64,000 nucleotides of DNA from a gamma proteobacterium HIMB55 (GTDB taxonomy: Bacteria; Pseudomonadota; Gammaproteobacteria; Pseudomonadales; Halieaceae). The stretch covers positions 2,190,035 to 2,254,034 of the forward strand of contig AGIF02000001.1 of the NCBI GenBank assembly GCA_000227505.4, read 5' to 3'. The notes under the pieces were generated by a model. It was not told the origin of the DNA and did not search any database. It was given only the letters and a program-made list of their open reading frames with translations. This document shows, one piece after another, positions 1 through 64,000 of the stretch (position 1 is the first letter of the stretch; the number at the start of each line of letters is the position of its first letter). A program made the translations under genes and the position numbers.

Positions 1-569
1 AATAAGTTTGCGGAGAATCCACCGGAGACGCCGGCGAAGGCTGCGGCAATGCCGGAAATCGGGTGCCGTCCTGCCGCATGGAAAATAATGCCAGCGAGTG
101 GGATCAGTACGACATACGCGGCATCAGCAGCAAGGTTCCCCAACATACCCACGAGCACAACCGTCGGTGTCAGCAGTACATTGGGAACGTCTTTCACACC
201 CGCTCTCATTGCGGTACCAAAGAGCCCAACACGTTCAGCGACACCTGCACCCAACATAACAACCAGTACGTAGCCCAGTGGATGGAAATGGGTAAAGGTC
301 TTGGGCATATCCACCCACAACCTAGCGATATTGTCAGCTGATAATAAGCTGGTGGCAGTGATCACTTGCTGCGTACCGGTCGCAGGGTCGATCTTCGTGG
401 GATGCAGCGCAGAGACACCTGACAAACTGGCAAGGACCGAAATAGCGACCAAGCCAACGATCAGCCAGAAGAAGAGAAAGACCGGATCGGGTAACTTGTT
501 ACCGCTTCGTTCGACCCAACCTAAAAATCCACCCATGCCCGGCTGGGCATCGTTTGTTGACGTATTCAT
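1..569 (-). CDS. AbgT-family transporter, C-terminus cut by window edge
   Basis: Reading leftwards from the ATG at 569-567 gives about 189 residues open to the window edge. The start is MNTSTNDAQPGMGGFLGWVE, followed by hydrophobic membrane segments. A later segment contains the run GNLAADAAYVVLIPLAG and then HPISGIAAAFAGVSGGFSAN, which is typical of the p-aminobenzoyl-glutamate transporter (AbgT) family. Known members move p-aminobenzoyl-glutamate or export sulfonamides using ion gradients at the inner membrane. The family call rests on the N-terminal third only, so substrate is not assignable. The gene is monocistronic as far as visible; the amidase on the same strand lies upstream with a 220-base gap. 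Confidence 0.85.
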   Translation of the reverse strand, partial: MNTSTNDAQPGMGGFLGWVERSGNKLPDPVFLFFWLIVGLVAISVLASLSGVSALHPTKIDPATGTQQVITATSLLSADNIARLWVDMPKTFTHFHPLGYVLVVMLGAGVAERVGLFGTAMRAGVKDVPNVLLTPTVVLVGMLGNLAADAAYVVLIPLAGIIFHAAGRHPISGIAAAFAGVSGGFSANL

Positions 570-789
570 GGTGTGCTCCCCAGTTGCTGAATCGGATGAA
601 TCAGCGCGCTCTGAAATATCTGATCTCCACCCGCAGTTTACCTACGTGACCCCTCAATGCCACCTCAATACCACCCGCGTCATGACCTTCTAAAATCGAT
701 CCCTAGATGGAGTGGAGCGCGTGCTTTTCGCAATCAAGCCAGCTCCGTAGCTGTAGCGTGAATACCAACGTTGTATTACTCGCTCCAAG

Positions 790-2238
790 TCATTCATAAC
801 CGTCTGCGAGTGTGCTGACGTAGCCGGCTTCTTCCAGCATCCTCGCAACAGCAAGCGTCGTTCGATCGCCGTACTCGGGTCCTATGACCTGCAAACCAAA
901 AGGCAGACCGTCGCTATGCCGACCAACAGGCACAGCGGTTGAGGGCAAACTGCACAGAGTGGCGACGCCCGCCCACACAATGTTGTCCGAGTAGGGTCGG
1001 GCCTCGTCGTTGACGAGGATTTTGCGCGCACCAAACGGTGTGTCCTGATCGTGCGGCATCGCTGTGGTCGGTGTTACGGGGCAAATCAGCACGTCGTAGT
1101 CGTCAAAAAACGCCGCCCACTTCGCCACCATGTGAGCCCGAATCTCATTCCAAAGTAGCCACTCACGATGAGGCAATAAGGTACCCCTCGCCTGAATCGC
1201 GTTATGAGACTTATCGTCAGGCCCCAAGTCGCGCGCAACACGCTCCATAAGCGCAATTTCATCGGGCCCAAAACTGGCGCCAATGATGGGTGATAAATGC
1301 ATGAGATAGGTTTCGTGGTGCTCGGCGAGCGAAAAGTCAGGCTTTGCCTCGTTGACCGTTGCACCTTGCGACGCCAAGGCCTGCCCTGCCCGCTCAATCC
1401 CCGCAAGCATTTCAGCGTCTACGGGACAGTAGTCATCACCCAGCCAGAGCCCCACACGCAAGTGTTTGACCGATTCCGCTCGAGAAGGGGGTAACGCAAG
1501 CTCAGCGCCTTCGCCGGGCTTAGAGTCAAAACCAACTGTCACATCAAACGCTAGCTCGAGATCATCCACCGATCGGGCGAGGGGCCCCATCACACCTAGG
1601 GCAGAGGTTGTCATTGCACCGTGGGTGGGCGGTACGTGACCCCGTTGCGGAATAATGTCGAACGTAGGTTTGTGACCGAAAAGGCCGCAGAAATGGGAAG
1701 GTGTACGGATAGACCCACCGATATCGCTACCAAATTCTAGTGGCGTCATTCCTGACGCCAAGGCCGCTGCCGCGCCACCCGATGAACCCCCGGGTGTTCG
1801 CTCAGCGTTGTGCGGATTGTAGGTAGTGCCATGTATCGCGTTGTAAGTTTGGAGGTCAGCGCAATGAAGCGGCGTGTTGGTTTTACCGAGAATGATGGCC
1901 CCCGCCTCTCTTAAGCGCTTTACCACCACCGCATCCGAATCTGACACCCAGCCCTTAAACGGCAGATGCCCCACCTCACAGGTCAGCCCCGTGACCTCGT
2001 ATGCGTCTTTAATGGTCATTGGCAAACCGTGCAATGCGCCCAGAGGCTCACCGCGGGTAACCATCTCATCAGCACGCTGGGCTTCTTCGCGCGCCTCGTC
2101 AAAGCGCTCTGCAATGACTGCATTGATAGTGGGGTTATGCTTCTCGATACGGTCTATGAAGAAATCCGTTACCTCTACCGAGGACAATTTCCCTTTGCCG
2201 ATATCACGAGCGAGTTCTGTAGCGGTTTGATTCAGCAT
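790..2238 (-). CDS. Amidase signature family hydrolase
   Basis: A 482-residue cytoplasmic protein with the whole amidase-signature core. The Ser-cisSer-Lys triad is visible as Lys77 (in PMTIKDAY), Ser152 (in GGSSGG) and Ser176 (in GSDIGGSIR). The spacings of 75 and 24 match those known for fatty acid amide hydrolase, so the enzyme should be active. No signal peptide is seen. The family hydrolyses amide bonds ranging from aryl amides to fatty acid amides and Glu-tRNA. There is no gatBC partner nearby, so this is a catabolic amidase rather than GatA. A GGAG sits upstream of the ATG. It is divergent from the GH3 gene, sharing a 121-base intergenic region. Substrate unknown. Confidence 0.9.
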   Translation of the reverse strand: MLNQTATELARDIGKGKLSSVEVTDFFIDRIEKHNPTINAVIAERFDEAREEAQRADEMVTRGEPLGALHGLPMTIKDAYEVTGLTCEVGHLPFKGWVSDSDAVVVKRLREAGAIILGKTNTPLHCADLQTYNAIHGTTYNPHNAERTPGGSSGGAAAALASGMTPLEFGSDIGGSIRTPSHFCGLFGHKPTFDIIPQRGHVPPTHGAMTTSALGVMGPLARSVDDLELAFDVTVGFDSKPGEGAELALPPSRAESVKHLRVGLWLGDDYCPVDAEMLAGIERAGQALASQGATVNEAKPDFSLAEHHETYLMHLSPIIGASFGPDEIALMERVARDLGPDDKSHNAIQARGTLLPHREWLLWNEIRAHMVAKWAAFFDDYDVLICPVTPTTAMPHDQDTPFGARKILVNDEARPYSDNIVWAGVATLCSLPSTAVPVGRHSDGLPFGLQVIGPEYGDRTTLAVARMLEEAGYVSTLADGYE

Positions 2239-2359
2239 CTTTGGCGTACTCCCAGCACTAGTTTTTATTGGACGCTTGAAGATTCGACAATTACCTTACC
2301 GGTAGAGATCATGTGCTGAATACACCCGAATAGAGGTGGAACACTGAGGAATAAAAATA

Positions 2360-4285
2360 ATGAAGATCGTCGTAAGACTAGTCGTCGCTGTCTTGGTCGT
2401 AGCTGCCTTATATGCAACGAACCTCTTTCTAAAGCCCATCAGCAAAATTAAAGCGTCGCTCGCACAAACCAGCACTAGCGAACCCATCACCGTCGACGGT
2501 GAAGTATTCCGCGATTTGAACCGCAACGGCTCGCTTGATCCCTACGAAGACTACCGGGTTGCGACCACCGATCGCGTGGAGGACCTCCTCAGTCAAATGA
2601 CGCTCGAAGAAAAAGTCGGCCAGATGTTTCATCCGCCGGTGCTTATCGAGCCCGACCCCCTATTTCGGGTGTTCCTGGAAGCAATGAACGCCGGAACGTC
2701 TATTGAAGAACTCATCAGTCGAAAGTCACTCACCCATTTCAATTTCTACGGTGGCGCCAGTCCCGAAAACATCGCAAAGCGGTTAAACGAATTACAGCGG
2801 ATCGCCGAGCGCGCGCGCTTAGGTATTCCCCTCTCCATTAGCAGCGACCCCGTGCATGAAGTACCGCGTGGCGGTGGCATTGCCTCCTTTACCCTTGGGG
2901 GAGTCTCCAAGTGGCCCTCGCAATTAGGGTTTGCAGCAGGTCGCGACGCCAACATGCTTGAGGCCTTCGGTAAGGTCGCGGCAGCTGAGTACCGAGCTAT
3001 GGGTTTCACAACAGCGCTTCACCCCATGAGTGATATGGCAACGGAACCGCGATGGGCAAGAAACTTCGGCACCTTTGGCTCAAATGCGGAACTGTCAGCG
3101 GAGATGACGGTTGCCTACATGAAAGGCTTCCAAGGCAATGGTCTCAGCGACAAAAGCGTCATGACCATGGTCAAGCACTTTCCAGGAGGTGGCCCGCAGC
3201 TCGATGGTTTGGACCCTCACCTAAAGTCAGGCGAGAGCCAGGTGTACCCCGGCGAAAACTTTGAATATCACCTTGCCCCCTTTATCGCTGCCATCGAAAA
3301 CGATATGCGCGTTGTAATGCCCTACTACGGCATCCCCACGGCACAAACCGACGACGACGTTGCGATGGCCTACAACCGTTACATTTTGACCGACCTATTA
3401 CGTGATGAACTTGGTTTCGAAGGCGTGGTCTGCACAGACTGGGGCGTTGTCACTGGCCGCATCTGGGGTGTTGAGGCGCTTACCATCGAAGAGCGATACC
3501 TCAAATCCGTCGAGGCTGGTGTTGATCAGTACGGTGGTGAGAGCGACCCCGAGTACATTGTCGATCTCGTGAATAGCGGTGCCATCTCAGAGGCGCGTAT
3601 CGACGAGTCGGTGCGTCGAATCCTGAAAAATAAATTCGATCTTGGCCTTTTCGAGGAGCCGTTTGTCGACGAAACCGCCATCACTGAGCTGGTTAACCTG
3701 CCTGAGTACACTGCGCTCGGTATGCAGGCACAACGCAACGCCGTTGTGTTGCTGGACAACGAGACTGCTGAGTTGCCCCTTGCTGCCAAAACACGGATTT
3801 TCGTGGATGGTCTAGAACCCAGCGTTGCGGCGAACTATGGCACTGTTGTTAACACCCCCGAAGAAGCCGATGTAGTCCTTCTGTTCCTAAATACAGTGTT
3901 CAATGGCACCCAACCCGCGGGTACCGACCGCACACTCGACAAAATGCTGGCATCGCGCTTCCCCGACACAAACCTCGCTTTCAATGACGAGATCCTTGCT
4001 AAAGCCAAGTCCTACAGCGAAGTGAGTCAGCTCGTAACCCTCGTAGATCTAAATCGGCCGGCCGTTCTGACCGAGCTTAACGATATGAGCAGCGCCTTGG
4101 TCGGGACGTTTGGTGTGTCGGATGAAGCCATGCTGGATGTCGTCTTTGGCATGCACAACCCAAGCGGGAAGTTACCGTTCGAGCTTCCCTCATCGATGGC
4201 TGAGGTAGAAGCGCAGTTAGAAGACGTGCCAGACGACACGGCCAATCCGCTGTTCCCGTACGGGTGGGGTTTGAACTACCAGTAG
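2360..4285 (+). CDS. Glycoside hydrolase family 3 protein (beta-glucosidase-like), membrane-anchored
   Basis: A 641-residue protein. It begins with a hydrophobic segment (residues 3-25) that has no clear cleavage site, so it probably remains anchored on the periplasmic side. Residues about 52-65 read DLNRNGSLDPYEDY, an EF-hand-like Ca-binding loop. The GH3 barrel follows with KHFPGGGPQLDGLDPH and the nucleophile Asp360 in GVVCTDWG. The C-terminal alpha/beta sandwich follows, ending in LPFELPSSMAEVEAQ and FPYGWGLNY, which is typical of GH3. The family removes terminal beta-linked sugars. A GAGGA lies 9 bases before the ATG. The exact sugar is not predictable. A GPH transporter at 12.9 kb and a GH2 enzyme at 62 kb are not linked to it. 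Confidence 0.92.
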   Translation: MKIVVRLVVAVLVVAALYATNLFLKPISKIKASLAQTSTSEPITVDGEVFRDLNRNGSLDPYEDYRVATTDRVEDLLSQMTLEEKVGQMFHPPVLIEPDPLFRVFLEAMNAGTSIEELISRKSLTHFNFYGGASPENIAKRLNELQRIAERARLGIPLSISSDPVHEVPRGGGIASFTLGGVSKWPSQLGFAAGRDANMLEAFGKVAAAEYRAMGFTTALHPMSDMATEPRWARNFGTFGSNAELSAEMTVAYMKGFQGNGLSDKSVMTMVKHFPGGGPQLDGLDPHLKSGESQVYPGENFEYHLAPFIAAIENDMRVVMPYYGIPTAQTDDDVAMAYNRYILTDLLRDELGFEGVVCTDWGVVTGRIWGVEALTIEERYLKSVEAGVDQYGGESDPEYIVDLVNSGAISEARIDESVRRILKNKFDLGLFEEPFVDETAITELVNLPEYTALGMQAQRNAVVLLDNETAELPLAAKTRIFVDGLEPSVAANYGTVVNTPEEADVVLLFLNTVFNGTQPAGTDRTLDKMLASRFPDTNLAFNDEILAKAKSYSEVSQLVTLVDLNRPAVLTELNDMSSALVGTFGVSDEAMLDVVFGMHNPSGKLPFELPSSMAEVEAQLEDVPDDTANPLFPYGWGLNYQ

Positions 4286-4291
4286 AGAGAG

Positions 4292-4504
4292 CTACTCGAT
4301 TTCGATTGCCAAGTCGTCCTCTGATACCGAGTCACCTTCGGAGATATGTAGCGCAGCGATCGTACCTGAATGGGGTGCCTCGTAAGGCACCTCCATCTTC
4401 ATCACTTCAAGGATGAACAAGGTCTGACCCTCATCGACTGCTTCTCCCTCTGCGACAAGAAGCTTCCAAACGGATCCACCGGTCTCTAACTCAATTTTTG
4501 TCAT
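4292..4504 (-). CDS. Small biotin carboxyl carrier protein
   Basis: A 70-residue protein consisting only of a biotinyl/lipoyl domain. The biotinylation site is Lys36 in EVMKMEVP. It lacks the Pro/Ala-rich linker and N-terminal domain of AccB, so it is the short stand-alone carrier type. It lies 18 bases downstream of the carboxyltransferase gene on the same strand, and a GGAG 8 bases before the ATG supports the start. It should be biotinylated in the cytoplasm and shuttle carboxyl groups to the neighbouring carboxyltransferase. A lipoyl role is less likely because MKM flanks the Lys. No biotin carboxylase gene is in this window. Confidence 0.9.
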   Translation of the reverse strand: MTKIELETGGSVWKLLVAEGEAVDEGQTLFILEVMKMEVPYEAPHSGTIAALHISEGDSVSEDDLAIEIE

Positions 4505-4522
4505 TATTTTCTCCAGTGCGTC

Positions 4523-6076
4523 TCAAGGTCTAATAGCAAAGGCTGAGGGACCCAAGAGTTCAGGTAGTAACGGTTGAACCCGCGCCAACCATTTGCAAAG
4601 TTCAGGACGCGTCTCGCGCGGGTCGATGAGGTCATGAACAGCCAGCGCTTCCGCACGCGGGAAAGGTGACTGTTTCGCAGCTAGCATCTCCTCGAGCTCC
4701 CGGCGCTTGGCGTCTGGATCGGGTGCGGCCTCGATTTCACGTCGGAAAGCCACGGCAACACCACCTTCCACAGGTAGTGGACCACTCTCGGCAGAAGGCC
4801 ATGCGAGCACATAGGCTTCGGGACCATAGTGCGCTGCCTGCGCGACACCAAAAGAACGCCGGACCATCACCGCCGCCCAAGGCACTGTGGTCATCGCGGC
4901 TGTCAGTACCGCCGACGCGCCATGACGAATCGTCGCCTCCTTCTCAGCCTGACTACCGATCATAAAACCAGGCTCATCTACCAAGGTAATAATCGGGAGG
5001 CTAAAGGTCTCGCACAATTCCATAAAGCGACGCGCCTTTTGTGCGCCGTCTGCGGTCATTGAGCCTGCGAGGAACTTACAGTCATTCCCCCAAACCCCAA
5101 CTGTTTGTCCGTTAAGTCGCGCAAGACCGGTTATTTGGGACCGGCCGTAGCCTTTCCCCATCTCAAAAAAACTGTCCTTGTCGAACACTGCTCTGATGAT
5201 CTTGCGCATCTCAAACGCAACGCGCCGGTCACGCGGCACAACCTCGAGCAGCGACTCGTCGCAACGATCGATCGGGTCATCACAGTCCAAGACCGGAGCA
5301 AGCTGATTGATGTTGTCCGGCATGTAGGACAGAAAACATTTTATCTCCTCGATGCACGCGCGCTCATCGTCCGCACCGTTATCGACGGTGCCGTTCTTGG
5401 TGTGCACCTTCCAACCACCCAGCTCATCTTTGGTCTTTTTCTCACCCATGGCACGCTCAACCACGGCGGGACCTGCAGTAATGATTTGCGCGGTGCTTTT
5501 GGACATCACCGAGAAGTGCGAAGCGACAAGTCTTCCCGCAGGAAGCCCCGCCACAGCACCCATCGCCGCAGTGGCCACGGGCACAGTTGCCATCGCCTGT
5601 GCTACCGAGCGAAAACGCGACGGCGCATTCACAGGGCCAGGAAGGTTTGGACCTTTACCGCTGGTGCCCCCGACACTGCCGCCCGAACCTTCGTGCAAGC
5701 GAATCAAGGGGACTTTGTACTGAACCGCGAGATCCTCAGCGTAAACACTCTTGCGAAGACCGGCCGGTGAAGGCGAGCCACCGCGCATGGTGAAGTCTTC
5801 GCCGCCCACAATGACCCGACGGCCATTCACTTTGCCAAAACCCAGAATGAAGTTTGCGGGGTCGTAACTAACAAGCTCTCCGGCCTCGTTGTAGACAGGC
5901 GTACCGGCAACAGGGCCTAACTCCTCAAACGACCCGTCATCGAGAAGCTGATCAACACGCTCACGAATGGTTAAGCGGTTTTGACTGTGCTGTTTGGCAA
6001 CCGCATCAACGCCGCCTTGAGCGAGTGCGAGTTCACGGCGCTTCTTGATTTCATCGACTTCCGGTTTCCAGCTCAT
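4523..6076 (-). CDS. Acyl-CoA carboxylase carboxyltransferase (beta) subunit
   Basis: A 517-residue crotonase-fold carboxyltransferase of the propionyl/methylcrotonyl-CoA carboxylase beta type. The N half has the family hallmark RLTIRERVDQLLDDGSFEELG and the glycine-rich acyl-CoA oxyanion region RLHEGSGGSVGGTSG. The C half has FLAGSMTADGAQKARRFMEL and VDEPGFMIG. It transfers CO2 from biotin to an acyl-CoA; the acyl group is not predictable. It lies 47 bases downstream of the monooxygenase and 18 bases upstream of the small biotin carrier, so probably in one operon. No alpha subunit with biotin carboxylase is nearby. A GGAAA lies 7 bases before the ATG. Confidence 0.9.
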   Translation of the reverse strand: MSWKPEVDEIKKRRELALAQGGVDAVAKQHSQNRLTIRERVDQLLDDGSFEELGPVAGTPVYNEAGELVSYDPANFILGFGKVNGRRVIVGGEDFTMRGGSPSPAGLRKSVYAEDLAVQYKVPLIRLHEGSGGSVGGTSGKGPNLPGPVNAPSRFRSVAQAMATVPVATAAMGAVAGLPAGRLVASHFSVMSKSTAQIITAGPAVVERAMGEKKTKDELGGWKVHTKNGTVDNGADDERACIEEIKCFLSYMPDNINQLAPVLDCDDPIDRCDESLLEVVPRDRRVAFEMRKIIRAVFDKDSFFEMGKGYGRSQITGLARLNGQTVGVWGNDCKFLAGSMTADGAQKARRFMELCETFSLPIITLVDEPGFMIGSQAEKEATIRHGASAVLTAAMTTVPWAAVMVRRSFGVAQAAHYGPEAYVLAWPSAESGPLPVEGGVAVAFRREIEAAPDPDAKRRELEEMLAAKQSPFPRAEALAVHDLIDPRETRPELCKWLARVQPLLPELLGPSAFAIRP

Positions 6077-6123
6077 GCGTTTTCCAATCCGGTGAAACTA
6101 CTGAGAAACCATACCGTGGACTG

Positions 6124-8010
6124 CTACGAGATTTCGAGTCCTTTTAGGTCTCCCGCCTCGCGCCACTTTGCCATGAGGTTAAAGAATTCGATCGGGCCAC
6201 CGCCGTAAAACGTGTTTTGAGACTCAAACTCCACATGTCCCTCGTTGTTGTAATAACCGGGGGTGCAGGACTTTTGGAATTCCTCGGTTTGTCTGGCTAC
6301 GCGCTTAATGGTGTTGATCCAAGCAGCCTCAGCTTTCTCAGAGGCATCAACCCGCGTCGCGCCACGCTTCTTGAGCTCACCTAAAATATAAGCCGTCTGC
6401 ATTGCGTTCTCGTCGAGTGCGAACGTATAGGTCGCAGTGAACCCTGACTGTTGAGGACCAAAGAAAAACGCGTTGGGGAAGCCCCGGCTATGAAGGCCGT
6501 GGAAGGTCGCCATGCCATCAGCCCATTTATCCGAAATCGTTAAACCATCGATACCGGAAATGGAATATCCGGCGCGGCGCGAGTAATCGGTGCCCACCTC
6601 AAAGCCGGTAGCAAACACAATACAGTCCACTTCGAATTCCTGACCGTTCGCCACCACGCCCTTCTCTGTGAAGGCCTCTACGCCTTGACCGTCAGTATCG
6701 ACGAGCGTCACGTTGGGATTGTTAAACGCTTGTAAGTATTCGTCGTGGAAACAGGGTCGCTTACAGAATTGCCGATAATAAGGCTTGAGTGATTCCGCGG
6801 TCTCGAAGTCCTCAACTACCGAATCTGCGCGGGCACGAACCTTTTCCATTTTCGCAAAATCCGCCATCTCCATTTTTTCTTGAAGACCCATCTCGACCAT
6901 TGCCTTGTCGGTCAGGTACTGCTTGAGACCACGCTCTTTGCGCGCGCTTGAAAGCGCCCAACCCAAGCTCCATGCGAGCAGGCGCCAGCCACTAGGACGG
7001 TATTGGCGCATGCCACCAAAAATATCCCGAAACGCCTCGGTCCAACCGTCGCGCACCAGATCTTCTTTGACAGGCATACCCGCCAAAAGCGATTCAAAGT
7101 TCGTTCGGCGCTTGTGATGCCAACCGGGTTGTTGTGCCTTCACCCAATCCTCATCGATATCTGTGTTGTTTCGAACATCAATTGATGAGGGCGTCCGCTG
7201 GAACACATAGAGCTCTTTTGCACCGGCCGCCAGGTGTGGGACACACTGAACAGCAGTAGCGCCTGTGCCAATAACCGCCACGCGTTTGTCCGCTAATTTG
7301 TCGAGCCCACCAAAGGGACCGCCACCGGTGTAGTCATAATCCCAACGGCTCGTGTGGAAGGTGTGCCCCGTGTATTTATCGATGCCAGATATACCAGGCA
7401 ATTTTGGGCGGTTTAGCGGACCGTTCGAATGGATAACAAAGCGCGCTTTAATGGTGTCACCACGATTCGTTTGCGCGATCCAAGCCCCCTCTTCCTCAGA
7501 CCAATCCGTGCTTAGTATCTGCGTCTGCATCAGCGCAATCTCGTGCAGTTTGTATTGCTCCGCGATTACCTGACAGTACTCCAGTGTCTCGGTCGCGTTG
7601 GTGTAGCGCTGCTTGGGAACAAAACCCGTCTCTTCAAGGAGCGGGAAATAGACGAGCGATTCAATGTCGCATGAGGCACCGGGGTAGCGGTTCCAATACC
7701 ACGTGCCCCCAAAGCCGCCACCCTTCTCGACAATCATCAGATCGTTGATACCAGTATCACGAAGTCGCGCGGCAGCGAGCATGCCGCCAAAGCCACCACC
7801 TATAATGAGGACTTCCACCTCGGCGTTGACCGGCTCACGCTCGAAGCCAGGCTCTACATAGGGGTCATCAATGTAATGTGAGAAATCACCCGTGACCTCG
7901 ATGTACTGATCGTTGCCATCAGCTCGAATGCGCTTATCGCGTTCCTGCCGATACTTCTCTCTTAGCTGTTCTGGATCAAAACTGACCTTTTCAGACACTG
8001 CGGCCGTCAT
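6124..8010 (-). CDS. Flavin-containing Baeyer-Villiger-type monooxygenase
   Basis: A 628-residue cytoplasmic flavoprotein. The FAD Rossmann motif GGGFGG is at residues 71-76, followed by GTWYWNRYPG at 102-111. The Baeyer-Villiger fingerprint appears as YTGHTFHTSRWD at 213-224, with Tyr in place of the usual Phe. The second, NADPH-binding, Rossmann motif GTGATA is at 248-253. This class inserts oxygen next to a ketone to give an ester or lactone. An esterase gene lies 117 bases upstream on the same strand. This supports a ketone to ester to alcohol-plus-acid sequence, though that order is inferred. The N-terminal extension of about 65 residues resembles long BVMOs such as cyclopentadecanone- and steroid-type enzymes. 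A GGAG precedes the ATG. Confidence 0.92.
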   Translation of the reverse strand: MTAAVSEKVSFDPEQLREKYRQERDKRIRADGNDQYIEVTGDFSHYIDDPYVEPGFEREPVNAEVEVLIIGGGFGGMLAAARLRDTGINDLMIVEKGGGFGGTWYWNRYPGASCDIESLVYFPLLEETGFVPKQRYTNATETLEYCQVIAEQYKLHEIALMQTQILSTDWSEEEGAWIAQTNRGDTIKARFVIHSNGPLNRPKLPGISGIDKYTGHTFHTSRWDYDYTGGGPFGGLDKLADKRVAVIGTGATAVQCVPHLAAGAKELYVFQRTPSSIDVRNNTDIDEDWVKAQQPGWHHKRRTNFESLLAGMPVKEDLVRDGWTEAFRDIFGGMRQYRPSGWRLLAWSLGWALSSARKERGLKQYLTDKAMVEMGLQEKMEMADFAKMEKVRARADSVVEDFETAESLKPYYRQFCKRPCFHDEYLQAFNNPNVTLVDTDGQGVEAFTEKGVVANGQEFEVDCIVFATGFEVGTDYSRRAGYSISGIDGLTISDKWADGMATFHGLHSRGFPNAFFFGPQQSGFTATYTFALDENAMQTAYILGELKKRGATRVDASEKAEAAWINTIKRVARQTEEFQKSCTPGYYNNEGHVEFESQNTFYGGGPIEFFNLMAKWREAGDLKGLEIS

Positions 8011-8127
8011 CGGATCTCCCTACCTGAGATAACTTAATGCTTGGGTGTAATTCTTATTTTGTAACGCAAAAGCTAGCAGAAATACGCCGCTGTTGACCAT
8101 TCGTCTAAGCGACAAACGCCTCAAGCC

Positions 8128-9174
8128 TCAGCGTTTGCACTCATCCACCCAGCTCCGAATATCACGCGCCGTCATTCGAGACAGATCAGGGAATGCTGAT
8201 ACAAAGAGATCTGCAGCATGCATTGTGCCCATAACCTGTCGGCAGTGAGCCTTAACGCCCGCTGACAATAACAGTCGGTAGAACTCGATACCTTCATCTC
8301 GCAAGGGATCGCATTCATTCACATTAACCATGGTCGGAGGAAAATCAGCAACATCTTCGACCGCCGCAAAACTCGGCCAAGCCACTGGGTTTTTGGCCTC
8401 GAGTTGCTCGATGCCGTATCCCATACTGATTAAATTTGAGCCGACGGTAATGAAGATGCCATCGTTGTCGCTGCTCGAGGGGAGATCTGGGTCTGGCCAT
8501 CGGCCGTTGATGAAGGGACACATGCTGTACAAGCCGGCCTGTTTGTCACCGTGCCCATCCCGAAGGAGTTGCATGGTCGTTGCAATGCTCAGGTTACCGC
8601 CACCACTTTCGCCAGCGATGAGCATATGGCTCGCATCGATATTGAGTTCGCTTGCGTGGTCGTGCGTCCACAAAAATCCTGAGACACAGTCATTCAAACC
8701 GGCAGGGAATGGAGCTACTTCTTCGGCCGAAGATGGGCTTAGACAGTTGCGGAAATCAACCATCATCACCGCCAGACCCTGATGCGCAATCATCTTTCCC
8801 CACGCCCGGTAATTACCGTCAAAACACGAGTAGAAAGCCATTCCACCGCCGTGAATATAGAAAACACAGGGGAGCATTTCATCCGTATCTGGACGAATAA
8901 AGTTCATATCTACGGAGTTGCCGTCAGGTGCAGAATCGATGGTTTTGCGCTCGATAATGAGTCCCGCATTTGGCACCACGGACTCGTCATCCGCCGCCTC
9001 CATCATCATTTTCATGCCTTCGGCTTTCATAAGCTCTTCGGGACTGTTCACTACCTCGAGCGCAGCCTCACGCGAGTCAACGTCGCTGAACTTCGACATG
9101 GTCTGATCGAGACCCTCCAAGAGTGGCACTAGCCGTGGGTCGAGCCGTCGATCATTTTTAAATCTATCAGTCAT
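8128..9174 (-). CDS. Alpha/beta hydrolase, hormone-sensitive lipase family esterase
   Basis: A 348-residue hydrolase with the HSL oxyanion motif HGGG at residues 108-111 and the nucleophile Ser190 in GESGG. The probable acid and base are Asp289 (NECDPLRD) and His319 (MHAADLF). No signal peptide is seen, so it is cytoplasmic. The roughly 100-residue N-terminal cap is normal for the family. It is the first gene of a minus-strand run with the Baeyer-Villiger monooxygenase, the natural partner whose ester product it could cleave. An AGGAG sits just before the ATG. An inverted repeat at 9218-9245 lies upstream of the gene. Confidence 0.9.
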   Translation of the reverse strand: MTDRFKNDRRLDPRLVPLLEGLDQTMSKFSDVDSREAALEVVNSPEELMKAEGMKMMMEAADDESVVPNAGLIIERKTIDSAPDGNSVDMNFIRPDTDEMLPCVFYIHGGGMAFYSCFDGNYRAWGKMIAHQGLAVMMVDFRNCLSPSSAEEVAPFPAGLNDCVSGFLWTHDHASELNIDASHMLIAGESGGGNLSIATTMQLLRDGHGDKQAGLYSMCPFINGRWPDPDLPSSSDNDGIFITVGSNLISMGYGIEQLEAKNPVAWPSFAAVEDVADFPPTMVNVNECDPLRDEGIEFYRLLLSAGVKAHCRQVMGTMHAADLFVSAFPDLSRMTARDIRSWVDECKR

Positions 9175-9512
9175 TATTCGAACTCCTGCGCAAATAAAGG
9201 CGCTGCGGGTATTTGAGTAAATGCGCCAAGTGGCTCGCGCATTTAGCGCACCCCCTGATTATTGTTTTTTGAGGCAGACCTACACTAAGGACCAGAAAAA
9301 CGCGTCGCTATGAGTGAGCCCGGATGTCAGGAAATTACAAATCCACGGCAAAATCAATGTCAGTAGCGAACTGAAAGTAATTAGGTAGTTCGGCTTGCGC
9401 TGTCCGCATCCTATGGAATTTGAGGGTTAACACGCTTCCCACAAGTCACTGGCGAATTTGCACCCGTGGCAAATTTTGCTTTAACTGGACGTTAGGGATT
9501 GGAGCATTTGCT
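9175..9512. other. 338-base divergent intergenic region
   Basis: This gap separates the minus-strand esterase from the plus-strand dehydratase-like gene, so it should hold two divergent promoters. The only structure I can support is the inverted repeat at 9218-9245. A longer in-frame reading of the downstream gene could begin at 9420, but it translates to a Cys/Arg-rich stretch without family resemblance and I treat it as non-coding. Confidence 0.5.
9218..9245. promoter_or_regulatory. Inverted repeat upstream of esterase gene, candidate operator
   Basis: Perfect 9-base arms TAAATGCGC and GCGCATTTA are separated by 10 bases, 44 bases upstream of the esterase ATG. The arm length and spacing suit a dimeric repressor. 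It could also be a hairpin in the esterase leader. No regulator gene is adjacent, so the cognate protein is unknown. Confidence 0.35.
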
Positions 9513-11036
9513 ATGAACGATTTGACCCAAGGTCAGCACAAGGAGCTCACTGCAGAGCAGCAGTGGGAGCAATTCTCGGAGCTTAAGACGGCTGAAGACT
9601 ACATTAATAGCCTTCGGGGTCGGAATTTAGACGTGTTCTTATTGGGAGAGCGAGTTGACGAGCCCGTTGATCATCCAATCATCCGCCCGTCGATCAACGC
9701 CATGGCAGAGTCGTACATCCTCGCTGAGGAAGATCCAGAGCTCGCGACCGCGTGGTCATCCATCTCTGAGCAAAGGATCAATCGCTTCCTCCACGTACCC
9801 GAGTCCTCCCAAGACCTTGTTCAAAAAAACAAAATGCAACGCCGAATGGGCCAGCTTACAGGCACCTGTTTTCAGCGTTGCGCGGGACTGGACACGCTGA
9901 GTGTTCTTTTCTCGATCACTTACGATATCGATAAGAAGCATGGGACGCCTTATCACGCGCGCTACGTAAACTTCTTAAAGAAGGCTCAACAGAACAACCT
10001 GATTGTCGGTGCAGGCATGACTGACCCTAAAGGTGATCGTAGCAAGCGTCCAAGTGACCAGACAGACCCAGACCTGTTCATGCACGTTACGCGGCGCACC
10101 GAGGCGGGCCTTTACGTCAAAGGTGCAAAAGCGCATATGACAGGTGGTCTGAACTCACACTGGATCTGTGTGATGCCCACCATGAATATGCTCGAGGGCG
10201 ATAAAGACTACGCGGTCATCGGCATGATCCCCGCCACGGCGCCCGGACTCACCTATATCTACGGACGGCAATCCTGCGACACGCGAGCGCTCGAAGCGGG
10301 CGATATCGACAAGGGCAATGCGAAGTACGGTGGCCAGGAAACCCTCGTGATTTTCGACGATGTGTTCATCCCTTGGGAGCACGTCCTAATGGACGGCGAA
10401 TACGAGTTCGCGCAGGAGCTCGTCTCACGCTTCACCGCCTACCACCGCGCGAGCTATGTGTGCAAAACAGGCTTAGGCGACGTCATGATTGGCGCTGCCT
10501 CAAGCGTTGCTGAGATGAACGGCGCTGAAACCGCCAGTCACGTCCGCGACAAACTTGTGGAGATGACTCACCTCAACGAGACGATTTACTCTTCGGGTAT
10601 TGCCTCATCCTACGAGGCCACCGAACACGAGAGTGGGGCCTTTATCAACGACCCCATCCTTGCCAACATTTGTAAGCACAACGTCACACGTTTTCCCTAC
10701 GAAATCTCGCGGCTCGCGCAGGATCTTGCGGGCGGCCTCATGGTCACACTGCCCTCCCAGGCTGATTTCGAGCACGAAACCATCGGCCCCCAGCTCGAGA
10801 AATACCTGAAAGGGAAGACGTCGGTGAGCACGGAGGATCGAACCCGCATGCTCCGCCTGATTGAGAATATGACCCTAGGGCGTAACGCCGTTGGCTATTT
10901 GACGGAGTCAATGCATGGCGCTGGCTCACCGCAGGCACAACGTATTCAGGTACTCCGTGAAACCGACTTCGGTAAAAAACAGTCGCTCGCGAAGCGACTC
11001 GCAGGCATTATCGCGACTGACGCGGATTCGTCGTAA
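9513..11036 (+). CDS. abfD: 4-hydroxybutyryl-CoA dehydratase-like protein (AbfD/HpaB superfamily)
   Basis: A 507-residue protein from the ATG at 9513, which has GGAG 8 bases upstream. It carries the signature stretches of 4-hydroxybutyryl-CoA dehydratase/vinylacetyl-CoA isomerase: TCFQRC, MTDPKGDRSKRPS, IYGRQSCDTR, FGGQE-like YGGQETLVIFDDVFIP, HLNET and TESMHGAGSPQAQRI. The 4Fe-4S ligands known from the clostridial enzyme correspond to Cys119, Cys123, His311 and Cys317. The His-to-Cys spacing is 6 here, against 7 as I recall for the clostridial protein. HpaB monooxygenases share the fold but lack this Cys set. The enzyme would dehydrate 4-hydroxybutyryl-CoA to crotonyl-CoA with FAD and the cluster. 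No CoA-transferase for the substrate is adjacent; the true substrate may differ. Confidence 0.8.
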   Translation: MNDLTQGQHKELTAEQQWEQFSELKTAEDYINSLRGRNLDVFLLGERVDEPVDHPIIRPSINAMAESYILAEEDPELATAWSSISEQRINRFLHVPESSQDLVQKNKMQRRMGQLTGTCFQRCAGLDTLSVLFSITYDIDKKHGTPYHARYVNFLKKAQQNNLIVGAGMTDPKGDRSKRPSDQTDPDLFMHVTRRTEAGLYVKGAKAHMTGGLNSHWICVMPTMNMLEGDKDYAVIGMIPATAPGLTYIYGRQSCDTRALEAGDIDKGNAKYGGQETLVIFDDVFIPWEHVLMDGEYEFAQELVSRFTAYHRASYVCKTGLGDVMIGAASSVAEMNGAETASHVRDKLVEMTHLNETIYSSGIASSYEATEHESGAFINDPILANICKHNVTRFPYEISRLAQDLAGGLMVTLPSQADFEHETIGPQLEKYLKGKTSVSTEDRTRMLRLIENMTLGRNAVGYLTESMHGAGSPQAQRIQVLRETDFGKKQSLAKRLAGIIATDADSS

Positions 11037-11109
11037 GTTTCGCCGTAAGTAAAGCAGTGAGGTAACGGTATCGCGGACCCCAGCTTCTGGGTTTCGCCAG
11101 CCAAGTCGT

Positions 11110-12033
11110 ATGTCCCAACTCCAGCGCACCATTCGATCGCCCTACTTACACGCGGCGGCAGCGATCTTTTTTGCATCGTGCATGAACGCGATGATTAAAG
11201 GCCTGTCTGCGCATGAGAGCGTTGTGGTTGTTACTGCATGGCGCTATTCACTCGGCGCCTGTCTAGCGCTCATCTTGTGGACAATCTTTAGACCAAAACT
11301 TCCGGGTTGGGGTGCGGTTCCGTTTCATTTGCTTCGTGGTTTCTTTCAGATCATGTCGGCCGGGCTTTTCTTTTGGGGGGTGTCGGTCATACCCCTCGCG
11401 ACCGCCGCAGCGCTCGGTTTGACCGGCACACTAATGGTCGGGCCGCTCGCATGGTTGCTTCTAAAAGAACCACTTAAGCGCGATGTTATCGTCGGCACAC
11501 TGCTTGGTTTTGGCGGTGCGCTCTACATCATCAACTTTGAGGCGGACCTTTTCTCTGGAAAGCTCGAAGGGCCAATATTTGGCTACCTTGCACCCATATT
11601 TGCATCGCTATTTCACTCAGTTTCCGTTGTTCTACTCCGCTTTAGGTCACAAAGCGAAGACCCCATCGTTGTCGCGTTTTTCGCAAATACGCTACCAGCG
11701 CTTTACGTACTACCAATCTTTTTTGCGATGGAGTTGCAACCTATCGAGGGCTTGATTGGGGGTTATGTCATCGCGGCTTTTTTAGGCGTTAGTTTCTGGT
11801 CACTAACGACGCTCGCCTATTCAGGTGCCCCTGCGGCAAAACTCGCCCCATTTACCTATACCCAACTGATTTGGTCGGCGCTCATTGGCCTCACGATCTT
11901 TGGCGAGTGGCCGGGAATCCATACGTGGATAGGTGCTTCTATCATTGTCGCAGCATGCCTTTACGTCATGCGCGCTACCAGTCACAAGCCCCCCCAGACT
12001 CCACAGACAAAAAGCGCTAGCGATACAAAATGA
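11110..12033 (+). CDS. EamA/DMT-family transporter
   Basis: A 307-residue inner-membrane protein with about ten predicted hydrophobic segments arranged as two EamA repeats. The first repeat contains the typical ALGLTGTLMVGPLAWLLLKE stretch at residues about 99-118, and the second ends in WIGASIIVAACLYVM. The family exports metabolites or drugs. Its stop overlaps the next gene's start by 4 bases (ATGA), so it is co-translated with the thioesterase-like gene. It follows the dehydratase-like gene by 73 bases. No strong Shine-Dalgarno is visible, and the start could lie a few codons away. Substrate unknown. Confidence 0.88.
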   Translation: MSQLQRTIRSPYLHAAAAIFFASCMNAMIKGLSAHESVVVVTAWRYSLGACLALILWTIFRPKLPGWGAVPFHLLRGFFQIMSAGLFFWGVSVIPLATAAALGLTGTLMVGPLAWLLLKEPLKRDVIVGTLLGFGGALYIINFEADLFSGKLEGPIFGYLAPIFASLFHSVSVVLLRFRSQSEDPIVVAFFANTLPALYVLPIFFAMELQPIEGLIGGYVIAAFLGVSFWSLTTLAYSGAPAAKLAPFTYTQLIWSALIGLTIFGEWPGIHTWIGASIIVAACLYVMRATSHKPPQTPQTKSASDTK

Positions 12034-12788
12034 GCTTTTGGACACCCACCGCCTCAACGACCACAGAGGGTCGATTTTCAGTCACGGCCACGCGAGCCAT
12101 GTGTGTCGGTCCTGAAGACGTGGAATTCGTGATGGGCGGTGTTGCGCAGGCGATGGCCGTTGATGCCGCTGAACTGGCAACTGGAAAACCCCTGTTGTGG
12201 AGCACGATTCAATTCAACGCTGCGGCACGAAATCACCAGACGATTGATATCGACGTCATCTGGCAAAGCGGCGGCCGGAGTTTGAGCCAGGTTCGTGTCG
12301 ACGTAACGGCAGATCAAAAGCCCGTTCAGTCGATGTTCGCCGCGTTGGGTGCGCGCCCCGGCAACACCAAGCAATTTATCAAAATGCCCACGGTCGACAG
12401 ACCCGAGAACTGCCCGCGCAAAGACGACCCTCTGATCCAAACAGAAGGCAATTTGATCTCAGAATTCGATCGACGAACGGCGTTCGAAGACGCGGAGGTG
12501 GGGCTTGAATACATGTGGATCAGACCGGTGAAGAGCATGCCCATTACGGCAGGGCTGTTGGCGCTAACCTCCGACTTCATGCTGGGCGCACACAGAGACA
12601 CCCGCGGCGGCACCAGCCTCGACAACACACTGCGGGTATTCTCGGTCGAGCCCACCGATTGGATCTTATCCGTCACGCAGATGTCAGGATTCCGAGAAGG
12701 TGTTGCGATGGGTGTTACCCACCAGTTCACACAGGATGGGCGACTACTCTCGACATCGAGTCAAACGGGCTTACTACCCAGAAAATAG
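12030..12788 (+). CDS. Acyl-CoA thioesterase family protein (double hotdog)
   Basis: A 252-residue protein with two tandem hotdog domains. The first has GGVAQAMAVDAA where the hotdog helix sits. The second contains DFMLGAHRDTRGGTSLDNT and ends in the TesB-type pattern SGFREGVAMG near residue 220. Members hydrolyse acyl-CoA to acid and CoA, or act as dehydratase-like hotdogs. It overlaps the transporter stop by 4 bases, which implies translational coupling, and a fatty-acid-related substrate exported by that transporter is conceivable but unproven. It is convergent with the GPH transporter gene. Confidence 0.75.
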   Translation: MSFWTPTASTTTEGRFSVTATRAMCVGPEDVEFVMGGVAQAMAVDAAELATGKPLLWSTIQFNAAARNHQTIDIDVIWQSGGRSLSQVRVDVTADQKPVQSMFAALGARPGNTKQFIKMPTVDRPENCPRKDDPLIQTEGNLISEFDRRTAFEDAEVGLEYMWIRPVKSMPITAGLLALTSDFMLGAHRDTRGGTSLDNTLRVFSVEPTDWILSVTQMSGFREGVAMGVTHQFTQDGRLLSTSSQTGLLPRK

Positions 12789-12877
12789 TGACGAGGCGTC
12801 CGCCTCCTAAAAGGAATCTAAAGCTTCCACGTATCGTGCCCATACGCCAAGTAACGCGGTGAACGCTCGCGGGGGCG

Positions 12878-14299
12878 CTAAGACCGTTGCGCCAACGTCT
12901 CCAAATTTGCCTCGTGCTTTTTTCGATCAACCGAATACAGCGACAAGCAGGCAATCATGATCATCCACAGTCCGAAGATCACCGGCACATAAAGCCAGCC
13001 AAACGTCGTGAGGACCGACTCAGGCACCTGATCGGGGGTGGCGCCTACGGGGAATTGGCTGATTGTTAACAGCACACCCGCAACGGCAGCGCCAATACCC
13101 TGAGTCACTTTCCTTACAAAAGTCACCGAGGCAAAGAAGACGCCCTCGTTCCTTCGCTGGGTTTTGATCTCCGCCTCTTCCACTAAGTCGGCAATCATCG
13201 AAGCGGACAGGGTTTGGTAAGCAATAATCAGGGCAACGTCGACCACGATGATGCTCAGTACGAGCGGGAACAAGGCAGGGTCGCCGTTCTCAGGCATCAG
13301 TCCCAGTAGTCGCAAAAATATCGGTGCCGGCGCCACGGTAAAAGCCATCAAGCCAATAGTAATCGCGCCGCGTTTTTTCCCCAGCCGTTTTGAAATGGCT
13401 GGCGAGATGAAAAACGCCATCAACGCGGAAATCACAACACTAAGGGAAATCAAACCGATCTGCTCGGTAGTAAAACCCCAGAAGAATGTCGAGAAATAAA
13501 AGCTCAGTGTTGTGGAGACACCGGACGCAACAGCACCAAAAAGTGCGGCCAAGAACAGCGCCAAAAACGAACGACTGGCGAGTGTCTCAAAAACCTCTCG
13601 GTATATGAGTCCCACACTCATTTGTCGCGCCGGGGGCGGTGGTTTTAGGTCGGGAATCATTTTGTGAGTACCAAGCGCCGAGATCATGATCGCAAGAAAA
13701 ATCACTGTGGCGGCAATGCCGCCAACCTGACCGTGGCCTTCGACGTTGAACATGCCATTACTGATCGTTGCCGTCGGTACGAGGATAAAAATGGTGGCAA
13801 AAGCCCCCATGAGTGTGCCGCCGGTCCAGCCGAAAAAGTATCGGTAACTCAACATACTGGTGCGCTCGTCGTAGTCATCTGACATTTCAGCAACCAGTGA
13901 GGAGCTAGGGATTTCATAGACGGTGATCAAGGTTCTGACCAAGATCGCCAGCGTCACAATGTAGGGAAAGAGCGCGTCGCCCTCGAGGCCCGCCGGCGGA
14001 TTCCACACAAAGTAATAAGCGACCGAAGCTGGTATTGCTGCCGCGTACATAAATGGATGGCGTCTGCCCCAGCGCGAGCGCGTGTTGTCCGAGAGATATC
14101 CAATCAGCGGGTCACTCAACGCATCCACGATCAAAGCGATCATCAGCGCAAGGCTGACCAAGTAAGCGCTCACGCCCATCACCTGGCTGTAAAAGATCAG
14201 GAAGAAATAATCGAAGCCATTGCTCTTAACTCCAAAGGCCACAGAGCCAAAGCCGTAGGCAGCTTTTCTTCCGATACTGACGGGGCGGCGATCGCTCAT
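12878..14299 (-). CDS. GPH-family (MelB-like) sodium/sugar-type MFS transporter
   Basis: A 473-residue protein with twelve hydrophobic segments. The glycoside-pentoside-hexuronide family signature DALSDPLIGYLSDNTRSRWG appears at residues about 59-78, followed by RRHPFMYAAAIP. This class is usually sodium- or proton-coupled and takes up glycosides or related compounds. Members in marine bacteria often have non-sugar substrates, so the cargo is open. AGGAG lies upstream of the ATG. It is divergent from the M14 peptidase gene with 138 bases between, and no sugar-degrading gene is adjacent. Confidence 0.9.
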   Translation of the reverse strand: MSDRRPVSIGRKAAYGFGSVAFGVKSNGFDYFFLIFYSQVMGVSAYLVSLALMIALIVDALSDPLIGYLSDNTRSRWGRRHPFMYAAAIPASVAYYFVWNPPAGLEGDALFPYIVTLAILVRTLITVYEIPSSSLVAEMSDDYDERTSMLSYRYFFGWTGGTLMGAFATIFILVPTATISNGMFNVEGHGQVGGIAATVIFLAIMISALGTHKMIPDLKPPPPARQMSVGLIYREVFETLASRSFLALFLAALFGAVASGVSTTLSFYFSTFFWGFTTEQIGLISLSVVISALMAFFISPAISKRLGKKRGAITIGLMAFTVAPAPIFLRLLGLMPENGDPALFPLVLSIIVVDVALIIAYQTLSASMIADLVEEAEIKTQRRNEGVFFASVTFVRKVTQGIGAAVAGVLLTISQFPVGATPDQVPESVLTTFGWLYVPVIFGLWMIMIACLSLYSVDRKKHEANLETLAQRS

Positions 14300-14437
14300 T
14301 GCGACTCCTCGGCGTTTGTTATTTTTGGCGCTTTCGACTCGAGATTACCCCCTCAAGGGACATTAAAGAAGGTTTGAGTTGTCGCTTGATACCGGAGTCC
14401 AGCTATTATCTGTGGCATAGCAATCAAGGCACCCAAC

Positions 14438-17029
14438 ATGAAACACCTACTCCTCGCGTTTACTCTCCTGTTCACACTCAAGGCTCAGGCCGTGAGCTTG
14501 TCGCTGAATGATGTTTTCAGTGACGTACCCACCTTGAATGAAGCGCTTCCAGCGCCCAAGGAAATAACTGGGGTCGATGTGGGGGAAAGGCATTGGTATC
14601 ACTACGAGATCGTGAACTACCTAAACGCCCTAGCCGAGGCGTCGCCTCGGATGGTATCGCTCGGGGAGCATGCGCGGACCTACGGTGACAGACCGCTCGT
14701 GAGCTACGCCATATCGACACCAGCAAATCTAGCGCGTCTCGACGAGATCAAAGCCGAGCGAGCAGCCATCATCGACCCGGAGGCCGAGGTTGATCTAAGC
14801 GCACAACCCGCCGTGCTTCACATGATGTACAGCATCCACGGAAACGAGCCCAGCGGTGCCAACTCAACGCCATTGGTCGCCTACTACCTCAACGCAGCGG
14901 ATGATAAAGAGCTACTCAAACAACTCGAGAACGTCGTCATCATTTTCAACCCAATGCTAAATCCTGACGGCCTCGATCGATTTGCCTACTGGAGCAACGC
15001 CCATCGAGGAGTGAATCCGAGCTTCGATGCAAACGATCGAGAGCACGCGCAGTCTGTCCCAAATGGTCGTACCAACTACTACTGGTTTGACCTCAACCGC
15101 GACTGGTTACCGCATCAGCATCCGGAGAGTCGAGGACGACTGAGCCTATTCCACGAATGGAAGCCCAATGTGCAGCTCGATTTCCATGAACAGGGCAGTA
15201 ATAGCAACTTCTTTTTCATGCCGGGAAAGCCCGAGCGGACAAACCCCCTAACCCCTGAGATCAACCAGATCCTGACCGCCAAAATTGGTGAATACCACGC
15301 GCAAGCTTTTGACGCAGAGGGGATACGGTTCTTCACCGAAGAGGGCTACGACGACTTTTTCATGGGCAAAGGCTCTACCTACCCCGACCTATTCGGCACG
15401 GTCGGTATTTTGTTCGAGCAACCCTCCTCGCGAGGCGCCGGCCAGGACACGATCAACGGTAAGCTGACCTTCCCCTTAAGTATTTCGAATCAATTCAGAG
15501 CGTCGCTGTCCTCGATCAAAGCCACATCGGCATTGAAAGACGAGCTCCTGAACTATCAGCGCAACTTCTACACCCAGCAAAAGCGCAAGCGTGGCCACTA
15601 TCTCGCGAGCGCCGACGGCGACCCAACCCGCTTAGCAGAGTTCGTCCGCATTCTTAGCGGCCACCAGATTGAGGTCGAGGCACTGGCCACTGACGTCACT
15701 GCCGAAGGCAAAACCTTCAAAACCGGCGAAGCGATTGCCATCCCGCTCGATCAGCCACAAGCAACCTATCTAGAAACCCTCTGGCGCGAGCAGCTCGAAT
15801 TCGAGGAGAACGTTTTCTACGACGTGTCGACCTGGACACTGCCGTGGGCATTCAACCTCTCGCACACACGCGAAGCGGTGAGAAACGTTAAGACGCAACC
15901 TATTGCCTCATCACCGGAGGTGGCCGCCACACTCGGGCAATCTCCCATTGGTTACCTCATCGACTGGCGCGATTCAGCAAGCCCCGCATTGCTTTATGAC
16001 TTGCTTGAAGCGGGTGCCAACGTTCGCGTTGCCAACGCACCATTTACAGCCCTGACCACCAGCGCAGGCGCGGTCGAGTTTGGTTTCGGAACGCTGTTTG
16101 TGGCACCCAAACTACAAGACGCCATCCCAGAAGCTGCCATGGAGTTGCTCATCGAAGCACGCGGCAAGGGCATAAAGGTCTATCCAGCAGCCAGCAGTTA
16201 CACACCTGAGGGCATTGACCTTGGTAGCCGGGGCTTTGATGTTCTCTCGCTGCCGAAGGTACTTATGGTTACAGGCCCTGGGACTTCTGCTTACGGTACC
16301 GGTGAAATCTGGCACCTACTGGACACCCGCGTGGATATGCCGATCACCATGGTGGACAGTCATAACCTGCGACGTGTTGATCTCGAAAACTACACGCACG
16401 TCATCATGACCACACCACTGCGGGTTGCGGGTGCTACCGAGCAGTTAGATAACTTCGTTAAAGGTGGCGGGGTGCTGTGGTTGCAGGGCGCATACACAGT
16501 GGCGTGGGCAGCAAATGAAAAGCTGACCGAGGCAACATGGCGGATGACGCCTGCGCAGCAGCAAGCGGCTGATCTGAAGAGTGCTCAGAAAAAGAATGCT
16601 AGCGCTGACACCCAAGGTGGCTTACTACCCGAGCGCAAACCGTTTTCAACAGCTTCTGATGAGTACGCCTTCACGCTCGTGCGTGGCGCGATCCTTCAGG
16701 GTGACCTCGATGCCTCCCATCCTTTGGGCTACGGCTACACCTCTAATGAGCTCGCCGTCTTTAGGACGACAAACCGTTTTATGAACCCATCGTCCAATGC
16801 TTATTCATCGCCCGTGGTCTACACCGATGCGCCGCTACTATCGGGCTACATGTCGGATGAAAATCGTGCACTCGTTGCAAACTCAGCAGGCTTGGTGGTG
16901 GATGAGCGAGGTGACGGGGCCGTTGTCCTTAGTCTTGATAGTCCAACCTTCAGGGCATTCTGGTGGGGAACACAGCGCTTACTCGTGAATGGCATCTTCT
17001 TTGGAGACCTCCTCCGGGAGCCTCGATGA
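14438..17029 (+). CDS. Secreted M14-family zinc carboxypeptidase
   Basis: An 863-residue protein with a Sec signal peptide (MKHLLLAFTLLFTLKAQA, cleaved near residue 18). The M14 zinc site is His134 and Glu137 in SIHGNEPSG and His250 in LDFHEQGS. The catalytic Glu is probably in ILFEQPSSRG. A long C-terminal half resembles a glutamine-amidotransferase-like fold (THVIMTTPLRVAGATEQLDN onward), as seen in large periplasmic M14 peptidases. It should cleave C-terminal residues from peptides in the periplasm or outside. A second protein with the same architecture is encoded at 43972-46836. Confidence 0.9.
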   Translation: MKHLLLAFTLLFTLKAQAVSLSLNDVFSDVPTLNEALPAPKEITGVDVGERHWYHYEIVNYLNALAEASPRMVSLGEHARTYGDRPLVSYAISTPANLARLDEIKAERAAIIDPEAEVDLSAQPAVLHMMYSIHGNEPSGANSTPLVAYYLNAADDKELLKQLENVVIIFNPMLNPDGLDRFAYWSNAHRGVNPSFDANDREHAQSVPNGRTNYYWFDLNRDWLPHQHPESRGRLSLFHEWKPNVQLDFHEQGSNSNFFFMPGKPERTNPLTPEINQILTAKIGEYHAQAFDAEGIRFFTEEGYDDFFMGKGSTYPDLFGTVGILFEQPSSRGAGQDTINGKLTFPLSISNQFRASLSSIKATSALKDELLNYQRNFYTQQKRKRGHYLASADGDPTRLAEFVRILSGHQIEVEALATDVTAEGKTFKTGEAIAIPLDQPQATYLETLWREQLEFEENVFYDVSTWTLPWAFNLSHTREAVRNVKTQPIASSPEVAATLGQSPIGYLIDWRDSASPALLYDLLEAGANVRVANAPFTALTTSAGAVEFGFGTLFVAPKLQDAIPEAAMELLIEARGKGIKVYPAASSYTPEGIDLGSRGFDVLSLPKVLMVTGPGTSAYGTGEIWHLLDTRVDMPITMVDSHNLRRVDLENYTHVIMTTPLRVAGATEQLDNFVKGGGVLWLQGAYTVAWAANEKLTEATWRMTPAQQQAADLKSAQKKNASADTQGGLLPERKPFSTASDEYAFTLVRGAILQGDLDASHPLGYGYTSNELAVFRTTNRFMNPSSNAYSSPVVYTDAPLLSGYMSDENRALVANSAGLVVDERGDGAVVLSLDSPTFRAFWWGTQRLLVNGIFFGDLLREPR

Positions 17030-17232
17030 AGACGGGGCTCACCGAGACGGCCACTACACGCCATCCAATATCCGCAAATACAATCCGCCTCGCCGTCGGA
17101 GGCCGCCACTCACCGCAAAACACCCCGAACTGTGGAAAAGTAACCTAGGGTTTGTAAGGCATCTCAGATACCCTGCGCCCGCATAAAGACTGGCGAAAAT
17201 AGCCATCACACTTTTTCATCAGGGGGGTCGCT

Positions 17233-18975
17233 GTGAGCGAAAAAATTAAGGTCGGAAAGCCGCTCGTTATTCTGCATGGCGACGAGATGGCGCAAGTTGC
17301 TTTCACCGAAATTTTGGCTCGGTTTGTTTCGCTGCCACTCGATATCAACCTTGTCGAAATCGATCTGTCTGCGCCCAAGCGCTTTACCAGTAACGGCCAA
17401 GTGATTCACGACGCCATCGCTGCTTTGAAAGAGCACGGCGTCGGCATTAAAAACGCGGGTATGACGGTCAACCGCATGCAGCTTGATGATCTCCTCGCCA
17501 AATACCCTGACGTCAAAGAATCTGAGCTCGACCCCCTCGCAACGAAATCACCTAACGGTGCCATCCGCAAAGGCATTAGCGGCAACATTACCCGCGAGGA
17601 CATCGAGTTTAAAAACCTAAAAAGTGTTCGTCCCGACTGGGTCGATCGCGACATCGAAGTTGACACCATGGAAACTGGTGGCTTGGACTTCAGCTACAGC
17701 GAACTCTCCAACGCAACCGGCGTGGCTAAAGTCATGTTCGTTGGATCAAGCGGTGATCCCGTGGAGCTGCACCGCCGCTCGCTCAACAAGGGCGACCCCT
17801 GGATGTTGGCGACAAATAACCTCGATGAGGTCAAGGCTTGGGCGCATCGCTTCTTCCAACGTGCGATCAATGAAAAGCGAGACATCTTCCTCGGACTTAA
17901 GGACACCGTAGTCTCGGGTTACGACGGTGTAATGCGAACCGCTATCGAAGAGATTTATGAACAGGACTACAAAGCAAAAGTTGCCGAAGCGGGACTTAGC
18001 TACCACTACGAACTCATAGATGCTCAAGCAGCACGTATTGTCTCGAATCCACCCGAGCGCGCGTTGTGGGGTGTACCTGATAATGTCAGCGGGATGAAGC
18101 TGTTTAAGCTCGTGCAGCAGCTCAAACGCTATGGCTTACCTGAGCGCAAAGCGCATGTGTCGATATCGAGAATGAGCGCCGGCGGTGGCGATCAGTACGG
18201 CAGCTACAACACGCCAGCGCCGGAGCAAGGTGTGATCAAGGTAATCGTTGATGGCGAGGAAAAACACGCCCGCTACGTCGATGAAGGCGACCCTATCCTC
18301 TTCATGTCGAACGACCGTGAGGCGATCAAAGACTGGGTCAGCCAGGTTTTCCAAGACGCAGCGCTTAATAAGAAAGAGGTCTACTTCGGCTTGAAGCGCG
18401 AGTTCGTTAACTACGACGAAGTTTACAGCTCGATTATTTTGGAGATTCGGAAGGAATTAGCAGCGCTCGACACACCACCGCCCTCTTTCATGATCATGCG
18501 TCCGTCTCGTCAGCTCAGTAAGATGATTTGTGACCCACCCCGTTGGGGCCTCTATCCTGCTCAGAATCTGGATGGTGATATCTTCTCTGACATCTCTGCA
18601 GCGCTGGGCGGAAGCCTTGCGACAGCAAGCTCTGTGATTATCAGTAAAGACGGCACCAAACTCTTCGAGGCACCGCACGGCACTGCCCACGACTTGTACC
18701 TGCGCTATCTAGAAACTGACGGTAAAGAAGCTAACTTCAACTCGTCTGCACTTATCTTTGCAGTTGCCAGTGCGCTAGAAGAACTCGCTGTCCGAGAAGA
18801 TAACGCAGCGCTCCATGACTACGCTGCCCGCTTGAAAGCAGCGCTGATTGAGACAGTCGCACAAGGTACGATTACTGGGGACTTAAAAGGCAAGACAACC
18901 ACGCCCGAGCGCGAGCGCATCGTCGATATGCACGGCTTCCTGGACGCCATTGCCGACAACCTGAAAAGCGACTGA
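17233..18975 (+). CDS. icd: Isocitrate dehydrogenase, type II fold with internal duplication, probably NAD-dependent
   Basis: A 580-residue protein, about 170 longer than the usual 405-415 of eukaryote-like (type II) isocitrate dehydrogenases. The substrate loop SPNGAIRKG and the metal site NLDGDIFSD (Asp447, Asp449, Asp453) are intact. A block at residues about 163-286 repeats at about 333-449: GVAKV/GVIKV, NKGDPW/DEGDPI, IFLGLK/VYFGLK, NPPERALWG/DPPRWGLYP. The first copy lacks the DGD metal ligands; the second has them, preceded by GGGDQYGSY, the equivalent of GRHAYGDQY. At the cofactor site HGTAHDL, Asp487 and Leu488 replace the Arg-His that binds the NADP phosphate, so NAD is predicted. 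Start is GTG with AGGGGGGT upstream. Confidence 0.9.
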   Translation: MSEKIKVGKPLVILHGDEMAQVAFTEILARFVSLPLDINLVEIDLSAPKRFTSNGQVIHDAIAALKEHGVGIKNAGMTVNRMQLDDLLAKYPDVKESELDPLATKSPNGAIRKGISGNITREDIEFKNLKSVRPDWVDRDIEVDTMETGGLDFSYSELSNATGVAKVMFVGSSGDPVELHRRSLNKGDPWMLATNNLDEVKAWAHRFFQRAINEKRDIFLGLKDTVVSGYDGVMRTAIEEIYEQDYKAKVAEAGLSYHYELIDAQAARIVSNPPERALWGVPDNVSGMKLFKLVQQLKRYGLPERKAHVSISRMSAGGGDQYGSYNTPAPEQGVIKVIVDGEEKHARYVDEGDPILFMSNDREAIKDWVSQVFQDAALNKKEVYFGLKREFVNYDEVYSSIILEIRKELAALDTPPPSFMIMRPSRQLSKMICDPPRWGLYPAQNLDGDIFSDISAALGGSLATASSVIISKDGTKLFEAPHGTAHDLYLRYLETDGKEANFNSSALIFAVASALEELAVREDNAALHDYAARLKAALIETVAQGTITGDLKGKTTTPERERIVDMHGFLDAIADNLKSD

Positions 18976-19023
18976 CAGATTCTCGCTCAGTTAAGAAACC
19001 TTTTAACTCAGGAGTACCGAACA

Positions 19024-19263
19024 GTGACCGAGATAAGTAACCCCCGCGCAGCGCTTTTAGAGAACGTTACGCTCGTCATCACCGTCGTATCAGGTGTTGG
19101 CATGACCACAAAATGGCTCGATCCTGTTCTCTCGTTCGCACTCTGGTGTGTCGGGTATTCGATTGCGATTGCCGGCGCCTACCTCCGGCAAAACCGACGC
19201 AATATGGCGCTCTTCATATTTCTCGCCGTGAATACCGGCTACGGCGCTTTTAACTGGATGTGA
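19024..19263 (+). CDS. Small two- or three-helix membrane protein, function unknown
   Basis: A 79-residue protein starting at GTG with AGGAG 9 bases upstream, 48 bases after isocitrate dehydrogenase. It has hydrophobic stretches at residues about 14-30, 33-50 and 60-78. A basic segment, RQNRRN, sits between the last two and probably faces the cytoplasm. No family is recognised. Its last 14 bases overlap the 3' end of the opposite-strand ABA4-like gene. Confidence 0.65.
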   Translation: MTEISNPRAALLENVTLVITVVSGVGMTTKWLDPVLSFALWCVGYSIAIAGAYLRQNRRNMALFIFLAVNTGYGAFNWM

Positions 19264-19699
19264 CTCGCTGGGCTTTTTCAGTGCGTTGAAGTAGCGCCCG
19301 CAAGCCAAGGTACAAAAGCAAACCAAAGGGCCCTGCCATGAGCGTGAAGAAAAGACAGGGCAAAATCAGAAGATGATGTATCTGATGCTCCTGACTGTCC
19401 CTCAAGATCCAAGCGCCAATAAATAGATCAAACGCCAAGTAGTGAATCCACCCTGCTAGCAAGAGCGCATCGACACTGAAGAGCGCTTTGACCTCCTCTA
19501 AAGTCGCGAAGCCACCCTCTGCCGGCGCCTCACCTTGGAAGCTCATCATCAAATAGGCATAAACCAGTCCAAGCATGATGGGCGCCACAACTGAGGGATA
19601 AAGACGACGAGTAAGGTCTAATTTCGGCGCCACGGCCAATCCCAGCCAACCCAGCATCGCCAAACCACTACTAAGACTAAATATTGTTTCCAAAGACAT
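19250..19699 (-). CDS. ABA4-like family membrane protein (DUF4281)
   Basis: A 149-residue protein with four hydrophobic segments. It carries the family pattern WIHYLAFDLFIGAWILRDS, then HHLLILPCLFFTLMAGPFG, which matches ABA4-like proteins. Plant ABA4 is needed for neoxanthin synthesis; bacterial members are uncharacterised and occur without that pathway. No carotenoid gene is visible in this window. An AAGGA lies before the ATG. The 3' end overlaps the small plus-strand membrane protein by 14 bases. Confidence 0.82.
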   Translation of the reverse strand: MSLETIFSLSSGLAMLGWLGLAVAPKLDLTRRLYPSVVAPIMLGLVYAYLMMSFQGEAPAEGGFATLEEVKALFSVDALLLAGWIHYLAFDLFIGAWILRDSQEHQIHHLLILPCLFFTLMAGPFGLLLYLGLRALLQRTEKAQRVTSS

Positions 19700-19944
19700 G
19701 CGTTTATCCTTATTTTTCTCACATACTTAGGTTGCAACAGAGTAGCCATTGCCGCGGTAATTTGCGAGTCAGTGGTAGAAGCGGAAGGCACCCGTCGCCT
19801 TGCAAGAATCGCGAAGAAAAGTGCTGAAAAGAGTGCCGCGAGAAGTGCAATAGAGCGTGCCGCAAAAACGGCAGAAAGGTTCTAGCTGTAGAGACCCCAA
19901 GTGTTTGACTAGACATACATAAGAACTCAAAAATCAGAGGCCCT

Positions 19945-20919
19945 ATGAGTATTTCAGAACAGCAACAACCCATCGAAACCGGTTTTAGTAGTAAACCCGA
20001 GGCCAGCGAGGTGATTGCAGGCATCGACCTCTCGGGAAAAATAGCGCTGGTCACTGGGGGGTACTCCGGGATCGGTCTTGAGACAGTAAGGGCGCTTACT
20101 GATGCCGGTGCTAAGGTATTTGTTCCATCGCGCGATGTAGATCGCGCAGTCAAAATCCTCGACGGCATTATTCCTGCTGAGCAGATAAGTTTTATGGATC
20201 TCGCCGACTTACCTAGCGTGACTCAATTTGGTGAAACCTTTGCAAGTAGTCATCCAGCGATTGATCTCGCGATCTTCAATGCAGGCGTTATGGCCTGTCC
20301 GCTTGGGCGGACCCAGCAGGGACTTGAGTGGCAATTGGGCGTTAACCACGTAGGCCACTTTACGCTGTTGCAAACACTGCTTCAGTCGCTTCGTAACGCA
20401 AACGGCGCGCGCCTTGTCACCCTCTCATCGATTGCCCACCGAATGAGTCCAGTCCGCTTCGATGACATGAACTACCAACAGCGTGATTACGATAAGTGGC
20501 AAGCCTATGGTCAGGCGAAATCGGCGCAGTCACTGATGGCTGTCGAGCTGGATCGACGCGAAAAAGATAACGGGCTGCGAGCGCTCTCTGTGCATCCAGG
20601 CGGTATCTTCACGCCGCTACAGCGACACCTCGGTAACGCGGAAATGGCGGAGTTTGGATGGACGGATGCCGACGGCAATCCTTCCGCGGTCGCCGCAAAG
20701 TTGTTTAAGACAACAACCCAAGGCTGTGCCACATCGCTCTGGGCAGCCACCGCATCCGCGCTAGATAATATGGGAGGCGTCTACTGCGAGGACTGTAATG
20801 TCTCCGAAGTGGTGCCTGATGACAGCACTGCTTTCACCGGTGTTCGACAATGGGCGATTGATTCGGCAATCGCAGAGCGCACGTGGGAAGAAACGGAGAC
20901 ACTGATCGCCGGTTTATAA
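19945..20919 (+). CDS. Short-chain dehydrogenase/reductase, retinol dehydrogenase/WWOX-like
   Basis: A 324-residue classical/extended SDR. The cofactor motif TGGYSGIG is near residues 38-45, NAGVM is the structural motif, and the catalytic pair is Tyr-Lys in YGQAK, with the preceding Ser in LSSIAH. It has a roughly 30-residue N-terminal extension and a long C-terminal segment with DADGNPSAVA, as in the retinol dehydrogenase/WW-domain oxidoreductase-like subgroup. It is an NAD(P)-dependent alcohol/ketone oxidoreductase of unknown substrate. It is followed after 37 bases by the asparaginase-domain gene on the same strand. Confidence 0.88.
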   Translation: MSISEQQQPIETGFSSKPEASEVIAGIDLSGKIALVTGGYSGIGLETVRALTDAGAKVFVPSRDVDRAVKILDGIIPAEQISFMDLADLPSVTQFGETFASSHPAIDLAIFNAGVMACPLGRTQQGLEWQLGVNHVGHFTLLQTLLQSLRNANGARLVTLSSIAHRMSPVRFDDMNYQQRDYDKWQAYGQAKSAQSLMAVELDRREKDNGLRALSVHPGGIFTPLQRHLGNAEMAEFGWTDADGNPSAVAAKLFKTTTQGCATSLWAATASALDNMGGVYCEDCNVSEVVPDDSTAFTGVRQWAIDSAIAERTWEETETLIAGL

Positions 20920-20956
20920 TTCGGGAGCGCCGCACTAATTGGAAATCGATAAAACA

Positions 20957-21439
20957 ATGAAAATTCAGTTCATCTCAACCGGCGGCACCATCGACAAGAT
21001 CTACTTCGATGCGCTCAGCCAATTCGAAGTCGGCGATTCGATTGCGACCGCCATCTTGACCGACGCCTTGGTGGACTTTGACTACGACGTCGTTGCCTTA
21101 ATGAAAAAAGACAGCATCGAAATGACCGAAGCAGATCGTGCGAGCATACGATCCCACATCGAGAACGGGTCACACACGCACTATGTCATTACTCACGGCA
21201 CAGACACCATGCCTGAGACAGCGCAGGCGCTCGAGGGTATCCCCGACAAGACTATCGTGCTCACGGGTGCCTTAACACCCGCACGCTTTAGAACAACAGA
21301 CGCGGTGTTTAATGTCGGTATGGCTGTGGCGGCCGTGCAAACCGCTAAACCGGGCGTTTATATTGCTATGAGCGGTCAGGTTTTCGAGGCCAGTCGGGTG
21401 AGAAAAAACCGCGAAGAGAACCGCTTTGAAGCAATCTAA
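20957..21439 (+). CDS. Single-domain asparaginase-like protein
   Basis: A 160-residue protein from the ATG at 20957. A TTG at 20939 in the same frame is possible but adds residues before the usual start MKIQFISTGGTIDK. It has both halves of the asparaginase active site: TGGTID with the first Thr, and HGTDTM with the Thr-Asp pair. It ends after about half the usual 330 residues, with no second domain. Short asparaginase-domain proteins of this size are known, so it is probably a complete gene of that type, not a truncation. Activity and substrate are uncertain because the C-terminal domain normally completes the site. Confidence 0.8.
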   Translation: MKIQFISTGGTIDKIYFDALSQFEVGDSIATAILTDALVDFDYDVVALMKKDSIEMTEADRASIRSHIENGSHTHYVITHGTDTMPETAQALEGIPDKTIVLTGALTPARFRTTDAVFNVGMAVAAVQTAKPGVYIAMSGQVFEASRVRKNREENRFEAI

Positions 21440-21453
21440 GATCTAAGGCGATC

Positions 21454-22464
21454 TCACCCCTGGCGTCGTCGAGACCGACGCCCACCGCCTTCACCGCCGC
21501 GGCTCGACAGATCTGGCCAAGGCTTACCCAGCTGCTCCGCCATTGCCTCACCATCGAAAGTCCTTGGAGGTGTGGAGTTGAGCGCCTCAACCATCGCCGC
21601 CAAATGCTCTGGCGTGGTGCCGCAACATCCGCCAATAACCGTCGCACCTGCATCCCGCGCGTGCAGCGCGTAGTGCGCCATGAGCTCAGGACTGCCATGG
21701 AAATGGATCTCACCGTCGACATACTGGGGAATCCCGCAGTTCCCCTTTGCGATAACAGGTAAGCCAGAGTCCGCACTCAGCAATTCAGTGGTGGAGTCCA
21801 TTAGCTCAGCGGGGCCAATACCGCAGTTAGAGCCAATCAGGTCTAAGCCAATTTCTTTCGCAAACGCCGCATATTCCGTCGGTGTTATGCCCATCATTGA
21901 CCGACGCGCCGTGTCGAAGGTCAGCGTTGCGGCAACGGGTAATCCCGTCTTCTTCGCGGCTTCCGCCGCAGCAGCAACTTCTTCGGTGGAAGACATGGTC
22001 TCAATCCAGAGCGCATCAGCGCCCCCCTCGGCGAGTGCCTCTGCCTGCTCGGCAAAAAAAGCGGCGGTCGACGCGTGGGTGAGGTCACCCATAGGCGCGA
22101 ACAACTCACCGGTAGGACCCATAGATCCAGCAACAACCGCTTCGTTTCCGTCGGCATCCGCATGCTCTGCTGCTGCCTGGCGCGCCAGTTGAGCAGCTGC
22201 CTTGTTGATCTCGTGGACCCGATGCTCGCTTTTGTGGAGTTTCAAACGCGGTGCGTTAGCACCAAAACTATTGGTAAGAATTAGGTCAGCACCCGCCTTC
22301 AAAAACTCTCTGTGCAGCCACAGCACTTCATCAGGTCGCTCGACGCACCAAAGTTCAGGGGGATACCCAGCTTCAAGCCCTCGACCAAAAAAGTTAGAAC
22401 CCGTAGCGCCATCAGTTACACACCAGCCCTTGCGAGCGATGACATCAAGAATAGGATTAGACAT
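21454..22464 (-). CDS. bmt: Betaine-homocysteine S-methyltransferase-like protein
   Basis: A 336-residue homocysteine-binding TIM-barrel protein. Zinc ligands are Cys214 (GSNCGIGP) and Cys280-Cys281 (GGCCGTT). The N-terminus VTDGATGSNFFGRGLEAGYP is typical of the bacterial betaine-homocysteine group found in marine bacteria. It transfers a methyl group from a methylated donor, likely glycine betaine or dimethylsulfoniopropionate, to homocysteine to give methionine. There is no cobalamin domain, which separates it from MetH. The Arg/Gly-rich tail is unusual. It lies beside the predicted betaine-degradation island, transcribed on the same strand 277 bases beyond its last gene. Confidence 0.85.
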   Translation of the reverse strand: MSNPILDVIARKGWCVTDGATGSNFFGRGLEAGYPPELWCVERPDEVLWLHREFLKAGADLILTNSFGANAPRLKLHKSEHRVHEINKAAAQLARQAAAEHADADGNEAVVAGSMGPTGELFAPMGDLTHASTAAFFAEQAEALAEGGADALWIETMSSTEEVAAAAEAAKKTGLPVAATLTFDTARRSMMGITPTEYAAFAKEIGLDLIGSNCGIGPAELMDSTTELLSADSGLPVIAKGNCGIPQYVDGEIHFHGSPELMAHYALHARDAGATVIGGCCGTTPEHLAAMVEALNSTPPRTFDGEAMAEQLGKPWPDLSSRGGEGGGRRSRRRQG

Positions 22465-22605
22465 CGAATACCTTCCGAATACAGAACCGTAATGTTACTC
22501 CAACTAACCTGACTGGATTCAAGGTCTAACTGCGAAATGAGGCAAAGTTGTTTTTCTCGGGAGCGACTGGCATCACTAAATTGGAGGGCCTCATGTACAA
22601 CCCCC

Positions 22606-22633
22606 GACTTGCAACCCCTGACTTGCAACTCCT
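22606..22633. repeat. Two tandem 14-base repeats
   Basis: GACTTGCAACCCCT is followed directly by GACTTGCAACTCCT, 12 of 14 or more bases identical, in the gap between the aminotransferase stop and the methyltransferase start. It could be a direct-repeat operator for the methyltransferase gene, which starts 142 bases away, or an incidental duplication. Confidence 0.5.
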
Positions 22634-22741
22634 GAAAGAGTGCGCCTGATGATTACTAGTAAAATCCACCATGGTCTCGCACAAGCGCTTAACCGGCGAT
22701 AATTTTGGATTCTTCTAGATCGAAGCCAATTTTAGGGTAGC

Positions 22742-23995
22742 TCAAACCAGGTTATCGGCGGCTGTCTCGATCGCCTCTTGAGTCATCGCCATATCGGCTT
22801 CAGTGAGCGCCAAATGCGGATAAATCTTTGCCGGTGATTTTAAGATGCCACTGCCGCGTAGCGATTTATTAAACGCCGCCTGTTTGGCTTTATCGGTCTG
22901 ACCCAAGTCACGGTAATCTGTGATCAGCGCCTCGCGAAATATGACATCGAACAACACCGAGTTGCCGACTATTTGGTGCGCGATCCCCCGCCCGTTCAGC
23001 GCATTAACCAGCATTGCCTGTATTCGATCTCCCAGATCTCGCAACCGCTCGAATTGCCCCGGGCGTTTTAGGATTTCGAGTGTCTTCAAACCAGCTACCG
23101 CAGCGATGGGATTACCAGACAGCGTACCCACTTGCATGAGCCACTGGTCACCCGCGACTGACTTATCAAAGAGCGACATAACATCTTTGCGTCCAGCAAC
23201 GGCTGCGAGTGGCATTCCACCCCCAATGGTTTTTCCTAGCGTGCAGAGGTCAGGTATGACGCCATAGAGGCTTTGAGCACCCCCCCAAGCAAACCGGAAA
23301 CCGGTGACCACCTCATCGAAAATTAAAAGTGATCCTTGTTGGTCACAGACATCGCGCAATGACTGAAGAAAACCAGCTTGCGCTGGGATAATCCGCTGCA
23401 GAGGTTCCGCAATGATTGCCGCAATATCAGCGCCGTGCTGATCAAATACCGCTTTTAGGTGTTCAGGGCTGTTCCAAGGGATCACCAAGGTCTGATCCTG
23501 AACCGCTTGAAGAATACCGGCCGAGTCCGGTTCTGGCCTCGGAAAATCAATGAGCTTCGAGGGACTCAGGCTCATCTGTCCCTCGTCGCTCATACCGTGG
23601 TAGGCGCCCTCAAACTTCACGATCAAATTGCGTCCAGTAAACGCACGCGCTAGACGAATAGCGAACATATCCGCCTCACCACCTGTCGATACGTAGCGCA
23701 GTTGCTCGGCGCAGGGCACGGCCTCGCAGATCACCTCAGCAAGCTCGATGCCTTTTGGGTTTGACGCAAAAAAGCTGAAACCTTCAGAGAGCTGCTCCGC
23801 CACTGCCTCAACAACCTCGGGATGACTGTGACCCAAGAGCATAGGACCGGAACCAATCAGGTAATCGAGATACTCATTACCATCGTCATCCCAGACACGC
23901 GAACCTTGTCCTCGTTCAATGACGAGTGATGCATCAAAGTTGCCAAATCCACCGCCGGGCAAGACGGCTTTTGCGCGCTCAGTCCAGGACGACAT
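22742..23995 (-). CDS. Class III aminotransferase, glutamate-1-semialdehyde-aminotransferase-like
   Basis: A 417-residue PLP enzyme. The PLP Lys is Lys255 (TLGKTIGGG), the pyridine-binding Asp is Asp227 (LIFDEVVTGFR), and the substrate-side motif STGGEADM is at 103-110. It resembles HemL and 2,1-aminomutase-type members, but its genomic setting argues for catabolism, not haem synthesis. As the last gene of the minus operon it overlaps the preceding enolase-superfamily gene by 17 bases, with an AGGAG inside that gene. It could remove or move the amino group after demethylation of a betaine-type substrate. Substrate unknown. Confidence 0.88.
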   Translation of the reverse strand: MSSWTERAKAVLPGGGFGNFDASLVIERGQGSRVWDDDGNEYLDYLIGSGPMLLGHSHPEVVEAVAEQLSEGFSFFASNPKGIELAEVICEAVPCAEQLRYVSTGGEADMFAIRLARAFTGRNLIVKFEGAYHGMSDEGQMSLSPSKLIDFPRPEPDSAGILQAVQDQTLVIPWNSPEHLKAVFDQHGADIAAIIAEPLQRIIPAQAGFLQSLRDVCDQQGSLLIFDEVVTGFRFAWGGAQSLYGVIPDLCTLGKTIGGGMPLAAVAGRKDVMSLFDKSVAGDQWLMQVGTLSGNPIAAVAGLKTLEILKRPGQFERLRDLGDRIQAMLVNALNGRGIAHQIVGNSVLFDVIFREALITDYRDLGQTDKAKQAAFNKSLRGSGILKSPAKIYPHLALTEADMAMTQEAIETAADNLV

Positions 23996-25082
23996 CAGGG
24001 GCTCCTAGCGTATCGAGGTCGGGCTCAACACCCAGACCGGGTTTGTCATTAGGCCCAATGCAGCCGTCTTTTCGAGTGGGACTGTTGGGGTCAAGCCTGG
24101 GTCCAACGTAACCGGATAGATCGCAGACATTCATAATGCGCTCGGGAGGTGTTGACGCCGCTAAATGAAGCGATGCGGCCGTCACAATATCGGAACCCCA
24201 GGTGTCTTCAACGCACATCCTTACCCCAAGGTAGCAGCACAGATCACGGGCGCGTACAGCCGCAGAAAGCCCGCCAAATTTGGAGATCTTCAACGCGACC
24301 GCGTCGAGACAGTCGAGCTCATTGGCGCGCATCAAATCTCCGGGGGTCTTGGCATTCTCGTCGATTTTCATCGGGAGCGAGGTTGCGCTCTTGACCGACG
24401 CGCACTCCTCAAGCGTTGCGCAGGGCTGCTCTAGCATGATGTCGAGATCGGCAACTGCCCTCCCGACACGAATGGCGTCGAGCTTGTTTGAGCCGCAGTT
24501 CCAGTCACCGTAGACCAGTGGTCCGTTGCCCACGGCCTCGCGAACCTTCCGGAGCCGAGCAACGTCTTTTTCCCACTGCTTATCAGCACCCAATTTGCAT
24601 TGGAACTGACGAATCCCCGAGGCGTAAGCCTCTTTAGCAATCTCGACCATTTCCTCGGGCTCGATGCAAGTGATCGAGTGATAAGTGGGAATAGCATCGG
24701 CAAACTTTCCGCCGAGCAAGTTGTAAAGCGGTTGCCCCGCTACCTTGGCGTTGATATCCCAAAGTGCCATGTCGACGGCTGACTTCGCTGCATCATGGCC
24801 AATCAGCCACTTATCGAGCCGATGCATGAACGCTGGAGCGCCCATTGGGTTGTGGCCTAATATCTCGGGAGCCATTTCCGTAATTGCGGGCGCGATACCG
24901 CGCGAAAACGACGGTAAGTAGTGCGGAATGACGCAGTGCTCACCCCAGCCTGCAACACCCGCATCGGTATCGAGTCGAACAACGACGCTCTCGACCGTAT
25001 CGCAGGTTTTGCCGTCCGACATGTAATAGGTTTTATGGCTCGTCAGATCGACGTGCCAAATTGAAATGCCTGTAATTTTCAT
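23979..25082 (-). CDS. Enolase-superfamily (MR/MLE) epimerase/dehydratase, paralogue C
   Basis: A 367-residue mandelate-racemase/muconate-lactonizing-type protein. Metal ligands are Asp193 (YGDWN), Glu218 (LEQPC) and Asp241 (KIDENA). Acid-base Lys residues are Lys163 (FQCKLG) and Lys265 (LKISKFGG). The first Lys of the usual KxK motif is Gln161. Residues 293-296 read DTWG. Lys163 and Lys265 fall at the positions I recall for the hydroxyproline-betaine epimerase HpbD, where an active-site Trp holds the quaternary ammonium. ATG overlaps the upstream paralogue's stop (ATGA). Probably an epimerase or dehydratase for a betaine-type or amino acid substrate. Confidence 0.85.
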   Translation of the reverse strand: MKITGISIWHVDLTSHKTYYMSDGKTCDTVESVVVRLDTDAGVAGWGEHCVIPHYLPSFSRGIAPAITEMAPEILGHNPMGAPAFMHRLDKWLIGHDAAKSAVDMALWDINAKVAGQPLYNLLGGKFADAIPTYHSITCIEPEEMVEIAKEAYASGIRQFQCKLGADKQWEKDVARLRKVREAVGNGPLVYGDWNCGSNKLDAIRVGRAVADLDIMLEQPCATLEECASVKSATSLPMKIDENAKTPGDLMRANELDCLDAVALKISKFGGLSAAVRARDLCCYLGVRMCVEDTWGSDIVTAASLHLAASTPPERIMNVCDLSGYVGPRLDPNSPTRKDGCIGPNDKPGLGVEPDLDTLGAPDVVLD

Positions 25083-26185
25083 TGATATACCGCCACGGGG
25101 TGGCCCAGTTGATCTTCGTTCGGCTCAACACCTAACCCCGGTTCTTCAGGGAGGTGCAGGTGCCCAGCTTTATTGCGAGGACCTCGCCCGTCGGCGATGT
25201 CCACTGTCAGCATGTCTTGGCAAGCCCAGACGGCGTGACAATTGATATCGGGGATGGTGGCCGCCAAATGCAGCGCCTCAGTGTCTGCAAGCACGGAACC
25301 ACCGGTTGCCATCACGAACATGTCGATTCCATGGGCGAGTGCGACATCGCGCATTCGCGCAGCCTTGGTAAGACCACCGACGCGGTTAAGCTTGATACCG
25401 AAGATCTCCGCTAATCCATCGCGGGCAATGCGCGCCGCATCCTGTAGCGTCACAAGACTCTCGTCGACGCTGACAGGTGCCGAATGAAGCGGACGGATCG
25501 CAGCGATATCGTCGAGTGTCTCACCCGGCTGCTCGAACATCACCTTGAGATCTTCGGTTGCCTGCATCACCCTGAGTGCCTGCTGACGTGTCCATCCACG
25601 ATTCACATCGTAGAGCACGATCTCTCCGGGCAGTCGGATCGACTCGACATCGCGAACTCTCGCCACGTCGCGCTCGACATCGCCGCCGATTTTTACGGAA
25701 TGCGCGACATAGCCTCGATCTCGATAGCGCTGGATAACCTCGCGCGTCTCTTCGACAGTCTTGGCGCCAACCGATGAGGCAATGGGTCGTGGCGTTCGAC
25801 TCCCACCACCCATCAGATCAGCAATTGGAAGGCCTGCGGCCTTACCGGCAATATCCCAACACGCCATGTCAATCGGCGACTTCGCGTAGAGGTGTCCCGG
25901 TAGTGCAAGATCCATCGCACGCTCGACGTCGAGCACCCGGCGCGGATCGAGCCCCAAAACAAAGGACGCCATTGTCTCAATGCCCGCGCGGATGCCCGGA
26001 CCATGTGCAGGTACATACGTATGTCCCCACGGTGTACCCTCGCCCCATCCGGTGATGCCGGCATCGGTCTCAATCTTTACAAAGGTGGCGTCGAGACACT
26101 CGAATTTCAGCCTACCCCCGGACAGCCAGTAAGGATGCTCTAGCGGTAAGTCGACCTGATAAACGGATATACGGGTAATCTTCAT
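25079..26185 (-). CDS. Enolase-superfamily (MR/MLE) epimerase/dehydratase, paralogue B
   Basis: A 368-residue relative of the flanking genes. Asp193 (YDVNRGW), Glu218 (FEQPGE) and Asp241 (VDESLV) bind metal, and Lys165 (HSVKIGG) and Lys265 (IKLNRVGG) are the acid-base pair. Where paralogues A and C have DTWG, this copy reads ATGGS, so the aromatic residue is lost and the substrate should differ. I prefer the ATG at 26185, which overlaps the previous stop as ATGA and gives MKIT like its paralogues, over a GTG nine bases upstream. It may handle a later, non-quaternary intermediate. Confidence 0.85.
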   Translation of the reverse strand: MKITRISVYQVDLPLEHPYWLSGGRLKFECLDATFVKIETDAGITGWGEGTPWGHTYVPAHGPGIRAGIETMASFVLGLDPRRVLDVERAMDLALPGHLYAKSPIDMACWDIAGKAAGLPIADLMGGGSRTPRPIASSVGAKTVEETREVIQRYRDRGYVAHSVKIGGDVERDVARVRDVESIRLPGEIVLYDVNRGWTRQQALRVMQATEDLKVMFEQPGETLDDIAAIRPLHSAPVSVDESLVTLQDAARIARDGLAEIFGIKLNRVGGLTKAARMRDVALAHGIDMFVMATGGSVLADTEALHLAATIPDINCHAVWACQDMLTVDIADGRGPRNKAGHLHLPEEPGLGVEPNEDQLGHPVAVYQ

Positions 26186-27288
26186 GCGCGCCACTCCGCC
26201 ACCGCCGGACCCAAACTCTCAAAATCGGGGGTTACGCCCAAGCCTGGACCATCGGGTGCATATAACTTGCCGTGGCGGGCATATGCGCCACCAATACCCG
26301 TCGATCGCGTGTTGTAGTTCATCAGATCGGTGGTGTTCTGCAGGTATTCCTCGGGTGTCGATGCTGCAAAGTGCGCCACGGCTGCCGTCGTAATCTCGCC
26401 ACCCCAGGTGTCTTCACTGACCACAGGCAGGCGATTATCTACGAGAAAATCCCGTACGCGACGCGCCTTACTCAGACCGCCCAGGTTTGAGAGTTTTAAG
26501 CAACAGATCTCAGCCCCTTTATCTGCCACAACGCGCTGGGCAGCCGCTATTCCAGTAATGCACTCGTCAAGCTTCATCGGCTGCTGTGCAACACGACGCA
26601 CTTGCTGACATTCCTCATAAGTCCGACAGGGCTGCTCGAGAATGTAATCGAGATCAGCCGTGGCTCTGGCAACACGAATCGCGTTATCCACACGCCATCC
26701 CTGGTTGGCGTCGGCCACGGCCTTCTCACCCGGTTCTAACAGCGATACACCCGTATGGATACGTTCAATATCGTCTGACCAATCGCTCCCGACTTTGATT
26801 TGAAACTGGCGATAACCCTGTTCGCGATAACGCTGCATCTCGGCCACTGTCTCGTCGGTGGCCTTCTGGGGCGCAACGCGATACATCGGTGCGCCGTCAG
26901 TCAATTTGCCACCCATGAGCATCCAGAGTGGTTGCCCGCAGGATTGACCGAGGAGGTCCCAACAGGCGATATCGATGGGCGATTTTGCGTAGCCATGTCC
27001 CTGCACTAGATGGTCGAGCAAAGCCTCGATGCGCGCCACCTGCCGAGGGTCTTCGCCCAGCAGCGATGGCGCCACGAGTCTTAACAGCGCTTCCACGCCT
27101 TCTGAATGAGCGACCATGTAATTCTCGCCGCAAGGCGTGAACTCACCACAGCCCTGCAGACCAGCATCGGTGTCGATGACCACCACAGACGCGATAGCGG
27201 TGGTGATGGCGTTGCCAGCACCCCAACAGTAACTACCACCCACGTAAGGTAGTGGCGTCTTATAAAGGCTGATCCCCGTTATCTTCAC
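26182..27288 (-). CDS. Enolase-superfamily (MR/MLE) epimerase/dehydratase, paralogue A
   Basis: A 368-residue protein with intact Asp193 (ADANQGW), Glu218 (LEQPC), Asp241 (LDECI), Lys165 (FQIKVG) and Lys265 (LKLSNLGG). DTWG lies at 293-296, as in paralogue C. It starts at GTG, overlapping the alcohol-dehydrogenase stop by GTGA. Together with genes B and C it forms a head-to-tail triplet of equal-length paralogues joined by 4-base overlaps, which suggests local gene duplication followed by divergence and tightly coupled translation. Role: epimerisation or dehydration of a carboxylate substrate by proton abstraction next to the carboxyl group. Confidence 0.85.
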   Translation of the reverse strand: MKITGISLYKTPLPYVGGSYCWGAGNAITTAIASVVVIDTDAGLQGCGEFTPCGENYMVAHSEGVEALLRLVAPSLLGEDPRQVARIEALLDHLVQGHGYAKSPIDIACWDLLGQSCGQPLWMLMGGKLTDGAPMYRVAPQKATDETVAEMQRYREQGYRQFQIKVGSDWSDDIERIHTGVSLLEPGEKAVADANQGWRVDNAIRVARATADLDYILEQPCRTYEECQQVRRVAQQPMKLDECITGIAAAQRVVADKGAEICCLKLSNLGGLSKARRVRDFLVDNRLPVVSEDTWGGEITTAAVAHFAASTPEEYLQNTTDLMNYNTRSTGIGGAYARHGKLYAPDGPGLGVTPDFESLGPAVAEWRA

Positions 27289-28373
27289 GGCGTGACCACA
27301 ATGTTTCCGGTGTGCGCTTTGGCAATGAAGGCGGTCTGTGCCTCACGTAGCTGCTCAAGCGGGTAGCTTGCTGCAAGTACAGGTCGGATCGCTTTCGACT
27401 CGATGTATCGAATCAAATTCTCGGTCACTTCGGGTGGGATTACGGTCGAGCCCAACAGCGTTAGATCACGGAGATAAAACGTGCGTAGATCCAGCTCGAC
27501 AATAGGCCCGGCAATGGCGCCTGAGGAAACGTAACGGCCACCCCGCTCAAGTACATCAATGACGCTGTGCCAGTCCGGACCACCGACCACATCAGCCACA
27601 ACCGTAATGCGCTCATCGGCCAACTCCGCCTCGAGGTTCTCGGGCGATCGAGGTAATACGCGATCAGCACCGAGTGCACGTACCGCCGCATGCTTTTCGG
27701 TAGACGCAAGTGCAATGACACGCGCGCCTCTGAGCTTAGCAAGCTGAATCAAGGCGCCACCAACACCACCCGAGGCGCCGGTAATCAGTACCGTATCCGA
27801 GGCAGTAATTGCGGCGCGGCAAACCATACCTTCAGCGGTAGAGTACGAGCAGGAAAATGTCGCTAGCTCCGCATCAGTGTAATCCGACGTCACCGCCAGA
27901 GCGTTGGCGGCTGGGATCACCGTGTACTCGGCGTAACCGCCATGACATTCAGAGCCAAAGTAACCGGTCTTATCCATGTTGGCTGGATCTTCCGGGTCTC
28001 TGAGCCAATTGTCGGTGATCACACGCTCGCCGATTCGGGCTGCGTCGACCCCGTCGCCCACGGCAACGATCTCACCACAGACATCCGCACCCTGAATACG
28101 CGGAAAGACAATGGGGTTTCCGCCCCAGGTAGGGTCTTCGGTATTCACAGTGTCGAACGCATCGCCCGTGGTCGCATCCGATACGGCTTTGGAGTACCAA
28201 CCCGAGCGCGTGTTCACGTCAGTGTTGTTTAAGCCACACGCACCCACGCGGATGAGCACTTCGCCCGCTGCGGGATCGGGTCGCGGCCAATCCGCGTGAA
28301 GAACGATTTTGTCGATGCCACCGTGACCTTCGGTCACCATAGCCCGCATTGTTGTCGGTAGTTCAGCTGACAT
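27285..28373 (-). CDS. Medium-chain dehydrogenase/reductase (alcohol dehydrogenase/quinone reductase-like)
   Basis: A 362-residue MDR protein. The N-terminal GroES-like domain has GACGLNNTDVNTRSGWYSK and GADVCGEIVAVG, and the cofactor motif TGASGGVGGALIQLAK is near residues 181-196. The Cys/His ligands of the catalytic zinc in classical alcohol dehydrogenases are not in the usual pattern (LNNTDV replaces CHTD), so it is closer to quinone-reductase or zinc-independent reductases. I chose the ATG at 28373 with GAGAGG upstream; a GTG 21 bases earlier is also in frame. It is the second gene of the minus operon, 64 bases after the flavoprotein. Substrate unknown. Confidence 0.85.
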   Translation of the reverse strand: MSAELPTTMRAMVTEGHGGIDKIVLHADWPRPDPAAGEVLIRVGACGLNNTDVNTRSGWYSKAVSDATTGDAFDTVNTEDPTWGGNPIVFPRIQGADVCGEIVAVGDGVDAARIGERVITDNWLRDPEDPANMDKTGYFGSECHGGYAEYTVIPAANALAVTSDYTDAELATFSCSYSTAEGMVCRAAITASDTVLITGASGGVGGALIQLAKLRGARVIALASTEKHAAVRALGADRVLPRSPENLEAELADERITVVADVVGGPDWHSVIDVLERGGRYVSSGAIAGPIVELDLRTFYLRDLTLLGSTVIPPEVTENLIRYIESKAIRPVLAASYPLEQLREAQTAFIAKAHTGNIVVTP

Positions 28374-28437
28374 GGACCAATCCTCTCTTCTCACCTAGGT
28401 GATTCGGTACTAGGGCGCTTTGCGCCGCTTACGCTAG

Positions 28438-30891
28438 TTATGCCACTTCGCGGGGCCGCTCGCTCATGGGGTCATACGCAGGCTCACCAAGGACCGTCGC
28501 AGAACGGGGCTCGCCCGCAATGACCACCTCGAGCGTCTTTCCGGGAATCGCAGCCTCAGGCTTGATATAGGCAAAGGCCATAATCTTTTCCGCGGTGTAG
28601 CCATAGGCCACCGAACTCGTTGCGCCAACCATTTCGCCATCCATCAGAACAGCCTCACCCCCGTGCCCATCGTGATGTCCATCGGGCTCAATCGCCAGAT
28701 AAGCACAGACCCAGGGAAGATCCTCAGTCATTGCCGTGACGGTCTTATCTCTCCCGATAAATTCGCCCTTTTCGGTCTTCACGAAGCGCATGACCGCAGC
28801 CTCAGGGAGCGTGACTTCGTTGTTCAGCTCAGACGCACCGGGGAACATTTTCTCCATGCGCAGGCTGTTCATCGCAAAGCTGCCGTAGTTGACGATGCCG
28901 TGAGCCTCGCCCGAGGCCCAGAGTGCGTCATATATAGGCAGCATGGCCTCACGCGGGCCGTGAAACTCCCAACCCATCTCACCCGCATACGACATGCGTA
29001 GCGCCCACACTTTATGACCTGCGACACTAATTTCTTGCCCGCGCAGCCAGGGGAAATCCGCCTTCTCAAGCGATACGTCAACGTGTGGCGCGAGCGTTGC
29101 CTTTGATTTCGGCCCCTGCAGTGCCATCGAGAACCAATCGCTGGAGAGGTTGCTGATTTCGACAGACAGTTCGCCGCGATAACGATCGAGATGATCGAGC
29201 AGGCGCTGCTCGAAGAACGCCGCACAGGTTAGGTAGTAAGCATCGTCAGCGAACTTAACGATGGTCATTTCCATTTCGATACGGCCGCGCTCATTGAGCA
29301 TGTGCGTCAAGCAAATGCCCCCCATCTTTTGCGGGAGCTTATTTGCGATCAGGCCGTCGAGCAGCGCTTCTGCGTCGGCGCCGCTGACTTTAACTTTGGT
29401 GAACGCGCAGATATCCATAATCCCAACGCGCTCGCGAACCGCGGTGTGCTCCTCGCCCACGCGATCGTGGACAATGTTTCGACCGAAGCTGTAGTGGTCT
29501 TCCTGAGCTTCCTCACCCGTCGCAAACCATCGCGGACGCTCGTGTCCGTAAACTTCCTCAAAGACAGCACCTTGGGCTTTTAAGCGATCGTAAAGCGGGC
29601 TGGGCTTTACGGGCCGCCCTGCGAGACGATTGAAGTGCGGGAAGGGAATCTCGTGTCGAAGAAGGTAATCTTCCCTCGCCTTGATGTTCTGCCACTTCTT
29701 GTCGGCATAGGGGCCGAAACGACGCGGATCAAAGGCCCGCATTGAGATATCCGCGGAGCCGTAAACCATCCAGCGCGCGAGCTCACGCGTCAGACCGGGA
29801 CCCCAGCCAATGCCAATTTGCGTGCCGCAACAGCACCAGTAGTTGCGAACACCCGGCGCGGGTCCAATCAGTGGATTGCCATCTGGCGGATGAGAAATAG
29901 CACCGTGAACATCGCGCTTAATACCCAGCTCGGCAAAGATGGGCATACGATCAAGCGCGTTTTCGAGCCACGGCATGATGCGGTCGTAATCAGCTTCAAA
30001 GAGATGATTCTCGGCTTCCCAGGGACAGTGGTCATCCCAGACAACATTGGGGTTGGCCTTCTCGTAAATACCAATAAGACCCGCCTTCTGCTCCATACGG
30101 ATATAGCCAGAGACCAACTTGTCATCGCGAATAACCGGGAGTTCGTGCTCAAGGTCCATAAACTCAGGCACGTTATCGGTCACGAAATAATGGTGCGTCA
30201 TCGACGTCGTAGGGATATTGATGCCACTCCACTCACCGACTTGGCGAGCGTAGGTGCCTGCCGCGTTGACAACGTGCTCACAAACAACATCGCCATGGTC
30301 AGTCGATACACGCCACTCGCCCGAAGGCAACTGCTGCACGTCCGTCGCGCGGCAGTGCCGAATCACTGTTGCACCGAGCTGTCGCGCACCTTTTGACAGC
30401 GCCATAGTTACGCCCGATGGATCGACGTGACCATCGTCGGGGGTGTAGAGCGCACCGACCACACCATCCAGGTTGTAGAAAGGATGCATTTCGCGAACGC
30501 GCGAGGGAAGAACGAGCTCTGAGTTAAAGCCGAGCGCAACGTTTACCGACCGGGTGTAGCGCAACCAGTCCATCTCATCTTCATCGTAGGCGAGTCGAAA
30601 CGAACCACAGCCATGCCAAGTCGTCGACTGACCGGTCTCGGCCTCGAGGCCACCGTTATAAAGCTGGATGTTGTAGTCAACGCACTTACCCAAAGCGAGC
30701 GAGCTGGTCGACTGGGTGATTTGGCCGGCCGCGTGCCAGGTCGAGCCTGAGGTGAGCTCGTGCTTTTCAAGGAGCACAATATCGGTCCAGCCCTCGTGTG
30801 CGAGGTGATAAGCAATACCGCAACCCATAACACCGCCGCCGATAATGACGACGCGGGCGGATGAAGGAACGGGTTTGGTAGGTCCAGCCAT
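28438..30891 (-). CDS. Dimethylglycine/sarcosine dehydrogenase-like flavoprotein with folate domain
   Basis: An 817-residue protein with an N-terminal FAD-binding DAO domain (VVIIGGGVMGCGIAYHL). STWHAAGQ follows, and its His is the covalent FAD site in dimethylglycine dehydrogenase. A middle FAO domain comes next, then a C-terminal GcvT-like tetrahydrofolate domain (MNSLRMEKMFPG, TLPEAAVMRFVK). The family removes N-methyl groups from secondary or tertiary amines and passes the carbon to folate. The ATG at 30891 was chosen over the in-frame start at 30954 because the extra 21 residues lack family resemblance and overlap the divergent regulator start. It is the first gene of the minus operon and probably demethylates the Rieske product. 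Confidence 0.9.
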   Translation of the reverse strand: MAGPTKPVPSSARVVIIGGGVMGCGIAYHLAHEGWTDIVLLEKHELTSGSTWHAAGQITQSTSSLALGKCVDYNIQLYNGGLEAETGQSTTWHGCGSFRLAYDEDEMDWLRYTRSVNVALGFNSELVLPSRVREMHPFYNLDGVVGALYTPDDGHVDPSGVTMALSKGARQLGATVIRHCRATDVQQLPSGEWRVSTDHGDVVCEHVVNAAGTYARQVGEWSGINIPTTSMTHHYFVTDNVPEFMDLEHELPVIRDDKLVSGYIRMEQKAGLIGIYEKANPNVVWDDHCPWEAENHLFEADYDRIMPWLENALDRMPIFAELGIKRDVHGAISHPPDGNPLIGPAPGVRNYWCCCGTQIGIGWGPGLTRELARWMVYGSADISMRAFDPRRFGPYADKKWQNIKAREDYLLRHEIPFPHFNRLAGRPVKPSPLYDRLKAQGAVFEEVYGHERPRWFATGEEAQEDHYSFGRNIVHDRVGEEHTAVRERVGIMDICAFTKVKVSGADAEALLDGLIANKLPQKMGGICLTHMLNERGRIEMEMTIVKFADDAYYLTCAAFFEQRLLDHLDRYRGELSVEISNLSSDWFSMALQGPKSKATLAPHVDVSLEKADFPWLRGQEISVAGHKVWALRMSYAGEMGWEFHGPREAMLPIYDALWASGEAHGIVNYGSFAMNSLRMEKMFPGASELNNEVTLPEAAVMRFVKTEKGEFIGRDKTVTAMTEDLPWVCAYLAIEPDGHHDGHGGEAVLMDGEMVGATSSVAYGYTAEKIMAFAYIKPEAAIPGKTLEVVIAGEPRSATVLGEPAYDPMSERPREVA

Positions 30892-30947
30892 GAGCAAACT
30901 CTCGAATTTTTTCTGATTATCGTTGCGTTTGATCCTATGATACGATT

Positions 30948-30985
30948 GTACCAATGTCGAATATTAATGAAACAAACGTACCAAT
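30948..30985. promoter_or_regulatory. Direct repeats GTACCAAT at the divergent regulator/flavoprotein junction
   Basis: GTACCAAT occurs at 30948-30955 and again at 30978-30985, 30 bases apart, which is about three helical turns. The first copy contains the regulator's ATG and the second lies inside its first codons. A TATGAT resembling a -10 box is just upstream. The position between two divergent catabolic operons fits an RpiR operator with autoregulation; this is inference. Confidence 0.35.
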
Positions 30986-31862
30986 TTCACAACTTGAGCC
31001 CGACGCTATTCTGTCGCGGCTTACGACGGCATATGACGAGCTCAGCCCCGAGCTCAAGAAAGCCGCTGGTTACGTCATCGACAACCCAAACGACGTGGGC
31101 GTTTCGTCTATTCGAGAAATTTCTGACGCAGCGTCGGTCACACCCAACACCTTTGTCCGACTCGCAAAATCGATTGGCTTTGAGGGTTATGAAGATCTGC
31201 GCTCGCCCTTTCGCGAGCAATTAAGAAGCGGCTCGATCAACTTTACGGACCGCGCACGTTGGCTGCAGTCGCTCTCCCACGAAGGTCATCTTGGGCCGCT
31301 GTACGCTGATATGGTCAAGGCAGCGATCGATAATATCGAACAAACCTTCAGCAATATTAGCGTGGAAGCGCTGACACAAGCGGGCGACGATATTTGGAAT
31401 TCGCGCCAAGTCTTCACGCTCGGTGTCGGGGTTCACAATGCAAACGCCAGTAACTTCACCTATCTTGCGCGGACGGGCATGGTGCAGTTCCAAACGATTC
31501 CGAGTGCGGGCGGTACAGCAATCGATGAACTCGCTTGGGCGGACGAGCAGGATGTTCTTATTGCCATTACCTGCGCACCGTTCAGAGAAGAAGTCGTGAC
31601 CGCAGTGAAAGTTGCTCGCGAACAGGGACTCACTATTGTCGCAATCTCTGATAGCGCCTCAGCACCCATCATGCGTATTGCTGATCACGCTTTCCTTGTC
31701 GCTGACGAAACACCGCAATTCTTCCCATCGTCTGTCGCAACGATTGCCTTACTCGAGACGCTTTTATCCTTTGTTATTGCCCGAGCAGATGAGAAAATCA
31801 TTGATCGCGTCGAGGCCTTCCACAAGCGTCGACACCAGCTAGGGATTTATCACAATGACTGA
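30954..31862 (+). CDS. RpiR/MurR-family transcriptional regulator
   Basis: A 302-residue regulator. The N-terminal helix-turn-helix (RpiR type) is marked by SPELKKAAGYVIDNPNDVGV and ISDAASVTPNTFVRLAKSIG. The C-terminal SIS domain (residues about 125-270) would bind the effector, with EVVTAVKVAREQGLTIVAI. Members often sense sugar phosphates, but several sense amino-acid-like or sulfonate solutes. It sits between the two divergent operons and its stop overlaps the Rieske oxygenase start by 8 bases, so it is the first gene of the plus operon and the likely local regulator. No clear Shine-Dalgarno is seen, so the transcript may be leaderless. Confidence 0.9.
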   Translation: MSNINETNVPISQLEPDAILSRLTTAYDELSPELKKAAGYVIDNPNDVGVSSIREISDAASVTPNTFVRLAKSIGFEGYEDLRSPFREQLRSGSINFTDRARWLQSLSHEGHLGPLYADMVKAAIDNIEQTFSNISVEALTQAGDDIWNSRQVFTLGVGVHNANASNFTYLARTGMVQFQTIPSAGGTAIDELAWADEQDVLIAITCAPFREEVVTAVKVAREQGLTIVAISDSASAPIMRIADHAFLVADETPQFFPSSVATIALLETLLSFVIARADEKIIDRVEAFHKRRHQLGIYHND

Positions 31863-32949
31863 ACCACTCAAGTCGCTAGACGCTCGCTATTACGTCGACC
31901 CTGCGATCTTTGCTATCGAGAAGCAGCACCTACTGGCAACGACTTGGCAATTTGCCGGGCACGAGTCACAGGTGAAGAACCCGGGTGACTACTTCACCTT
32001 CAGCATTGCGGGCGAAAATTTGTTCTGCATCCGCGATCGCGAGGGAAACCTCAACTGCTTCTACAACGTTTGCCAGCACCGCGCGCATGAACTTGTCGAA
32101 GGCGACGGTAACGCACGCCTATTGATCTGCCCCTACCACACCTGGACCTATGAGCTCTCCGGTGAACTGCGCATGGGGCCGAATGTACTTTCAACACCTG
32201 GCTTTGACCGCAGCAAAATCTGCTTGACGTCGGTGCGACTGGAAAACTTCCACGGTTTCCTCTTCGTCAATCTTGATGACGATGCAAAGCCAATGGACGA
32301 ATGGTTCCCCGGGGCCCGTGAAGAGCTCGCAAGTTACGTCCCGAATATTCTGGATCTGACGCCAGTGGAATACGTTGAAGTATTCGAGAAAACCAACTGG
32401 AAGGTCTCGGTCGAGAACTACTCGGAGTGTTATCACTGCTCGAGAAATCACCCAACCTTTGCCAACGGTGTGATCAAGCCATCAACTTACGACATTCAGC
32501 CGCAAGGTTATTGCCTTCGACACACCACGGAATGTCAGGATGACTTGTCCGACATGACCTACGAGATCGATCTCGAGTCCAATGATAAGGCTGGCAAATA
32601 CTCGAGCTGGTTTTTGTGGCCAATGTTCTCTTTCCAGGTTTACCCAGGGAACGTGCTCAACACCTATCACTGGCGCGTAAGCGATGCGGTCGATGAGGTC
32701 GTTATGTACCGAGGTTGGTATGCCTTTGATGAGAAGAGCGAAGCCATTGCGCGTCAACTCGCCGTGCAGGATCGCGATACGACCGTTGCCGAGGACATTC
32801 GCCTTGTTGAATCGATTCAGCGCGGCATGAACTCTCGAGGCTACAAGCCGGGTCCGCTCGTACTCGACCCGAATGGCGGCGTGAATTCTGAACACTCGAT
32901 CAAAGCGCTGCAGGAATGGACCAAGGAGGCCGTCGATCAATACCTTTAA
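31855..32949 (+). CDS. Rieske non-haem iron oxygenase alpha subunit, carnitine-oxygenase (CntA)-like
   Basis: A 364-residue oxygenase. The Rieske 2Fe-2S ligands are Cys73, His75, Cys92 and His95 (CQHRAH and CPYHTW). The mononuclear iron site is His194, His199 and Asp314 (in ENYSECYHCSRNHP and AEDIRLVES). The residue bridging the two centres is Glu191 instead of the Asp of ring-hydroxylating dioxygenases. To my knowledge this Glu marks the quaternary-amine group (CntA, glycine betaine and stachydrine demethylases). The C-terminal SRGYKPGPLV and SEHSIKALQEW also match CntA. Expected role: oxidative N-demethylation or C-N cleavage of a betaine-type compound. The reductase partner is missing locally. 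Confidence 0.88.
   Translation: MTEPLKSLDARYYVDPAIFAIEKQHLLATTWQFAGHESQVKNPGDYFTFSIAGENLFCIRDREGNLNCFYNVCQHRAHELVEGDGNARLLICPYHTWTYELSGELRMGPNVLSTPGFDRSKICLTSVRLENFHGFLFVNLDDDAKPMDEWFPGAREELASYVPNILDLTPVEYVEVFEKTNWKVSVENYSECYHCSRNHPTFANGVIKPSTYDIQPQGYCLRHTTECQDDLSDMTYEIDLESNDKAGKYSSWFLWPMFSFQVYPGNVLNTYHWRVSDAVDEVVMYRGWYAFDEKSEAIARQLAVQDRDTTVAEDIRLVESIQRGMNSRGYKPGPLVLDPNGGVNSEHSIKALQEWTKEAVDQYL
32923..32938 (+). promoter_or_regulatory. Strong Shine-Dalgarno before an ATC start codon
   Basis: AAGGAGG at 32923-32929, inside the end of the Rieske gene, is followed after 6 bases by ATC at 32936-32938 in the aldehyde dehydrogenase frame. No ATG, GTG or TTG exists in that frame between the in-frame stop at 32882 and the GTG at 33122, which would delete a conserved N-terminus. 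The site decides the start of the aldehyde dehydrogenase. Confidence 0.6.
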
Positions 32950-34393
32950 TCCAAAACCCTATTATCAGAACTACATCGACGGGCAATTCGTAGACGGTGG
33001 TGCTGGCCGAATTACAGTCGACAACCCTGCCACGGGCGCCCCGCTTGCCGAACAGGCCATTGCTAACAGCGAAGACGTCGACAACGCCATCGCGGCGGCT
33101 CGTCGCTGTCACGAAAGTCGTGTGCTCACGGCCATGCGTCCTGTCGAGCGCGGTCGAATGGTCAAAGCTATCGGCGATTACCTGCTGGCTAACGTTGATG
33201 AGATTTCGCAACTCTTAAGTCTCGAAGCGGGTAAGCCGCTGTGGGAAGCCGTTATGGAGATCGAGGGCGCGGCGCGCTACTTCGAGTACTACGGCAATCA
33301 GGCAGAAACGCTCGAGGGTCGCTCTATTCCGCTTGGCGACGGCTATTACGATTTCACCACGTATGAGCCGCGTGGTGTTTCGGGCCAGATTATTCCCTGG
33401 AACTATCCCATGGAAATGACCGCACGCGGTGTAGCCGCCGCCCTAACGACGGGCAATACCGTGGTTGTGAAGTCGCCCGAGCTCGATCCACTGACACACT
33501 ATTACTACGCCCTTGCCGCCGACGCCGTAGGCTTCCCCGCAGGTGCTGTAAATATTGTTTGTGGCTTAGGTCACGAAGCCGGTGCCGCACTGTCATCGCA
33601 CAAAGGCGTCGACCAATTGGTATTCACAGGATCGGTACCGACCGGGGTGGCAATTGCCACCGCCGCTGCCCAGAACGTCGTGCCCTGTATTTTGGAACTT
33701 GGTGGTAAGTCAGCGGCCATCGTTTACAACGATGCGGATATTGAGAACCTACTCGATAGCATCCGGTGGGGCATTTTCTTTAACGCGGGCCAAGTCTGCT
33801 CCGCGATGTCGCGGCTGATTGTGCACCGCGATATTCATGATCAAGTGGTCTCCGCTATCACAGATCTCGCGAACTCGCTGTCCGTGGGCCCCGGTATCGA
33901 TCGGCCCGAGTTCGGCGCGAACATGGGCGCTATGGTATCGGAGGGCCAGCGTAATCGAGCTGTAGGACTCATCGAACGCGCCCAATCCGAAGGGGCTGTT
34001 ATCGCAGCTGGTGGTTCTGCCATGGATCGCGAGGGCTTCTTCCTGCACCCAACCATCCTCACAGGCGTTACACCTTCGATGGATATCGCGCGAACCGAAG
34101 TATTCGGACCCGTCCTATCTGTTCTTAGCTTCGATGACGAGGCTGAGGCGATTCGCATCGCAAACGATAGCGACTACGGGCTCGTCGGTGGTGTCTTCAC
34201 ACAAGATATCGATCGCGCCATGCGTGTGGCTCGCGATGTCGGTGCCGGCCAGATCTTCATTAACGAGTGGTACGCCGGCGGTGTAGAGACACCGTTCGGT
34301 GGCTATAAACAGTCAGGCTACGGTCGTGAAAAAGGCCGTGAAGCACTGATGAATTACGTACAAACAAAGAACATTGGCATAAGGATCGGATAA
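32936..34393 (+). CDS. NAD(P)-dependent aldehyde dehydrogenase, apparent ATC start
   Basis: A 485-residue aldehyde dehydrogenase if begun at the ATC at 32936. The N-terminus NTFNPKPYYQNYIDGQFVDG is the normal beginning of this family. Catalytic residues are Glu254 (LELGGKS) and Cys288 (GQVCSAMS), 34 apart as expected. VSGQIIPWNYP is the cofactor entry motif. A perfect Shine-Dalgarno lies 6 bases upstream, and the first 14 bases overlap the Rieske gene. A start at GTG 33122 would lose about 62 conserved residues. It would oxidise an aldehyde such as a betaine aldehyde or a semialdehyde made in the pathway. A sequencing error at the start codon is the main alternative. Confidence 0.88.
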   Translation: MNTFNPKPYYQNYIDGQFVDGGAGRITVDNPATGAPLAEQAIANSEDVDNAIAAARRCHESRVLTAMRPVERGRMVKAIGDYLLANVDEISQLLSLEAGKPLWEAVMEIEGAARYFEYYGNQAETLEGRSIPLGDGYYDFTTYEPRGVSGQIIPWNYPMEMTARGVAAALTTGNTVVVKSPELDPLTHYYYALAADAVGFPAGAVNIVCGLGHEAGAALSSHKGVDQLVFTGSVPTGVAIATAAAQNVVPCILELGGKSAAIVYNDADIENLLDSIRWGIFFNAGQVCSAMSRLIVHRDIHDQVVSAITDLANSLSVGPGIDRPEFGANMGAMVSEGQRNRAVGLIERAQSEGAVIAAGGSAMDREGFFLHPTILTGVTPSMDIARTEVFGPVLSVLSFDDEAEAIRIANDSDYGLVGGVFTQDIDRAMRVARDVGAGQIFINEWYAGGVETPFGGYKQSGYGREKGREALMNYVQTKNIGIRIG

Positions 34394-34774
34394 ATGGATC
34401 AAGATCTATTCGAGAAAGGCCTCGAGATGCGCAAGCAGGTATTGGGCGCCGAGTATGTTGAAAAGAATCTCGCTGCGGCAGATGACTTCACCCGTCCCTT
34501 TCAAGAGGCAATGACTGCCTGGTGCTGGGGTTTTGGCTGGGGCGATGATGTCATCGATCCCAAGACACGATCGATGATGAACCTCGCTATGATTGGTGCA
34601 TTAGGAAAGATGCACGAGTGGGAAGTGCATTGCCGCGGCGCGATTAATAATGGTGTGAGCAAAGAAGAGATTCAGGCCATCATTCATGTCATCGGCATTT
34701 ACTGCGGTGTACCGCAGTCGCTCGAGTGCTTTAGAGCGGCCCGAAAGGTCTTAGAGGAAAAAGGACTGGCCTGA
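34394..34774 (+). CDS. Carboxymuconolactone-decarboxylase-family protein
   Basis: A 126-residue protein of the CMD/AhpD-like fold, close in size and sequence to PcaC (GLEMRKQVLGAEYVEK at the N-terminus, MIGALGKMHEWEVHCRGA in the middle). It lacks the CxxC of peroxidase-type AhpD, so a decarboxylase or lyase-type role is more likely. Its ATG directly follows the aldehyde dehydrogenase stop. No beta-ketoadipate genes are near, so it probably acts on another lactone or carboxylate in this pathway, or its role is accessory. Function unresolved. Confidence 0.82.
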   Translation: MDQDLFEKGLEMRKQVLGAEYVEKNLAAADDFTRPFQEAMTAWCWGFGWGDDVIDPKTRSMMNLAMIGALGKMHEWEVHCRGAINNGVSKEEIQAIIHVIGIYCGVPQSLECFRAARKVLEEKGLA

Positions 34775-35021
34775 CATAACTTGAGCTACGCCAGCGTCAG
34801 AATTGCACAGCGAAATTATTGTGCAGGGACAAAGGCCGGTAAAAGCGCAATGACTGTCGTCAACCTGGCGGAACAACCGGGCAAAAAGAACAAGAAAGAA
34901 GATTTAGTCGCAACAAACAACAATAAAATAGGGCCTTTATCAGCACGCTCGATAAGGCCTACATTGCAGCCGCTACAGAAACAATGGTAGTGATGGCTAT
35001 AACAATAAAAAGGTGGTTTAC

Positions 35022-36365
35022 ATGGCCATACCAACCCATAGTCCTTACGTCATTGTCGGTGCCGGCATCCACGGATTGAGCACGGCTTATCACCTCGCGC
35101 TTCAGCTTAAAGCCACAGGCAGAGGCGACGGTCGTGATATTGTCATTCTAGACAAGTCTGGCATTTGCTCCGGCGCCACGGGTATTGCCTGCGGCGTCAT
35201 CCGCAACAACTACTATCAGCCAGCGATGCGTGAGCTCATGGCGCACTCGGTACGCATTTGGGAGAGCGACCCAGAAACCTACAGCTACCATCCGGTGGGC
35301 TACATGCAGATCAGCTGCGAGTCGATGCGCGAGGACGTACGCTCGATTTACGAGCAGCAGCAAGCCATCGATTACGAGTCGACGTTTATCGAGGGCGCTA
35401 AAGCCAGCAGCAACTACATGAAAACACTGTTTTCCGACTGGCGCGCGGAAGGCATCACCTCGGTGCTTCACGAAAAACCGGGCGGCTATGCAAATAACTC
35501 AAAAGCGATGTACGGCCTCGCAGGAAAGGCTGAGGCGCTAGGCGTCAGAATCATCTCTGGTATCGAAGTGACGAGCCTCTCTTCCGACAATACTGGCGCA
35601 ATCACCTCAGTGAATACCGACCGTGGAAACATCGCCTGTGACTACGCAGTAATCGCGGCCGGTCCCTGGGTGCGGCGCTTCTGGGAAATACTCGAGCTAC
35701 CCATGGAGGTTGGCATCCGCAACCCCGAGACGGGGGTACTTGCCGAGGGTATTCCCATGTGGATCTACTGGTCGCTTCAGGAGGGCACTTTGGGTGTGGA
35801 TCCAAAGCTTCAAGTAACCAATGACGGGCACATGCCACCCGTGATCCACGTCGATACCGATGCGCCGCTTTACTCAGATGATGACGGTCGGCTCATCACT
35901 GACAAGCTGTGGGGTATCTATTACAAACCCGACTTCCACTTTGATGGTGTTCAGGGGGGCGCAGCGCCCTTCATTGTCGATAAAGTAGCCGCCGAGGTCT
36001 CGGTTGATCCTTATGGTCCGGCTTCACCCGAATTCATTGTCGGTCCGGAATTTGCGGAAATGTGGGTGTCAGCACTTGCACACTGCCAGGAGCGGTTCTC
36101 GGGCACACTTCCCAAGTTCAAGCGCGAGCCCTCTGGCGGCATTGGGGCATTTACACCGGACAGTTTCCCCGTTTTCGACACCATGCGCGAAAACTGCTTC
36201 GTGCTCGCGGACTCCAACCATGGCTACAAAATGATTGGCGTCGGTGACTTGGTGGCCAGAACGATCTGTGGAGAATCGCAGTCGTTGTTGCGGCCCTTCA
36301 GGTTCTCGAGGTACGAGGAAGGCGACTTGCACCCGGTGTCCAACAGCCCATTCCCCTGGAGCTAA
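35022..36365 (+). CDS. FAD-dependent DAO-family amine oxidoreductase (sarcosine oxidase beta-like)
   Basis: A 447-residue flavoprotein with the FAD motif VIVGAGIHGLSTAYHLA at residues about 8-24 and a C-terminal FAD contact FVLADSNHGYKMIGVGD. It belongs to the DAO family that oxidises sarcosine, N-methyl amino acids or D-amino acids. I chose the ATG at 35022 with AGGTGG 5 bases before it; a GTG at 35013 adds only three residues. It follows the decarboxylase-like gene after 247 bases, so it may have its own promoter. It is a second candidate for N-demethylation or for oxidation of an epimerised D-amino acid. Confidence 0.86.
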   Translation: MAIPTHSPYVIVGAGIHGLSTAYHLALQLKATGRGDGRDIVILDKSGICSGATGIACGVIRNNYYQPAMRELMAHSVRIWESDPETYSYHPVGYMQISCESMREDVRSIYEQQQAIDYESTFIEGAKASSNYMKTLFSDWRAEGITSVLHEKPGGYANNSKAMYGLAGKAEALGVRIISGIEVTSLSSDNTGAITSVNTDRGNIACDYAVIAAGPWVRRFWEILELPMEVGIRNPETGVLAEGIPMWIYWSLQEGTLGVDPKLQVTNDGHMPPVIHVDTDAPLYSDDDGRLITDKLWGIYYKPDFHFDGVQGGAAPFIVDKVAAEVSVDPYGPASPEFIVGPEFAEMWVSALAHCQERFSGTLPKFKREPSGGIGAFTPDSFPVFDTMRENCFVLADSNHGYKMIGVGDLVARTICGESQSLLRPFRFSRYEEGDLHPVSNSPFPWS

Positions 36366-36482
36366 ACAAACACTCGGCTGATAGCTCCCCTGTTTGGTTA
36401 GAAAAAAGGCATTGGGGAAAACGCCTTGCGGGCGTACACTGCGCGCCCCGTAAAAATGATCGAAGTTATTGCTAGGTAAGCC

Positions 36483-37676
36483 ATGTCCACACTAGACCTT
36501 ATCCATTCTTCGAACGACAGTGGTATCGAGTCGCTTGAAGCCTCAACGGCATACCCTAAGACCGGCTTGCCCAATACACACTACACCGATGCAGTCACTT
36601 GGCAGGAAGAGCGCGATCGCGTCGTCGCCAAGACCTGGGCGGGACTCGGATTTGGCGCTGATATTCAGGAGGCCGGGTGTGTTTATCCTGTAAATTTCAT
36701 GGGACTGCCACTATTGATGGTTAGAGACACCGAGGGTGTAGCGCGCGTATTCCACAATGTCTGCAGCCATCGTGGCATGACACTGGTCGCCGAAAAAGGT
36801 TCGGCAGGCATGGTGATTCGCTGCCCCTATCACCGCTGGGGCTATGGCCTTTCTGGAGAATTGAAAGCGACCCCCAATATTGGCGGTATGGGTGTTCACA
36901 GCATCGAAGGATTCGACTGCAGCGAGCATGGATTAAAGGAAGTACGCTCTGAAGAGTTGATGGGGATTGTCTTCATCAATTTATCGGGTGAAGCACCGGC
37001 GCTGTCTGAGCATCTTGACCCCATTCTCACTCGCTGGGGAGCGCTTGCAGGAAAAGACTTTACGGGACGTTTGGTGAGCGACATGGGTCCTTATGGTTCG
37101 ATGGAGTTATCGGTCGAGAGTAACTACAAACTCGCGATCGAGAACTACTGCGAGTCGTATCACTTACCGTTTGTTCATCCGGACCTCAACACCTACTCAC
37201 CACTCGACGAGCACTACAACGTTATTGTCGACCCCATCTCGTCGGGCCAAGGTACGCACGTCTATGACCTCACGCGCGGGGCATCAACGCCGTTACCGGT
37301 GTTTGCCAATTGGGACGAGTCACGCGTTAAAACTGCCGAATACTTATCGCTCTATCCCAATGTGCTTTTGGGCATTCAAGCTGATCACTTCTTTGCGATC
37401 TTACTCATGCCTGAGTCACCCGAGACGACCACCGAGCGGCTACAATTCTTGTACTCGAGCGAGGAGGCACTGACAGATGCCTACGCAGAGCGCCGGCAAA
37501 GTCTCCATGAGGCGTGGAATTTAGTGTTCTCGGAAGACGTGTCCGTGGTTGAAGGCATGCAACGTGGACGGGCATCACCCGGATTCACAGGAGGTGTGTT
37601 GTCACCATTGATGGACATTCCAACCGCCCATTTCCACGGCTGGTTTGCGGACCGATATAGAGCGGACCAGGCCTGA
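36483..37676 (+). CDS. Rieske non-haem iron oxygenase alpha subunit, second copy
   Basis: A 397-residue oxygenase with Rieske ligands Cys94, His96, Cys114 and His117 (CSHRGM, CPYHRW). The iron site is His227, His232 and Asp352 (ENYCESYHLPFVHP, SEDVSVVEG), and the bridging residue is Glu224. Like the CntA-like protein it has Glu where ring-hydroxylating enzymes have Asp, which points to a quaternary or tertiary amine substrate. The two share only the motif framework, so they are not a recent duplication. It follows the DAO gene by 117 bases. It may remove a different methyl group or act on another substrate. No reductase is encoded nearby. Confidence 0.86.
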   Translation: MSTLDLIHSSNDSGIESLEASTAYPKTGLPNTHYTDAVTWQEERDRVVAKTWAGLGFGADIQEAGCVYPVNFMGLPLLMVRDTEGVARVFHNVCSHRGMTLVAEKGSAGMVIRCPYHRWGYGLSGELKATPNIGGMGVHSIEGFDCSEHGLKEVRSEELMGIVFINLSGEAPALSEHLDPILTRWGALAGKDFTGRLVSDMGPYGSMELSVESNYKLAIENYCESYHLPFVHPDLNTYSPLDEHYNVIVDPISSGQGTHVYDLTRGASTPLPVFANWDESRVKTAEYLSLYPNVLLGIQADHFFAILLMPESPETTTERLQFLYSSEEALTDAYAERRQSLHEAWNLVFSEDVSVVEGMQRGRASPGFTGGVLSPLMDIPTAHFHGWFADRYRADQA

Positions 37677-37701
37677 AAGCGTAGCCTACTACTGAATTCT
37701 T

Positions 37702-37756
37702 AGGTCTCAGGTCTCAGGTCTCAGGTCTCAGGTCTCAGGTCTCAGGTCTCAGGTCT
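37702..37756. repeat. Tandem heptamer repeat, seven copies of AGGTCTC plus a partial
   Basis: Seven perfect copies of AGGTCTC run from 37702 to 37750, followed by AGGTCT. It lies 25 bases after the second Rieske stop and before a terminator, outside any gene. Such perfect short repeats change length by slippage. It is not a CRISPR because the units are contiguous and too short. It might affect mRNA 3' ends or be neutral. Confidence 0.95.
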
Positions 37757-37821
37757 TTAAGCATGCAGCCCAACTTATCTCGACATTAACCTTTAATACA
37801 GGGGCCCGTTTTCAAAACAAA

Positions 37822-37847
37822 AAAAAGGGAGCGAACACTCCCTTTTT
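37822..37847. terminator. Bidirectional intrinsic terminator
   Basis: A 10-base stem AAAAAGGGAG/CTCCCTTTTT with loop CGAACA has A-runs and T-runs on both sides. It sits between the convergent second Rieske gene and the metalloprotease gene, so it can stop transcription from both. Confidence 0.85.
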
Positions 37848-37871
37848 CTTAGCTAGAAACTAGCTTAGAGA

Positions 37872-40511
37872 TCAGTCGTCATCGAGGGCGCGATCAATAT
37901 TCATAACCAACAATTTGGCATGCGCTTGAGAGACTCGATCGCCACGGCGCTTGCTTGCCAACTGATCACGAAGCTCTGATAGCGTCAAAACAGCCAGCGC
38001 CTGCGCTGTGCTGTGATACTTCGACGCACCTTCCTCGCTCGCCATCATGGCAAGGCGATCGACATACTCAACCTGTAAATTACGGCGGAAGCTGTTAACG
38101 CTGCCACGCGCATCGGCAGCAAAGACTGCGTCGGTAAGATCTTCAAAGACCTCAACCAATGGGTATTCATTACCATAGAGCTCGGTATCCGTAATTCGCT
38201 TGAGAACGGTTGGGTTGAGCAGGTGATCGAACACGCGCTTCTGCGCGGACAACACCGCTCGGTGAACCTTGGGATCTTCTGTCGTACCGCCATGGCTGAA
38301 GCCTCGACGCTCGGGGGCCGCTTGTCGCCAAAGTGCACCATCGACCTCGAAAGCCTCGGGTCCAAACAACTGATCGGACAGAGCCGACATGGCCGCCTTC
38401 TGTCGCTCGCGCTCTACGGGTCTGAACGGTTCTGTCGCACCTTCCTGCCCAACCACAGCACGGTCAACGTAAACGCCGCCGATCCAACGTGAAATCACAC
38501 CTGCATTGGTACCCCAGAGCCGCACAAGCAAGGCAACACCGTCGACGACATCCTCGTAAGAATCTCCCTCTTCAGGTGTCCACTCGGCCGTCTTGTTTAA
38601 CGTGTCGTGCATCAGCTCCATCTGATTGGATGCATAGGCAATCGAATCAGAGCTGTTGTCATAAATATTGACGCGTGGGTCGAGACCACGGCCAGGGCTT
38701 CGCATATCGTCCGCGTCATTACCGAAGGACAGCGCGTGCTCGGTTGATCGCGACGCGATTGCCTCGAGTCGAGCAGCTTCCGCATCAGCGTCTGCCAGAC
38801 CGGGCGAGTACGCGTACTCGATATACCAGTCGTCGTATGGTCCTGGTGCGATCGTGTAGAACAAGGTCTGGTCATCACGATCTGCCGCGTAGTTCACGGC
38901 CGGGTAATCCATGACCGAACCCGAAATGATGCCTGATTCGAGTACATCAGGATCCTCGAGCTGCTCGGGTGTGAGCAACTGTGTGGCCTTCATGTTGTGG
39001 TTCATACCTAGCGTGTGGCCTAGCTCGTGAAGGATTAGGTAATACATACGATCGCGCTTTAGCTGCTCCTCGATGTCCGCATCACCGCCATGCATTTGGA
39101 TCGCGATATCGGCCATGAGTCCACCCTCAGCGATTGCGTGTCCAACAGAGCACAGTCGTGCATCGTGACCACCCAGCATCATGGGCTCGAGCGCTTCGCC
39201 TTGAATCAACTCACGCGTGAGCTTTGAGCGATTGAGGAAGGAGTACTCGAGCATGATGTCCGCACCCAGCAATTGACCTGTGCGCGGGTTAGAAAAGCTT
39301 GGCCCGTAACCACCAAAGGGAGGACGTGGCGACGAGGTCCAACGCAGTACGTTGTAACGGATATCGCCCGCATCCCAGTCAGCATCATCCGGCTGTACCT
39401 TAACGACCATCGCATTGCTGAAGCCTGCATGCTCAAACGCCTTATTCCACTCAAGCGCTGCGCCCATGATGAGGTCGCGCCACTCTACTGGTGTGGTGTT
39501 CTCAATCCACCACGTGATGGGCTCGACGGGGTCGGAAATTTCGGCACTTGGGTCTTTCTTCACGAGGTGCCAACGCTCGAGAAAATCGCGATAAGGCGCG
39601 GAGTCCGTAGACGTGAGATCGGTGACTTGGACGTTGAATGAACCAAGTCGCGCGTCAGCAAAACGGGGCTGGTAATCGTTCTCGGGAACTTCAATCCAGG
39701 TGTGGCGAACCGTGATGGATACATTTCGCGCATCCGTCACCGCATCGCTTCCGCCGTTTTTTGGCTTCGGATTATTGAAGACATACTCAACTTCCACCGC
39801 CGTGTTTTCGGGGTAGTTACGAAGCTCAAGAATCTGGCTCTTCTCCGCGTCTAAACCGCCCAGCTTGAAGCGATCCCCGGAATCATCATCACGCGAATAG
39901 GTCACATTGGCGAAAGCCTCTGAGAGGAATAGCGAATCGGCGTCGATCAACACCTCGCCGGTCTCCTCGTCCTCGGCCGCAATGGCGGTTACCGCGAGAA
40001 TAGCGCGCGAGATATTCGCTTCCGAAGCGCGAGAAATCGCATTTTCGGGGTCGAAGTAATACGCGGTGTTCTGGCGGATAAACTGCAACTTATCGAAGCG
40101 GCGCTCGATCGTGAAAATGTACTGATCACCATAAGACCCAGTGAAAGCGCCCGCATCAGTAACGCCATTCATCGTGTGCTTGAAGTAAATGAACTCGCTA
40201 TCGAGCTGATCGCCTTGGAGCAACATCTTGGTCGCGCCCGTTTTGGGGTCGCGGAACATGGTGAACAGACCGTCGATTCGATCCATCTCCTCAGTGAGTT
40301 CGGCGATGGTCTTGGGCTTTTCTTCTTCCTCTTCCCCGTCTTGGCCTTCGCCTTCATCCGAATCCTCGTCAGTATCTGATGTCTCTTCTGCCACTTCTTC
40401 AGTAGCTGGCTCAGGCGCCTCGGGTGCGTCTTCAGCGAGTGCTTTCACGGAGAGTGTTAAAGACAGAGGTAGAACCAGTAGTAGGAGCTTCCACAGATCG
40501 ATACGATTCAT
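37872..40511 (-). CDS. Large secreted zinc-dependent metalloprotease (DUF5117/DUF5118 type)
   Basis: An 879-residue protein from the ATG at 40511, with AAGGA upstream. An in-frame start 147 bases earlier lacks a signal peptide and is rejected. The signal peptide ends near ALAE (residue about 27). A strongly acidic linker of about 45 residues follows (DEDSDEGEGQDGEEEEEK). The protease motif HELGHTLGMNH gives zinc ligands His495, His499 and His505 with catalytic Glu496, a metzincin pattern. The N-terminal region (FYFKHTMNGV-like GSYGDQYIFTIERRFD) matches the family associated with DUF5117. It should act in the periplasm or outside on proteins. Natural substrate unknown. Confidence 0.88.
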   Translation of the reverse strand: MNRIDLWKLLLLVLPLSLTLSVKALAEDAPEAPEPATEEVAEETSDTDEDSDEGEGQDGEEEEEKPKTIAELTEEMDRIDGLFTMFRDPKTGATKMLLQGDQLDSEFIYFKHTMNGVTDAGAFTGSYGDQYIFTIERRFDKLQFIRQNTAYYFDPENAISRASEANISRAILAVTAIAAEDEETGEVLIDADSLFLSEAFANVTYSRDDDSGDRFKLGGLDAEKSQILELRNYPENTAVEVEYVFNNPKPKNGGSDAVTDARNVSITVRHTWIEVPENDYQPRFADARLGSFNVQVTDLTSTDSAPYRDFLERWHLVKKDPSAEISDPVEPITWWIENTTPVEWRDLIMGAALEWNKAFEHAGFSNAMVVKVQPDDADWDAGDIRYNVLRWTSSPRPPFGGYGPSFSNPRTGQLLGADIMLEYSFLNRSKLTRELIQGEALEPMMLGGHDARLCSVGHAIAEGGLMADIAIQMHGGDADIEEQLKRDRMYYLILHELGHTLGMNHNMKATQLLTPEQLEDPDVLESGIISGSVMDYPAVNYAADRDDQTLFYTIAPGPYDDWYIEYAYSPGLADADAEAARLEAIASRSTEHALSFGNDADDMRSPGRGLDPRVNIYDNSSDSIAYASNQMELMHDTLNKTAEWTPEEGDSYEDVVDGVALLVRLWGTNAGVISRWIGGVYVDRAVVGQEGATEPFRPVERERQKAAMSALSDQLFGPEAFEVDGALWRQAAPERRGFSHGGTTEDPKVHRAVLSAQKRVFDHLLNPTVLKRITDTELYGNEYPLVEVFEDLTDAVFAADARGSVNSFRRNLQVEYVDRLAMMASEEGASKYHSTAQALAVLTLSELRDQLASKRRGDRVSQAHAKLLVMNIDRALDDD

Positions 40512-40734
40512 TGTTATTCCTTGGTAATGCATGAGTGAGACCGCGCAAACTCGGTCATTTCGAGACTGGAAAAGATACTCCCAGCAGGGCGTGGAAATCA
40601 AAATAAAAACGCCCTTAACAGGGTGAATCGTCACAAAATCCGTCGATAAAAACGTCACAAGAGCAGTACACTTTCATCAAACTCTTCATCAACGTCTCAT
40701 TCGCTTTTTGTTTAATTGTTAAGGACCTCCGATC

Positions 40735-41682
40735 ATGCGTGCGCTCTACCCCCCTCTCGAACCCTCCCATCACGGCTGGCTAGATGTAGGTAACGGCCAC
40801 AGCATCTATTTCGAGGAATCGGGTAATCCCGATGGGAAGCCCTGTATTTTTGTTCACGGTGGTCCGGGCGGTGGCTCATCGCCCGCGGCGAGACAATTTT
40901 TTGATCCTGCGCGCTACCGCATTGTGCTCTTCGATCAGCGCGGTTGTGGCAGGTCCACGCCCCACGCATCACTCAAGGCAAATACAACCTGGGACTTGAT
41001 TGCGGATATGGAGCGACTGCGAGAGCACCTCGGCATCGATAAGTGGCTTGTCTTTGGTGGCTCTTGGGGAAGCACGCTGAGCCTCGCCTACGCGCAGACA
41101 CATCCCAAACGCGTTACTGAGCTTGTGTTACGGGGTATTTTCCTACTTAGGCCCGAGGAAATTCGATGGTTCTATCAGGAGGGTGCGAGCGCTATGTACC
41201 CCGATACCTGGCAGAACTATCTCGCTCCGATACCTGAAGAGGAGCGCTCGGATCTTGTCACTGCCTTCTACAAACGCTTAACCAGTGAAGACGAGGAAGT
41301 GCGCCTGGCTGCGGCACGCGCCTGGTCAGTCTGGGAGGCTTCGACCAGCTTTCTGCATCAAAACAAAGACTTCATGGAAAAGCTCGATGAACCCGAGGCT
41401 GCATTGGCTATGGCGCGTATCGAGTGCCACTATTTTGTGAACGGCGGTTTTTTCGAGACACCAAATCAGCTACTCGAAAATATCGATGTTATCCGACACA
41501 TCCCGACTGAAATCGTGCAGGGACGTTACGATGTTGTCTGCCCACCAACAACGGCTTGGGAGCTCCATAAATCGTGGCCTGAGGCCAAATTCAACATGGT
41601 ACAAAACGCAGGTCACTCTGCTTTTGACCCTGCAAACGCCAGTGCATTAATTGCAGCGACGGATCGATTCGCAGACAACTGA
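40735..41682 (+). CDS. pip: Proline iminopeptidase
   Basis: A 315-residue alpha/beta hydrolase. HGGPGGGSSP is the oxyanion motif of prolyl aminopeptidases, Ser110 in GGSWGS is the nucleophile, FDQRGCGRS precedes it, and the final His is in QNAGHSAFD. The length matches the roughly 315 of the family. It removes N-terminal proline from peptides in the cytoplasm. AAGGAC lies 8 bases before the ATG. It is divergent from the metalloprotease gene, with 223 bases between. Confidence 0.93.
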   Translation: MRALYPPLEPSHHGWLDVGNGHSIYFEESGNPDGKPCIFVHGGPGGGSSPAARQFFDPARYRIVLFDQRGCGRSTPHASLKANTTWDLIADMERLREHLGIDKWLVFGGSWGSTLSLAYAQTHPKRVTELVLRGIFLLRPEEIRWFYQEGASAMYPDTWQNYLAPIPEEERSDLVTAFYKRLTSEDEEVRLAAARAWSVWEASTSFLHQNKDFMEKLDEPEAALAMARIECHYFVNGGFFETPNQLLENIDVIRHIPTEIVQGRYDVVCPPTTAWELHKSWPEAKFNMVQNAGHSAFDPANASALIAATDRFADN

Positions 41683-41715
41683 GGTTATGGAAACTGGGGT
41701 TATGGCGACTCGGGA

Positions 41716-42525
41716 TTATGTAAGAGGCTTGATAGAGCGCACAGCAATGAAACTCTTGATGAACTGGTCGATCGGCTCATCGCCTCCCCAGTCATCCTCA
41801 TAAAAACCTGCGATCAGAAAACCAGCGTCGAGTTGCCCACCCAGCTGATCGTCTAGCGAATGCACAAATTCGATCGGAGCGTCTGCACCAAACCACTCGG
41901 AACGATCCTCTTCGCTGACCTTTAAGTCCGAGTGTGGCATTTGAAATTTAAGTTGGAATATCCCCTGCTTTTCGAGCTCGGGATCAAACAAACCGTGAAC
42001 GGGCTTCACAAAGCCGCTAACGATCGAACCACCCGGGCACAGCACGCGATACGCCTCCTGCCAAACGGGCCTTATCGATTCCGCAAAACAGTTGGAGCAG
42101 GGGTGGAAAATAAAGTCGAAGGACTCTTCGTCAAAACAGGACAAATCCGCCATGTCGCCCTGCAAAGTCGTGAGAGAAAGCCCCTCTCGCTCAGCAACTA
42201 ACCGATCCTGCGCGAGCTGCTTTTCTGAGGCGTCGAATACCGTCACCTCAGCTCCCGCTGCTGCGAGAATGGGGCCTTGCTGACCGCCCCCTGAGGCAAG
42301 ACAGAGCACACGACAGCCCTCGAGCTTCGGAAACCAAGCATCGGGTACGGGTAGCGATGGTGTGAGCACCAAGCGCCATTCTCCGTTTCGTGCCTTTGCT
42401 ATGTCTTCTGCACAAACGGGTACCGTCCATCGATTGCCTGAGGCCACCAATTGGTCCCAAGCGCGTTGATTGAATTCAAAAACGTTCAAAGGATGACCTA
42501 CCCCCGCATCCAGAGCACCCTTCAT
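41716..42525 (-). CDS. Class I SAM-dependent methyltransferase
   Basis: A 269-residue protein with the SAM motif VLCLASGGGQQG near residues 69-80, the acidic post-motif VTVFDASEKQL, and motif II-like LQGDMADLSCF and FDFIFHPCSNCF. The N-terminal 60 residues include NQRAWDQLVASGNRWTVP, typical of small-molecule methyltransferases of the UbiE/COQ5-like group. It lies 33 bases after the FMN dehydrogenase, on the same strand. Substrate unknown. No strong Shine-Dalgarno is visible. Confidence 0.85.
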   Translation of the reverse strand: MKGALDAGVGHPLNVFEFNQRAWDQLVASGNRWTVPVCAEDIAKARNGEWRLVLTPSLPVPDAWFPKLEGCRVLCLASGGGQQGPILAAAGAEVTVFDASEKQLAQDRLVAEREGLSLTTLQGDMADLSCFDEESFDFIFHPCSNCFAESIRPVWQEAYRVLCPGGSIVSGFVKPVHGLFDPELEKQGIFQLKFQMPHSDLKVSEEDRSEWFGADAPIEFVHSLDDQLGGQLDAGFLIAGFYEDDWGGDEPIDQFIKSFIAVRSIKPLT

Positions 42526-42558
42526 AGCATCGGTGGCACTGTTGGCATTTCAGCCGCA

Positions 42559-43707
42559 TCACCGATAACGCAGATTGTCGCGGTTCAGTTCGCTGACTTG
42601 CTTGACGCCCATGAGGCGCATGTCACGCTCAATTTCCGCACGCAGATTTCCCAATGCGCGTTCGACACCAGGCTGGCCAGCTGCCGCCAACGCATAGAGA
42701 TACAGTCGGCCACCTGACACGGCTTTGGCACCCACCGACAGCGCCTTCAATACATGGGTACCGCGCTGGATACCGCCCTCGCAAATGACATCAATTTTGT
42801 CGCCCACCGCATCGCAAATCTCGGCAAGCTGATCAAAAGGCGCGCGCGAGCCGTCGAGCTGACGTCCCCCATGGTTGGAGACCATGATGCCGGTGCAGCC
42901 GATATCGACAGCGCGCTTTGCATCCTCGACCGACATAATCCCTTTCAACGCGAATTCACCATTCCACTGCGCGCACAGTTTCTCCGCATCTTTCCACGAC
43001 ATGGTTGGGTCGAGCATGCTCGAGAAGTACTCGCCGACCGAAACGGCGACATTGGTTCCCTGATCGACGTGTCCCGATAGGTGCGGCATGTCGAATTTCT
43101 CCTTGGTGAAGAAATTCCACGCCCAGGCCGGATGCGTTGCAAAACTCCAGGCTGACTGCAGATTGAGTTTTGGCGGCGAGGTAAAACCGGTGCGTAGATC
43201 TCGCTCTCGATTGCCCCCGGTAATGGTATCCACGGTCAATGCCATGACATTGAATTTGGCAGCGCGGGCGCGCTCAAGTAACGCATCATTCAAACCGCGA
43301 TCTTTGTGAAAATAAAACTGGAACATTTTAGGTCCGGGGGCGAGCGCTGCAATCTCCTCGACCGTTACCGTTGCCAGCGAGGAGACACCAAACATGGTGC
43401 CGAACTTGGTGGCTGCACGCCCGACTGCGCGCTCACCGTCGTGATGAAACAGTCTTTGAAGCGCTGTGGGGGCGCAGTAAAGCGGCATATCGAGCTTCTG
43501 TCCCATGACCTCGACCGACATGTCTACTTCATCAACCCCATTTAAAACATTGGGGACTAAGTCGACAGCCTCATAAGCTTCGGTGTTGCGGCGATAGGTA
43601 ACCTCATCATCGGCCGCACCATCGATGTAGTGGAAGATCGGTCCGGGAAGCCGCTTTTGGGCGAGCCGTCTGAAGTCAGCAAAGTTATGGCAGTCTGTTA
43701 ATCGCAT
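42559..43707 (-). CDS. lldD: FMN-dependent alpha-hydroxy-acid dehydrogenase (L-lactate dehydrogenase-like)
   Basis: A 382-residue TIM-barrel flavoprotein. The catalytic His is in SNHGGRQLDGS, the FMN phosphate site is GAKAVSGGRLYLYALAAAG, and the N-terminus DFRRLAQKRLPGPIFHYIDG is typical. It oxidises L-2-hydroxy acids such as lactate, passing electrons to the quinone pool in dehydrogenase-type members. I chose the ATG at 43707; a GTG 12 bases earlier is possible. The lldD symbol is by family; mandelate or other hydroxy acids cannot be excluded. It is probably co-transcribed with the methyltransferase. Confidence 0.88.
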   Translation of the reverse strand: MRLTDCHNFADFRRLAQKRLPGPIFHYIDGAADDEVTYRRNTEAYEAVDLVPNVLNGVDEVDMSVEVMGQKLDMPLYCAPTALQRLFHHDGERAVGRAATKFGTMFGVSSLATVTVEEIAALAPGPKMFQFYFHKDRGLNDALLERARAAKFNVMALTVDTITGGNRERDLRTGFTSPPKLNLQSAWSFATHPAWAWNFFTKEKFDMPHLSGHVDQGTNVAVSVGEYFSSMLDPTMSWKDAEKLCAQWNGEFALKGIMSVEDAKRAVDIGCTGIMVSNHGGRQLDGSRAPFDQLAEICDAVGDKIDVICEGGIQRGTHVLKALSVGAKAVSGGRLYLYALAAAGQPGVERALGNLRAEIERDMRLMGVKQVSELNRDNLRYR

Positions 43708-43971
43708 TTTTATTCCCACTCACTTCATTGGCTTTTTTCTGCACCGAGCTCATCTGCCTGGCGCATTACTGGTTCGCTATCGCCCTTATCTGCTTCGCGC
43801 CTTGGCAGGGCTGCGCCACTTGCTCTATTGGACTTTTACACTACGACGCTATTTTCAATAACGTATCGGCACGGCATGATAAAACACTTCGCCCGCATCC
43901 TAACGCAAAGCTGACACAATCTAGCGTGCGGGCAGTCTATGTGCGTCGATGACATTAGGGAACGGATAACC

Positions 43972-46836
43972 ATGTTGATGATTAGAAAACTGATGCTTGC
44001 TCTCGCAACAGTAATGTTCGCTCAGGGCGCCCTTGCTGGATTGCTGATGAAGCCAACGGCCGACCCCGATCTGGTCTATGACGGACAAATCCTTGAAGGC
44101 AATTACGCTGAATCCATCTCCAACCCTGAGGTCTTTCTGGACTTTAAAGCAGGCCAGCGCGTGGCGGACCCGGCACAAATCAGTGCTGCTATTACTGCAT
44201 GGCAGGGACAGTCAGATCGACTGAAAGTTATTGAATATGCCCGCACTCACGAGGGAAGACCGCTGTTTGCTGTTTTCATTTCGTCTCCCGCAAATCTAGC
44301 CAGGCTCGATGAGATTGAAGCGCAGATCACTCGCCTTTCCGATGCGCGAAATATTGGCGATAGCGAAGCCAACACCATCATCAAGGCACTCCCCGCTGTG
44401 GCGTGGATGGCCTACTCGATTCATGGCAACGAGACCTCTGGCGCCGATGCGGCACTGGCGAGCATTTATCACCTCATAGCCAGTACGGACAACGAAGTAA
44501 CGTCGATGCTCGATAATATGATTGTGGTGATCGACCCGATGATGAACCCAGATGGGCGGGCTCGCTTTGCCAAATCACTCGAGCAATATCGTGGCACCGC
44601 CCCCAACGTTGACGATCAGTCTCTTCTCCACACGGGTGACTGGCCTTTTGGTCGCACCAACCACTATTTCTTTGATCTCAACCGCGATTTTTACTTACTC
44701 ACGCAGCCAGAAACTCAGGGTCGTGTCGCGCTCATTAACACATGGCGGCCACAGCTGATCATCGATGGCCACGAGATGGGCGCACAGAGCACCTTCCTAA
44801 TGGGTCCGCCTCGGCAACCTCTCAACGCCAACATTGATAAAGACCTGCAGAAGTGGGCGCGCGTGTTTTCAGAGGAACAGGGTGCTGCCTTTGATGATCG
44901 ATCTTGGCGGTACTTCACCGGTGAGTGGTTCGAGAACTGGTACCCGGGCTATTCAAACTACGCTGAATACCGCGGCAGCATGCACATCCTCTACGAGCAG
45001 TCGCGTATGGCAGAAGATGGCGTGCGTCGCCCCGAGGGCACAGTCCAAACCTACATGGAATCGGTGCACCATCAATTCGTGAGCACCATGGCAAATCTTA
45101 AATCGCTCGCAACGCACTCACAGGCCATGTACCGCGACTACTGGGATGGCAGGAAGTACAACGTCTCATCGAAAAGTGAGTTCGGGAATCGAAGCTATGT
45201 TTTCTTAGCAAATGAAAACCACGGCCGCATGAACGCTCTGGTAGAACGGCTAGAGGCTCAGGGCATCGAGCTCTACACCAATAAAAAGCCCATCACGGTG
45301 GCCGCAGCGACCACGCAACTAGGCGAGGAGGCGAAAAACGTCAAGATACCGGCAGGGAGTCTTATCGTTCCCAATCGCCAACCGGACGCGCCTTTAGTCG
45401 CCGCAATCTTAGAATTTGACGCCGATGTGAAGAAATCGGTACTTGTCGAAGAGCGGCAGCGCACATTGCGCGATGGCTCATCGCTGATGTACGACACCAC
45501 TGCCTGGAACTTCAGCATGATGTACGGCCTCCCCTCCATCACCGTGCCGCAGCACTTGGCCAAAGGTTTATCGCCCTGGACGTCACACCGTGGCAACCAG
45601 TCTATCGATGAGTCCGCACTCGCTTGGGCAGTGAGTGGTGAGGACGATCGCTCTGTCGCTTTTGCAGCGCGCCTTATGGAGCAGGGGATCAACGTCAGAA
45701 TTATCGATAAAGCCACCGTCTTATCAGACCAAGCATTGCCACGCGGCACGGTTATTGTAACGGCGATGGATAATCCAAAGCGTGACGACGTGGTTGCACT
45801 TGTCAGCGCTGAAGCCAAAACGCTCGATGTTGACCTCGTCTCGGTCGGCTCCGGTTATGGAGCGGGTGATTTACCTGACTGGGGTGGCGCGCACTTCAGA
45901 CTACTATCACGTCCACAGGTAGCGATCCTCAGCCAGCAGGGTTTTAGCAGTTACGACGTCGGCTCAAGCTGGTGGGCCATCGACACACACCTCGGTATTC
46001 GCCATAGCCAGATCGATACCGCCTACCTCTCACGTGCAGATTTGAGGCGCTACAACACCATCGTGATGCCAAACGGCTATCGCCCAATGAGCAGCGCCGA
46101 AACAAGCGCACTTAGGGACTGGATCAAGCAAGGCGGCACACTGATCGCACACGACAACAGTGCCGCTCAACTAGCGCGAGATAGCGGTATCGGGCAAGTG
46201 CGGTCTATCGGTGATGCCCTCGACAACGCGCAGGACTACGACATCGCGTTACAGCGCGAGCGTCTCTCAACAAGTGATGCACTCGACACGACCGCCGTAA
46301 GTGCGCATCGCCTCAGTAGCGCCGTCGATTACCCGTGGGATCAGGGTGCCAAGGCCCTCTCTGGCGACGAACTGAAGCGACGAGAGGCGTGGCAGAAACG
46401 CTTCATGCCCTCAGGCGCCATGGTCGCAGGAAAAGTCGATACGCTTCATTGGATGAGCTTTGGAACTGCCGAAACACTGCCTCTCCTCTACGAGAATCAG
46501 CCCGTCCTAATGACAAAAGATCGCCAGCAAGCCGTCGTGCGTGTTGGTGTGCTCCAAGAAGACATTGATGCGGGTGAAGCGCAAACCGTGAATTGGTCCA
46601 CGGTACCTGCGGGCAATGCACTTACGGTGCGAATGAGCGGACTTATTTGGCCAGAAGCGGCTGCACGGATTGCTAACTCAGCCTACGTGACCCGTGAGCG
46701 TGTTGGTAAAGGCCAGGTCATCTTGTTCTCCGGCCAACCCAACTTCCGTGGTTCGACGCGCGGCGTGGGCAGAATCTGGCTCAACGCGCTGGTTTACGGT
46801 GCAGGTCTTGGCACCTCGCCCAAAGTTACCCTTTGA
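43972..46836 (+). CDS. Secreted M14-family zinc carboxypeptidase, second copy
   Basis: A 954-residue protein with signal peptide MLMIRKLMLALATVMFAQGA (cleavage near ALA-G). Zinc ligands are His151 and Glu154 (SIHGNETSG) and His267 (IIDGHEMG); the catalytic Glu is probably in LYEQSRMA. The C-terminal half has an amidotransferase-like region (YNTIVMPNGYRPMSS) and ends in a beta domain. It shares the layout and phrases such as PANLARLDEI with the gene at 14438-17029, so the two are paralogues. It should trim peptides outside the cytoplasm. An in-frame start 33 bases earlier gives a non-signal N-terminus and is rejected. Confidence 0.9.
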   Translation: MLMIRKLMLALATVMFAQGALAGLLMKPTADPDLVYDGQILEGNYAESISNPEVFLDFKAGQRVADPAQISAAITAWQGQSDRLKVIEYARTHEGRPLFAVFISSPANLARLDEIEAQITRLSDARNIGDSEANTIIKALPAVAWMAYSIHGNETSGADAALASIYHLIASTDNEVTSMLDNMIVVIDPMMNPDGRARFAKSLEQYRGTAPNVDDQSLLHTGDWPFGRTNHYFFDLNRDFYLLTQPETQGRVALINTWRPQLIIDGHEMGAQSTFLMGPPRQPLNANIDKDLQKWARVFSEEQGAAFDDRSWRYFTGEWFENWYPGYSNYAEYRGSMHILYEQSRMAEDGVRRPEGTVQTYMESVHHQFVSTMANLKSLATHSQAMYRDYWDGRKYNVSSKSEFGNRSYVFLANENHGRMNALVERLEAQGIELYTNKKPITVAAATTQLGEEAKNVKIPAGSLIVPNRQPDAPLVAAILEFDADVKKSVLVEERQRTLRDGSSLMYDTTAWNFSMMYGLPSITVPQHLAKGLSPWTSHRGNQSIDESALAWAVSGEDDRSVAFAARLMEQGINVRIIDKATVLSDQALPRGTVIVTAMDNPKRDDVVALVSAEAKTLDVDLVSVGSGYGAGDLPDWGGAHFRLLSRPQVAILSQQGFSSYDVGSSWWAIDTHLGIRHSQIDTAYLSRADLRRYNTIVMPNGYRPMSSAETSALRDWIKQGGTLIAHDNSAAQLARDSGIGQVRSIGDALDNAQDYDIALQRERLSTSDALDTTAVSAHRLSSAVDYPWDQGAKALSGDELKRREAWQKRFMPSGAMVAGKVDTLHWMSFGTAETLPLLYENQPVLMTKDRQQAVVRVGVLQEDIDAGEAQTVNWSTVPAGNALTVRMSGLIWPEAAARIANSAYVTRERVGKGQVILFSGQPNFRGSTRGVGRIWLNALVYGAGLGTSPKVTL

Positions 46837-47252
46837 AACAGGTGGCCCCTTAAAGAAGCGCCTCTGAGGAAAAATGGCTCTGCAAAAAATTGCTCATTAG
46901 CGATGGCTCTTCACGAGGCCCCTCCACGAGCATCGCTCGTGTGAGTGTATTCGCTGAGGGTGTCATCCGAACCGCCTTGAGGGTAGACGTACTAGGGAGG
47001 CACTGAGGGAGTACTGAGAAAGTAGTGAGGGAGCAATAAGCAACCTCTATAAGTACCTTGGTAAAGAGCCCCTGCCTCAGTGGGAACTAACGTTGCAATT
47101 TTAGAGCGCTTCCGTAACTCTTTGCGACGTAAAGAACTGCCAAAGCTTAGAGAACCGTTTATGCTCGGTGGCGTGCGCATTTTGGAATGCGCTGAAGAAT
47201 TCATGACTCAACTCACTCATTAACACGACACATCAAAATAAGGAGAAGCGGT
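46837..47252. other. 416-base intergenic region
   Basis: It lies between the M14 peptidase and the SDR gene, both on the plus strand. It contains a possible 47-codon reading frame from GTG at 47080 and, before it, GA-rich partial repeats of the form ACTGAGGGAGTACTGAGAAAGTAGTGAGGG (46999-47030). I see no tRNA-like or terminator hairpin. The SDR promoter presumably lies here. Confidence 0.5.
47080..47223 (+). CDS. Possible small protein of 47 residues, unrecognised
   Basis: An open frame from GTG ends at TAA, 29 bases before the SDR start. The product is basic-acidic and helix-like (NVAILERFRNSLRRKELPKL, then GVRILECAEEFMTQLTH), which looks more like coding sequence than most shadows. However, there is no Shine-Dalgarno and no recognised family. 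It could be a small protein or a gene remnant. Confidence 0.25.
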   Translation: MGTNVAILERFRNSLRRKELPKLREPFMLGGVRILECAEEFMTQLTH

Positions 47253-48032
47253 ATGCCGCGAGTAAATCTAGAAGGAAGCTCTTCCATCGTCACAGGCGGT
47301 GCTTCAGGCATTGGAGAAGCTTGTGCCCGTCAATTGGCTGGGCTCGGCTCCAAAGTCGTCATTGCGGATCTCAACGAAGAGCGTGGCACACAAGTCGCTA
47401 ACGAAATCGGCGGACAATTTGTTAAGTGTGATGTATCAAGCATTGAAGATGCCGACGCTGCCGTTGCTGCAGCCGCTGCGATGGGACCGCTGCGCGCTTG
47501 CGTAAACTCAGCAGGCCTTGGCGCTGCGGGCAGAACGGTCAGCCGCGACGGCGAGCCCTTCCCGCTCGATAAATTCAGCTTTGTTATCAAAGTGAACCTG
47601 ATCGGCACGTTCAACATGCTAAGCCGTGCTGCTGCGCAAATGGCTAAGCAGGAGCCACTCGACGATGACGGTGGTCGCGGTGCGATTGTAAACCTCGCGT
47701 CGGCAGCCGCCTTCGACGGTCAGATAGGCCAGTGCGCCTACTCGGCATCAAAAGCAGGCGTTGTTGGCATGGCACTACCCATTGCGCGAGACCTTGCGGC
47801 AGTGGGTGTGCGTGTGAACACCGTAGCGCCCGGACTCATCGATACGCCGATCTATGGTGAAGGCCCTGAATCAGAAGCGTTCAAGGCACACCTTGGAAAG
47901 TCAGTTTTGTTCCCCAAGCGCCTGGGCTCAGCTGAAGAGCTGGCGTTCTCTGTGATCGACTGCATCACAAACCCTTACATGAACGCGGAAGTCATTCGCC
48001 TCGACGGCGGTATCCGTATGCCGCCAAAGTAA
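47253..48032 (+). CDS. SDR, type-2 3-hydroxyacyl-CoA dehydrogenase-like
   Basis: A 259-residue classical SDR. The cofactor motif TGGASGIG is at residues about 12-19, Asp in VVIADLNEERG indicates NAD preference, and the catalytic Tyr-Lys is in YSASKAG, with LASAAAF holding the Ser. The pattern APGLIDTPIYG and the length match the HSD17B10/3-hydroxyacyl-CoA dehydrogenase type 2 group, which acts in beta-oxidation of fatty or branched acyl-CoA. AAGGAG lies before the ATG and a terminator follows the stop. Confidence 0.88.
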   Translation: MPRVNLEGSSSIVTGGASGIGEACARQLAGLGSKVVIADLNEERGTQVANEIGGQFVKCDVSSIEDADAAVAAAAAMGPLRACVNSAGLGAAGRTVSRDGEPFPLDKFSFVIKVNLIGTFNMLSRAAAQMAKQEPLDDDGGRGAIVNLASAAAFDGQIGQCAYSASKAGVVGMALPIARDLAAVGVRVNTVAPGLIDTPIYGEGPESEAFKAHLGKSVLFPKRLGSAEELAFSVIDCITNPYMNAEVIRLDGGIRMPPK

Positions 48033-48075
48033 GCATACGAGCTTAAAGGCATTCGGGGGAACTGACTCCCTTTAT

Positions 48076-48112
48076 AAAAAAGCCCTCAACCGAATTTGGT
48101 GAGGGCTTTTTT
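48076..48112. terminator. Bidirectional intrinsic terminator
   Basis: The stem AGCCCTCA-CC pairs with GG-TGAGGGCT, with one bulged A and loop GAATTT. It is flanked by A5 on the left and T6 on the right. It lies between the plus-strand SDR and the minus-strand lipoprotein gene and can serve both. Confidence 0.88.
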
Positions 48113-48188
48113 GTTCTTAGCACGTTAGAAACGTCATGTAGCGAGGGTGCCTGTGGGGTGAGCCCCGGGAATTTCGATTAATCCAGCC

Positions 48189-50074
<1,886 letters not shown>

Positions 50075-50078
<4 letters not shown>

Positions 50079-50932
50079 TTCTGTTTACCTTCTTCAGAAT
50101 TTTTAATGGTGGAGTGCTCAGTGTGATCACTGGCATAGAAGTAGATTCCAACTGAAACCGCCTCGTTTCTCGCGACGTCGTCAGTGGAGGAATATTGGCG
50201 TGCGCGGTTGGTAAGCCACGCATCGTAAGTTTCGAGTAAGGCCTGTGACTGTTCGTCGCTGAAAGCACGAAAGTCCGTTACATCCTCGGCACTCAACTGA
50301 TCAACAGACACCTTCCGCTGAAAAACACGCTGATCTGGAGCAGCGTCCATGTTGTGAGCAATGGTCGTCATTAACTCATTGACATCGGTGCCAAGGATTT
50401 CTAACCGCTCGATAGGTGTTCCCATGGGGATGTAGGCTTCGCTGAGTAACCAAACAGTAGTCCCATCACTCTCAACCGCACCGTTGCGCGTCAAAAGCGC
50501 CAACATGGACGCTGAAGTGACGTCCGATCCGTAGCGCCGGACCAATTCAGAAAACGAGTCTGAATCACCTGTCAGCGATAGTTTTTTAGGGAGGCCCTCG
50601 CTACTGAAATCCGGGTCATTCGACCAACCACTCATCAATTGAGCGGCTCGATTACGCTTTTGCTCCGTCTCTACCAGCGCGGCATCATCACCGTTAGCAA
50701 GTCGGCTTACCTCCTTACGCGACAAGCCGGTGACTGCAGCAACCGCACTGGCTGTGGCTTTCTGCTCTTCACGCTGCAGCTGTTGGTAGGCCTGCTCAAC
50801 AAAGACTGAACGAGCAATTTCCGAGAAGGTTCCGTACGAAAACCCAAAACGAATCATCACACGCACAAGGGGGGTGAGCACCTTCCTTAGTGCCTGGTTC
50901 ATCGCTCGAAGTGTTTGTTCTTGCATTTCCAT
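50075..50932 (-). CDS. DUF6502-family protein, probable DNA-binding partner of the DUF5666 lipoprotein
   Basis: A 285-residue cytoplasmic protein. The N-terminal half reads ALRKVLTPLVRVMIRFGFSY and VFVEQAYQQLQR, then a helix-turn-helix-like VAAVTGLSRKEVSRLAN, the DUF6502 pattern. The C-terminal half is uncharacterised. It overlaps the lipoprotein gene by 4 bases, and such pairing is, as I recall, common. Two palindromes lie directly upstream, the nearer only 2 bases from the ATG, leaving no room for a Shine-Dalgarno. The protein may repress its own operon. That is inferred from position and the putative helix-turn-helix. Confidence 0.82.
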
Positions 50933-50934
50933 AT

Positions 50935-50952
50935 TTGGGAATATAATCCCAA
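50935..50952. promoter_or_regulatory. Palindromic operator candidate 1 (TTGGGA-N6-TCCCAA)
   Basis: Perfect inverted repeat TTGGGA-ATATAA-TCCCAA, 2 bases before the DUF6502 start codon. A second copy with the same arms lies 38 bases away centre to centre. Binding here would block translation-start-proximal transcription. Confidence 0.6.
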
Positions 50953-50972
50953 AAATAAAATATTCAAGTTAT

Positions 50973-50990
50973 TTGGGAAAAAAATCCCAA
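50973..50990. promoter_or_regulatory. Palindromic operator candidate 2 (TTGGGA-N6-TCCCAA)
   Basis: Perfect inverted repeat TTGGGA-AAAAAA-TCCCAA, with arms and spacing identical to the copy at 50935-50952. The AT-rich DNA between them could hold the promoter. The pair suggests cooperative binding of a dimeric regulator, most simply the DUF6502 protein itself. Confidence 0.6.
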
Positions 50991-51257
50991 TTTTTAAAAC
51001 GACCGCAAAAATGACCAGAAAAAAAACCGCCTTTCGATCTAGAGTATTCAGCCATTCACCGCTGGGGCTCGTACTAGAGGGGGTATTTGACGCAAAAAGT
51101 CACAGAATGAGCGGCAAGCTCAATTTAGCGCCGTAATTCATGTTTCACTTGGCGTCATTAAGTAGATGGTGTGTTGACGTCGCCGGCCAGAGCGACAGGA
51201 GCCCCATCGACAACCCGCGTTGTCATATCAGTTATCACTCACACATCGGAGTTCGGG
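50991..51257. other. Intergenic region before malic enzyme
   Basis: Together with the two palindromes this makes a 325-base divergent gap between the DUF6502 and malic enzyme genes. A 41-codon frame starting at 51011 is present but has no Shine-Dalgarno or family resemblance. The upstream in-frame extension of malic enzyme from 51171 also lacks family resemblance. The promoter of the malic enzyme should be here. Confidence 0.5.
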
Positions 51258-53534
51258 ATGGATAAGCCCACGTTTAAAGAGGAATCTCTCAACTATCACA
51301 TTGAGGGAAAGCCGGGGAAGCTAGAGGTAAGAGCAACCACACCTCTTGAGACACAAGCTGACCTTTCAATGGCGTATTCGCCGGGCGTTGCACACGCCTG
51401 TGAGTACATTGTCGAAGATCCATTGAATGCCTCTAAGGTAACTGCCCGCGGCAACCTGGTAGCCGTAATCAGTAACGGTACCGCTGTTTTAGGCCTCGGA
51501 GCCATCGGCGCACTTGCCTCGAAGCCCGTTATGGAAGGTAAAGCAGTGTTGATGAAGAAGTTCTCAGACATCGACACCTTCGATTTAGAAATCGACGAAA
51601 CCGACCCTGAGAAGCTCGTAAACATCATCGCAGCGCTCGAACCCACTTTCGGTGGCATCGTACTCGAGGACATCAAAGCGCCCGAGTGTTTCTACGTAGA
51701 GCGGCAACTGCGTGAGCGGATGAACATCCCCGTCTTCCACGACGATCAGCACGGCACGGCTGTAGTATCGACGGCGGCTGTGATCTCGTGGCTCAAGCTC
51801 ACCGGCAAAAAGATGGAAGAGGTCAAACTCGTTATCTCGGGTGCCGGCTCGGCGAGTATGTCCTGCGCGGATCTGATCGTGAGCCTCGGATTGAAGCGCG
51901 AGAACGTCTTCATGTGTGACAGCAAGGGCCTCATTTACGAGGGTCGGCAGGAGGGCATGAACGAATTTAAAGCCCGCTACGCACGCCAAACTCACAAGCG
52001 CACATTGGCAGAGGCTATGGAAGGCGCAGACATTTTCTTCGGCCTGTCGACCGGCGATTGCGTGACCCAAGACATGGTCAAGCAAATGGCGCCAAATCCA
52101 TTGATTCTCGCTATGGCAAACCCCAATCCTGAGATTCACCCTGACCTTGCCCGCGAGGCACGACCCGACGCGATTATTGGCACTGGGCGATCAGACTTCC
52201 CGAATCAGGTAAACAACGTCCTGTGTTTCCCGTTCCTGTTCCGTGGCGCACTCGACTGCGGCGCGACCACGATTAATGACGAGATGAAAATCGCCTGCGC
52301 CTACGGCCTTGTCGATCTTGCGCAGCAGGAGGCGTCGGAAGAGGTGGCGCTGGCCTATGATGGTCAGTCGCTCAAATTTGGCCCTGACTACATCATTCCA
52401 AAGCCTTTCGATCCGCGCCTTTTCGAGCGGGTCCCCGTGGCGGTCGTCGAGGCTGCGATGAATACCGGTGTTGCCAGTAGACCTATCGAAGACATGGACG
52501 CCTATCGCCGCACGCTGAGCAAGCACGTGAATCGCTCCGGCATGTTCATGCAGCCTGTTATCAACGCGGCGGCCAATAGTGGACTGAAACTGGTTTACTC
52601 GGATGCTGAAAACGAAACAGTCATTCGTGCGGTACAGACGGTGGTCGATGAGGCGATCGCTCGCCCCATTCTCGTGGGACGGCCGACTGCGCTCAACGCA
52701 ATCATTGAAGACCTCGGACTACGCATTCGTCTTGGCGAGGATGTCGACGTTATCAACCCTCGTAGCTATGACAAATACGAAGAGTATTCGCGCGACTATC
52801 ACCAAATCGCGGGTCGAAGCGGCGTCTCAGTAGAACGCAGTAGTGTGCTGCTTCGCACGGACAGCACAGTGATTGCCGCCATGGCGCTTCGAAACGGCGA
52901 TGCGGACGGCATGATCTGCGGAAAGGTCGGTCGTTTTACCGACCACTTCCAGACGCTAAGATCGGTCATTGGTACGCAGGGTACAGATGTTCGCGCATCA
53001 ACGCTCACTACCTTGCTATTCGATGATGGTCCACTATTCCTAACCGACTGCTTCATCGACTTGGATCCAACAGTCGATCAAATTGTCTCCAAGACACTCC
53101 TCGGTATCGAGCAGGTTCGCCAGTTTGGCATCACGCCCAAAGTGGCTCTCCTGTCGCACTCGAACTTTGGTTCTTCTAACGCACCGTCTGCACGCAAGAT
53201 GCGTCAAGCCAGTGAGATTTTGCGTGAACGCCTGCCAGACGTTGAGATCGATGGTGAGATGCATTCACTCACCGCGCTCGACTCGGCATACCGCCAAACT
53301 ATCTTTGATGACAGCCAGCTTAAGGGTAAGGCCAACCTACTCGTCTTCCCCGGGCTCGACGCGGCTAACATCGCACTGGGACTTCTGCGTCAGAAGGCTA
53401 ATGGCCTCCTGATTGGCCCGTATATGTCGGGACTTAAGCGACCCGCACATATCATGGTGAACTCCGCGACACCGCGTGCGATCTTTAACGTGAGTGCGCT
53501 GGCAGCGGCAGAAATTTTAGGCAAACAGAACTAG
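51258..53534 (+). CDS. maeB: NADP-dependent malic enzyme with phosphotransacetylase-like domain
   Basis: A 758-residue two-domain protein. Residues about 1-420 form the malic enzyme: [22 protein letters not shown] with metal and substrate residues, and the cofactor motif [14 protein letters not shown]. Residues about 430-758 resemble phosphate acetyltransferase ([31 protein letters not shown]) but serve a regulatory, acetyl-CoA-sensing role in MaeB. It oxidatively decarboxylates malate to pyruvate with NADPH, linking gluconeogenic growth to the TCA cycle. The ATG at 51258 has GGAG nearby. It is monocistronic. Confidence 0.95.
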
Positions 53535-53538
53535 CGTC

Positions 53539-53615
53539 AAAGAGCGTTGCCAAAGTGTGAATCTCCCTTCACCCGGATTCATGGGGTGCAGGGAGCCTGA
53601 GCGCTCTTTACTTTT
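53539..53615 (+). terminator. Extended hairpin after malic enzyme, terminator or structured RNA
   Basis: An outer stem AAAGAGCG (53539-53546) pairs with CGCTCTTT (53602-53609). An inner stem CTCCCT-T-CACCC (53563-53574) pairs with GGGTG-C-AGGGAG (53584-53595) across one mismatch. A T-rich stretch (TTTACTTTTT) follows. It starts 4 bases after the maeB stop, so termination is the simplest role, though it is larger than a usual terminator. Confidence 0.6.
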
Positions 53616-53717
53616 TAGAAGCTGTTCTTAAAGAGACCCACCCTGGAATTTTCGCTGAGGTTTTCTCTGTCTAGCTTCTTCCACCGCTGTCTTTCAAGCC
53701 GTGTCTTGCTGAGCCCG

Positions 53718-54098
53718 CTACAGCTCCTCTTGGTCCCGTTGTGCCTCGGCCACATCCAAGTCCGACTCACACTCGTCGACGATGAAGCTCTGTGTTCGAT
53801 CGCGGTCGAACAACTTCTCCTCATCTTCAGATAGCTCAGCCTGTGCAGTCTCGGTCGTCATCTCGCCCATAGCGGACTCCATGGCATGGTAGTTTTCGAA
53901 CCAAACCTCCATCATCACGTCGAATTCAGGATCATCTGCCCCATCACCCGCCAGTATCGGGTAGCGACGAACATAGCGTAACGCGTGAGGAGCCAAATAC
54001 TTTTCACCCAGTTGGCAATGATGATTTTCGTAGTAATCGCGAAACTCGTCCTTGCTCAATCCGGGCTTTTTAAACAGCAACGTCACTACTTTGATCAT
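53718..54098 (-). CDS. EthD-domain protein
   Basis: A 126-residue dimeric alpha/beta-barrel-type protein. The EthD pattern is IKVVTLLFKKPGLSKDEFRD with YYENHHCQLG and the conserved ALRYVRRYP. It carries a roughly 30-residue acidic tail. EthD was named for ether degradation, but most members are of unknown function, often small-molecule-binding or lyase-like. It is on the same strand as the PhyH gene 155 bases upstream. GGGGAAG lies before the ATG. Confidence 0.85.
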   Translation of the reverse strand: MIKVVTLLFKKPGLSKDEFRDYYENHHCQLGEKYLAPHALRYVRRYPILAGDGADDPEFDVMMEVWFENYHAMESAMGEMTTETAQAELSEDEEKLFDRDRTQSFIVDECESDLDVAEAQRDQEEL

Positions 54099-54252
54099 GA
54101 TCTTCGCTTCCCCCTACAGCCAGCTAGCTGGGCGGCTAGTTAACCGCCTACTTTGCTCCTAGTATCCAACTGCGCTTCCAATCGACCGCTCGTTTTTGAA
54201 TATCTATGCCTCGCTTACCGACACCAACTCTGCTCTAGATAACGGCCAGACC

Positions 54253-55143
54253 TTATTTCATGGACTGAGATACCAAGTGGTCAGCGCCCTCGATTTTGCC
54301 AAACTGCTCTGCGCGTTCACTGAACATGTTCTCTGGGCTCACCGATTCATGGCGCACTGTTTCGTCATCGGGATCGGAATAGAACCCCAATACATACCCG
54401 CCCTTCGAGTAACCAATCAGGGCCCGAAGTTCAGGACTCAACCGGCTTGCGTGATGCGGTGGACAGGAGAGGTATTGATTCTCCTCTTGGCGCAGCCAGC
54501 TCAGTGCATAGTGCATAAAGACGCCAGTGCGAACCTCATCATCGGTCAAGTTCGCGCCACCACCGTGAAGCACCGTGCCGTTGTAGCAAAGCACGGAACC
54601 CGGGCCCATTTCCGCATAGGCGATTTCGTGGGGCTCAGGCTGGCGCGCCTTATCCCAATGATGTGAGCCAGGCACGACCTGCGTCGCCCCATTTGCCTTC
54701 GTAAACGGTGTAACCGCCCAAATCGTGCTGAAGAGAGGCTCTACCTTTCGGGGTAAATAGCCGCCCCAGATCCCCCGATCTCGATGCAAGATTTGTGCAC
54801 TCTCACCGGGAGCGATGGCAACGGCAGACGTAAAGTGCAACTGCACATCGTCGCAGTACAGCTTAAGGTATTGCCGCGCAGACGCCAGCATCAACGGGTT
54901 TAAGGCAACATCGCCACACGCCTCTGAGCGTGCGACCAAAGCACCAATACGCTGGGTTTTAAAGCCCGTGAACTCGTCTCGGCAATAAACTTCTTTTGCA
55001 AGATAAGGCGCGAGATCGCCGTTCAGCCGACCGATTTCTGCCTCGCTCAATACGTTGTCCAGAATGACCGCGCCATCACGTTCGATAATCGCAACGATAT
55101 CGTCGGTGCTTGCTGAATTGGGAAGATGCTCGATGGTCGCCAT
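54253..55143 (-). CDS. Phytanoyl-CoA dioxygenase (PhyH) family protein
   Basis: A 296-residue Fe(II)/2-oxoglutarate dioxygenase. The iron triad is His120 and Asp122 (QILHRDRGIWGG) and His193 (TVLHGGGANLT). Arg205 (DDEVRTG) is positioned to bind 2-oxoglutarate. The start at 55143 has GAGAGG 8 bases upstream; the ATG at 55149 is too close to it. Family members hydroxylate acyl-CoA, alkaloid, ectoine-like or phosphonate substrates. The substrate here is unknown; the adjacent VOC, EthD and alpha/beta hydrolase genes suggest degradation of an organic compound. Confidence 0.88.
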   Translation of the reverse strand: MATIEHLPNSASTDDIVAIIERDGAVILDNVLSEAEIGRLNGDLAPYLAKEVYCRDEFTGFKTQRIGALVARSEACGDVALNPLMLASARQYLKLYCDDVQLHFTSAVAIAPGESAQILHRDRGIWGGYLPRKVEPLFSTIWAVTPFTKANGATQVVPGSHHWDKARQPEPHEIAYAEMGPGSVLCYNGTVLHGGGANLTDDEVRTGVFMHYALSWLRQEENQYLSCPPHHASRLSPELRALIGYSKGGYVLGFYSDPDDETVRHESVSPENMFSERAEQFGKIEGADHLVSQSMK

Positions 55144-55438
55144 GGCCATTACCTCTCGCTACTTTTTTTGTCGCTTTATGCCGCTACTTTTTATCATTTT
55201 TATTTCTTGCTACCCGAACATAGTAAATCAATAACAGATTGCGTCCACCGCGCACAGGATCGTAGGCGGCATGCCCCTCTTACGAATGCCCAGCAGGCAT
55301 TCACGCCACGGCAAGACCTGAAAATTGGCAGTATTGATTGCAGCGGATTCTGGGCTCAGACTGCAGCGACCAAATAACCACCAGCACCTCGCTTTGGAGT
55401 TCATGCCCCACAGCGAAGCAACACAGGGGTGAAGTGTT

Positions 55439-56140
55439 ATGACATCGCCAAATGCAGTGCACCACATCGCCATATCGACCGCCGACATGAAATCTCAAAT
55501 CGCCTTTTTCACCGACGTTTTAGGTATGTCGCTAACTGGCCTGTTTTGGATGCACGGCGTCCCCAACGCATGGCACGCCTTTTTAGCTATGGGCGACGCT
55601 TCTTTTTCGTTTGTATTTATTCCGGGTAATGAAGAAAAAGAGACCGTCATGGGCCATACGCACGCCGGAACCGGTGCCGGATCGTCAGCGCCCGGGACCA
55701 TGCAGCACATCGCTTTTAACGTCGATACGATGGAAGACCTTCTCAATATGCGCGATCGTATCCGCTCACGAGGCGTTCCCGTCTTTGGACCGCTGGATCA
55801 CGGGCTTTGTCACTCGATTTACTTTGCAGGACCCGAGCATTTAACGCTTGAAGTCGCCACCAACGATTGTGTCGAGCACCCGCTCGATTCAGAAGGCACC
55901 TGGATCGATCAAGATGTCGTGGACCTTGCGGGAATATCCCCAGAGGAGCTCGAGCAGTTTGTCCACCCCGCTGATTTTAACGGGCAGAATGGCGCGGTTA
56001 GGCAACCTGAATACGACGCTACAAAGCCGCATTTGGGTTATCCAAAAGAGGCGTATCCGATCATGTTGAAGATGCCGGACTCAGAGTTCAAAACTCGCCC
56101 TGAGGATCGTGAGCCACCAGGACTCACCCAACCTAAATAA
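55439..56140 (+). CDS. VOC-family (glyoxalase-fold) protein
   Basis: A 233-residue protein with two beta-alpha-beta-beta-beta units. Candidate metal ligands are His in VHHIAIST near residue 10, His in MQHIAFNV, and Glu in HLTLEVATND. The C-terminal 60 residues are a proline-rich extension (PEYDATKPHLGYPKEAYP). VOC members include dioxygenases, glyoxalases and lyases; the length is near extradiol-dioxygenase-like single-chain members, but no firm match is claimed. It is divergent from PhyH and convergent with the next hydrolase. Confidence 0.82.
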   Translation: MTSPNAVHHIAISTADMKSQIAFFTDVLGMSLTGLFWMHGVPNAWHAFLAMGDASFSFVFIPGNEEKETVMGHTHAGTGAGSSAPGTMQHIAFNVDTMEDLLNMRDRIRSRGVPVFGPLDHGLCHSIYFAGPEHLTLEVATNDCVEHPLDSEGTWIDQDVVDLAGISPEELEQFVHPADFNGQNGAVRQPEYDATKPHLGYPKEAYPIMLKMPDSEFKTRPEDREPPGLTQPK

Positions 56141-56159
56141 GGCTGCCTAGCCATAAAAT

Positions 56160-57314
56160 CTAGACGGGAAAGTTGTACTCCCGCAACCAGTCCAAAACGC
56201 GCTCAGCGGCCTCAGCAGCAAGTTCAGGCTGGCCCATGTAGTAGTGATTCGCGCCTTTGATGTCGATGCGCGCTTTTTGAGCATGAGAAACCGCGTCGAA
56301 CAATGCCGCGGTGTGACTGGGCGTGCAGGCATCATCCGCAGTATTTCCAACCACCAGTACGGGGACACTTACTCGGCCCAAACTGGTGGGACCACAGGCG
56401 TTGGCGTCATCGATACTCCATTGCGATAACCAACTGCGCAGTGTGCAGAATCTCGCCAAGCCAACGGGTCCGTTGTTAACGACCTTTGGGTCACCGAGAT
56501 AACAAGTGCCCGGCACTCGGTCGTTGGGGTCTACTGCAGGATCTAACCATCGAGGGTCGGCCATCGTGCCGTGCGTCACAAACGCGAATTCTTCGTTAAC
56601 CCGCCCTTGCCGCTGGAGCTCATCTAATTTGTCTCTCACCCAAGCCGTTATTTTGCGATTTCTCGCAATCTGCGCTGCACGGTAACGTTCCAGAAAATCC
56701 TCGCTAAAGGGAGGCGATAAACGTGAGCCATACAGATCGAGCTCTGGGTCGCGAATCTCGGGGTTGGTTTCGTCCAAGATGGATGCGTCGATCCACTCGG
56801 TGAGCGTCCCATGTCGGGATACGTGCGCGGCCATCATGATAACGGCGTCCGCTGGTAAGAGACCTGCTTGCGTGAGATCAGGCCCGCCGCCGCAGGGGCT
56901 CGATGTCACGGTGGGGTTTTCTGCCTGCGCTTGGTAAAACGCAGAGAGCGAGCCGCCACCGCTCCAGCCAAGCAGTACAACGTGTTTGTAACCCAGCACC
57001 TCGCGGGCATGACGCATGCACGAGCCCAAATCAACGGTTACCTTTTCCATATTGAGTGCGTAGTCGGCGCCTCGATAACGGCTATCGCAGGCCAGCACGT
57101 GAAGACCGGCACGCGCAAAGGTGCCCATGATTGGCAGCCAGCCAGTGCCGCCAATGGGGTGCATGGTCACTAGGCAAGTATCAGAAGGTACCGAAGTTCT
57201 GATGAGCGTGCAGAAAACCGTGACAATGTCCTCTGCACCGCCGTAGGTTTCTTTGAAGCCCGACTTCTCAACCGAGACGATCGGGAACGGCGTTCTTATC
57301 AGTTTTTCTGCCAT
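56160..57314 (-). CDS. Alpha/beta hydrolase
   Basis: A 384-residue hydrolase with nucleophile Ser in LLGWSGGGSL near residue 134, an oxyanion-side HPIGGTGWLP, a likely acid Asp in NTADDACTPS, and His in GANHYYMGQ near the end. No signal peptide is seen. The ATG at 57314 has GAGGGG upstream; the longer in-frame start 57 bases earlier is rejected because it lacks a ribosome site. Substrate unknown. It is divergent from the AcuI gene with 156 bases between. Confidence 0.85.
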   Translation of the reverse strand: MAEKLIRTPFPIVSVEKSGFKETYGGAEDIVTVFCTLIRTSVPSDTCLVTMHPIGGTGWLPIMGTFARAGLHVLACDSRYRGADYALNMEKVTVDLGSCMRHAREVLGYKHVVLLGWSGGGSLSAFYQAQAENPTVTSSPCGGGPDLTQAGLLPADAVIMMAAHVSRHGTLTEWIDASILDETNPEIRDPELDLYGSRLSPPFSEDFLERYRAAQIARNRKITAWVRDKLDELQRQGRVNEEFAFVTHGTMADPRWLDPAVDPNDRVPGTCYLGDPKVVNNGPVGLARFCTLRSWLSQWSIDDANACGPTSLGRVSVPVLVVGNTADDACTPSHTAALFDAVSHAQKARIDIKGANHYYMGQPELAAEAAERVLDWLREYNFPV

Positions 57315-57470
57315 ACGCTTCCCCTCTTTTACGTCACCATAGCACTCGGCGTTCAAAACAATAAAGCGCAAAAACTTTCGTCTAATGACACGGAAAAGTC
57401 ATCGCTTTAGCGGGTAAATCACGTACTCTGTTCGCAAAATGATAAAACCCGCTCACAAGAGGTAACCCAT

Positions 57471-58454
57471 ATGTTTAATGCATTGCTCGCCACCAAAGAG
57501 GACGGCAATCACAGCGTCAGCGTCACTGAAATTGATCACTCGGTACTCGCCGATTCGGGCGTCTTGATCAAAGTCGACTACAGCACCATTAACTACAAAG
57601 ACGCGCTAGCCGTGACGGCAGCTGCACCCATTATTCGGCAGTACCCACTGGTCCCCGGCATTGACCTCGCCGGCACCGTCGAAGAGAGCGATGATCCCAA
57701 TTGGTCCGTGGGCGACAAGGTTGTTGTGAATGGCTGGGGCATGGGTGAAGGACATTCAGGTGGTCTTGGACAATACGCGCGTGTTCCTGCGAGTTTCCTC
57801 GTCAAACTCCCTCAGAACATGACCACGCGCCACGCCATGGCGATTGGCACCGCGGGATACACCGCTGCGCTCTGCGTCGATGCGCTCGAGGCTCAGGGCG
57901 TTACACCGGACGCAGGCGATATCTTGGTGACCGGTGCCAGTGGTGGCGTGGGCAGCGTGGCCGTTGCGTTGTTAGCAGCAAGAGGGTTTTCCGTTGCCGC
58001 CTCGACAGGCAAACCTGATGCGGCAGATTACTTAAAGCGCCTCGGCGCCTCATCAATTGTTGACCGAAACACCCTATCGGAAGCGGGCAAGCCGCTCCAA
58101 GCCGAGCAGTGGGCGGGTGTGGTTGATGCTGTCGGCGGTAATACGCTGGCCAACGCCTGTGCTCAGACGCGCTACGGGGGTGTCGTGACTGCCTGTGGTC
58201 TTGCAGAGAGTGCCGCTCTGCCTGCCACGGTGATGCCGTTCATTTTGCGCGGCGTCATCTTACGCGGTGTCGATAGCGTAATGGCACCCGCAGAGCCCCG
58301 TTTATCAGCGTGGGCCCGTCTGGCACGCGACATGAACCTTGATCTACTTGAGACCATGGTGACTGAGATTGGCCTTTCAGACGTTTGCGGTGTTGCCCCT
58401 GACGTACTCGCTGGGAAAATCACCGGGCGTCTATTAGTTGACGTTAACCGCTAA
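57471..58454 (+). CDS. acuI: Acrylyl-CoA reductase family MDR oxidoreductase (AcuI/YhdH)
   Basis: A 327-residue MDR protein of the YhdH/AcuI group: INYKDALA at the N-terminal domain, PGIDLAGTVEESDDPNW, the GWGMGEGHSGGLGQYAR loop, and the cofactor motif TGASGGVGSVAVALLAARG. The family reduces acrylyl-CoA to propionyl-CoA with NADPH, detoxifying acrylate from dimethylsulfoniopropionate cleavage. AGAGGT lies before the ATG. No DMSP lyase is in this window. Its 3' end overlaps the opposite-strand serine hydrolase gene by 21 bases. Confidence 0.9.
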   Translation: MFNALLATKEDGNHSVSVTEIDHSVLADSGVLIKVDYSTINYKDALAVTAAAPIIRQYPLVPGIDLAGTVEESDDPNWSVGDKVVVNGWGMGEGHSGGLGQYARVPASFLVKLPQNMTTRHAMAIGTAGYTAALCVDALEAQGVTPDAGDILVTGASGGVGSVAVALLAARGFSVAASTGKPDAADYLKRLGASSIVDRNTLSEAGKPLQAEQWAGVVDAVGGNTLANACAQTRYGGVVTACGLAESAALPATVMPFILRGVILRGVDSVMAPAEPRLSAWARLARDMNLDLLETMVTEIGLSDVCGVAPDVLAGKITGRLLVDVNR

Positions 58455-59783
58455 CGCTTGGTCTTGGATTAAGGCTTGATAGATCGCTGCAAACGGCTCT
58501 GCTAAGCCCACGGCTGACTCATTCAGAGTCAGCCCGAGCCTCACCATGACGAGCTCGGCTTCGGGCACAACCACCACGAATTGTCCCGAGTTTCCACCCG
58601 CATGGAATGTATTAGCTGGCAAATCAGGGTAATCCGCGAGACGCGTATTTAGCCAAAAGCTTAGACCGTAAAAGTCGGCTGTATCTGACGGCGTGACAGC
58701 AAGACGCTGCCAGTCTTGTGATAGCAGCGCACCCCGTCCGTGCCATGCGTCAAGCCACCACTGCCCGTAGCGCGCCCAATCTCGCGCTGTAAGGTAAGCA
58801 AAGCTCGAGCCTACCTGCACACCGCTAATGTCTGCCTCAAGTAGTGGATCGTCCAATCCCAAGCGCTGATTTACCTCACGATCAATCCAATCCACATAAG
58901 CCTCACCGTTCAGGGTGGACTGCCACAAATAAGACACCACGTTGGTATCGCCACTGGAGTACACGAACTCTTCACCGGGTGGGACACGCTGCCCCTGGGC
59001 TAAAGGTACCTGCCACATTGGCACACCGCCGTAGAGCATCTCGGTAACATCATCTCCAGGCAGATAACGCTCGTCGAAATCGAGTCCGCTCGCCATGGTC
59101 ATCAGGTGCTTGAGTGTCATCTCGGGTGCAACACCCTCGGTGACGTTCGATGCGACATCCATAGCATCAACCGTGTCCTTTACTGGCCAAGAAAGATCCA
59201 TCAGCCCTCGACTCACCTGAACCCCCACAAAGGAGGCCATGAGGCTCTTGTTCATTGACCAGCCCTGCAGTCGTGTTCTCGGCCCTACTGGTGTCGCGTA
59301 ACGCTCAGTAATGACTTCACCTTTGTGCATAACCAATACAGCGAGGGTGTTGCGTCCACCCTCTGCTGGCTCTGCGAATAGTGCATCGACAGCTTGCTCG
59401 ATGGCGGGATCGCCAGAGACATATTGCGTCGCAGGGTCTGCGCGCACTTGGCCTTGTTCCGAAGCCTGCGACTCAGAACGCTCGCCATGGAGGGTGCAGC
59501 CGTACCGATCGCGATAAGTCGCAGTCGCGGACGCCGTAAGGATGTTGACCGTTGCCTCACGGTCGCCCACTTCGGCATCAACAAATCGATCCATGCCAGC
59601 CACCGTCGCCATTCGCGGCATAATGTCTTTTTCGAGTACAAATTCTGCGGGTAACTGACTGACAAACACACCCGAACACAATTGCTTTGCTGAGTAACCA
59701 ACACCTATGGTTGCCGCCCCGTGTAATGCCCAGATAAAGCCAGCAATTACTAATGAACCTAAAGCCAGTGCAATTCGACGCAT
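58434..59783 (-). CDS. Beta-lactamase-fold serine hydrolase (class C/6-aminohexanoate-dimer hydrolase type)
   Basis: A 449-residue protein with an N-terminal hydrophobic segment (residues about 4-25) serving as signal or anchor. The catalytic SxxK is Ser176-Lys179 in GWSMNKSL. The second motif is YSSGDTN, and HAGGNSGQFVVV occupies the KTG-strand position. The roughly 130-residue N-terminal extension before the catalytic domain is unusual. Members hydrolyse esters, amides or cell-wall peptides in the periplasm; a true beta-lactamase is unlikely. The 3' end overlaps acuI. Confidence 0.85.
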   Translation of the reverse strand: MRRIALALGSLVIAGFIWALHGAATIGVGYSAKQLCSGVFVSQLPAEFVLEKDIMPRMATVAGMDRFVDAEVGDREATVNILTASATATYRDRYGCTLHGERSESQASEQGQVRADPATQYVSGDPAIEQAVDALFAEPAEGGRNTLAVLVMHKGEVITERYATPVGPRTRLQGWSMNKSLMASFVGVQVSRGLMDLSWPVKDTVDAMDVASNVTEGVAPEMTLKHLMTMASGLDFDERYLPGDDVTEMLYGGVPMWQVPLAQGQRVPPGEEFVYSSGDTNVVSYLWQSTLNGEAYVDWIDREVNQRLGLDDPLLEADISGVQVGSSFAYLTARDWARYGQWWLDAWHGRGALLSQDWQRLAVTPSDTADFYGLSFWLNTRLADYPDLPANTFHAGGNSGQFVVVVPEAELVMVRLGLTLNESAVGLAEPFAAIYQALIQDQALAVNVN

Positions 59784-59900
59784 GCGTTTTCTCTCAGTAT
59801 TTTTCTCAGTTCAGTATTTTTTTTGAGTAAAGGTACGGTGGGTTAAAAAGAAGACACCAAACTGTAGCGCTCAGTATGGGTAGCACCAAATCGCGCTTGG

Positions 59901-60173
59901 CTAGTCGATAATCGTGTGATTGGCGTCAAAAATCTCGTTGATTAGCGCCAGAACATTTGCGAGTGCCAGGAGCACTACACCGATAACTGCAGCCAATCCC
60001 GAGTTGATGGGCAACAAGCTTGTGATGAATGGGCCATTATCCATTGGAAAAAGCGAACCTAAAGAACCTAACAAGCCCAAGGCAATCAGCGCGTAGCCGA
60101 ACCATCGAAAGATCCCCGAAGAGCCAATCCACGGCTTTGAAACAACGCCCCGTAAGTTAATGTGTTCGCTCAT
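59901..60173 (-). CDS. Small two-helix membrane protein, function unknown
   Basis: A 90-residue protein with two hydrophobic segments (IFRWFGYALIALGLLGSLGS and LAAVIGVVLLALANVLALIN), separated by a short polar loop with PMDNGPFITSLLP. AGGGGGAG lies before the ATG. It is on the same strand as the AGCS symporter gene 87 bases upstream, so they may be co-transcribed. No family recognised. Confidence 0.65.
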   Translation of the reverse strand: MSEHINLRGVVSKPWIGSSGIFRWFGYALIALGLLGSLGSLFPMDNGPFITSLLPINSGLAAVIGVVLLALANVLALINEIFDANHTIID

Positions 60174-60260
60174 GAGCTCCCCCTATTCGCACAACTGTGC
60201 AGCAGGGGCGTACAGAAAAGCAAGCGTCAGAAATCGGCCTACATGCCGCACTATGATCTC

Positions 60261-61616
60261 TCACTGCAACCGCATGCGTGAGAAGTAATCCCTCGCGGCC
60301 ACCATCACACGCGGCGCCAGAATGATTGTACTCACCATGGTAGGTAAGGCCATCAAACCGTAACTCCCGGAAATCACGTTGAAGACGACGTCGACGCTTA
60401 CGCTGGCGCCGAAAATAACCGTGGCGATGAAGAACCAGCGAAAGTAAGCCTGCTTATCGGCACCCACCAAGAAGCCGAAACACTTAGCGCCGAAATACCA
60501 TCCTGTGAACATGGTGGTGGTACTCAAGATAAGTGCGACGAAGGCCAAGGCCAAAAGTCCGGGCGTCCCCATTTCGGTTTGAACCGCATTGGCTGTTAGC
60601 GTGATCCCCGACAAATCACCGGGCGACTGCCAATCACCGGCAAGGAGAATGACCAGCGCAGTACACGTGCAAATCAGCAAGGTGTCGAAGATCGGACCCA
60701 GCGTGGCAACCATGCCCTCTCGAATCGGCTCGTTAGTTCGCGCCGCGCCGTGCGCCATCACCTCGGTGCCAACACCGGCCTCGTTCGAGAAAACGCCTCG
60801 GCTCACGCCAATCAGCATAATACCGATGAAACCACCTCCCACCGCCGTGGGATTAAAGGCCTCGGAAACAATCAACCACAACAACGCAGGTACTTCTGTG
60901 ATATGGGTGAAGACCACGTAAAGCGTCATGGTCACATAAACCACGACCATGGCAGGTAGCGAGCGCACAGCGACTTTTGCTACCCGTGGCAAACCACCGA
61001 AAATCACAATGCCAACCAATACAGCCAAGACCAGCCCGGTAACAAAACCTGACCATGCAGGCGGCGCACCGTCAAAGACGGTCTGCCCGATGAGGGCCGT
61101 TAGTTGGTTTGCCTGAAACATGGGCAGCGTGCCAATCATTCCAGCCGCCGAAAACAAAACGGCTAGTGGGTAAAAGGACTTGGGCAAAGCTTCGCGGATG
61201 ACATACATAGGCCCACCCTGCAGGTTGCCTTCGCTATCCAAACCTCGATACATGACACCCAACGAGCAGGTGAAAAACTTTGTCGCAATACCGACCACTG
61301 CCGACATCCACATCCAGAAGACAGCACCGGGGCCACCCGCGACAATCGCCAACGCTACACCGCCAATGTTTCCCAAACCCATAGTATTTGAAAGCGCCGC
61401 AGCCAAGGCCTGAAAGTGAGACAGCTCACCCTGCTCATTCGGCGTGTCAAAACGCCCCGACATCACTGCAAAGCCATGCCCCAAATATCGATACGGCAGT
61501 GCACGCGAGATAACAAGGAAGAACGCACCTCCACCCAAGAGAAGGGCAACCATAGGCAAACCCCAAACAGCATCGGCAAAGGCAACAGACCAGGCTTCTA
61601 ACCGCTCAAAACTCAT
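60261..61616 (-). CDS. Alanine/glycine:sodium symporter (AGCS family)
   Basis: A 451-residue inner-membrane protein with about eleven helices. The AGCS signature is GLGNIGGVALAIVAGGPGAV followed by FWMWMSAVVGIATKF, and later SNEAGVGTEVMAHGAA. It imports alanine or glycine with sodium. GGAG lies before the ATG. It is the only amino-acid carrier in the window and lies 23 kb from the betaine island, so no functional link is claimed. Confidence 0.93.
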   Translation of the reverse strand: MSFERLEAWSVAFADAVWGLPMVALLLGGGAFFLVISRALPYRYLGHGFAVMSGRFDTPNEQGELSHFQALAAALSNTMGLGNIGGVALAIVAGGPGAVFWMWMSAVVGIATKFFTCSLGVMYRGLDSEGNLQGGPMYVIREALPKSFYPLAVLFSAAGMIGTLPMFQANQLTALIGQTVFDGAPPAWSGFVTGLVLAVLVGIVIFGGLPRVAKVAVRSLPAMVVVYVTMTLYVVFTHITEVPALLWLIVSEAFNPTAVGGGFIGIMLIGVSRGVFSNEAGVGTEVMAHGAARTNEPIREGMVATLGPIFDTLLICTCTALVILLAGDWQSPGDLSGITLTANAVQTEMGTPGLLALAFVALILSTTTMFTGWYFGAKCFGFLVGADKQAYFRWFFIATVIFGASVSVDVVFNVISGSYGLMALPTMVSTIILAPRVMVAARDYFSRMRLQ

Positions 61617-61757
61617 AATGCACTCCCAGTCAGTAAGGTCTCGGTCAGGTTGGACTTACGATGTCGCGACAAAATCAACCCAGCGCCGATATTATACGCG
61701 TTGGTGGCCCCAGGCCTCATACGCGAAATCTCAATCAATAAGGATCTACGATAAATT

Positions 61758-61943
61758 TTGGCTACGTTAACAACGCTCGAGGTAGGATTCACCATCGTTA
61801 GTGCGACGCTCCTTATGTTTGGAGCTCCAAAGCTAATCAGATATCTCGGGCTTCAGATGAGCGAACCTACCGAGGAGAAGCTGGTCGGAGCGGTGGTGGC
61901 TATTTACTTTTGTACCTGCAGCATCTTTTTACTGATCTATTGA
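61758..61943 (+). CDS. Possible small membrane protein of 61 residues
   Basis: An open frame from TTG at 61758 encodes two hydrophobic segments (VGFTIVSATLLMFGAPKLI and LVGAVVAIYFCTCSIFLLIY) around a charged loop MSEPTEEK. The helix-loop-helix pattern looks like a real protein. However, the start is TTG, the only ribosome-site-like AAGGA is 14 bases away, and no family is recognised. Confidence 0.4.
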   Translation: MATLTTLEVGFTIVSATLLMFGAPKLIRYLGLQMSEPTEEKLVGAVVAIYFCTCSIFLLIY

Positions 61944-62001
61944 GTCTTAACCCAGTCACTGCGGTAACAGTAAATGCACCGAGAGATCACTGCCATTTAC
62001 G

Positions 62002-64000
62002 TCAACGCTCGCTCCAGTCGCCTGCGTAAAAGTCTCGCAGCACATAGAACGCTTGTTTGCGCCGCCCATTCTCATCGATCAAACCTTTGCGATTGCGAAA
62101 ATCTTGCACACCACCTAACGAACGAAGCATGGCTCTGAAGTCTTTCAATATCCACGGCGTCATGCCCTGCACCTGGGGACTGTTTGAGATCATCTTGAAT
62201 TGCGCACCGTAAACCTTTGCTTGGTAATCTTCAGTCCAGACGCCCTCACCACGCATCCCAGCCTTGGCTCCCGCACCAAATTCCGAAATAAACATGGGCT
62301 TATCGAAGGCTGATGACAAGGTTACGCTGGGCATGAGCTCTAACATTAATTGTCTTATTGTGCGCTCGCTCACACCCGTTTGGTCTGCAATAAACCGCGA
62401 GTAATACCAGCCAAAATACTCGTTGTAACTGACAAGGTCGACTAGGTCCCCAAGCGGATCGGTAATGACCAAATCGAATTGACTATTTGGTTTGGGCGCA
62501 TACTCACCGGCTGCATTAAGCACCTGCTGGAAAATGAATTTTTCCTTATCCGACGGGATATCTGAAACTAGACCATTCGCTGCTAGGTAGGTAACAACGT
62601 GTTGCAGTTCGCGGCGGGTGTCTCCGAGCAAGGCCGCTGAAACCAGACGACTGTCATCAAGTTCACGGACGTCTTGAATGAGTCGATTTAGAAAGGCCAT
62701 TCTAGGCTCTGAATAGGTAGTCTCGTTCGCAACAGACCACACCACCACACTGGCACGATTCCAATCTCGCTGCACGAGGCGTGCAATCTGGTCTCTCGCG
62801 ATTCGCAGAGTCTCCGAATTCTGCCAATTGATATTCCAGTAGATGGGAACTTCCTCCCACAGCAATAGACCCATTTCATCGGCAACTTGAGCTGCATACC
62901 TTGAATAGGGGTAGTGTGCAGCGCGCACAAAATTGACCCCCAACTTCTTGGCTTCGGCGAATAGCGCCTCGATGTCCGCCCTTGAGTAGGCTACGCCATC
63001 ACGGCCGATCGGCTCCTCGTGCGTGGAAATGCCCTTAAATCGTATTTGATTACCATTAAGTAAAATTCTTGTGCCTTGAACCTCGATGGTTCTGAAGCCA
63101 ATCCGATCATGGATTTGATCCGCAGCGGAGGCTACCTGGACGTCATATAACTTGGGGTTGCTGGGGGACCACAAATCCACATCCGCGGGGAAACTGAACT
63201 TTGCCGCACCGGATTCATCGATTTTGGCCTTCGCCTGCACGTTGATTTCCGGTAGGGAGATTACGATCTCTTCACCACGATCCATACCGGCAGTTATGAC
63301 TTTGCCAGAAATCGTGGACCTGTCCTCAAGCTGGACCGACGCATTGACAATGTAGGCATCGGGAGTGTGGACCAGCATGACATCGCGCGTTAAACCGCCG
63401 TATGGCCACCAATCTGTCCGCTCTGTAGGCACCGTATCTTTATCCAGGCGATTATTGATCTGAACAACAAGATCGTTGTCCTTGGGTAAAAGATGCTCGG
63501 TAATATCCACCGAAAAAGGCACATAACCACCCGACTGATGGGCTATCGCACGCCCATTCAAATATATCGTGGTCTTGTAATTAGCGCCTCCAAACCACAG
63601 GTGATAATGGCCCTTCTCGACCTGCTCGACATCAAAATGCCGTTGGTACCAGACAGTATCGCGGTAGTAGAGAAGTTCATCGAATTGCGTATTGAAGTCG
63701 CCGGGCACACGAACGTCAGCTGCGTCAGCATAGCTGTACTCCAGCAGCTGATACTCATCCTTTGGCGTCCTAGACGTGGCCCAACCGCCAAAAAGACTCC
63801 CCGGTGTTCCCACTTGCATTGGGTCGACTAGAAACTTCCAGCTGCCGTTTAGACTTCTTGTGTTCCGAGAGTCAATCCAACCCATAACTTGCGAACTAGG
63901 ACTGGGGGCATCGACTGAAAGAACCGCGAATGGCGATTGATCCGAATCTTCTGCTGCGACAGCAATGTTGCAGAACAGCAACACTAGGATGAAACGGGCG
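62002..64000 (-). CDS. Glycoside hydrolase family 2 (beta-galactosidase/glucuronidase-like), N-terminus cut by window edge
   Basis: At least 665 residues; the frame runs on through the window end without a start, and the visible N-terminus ARFILVLLFCNIAVAAEDS is a signal peptide truncated by the edge. The GH2 layout follows: jelly-roll sugar-binding domain (WYQRHFDV, LNGRAIAHQSGGYVPFSVDI), immunoglobulin-like domain, then barrel. The acid/base Glu is in WSVANETTY and the nucleophile Glu in MFISEFGAGA. It should act in the periplasm on beta-linked galactosides, glucuronides or related sugars. Length and QGMTPWILKDFR resemble beta-glucuronidases; sugar specificity is undecided. Confidence 0.9.
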   Translation of the reverse strand, partial: ARFILVLLFCNIAVAAEDSDQSPFAVLSVDAPSPSSQVMGWIDSRNTRSLNGSWKFLVDPMQVGTPGSLFGGWATSRTPKDEYQLLEYSYADAADVRVPGDFNTQFDELLYYRDTVWYQRHFDVEQVEKGHYHLWFGGANYKTTIYLNGRAIAHQSGGYVPFSVDITEHLLPKDNDLVVQINNRLDKDTVPTERTDWWPYGGLTRDVMLVHTPDAYIVNASVQLEDRSTISGKVITAGMDRGEEIVISLPEINVQAKAKIDESGAAKFSFPADVDLWSPSNPKLYDVQVASAADQIHDRIGFRTIEVQGTRILLNGNQIRFKGISTHEEPIGRDGVAYSRADIEALFAEAKKLGVNFVRAAHYPYSRYAAQVADEMGLLLWEEVPIYWNINWQNSETLRIARDQIARLVQRDWNRASVVVWSVANETTYSEPRMAFLNRLIQDVRELDDSRLVSAALLGDTRRELQHVVTYLAANGLVSDIPSDKEKFIFQQVLNAAGEYAPKPNSQFDLVITDPLGDLVDLVSYNEYFGWYYSRFIADQTGVSERTIRQLMLELMPSVTLSSAFDKPMFISEFGAGAKAGMRGEGVWTEDYQAKVYGAQFKMISNSPQVQGMTPWILKDFRAMLRSLGGVQDFRNRKGLIDENGRRKQAFYVLRDFYAGDWSER

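Follow-up and report, generated by a model that had tools for sequence, protein, structure and literature searches.

Three anciently diverged enolase-superfamily enzymes in a marine operon that may degrade an N-methylated amino or imino acid betaine

A conserved operon of marine bacteria carries three adjoining enolase-superfamily (ES) genes, A, B and C (named in window order), that on sequence comparison are distantly related enolase-type enzymes and not local duplicates. The window is a stretch of 64,000 nucleotides from the gamma proteobacterium HIMB55. We tentatively propose that the operon is inducible and serves to break down an N-methylated amino or imino acid betaine, by the steps and with the division of labour described below; it probably strips the methyls from a quaternary amine and then burns the remainder. 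Quaternary amines form a large, labile pool of nitrogen and carbon in the sea, and to our knowledge pathways have been worked out for only a few of the marine ones. Since the operon recurs across marine Alpha- and Gammaproteobacteria, some Halieaceae among them, the compound that it degrades is probably a common one in phytoplankton. The operon is widespread in ocean bacteria, and relatives of its enzymes already have crystal structures that lack an assigned function.

Gene organization and catalytic residues

As originally predicted, the triplet runs head to tail with short overlaps (Table 1). Read from the DNA, B and A share the 4 bases ATGA, as do C and B if B begins at its ATG (13 bases if it begins at the listed GTG); the ADH gene and C share the 4 bases GTGA, and A overlaps the aminotransferase gene by 17 bases. 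Each of the three products matches the Pfam domains MR_MLE_N and MR_MLE_C at 58–145 bits, so well over the cut-off that chance is excluded, and the domains, the Asp/Glu/Asp metal ligands and the catalytic lysines after strands 2 and 6 make all three members of the MLE subgroup. The predicted catalytic frame was recovered in full: Asp193, Glu218, Asp241 and Lys265 are present throughout, the second lysine of the KxK motif lies at 163 in A and at 165 in B and C, and none of these residues varies among the orthologues compared (52 of A, 21 of B and 19 of C). The first KxK lysine is indeed replaced in all three, by Gln in A and C and by Ser in B; as the same position is Gln in the characterised enzymes HpbD (4-hydroxyproline betaine 2-epimerase) and c3LHypD (cis-3-hydroxyproline dehydratase), such a replacement is the norm of the subgroup. 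Positions 293–296 read DTWG in A and C and ATGG in B, also as predicted.

Table 1. Genes of the A-B-C operon in the window (coordinates are window positions)
Feature	Coordinates	Strand	Remarks
GSAM-family class III aminotransferase	22742..23995	-	lacks GSAM's N-terminal SPVR motif; core partner of A
ES gene A, enolase-superfamily core enzyme	23979..25082	-	367 aa, ATG start; c3LHypD-like pocket
ES gene B	25079..26185	-	368 aa from in-frame ATG at 26185
ES gene B, alternative listed start (GTG at 26194)	25079-26194	-	371 aa
ES gene C	26182..27288	-	368 aa, GTG start; sister clade of c3LHypD 4MGG
"ADH", quinone-oxidoreductase-type MDR-family reductase	27285..28394	-	GAD replaces GHE; cassette partner of B, C
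FAD/GcvT fusion, DMGDH-like N-demethylase	28438..30954	-	497 bits to mitochondrial DMGDH 5L46
MurR/RpiR-family regulator	30954..31862	+	divergent; conserved in operon
GbcA/CntA-like Rieske oxygenase alpha subunit, quaternary-amine type	31855..32949	+	204 bits to CntA 6Y8J
Aldehyde dehydrogenase, BADH-like	32951..34393	+	frame extends from 32951; cut short by listed start 33122
CMD-family protein, PcaC-like	34394..34774	+	most conserved core protein

The surrounding genes bear out the predicted setting of quaternary or tertiary amine demethylation: the Rieske protein is best matched by CntA and GbcA and the FAD/GcvT protein by DMGDH, so that both demethylase types stand in one conserved operon. 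The listed TTG start of the FAD/GcvT gene probably lies upstream of the true start. The replacement of GHE by GAD leaves the MDR reductase with no catalytic zinc site. A BHMT-like gene nearby (21454-22464) was set aside as the betaine methyltransferase of the pathway: outside SAR11, such Bhmt homologues represent MtgE, the homocysteine module of a split methionine synthase (PMC12478193), and the gene is in no alphaproteobacterial locus examined.

Ancestry of the three enzymes

A, B and C are mutually 35–37% identical, and each has 60–90% identical orthologues elsewhere; in the tree they occupy three separate, deep and old clades. B is 90% identical to its orthologue of known structure, 3EEZ, and C 77% identical to 2RDX. 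The original prediction was of a recent tandem duplication followed by specialization, in which A and C would use DTWG to act on quaternary or tertiary stereoisomers and B would take a later intermediate. The demethylation context is real, and three related genes do adjoin; the tree and the identities nevertheless rule out duplication in place, and together with the active-site evidence given below they make that reading as a whole very improbable.

In keeping with the prediction, all three enzymes belong to the HpbD/c3LHypD part of the MLE subgroup and not to the acid-sugar dehydratases. They lie outside the HpbD clade (31–36% identity to HpbD) and are 39–43% identical to c3LHypD, whose clade is sister to that of C (SH-aLRT 97). 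Against the c3LHypD model NF043002 A, B and C score 335, 315 and 392 bits, all below its curated cut-off of 500 bits, and none reaches 90 bits with the acid-sugar dehydratase models ManD, TalGalacDh, GlucD and AraD (cut-offs 311–829).

A could still be an acid-sugar-type or hydroxy-acid dehydratase recruited into a betaine operon, inasmuch as in Hellea it has as neighbours hydroxyacid dehydrogenases, an ES gene resembling acid-sugar dehydratases and a class II aldolase. We consider this hardly probable, since A scores only 31–87 bits with the acid-sugar models against 335 with the c3LHypD model and keeps the HpbD/c3LHypD pocket. An HpbD role for any of the three is rejected, because the genome carries a fourth ES gene, at about 1.914 Mb, that belongs to the true HpbD clade (54% identity to PbHpbD, 13 of 13 pocket sites).

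Active-site residues and division of labour

Active sites were compared at 13 pocket sites, in HpbD numbering, that were picked with the contrast between the enzymes already in view. The signatures are YQKDREDKDDWWL for HpbD, YQKDTEDKEDWTD for c3LHypD, YQKDCEDKEDWCD for A, YQKDQEDKEDWTD for C and ASKDREDKMAGWA for B, and in held-out orthologues (21 of A, 15 of B and 8 of C) those of the triplet do not vary except at site 293 in A, which is Cys in 14 and Asp in 7. C agrees with c3LHypD at 12 of the 13 sites, A at 11 and B at about half, so the expectation that the three active sites differ holds.

The meaning given to DTWG does not. The motif, thought to mark quaternary substrates, is also found in the characterised c3LHypD (4MGG), an enzyme acting on a non-quaternary imino acid, and Trp320 of HpbD, reportedly the ammonium-binding tryptophan, lies elsewhere. 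None of the three enzymes combines Trp320 with Asp292, Asp293 and Trp295. B keeps Trp320 and Arg196 of HpbD and has lost Asp292, Asp293, Trp295, Gln161 and Tyr134. A and C retain Asp293 and Trp295, with Glu at 292 and with Trp320 changed to Cys and Thr, respectively; the pocket of A includes Y134, Q161, K163, E292, D293, W295, C320 and D321. The presence of DTWG in c3LHypD and of Trp320 only in B suggests that the labour is divided in the reverse of the order first proposed, B probably acting on the quaternary compound and A and C on the demethylated one. This amounts to a residue-based prediction in which Trp320, as opposed to Trp295/Asp321, tells which paralogue sees the methylated substrate.

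A conserved core and an exchangeable cassette

An orthologue of the FAD/GcvT protein (68–73% identity) was present in 30 of the 149 Rhodobacterales genomes searched. In the 29 complete loci anchored on it, A (split in one) and the Rieske oxygenase occur in all 29, the regulator in 28 and the aminotransferase in 27. The conserved core consists of A, the Rieske oxygenase, the RpiR regulator, the DMGDH-like demethylase and the class III aminotransferase. The CMD protein is 80–88% identical between the window and Rhodobacterales; it has no place in the scheme proposed below.

B and C form part of an optional cassette, whose other members are the zinc-less MDR reductase and, in many loci, a DMSP-lyase-family cupin. 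Presence of B is associated with that of the MDR gene (Fisher p 0.002), of the cupin (0.0007) and of C (0.03), over the 29 loci and with their relatedness ignored. The cassette has moved between lineages: B is 88% identical between the window and Rhodobacterales and 86% within Rhodobacterales, and C 80 and 81%, whereas the core FAD/GcvT protein is 70% identical in the former comparison and 81% in the latter. A plasmid version in Sulfitobacter SK012 (L061) contains B and lacks A, so A is not indispensable. Nor is A tied to betaines, as its Hellea orthologues stand apart from demethylases in an operon with a 2-hydroxyacid dehydrogenase, a class II aldolase, a HalD-like oxygenase and a 3-hydroxyisobutyrate-type dehydrogenase.

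Proposed pathway

In the scheme that we propose, the Rieske oxygenase would take the first methyl off the quaternary nitrogen as formaldehyde, and the FAD/GcvT protein would then hand those that remain to tetrahydrofolate. The demethylated (N-H) acid would next lose its alpha-proton to A, or to C in loci that have it, between Lys163 and Lys265, leading either to epimerization or to expulsion of a beta-hydroxyl as in cis-3-hydroxyproline dehydratase, after which the GSAM-like aminotransferase and the aldehyde dehydrogenase would carry the carbon skeleton to central metabolism. B may act before demethylation, as a 2-epimerase/racemase or a dehydratase of the quaternary compound; with the MDR reductase, and in some species the cupin, it would open the pathway to an isomer of the core substrate or to a related compound. 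Our best guess at the substrate class, and the most likely one, is a hydroxyproline-type betaine other than trans-4-hydroxyproline betaine, for instance 3-hydroxyproline betaine. Proline-type acids are the substrates of all the characterised members of the group (c3LHypD, HpbD and proline betaine racemase), and c3LHypD also epimerises (PMC5144071).

That last activity, together with two lysines set for 1,1-proton transfer in each enzyme, would fit A, B and C as stereoisomer-specific racemases or epimerases for free hydroxyprolines or related acids, the demethylases merely supplying those acids. The pocket of B, however, is remodelled, with Trp320 present and Trp295 and Tyr134 absent, and B travels with a reductase and a cupin, neither of which a plain epimerase would need; we regard this as improbable.

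Somewhat less remote, though still unlikely, is a reading in which the quaternary amine is acyclic and bears a beta-hydroxyl or beta-amino group; a carnitine-like compound or the head group of DGTA, a betaine lipid of algae, would be examples. Once the methyls are removed, an ES enzyme would dehydrate the beta-hydroxy acid, the MDR enzyme would reduce the double bond, and transamination of a beta-amino acid by the GSAM-like enzyme would yield a semialdehyde, on which the aldehyde dehydrogenase would act. Beta-phenylalanine aminotransferases (4AO9, 2YKU) are among the relatives of the GSAM-like enzyme, the MDR enzyme, a reductase by type, weakly matches acryloyl-CoA reductases, the cassette cupin is of the DMSP-lyase family, and the best solved match of the Rieske protein is carnitine monooxygenase. 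Against it, A and C keep Tyr134, Gln161 and Trp295, common to both characterised proline-type enzymes, the characterised group members use cyclic imino acids, and the operon showed no recognisable genes for beta-alanine or propionate.

On the boldest reading, which we put forward tentatively, the operon would encode a new aerobic route for degrading an amino or (hydroxy)imino acid that is N-methylated and of marine origin, present in about one fifth of the sampled Rhodobacterales and in some Halieaceae. A core ES enzyme would act once the methyls are gone, and the intact betaine would be the substrate of an exchangeable cassette made up of the zinc-less MDR reductase, the cupin and one to three further ES enzymes.

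Comparison with known systems

The proline and hydroxyproline betaine (Hpb) pathways, reportedly described by Zhao in 2013 and Kumar in 2014, are said likewise to join Rieske and FAD/GcvT demethylation with an ES enzyme. The A-B-C operon differs in that a D-hydroxyproline oxidase, a HypD deaminase and an ABC transporter dedicated to betaines were not recognised in it; instead it has the GSAM-like aminotransferase, the CMD protein and a Pot-like ABC transporter (L060). In the loci examined, genes for 4-hydroxyproline epimerase, HypD deaminase and Pyr2C reductase were not recognised, and we found no paper describing the operon in the homarine, carnitine, betaine-lipid and stachydrine literature. 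HpbD (PDB 4H2H, 4E8G) is a neighbour in the MLE subgroup from a demethylation operon, and B shares its Trp320 and Arg196, but A, B and C fall outside its clade and B lacks five of its pocket residues. With c3LHypD all three have fold, length and catalytic residues in common, although their context is one of demethylases and an aminotransferase and not of proline-racemase-family enzymes.

Four solved structures, 3EEZ, 2RDX, 2QDD and 2PCE, named in the PDB merely as putative mandelate racemase/muconate lactonizing enzymes, belong by sequence to the A-B-C operon family. 2QDD represents an alternative B type; a direct genome match to it was not found among 395 genomes of one family (best 79%), and in two loci (L034, L046) a single operon combines 2PCE, 2RDX and 2QDD orthologues (77–85% identity). 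The operon places these structures in one context with a testable reaction order, and the new pathway, if true, would assign roles to four or more solved ES structures that bear generic names only.

Three tandem genes of separate descent

The three enolase-superfamily (ES) genes A, B and C, in window order, lie in tandem where predicted: each encodes both MR_MLE domains, and on the DNA the B/A and C/B joins are 4-base ATGA overlaps, the latter when B begins at its ATG. The 'ADH' gene and C overlap at GTGA, and A and the next gene by 17 bases. The predicted shared catalytic frame is confirmed: all three have D193/E218/D241 as metal ligands, together with K265 and the second KxK lysine, and these residues do not vary across the orthologue sets. 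Gln or Ser does replace the first KxK lysine, but because HpbD (4-hydroxyproline betaine 2-epimerase) and c3LHypD (cis-3-hydroxyproline dehydratase, PDB 4MGG) also have Gln there, the replacement does not set the window apart.

Coordinates of the features discussed
Feature	Location	Strand	Remarks
A	window 23979-25082	minus	ORF
B	window 25079-26185	minus	ORF, from ATG; ORF caller start is GTG at 26194
C	window 26182-27288	minus	ORF
BHMT-like protein	window 21454-22464		PRK07534, 445 bits (curated cut-off 338)
CMD protein	window 34394-34774		PcaC-like, without AhpD CxxC motif
Fourth ES gene of the genome	L064 (comparison locus) 8966-10069		HpbD clade

The proposed duplication in place proved wrong. 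In a tree of 129 ES proteins, A forms its own clade (52 rows), the B clade splits into 3EEZ-like and 2QDD-like subtypes, and C adjoins c3LHypD 4MGG (SH-aLRT 97). Together with a mutual identity of 35–37%, these clades indicate that the row was put together from old, separate lineages. In sequence comparisons, B is 90% identical to PDB 3EEZ and C 77% to PDB 2RDX; the closest to A among the solved proteins compared is 4MGG, at no more than 39%.

Active sites

Thirteen pocket sites (134, 161, 163, 193, 196, 218, 241, 265, 292, 293, 295, 320 and 321 in HpbD numbering), hand-picked with the contrast already in view, gave the signatures YQKDREDKDDWWL for HpbD, YQKDTEDKEDWTD for c3LHypD, YQKDCEDKEDWCD for A, YQKDQEDKEDWTD for C, ASKDREDKMAGWA for B and NSKDREDKEDGWL for the alternative B type. 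Held-out orthologues, 21 of A, 15 of B and 8 of C, keep them except at site 293 of A (Cys in 14, Asp in 7). The original prediction took the DTWG tryptophan, W295, as a quaternary-ammonium marker, placing A and C on quaternary or tertiary substrates and B on a later intermediate. W295 is common to HpbD and c3LHypD, and the substrate of the latter, cis-3-hydroxy-L-proline, is non-quaternary (PMC5144071). The tryptophan thus cannot mark quaternary substrates. Trp320, which we take to be the cation-pi residue of HpbD, is retained in B, with Cys at this position in A and Thr in C; position 321 is Asp in A, C and c3LHypD, where it could pair with an N-H. This pattern would invert the substrate assignment, as a lead rather than proof, since the sites were picked with the contrast in view.

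The product of the fourth ES gene is 54% identical to PbHpbD and the same at 13/13 sites, and in the tree several congeners also carry HpbD-clade genes. With such a gene in the genome, A, B and C would not be needed for the HpbD reaction. It lies within a cluster (L064 6237-19898; genome C1 about 1.911–1.924 Mb) whose genes, named by reading translations alone, include an apparent corrinoid methyltransferase set (activase-like Fe-S protein, MtrH-like methyltransferase, B12-binding protein, DUF1638-like and MttB/MtgB-like proteins), a second FAD/GcvT protein, two SDRs, an FAH-like hydrolase and a phytanoyl-dioxygenase-like protein. From this content, a hydroxyproline-type betaine may be demethylated here, in an aerobe, by a cobalamin-dependent route.

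Partner proteins

The Rieske protein matches CntA and GbcA best, and the FAD/GcvT protein mitochondrial DMGDH. The aminotransferase, of the GSAM family, has PGGGFGNFDAS at the N-terminal place where GSAM presumably carries SPVR, including the substrate-binding Arg32, which makes a substrate other than that of GSAM likely. The 'ADH' is an MDR-family protein without the GHE zinc motif and, by this mark, of the quinone-reductase/ene-reductase type. The CMD protein is the most conserved of the operon core (80–88% across classes). The BHMT-like gene was rejected as a betaine methyltransferase of this pathway, its product being probably the MtgE homocysteine module of a split methionine synthase (PMC12478193).

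The reading frame of the ALDH extends back, open, to the stop codon of the Rieske gene (window 32945-33122), with homology from about 32951 and no ATG, GTG or TTG before 33122; translation may start at a rare codon or be coupled to the Rieske stop. Adjoining the operon is a second pair (window 35013-37676), a DAO-type FAD oxidoreductase and a GbcA-like Rieske protein, which was not found in the other loci of the A synteny sample and possibly represents a separate amine pathway.

Operon core and mobile cassette

Two synteny samples agree: 50 loci fetched with A and, independently, the surroundings of FAD/GcvT orthologues (68–73% identity), found in 30 of 149 Rhodobacterales genomes. Every one of the 29 complete Rhodobacterales loci has A, split in one case, and the Rieske gene, with the RpiR regulator in 28, the aminotransferase in 27 and, within the stretch taken, the CMD gene in 21 and ALDH in 12. 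Their ES sets are A alone (10), A+B (9), A+B+C (7), the alternative B with a 2PCE type (2) and B+C with the split A (1); the two B types were never seen together in either sample. The MDR gene (Fisher p 0.002), a DMSP-lyase-family cupin (p 0.0007) and C (p 0.03) are associated with B across these 29 loci, values uncorrected for relatedness. Some 'A alone' loci (L093, L095, L096) still have the MDR gene, L096 with a short, weaker B match as well. The cupin (PF16867; 199 aa at L020 8290-8889) sits between the MDR and ES genes in 14/29 loci.

Identities between the window and Rhodobacterales, and within Rhodobacterales, are 88/86% for B, 80/81% for C and 73/76% for the MDR gene, against 70/81% for FAD/GcvT, 63/69% for A and 60/72% for the aminotransferase. 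For the cassette, though less clearly for the MDR gene, the two values are alike, unlike those of the core; the cassette was thus exchanged among lineages more recently than the core. On a Sulfitobacter plasmid the operon includes B but lacks A; on a Roseovarius plasmid A is the sole ES gene, with a Pot-like ABC transporter downstream. A orthologues occur in only 2 of the 37 genomes searched of the window's own genus.

Proposed pathway

We propose that the Rieske protein would act first and FAD/GcvT second, both demethylating. The quaternary compound would be the target of B and its cassette. From the N-H acid, A and C would take the alpha-proton, leading to epimerisation and/or loss of a beta-hydroxyl, and the aminotransferase and ALDH would perform the final steps. 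On chemical grounds, the core enzymes would serve for a 3-hydroxyproline betaine: once demethylated, it would yield 3-hydroxyproline, which would be dehydrated to give pyrroline-2-carboxylate; the ring would then open to form 5-amino-2-oxopentanoate, from which transamination would produce 2-oxoglutarate semialdehyde and oxidation 2-oxoglutarate. Two observations count against this route: it leaves the CMD protein without a place, and in Hellea the genes around the A orthologues encode an aldolase and hydroxyacid dehydrogenases but no demethylases. The substrate might instead be acyclic, for instance the DGTA head group.

The Hellea orthologues (L004, L012, L015, L016; 62–65% identical) belong to another conserved operon, comprising a GhrA-like dehydrogenase, A, a class II aldolase, a HalD-like Fe/2-oxoglutarate enzyme and a 3-hydroxyisobutyrate-type dehydrogenase; close to it lies an ES gene that resembles acid-sugar dehydratases.

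Overall, the original observation stands and its interpretation holds in part, the duplication origin and the residue argument having fallen. The operon, uncharacterised and widespread, is probably a betaine operon, and it contains several solved ES structures that bear only generic names.
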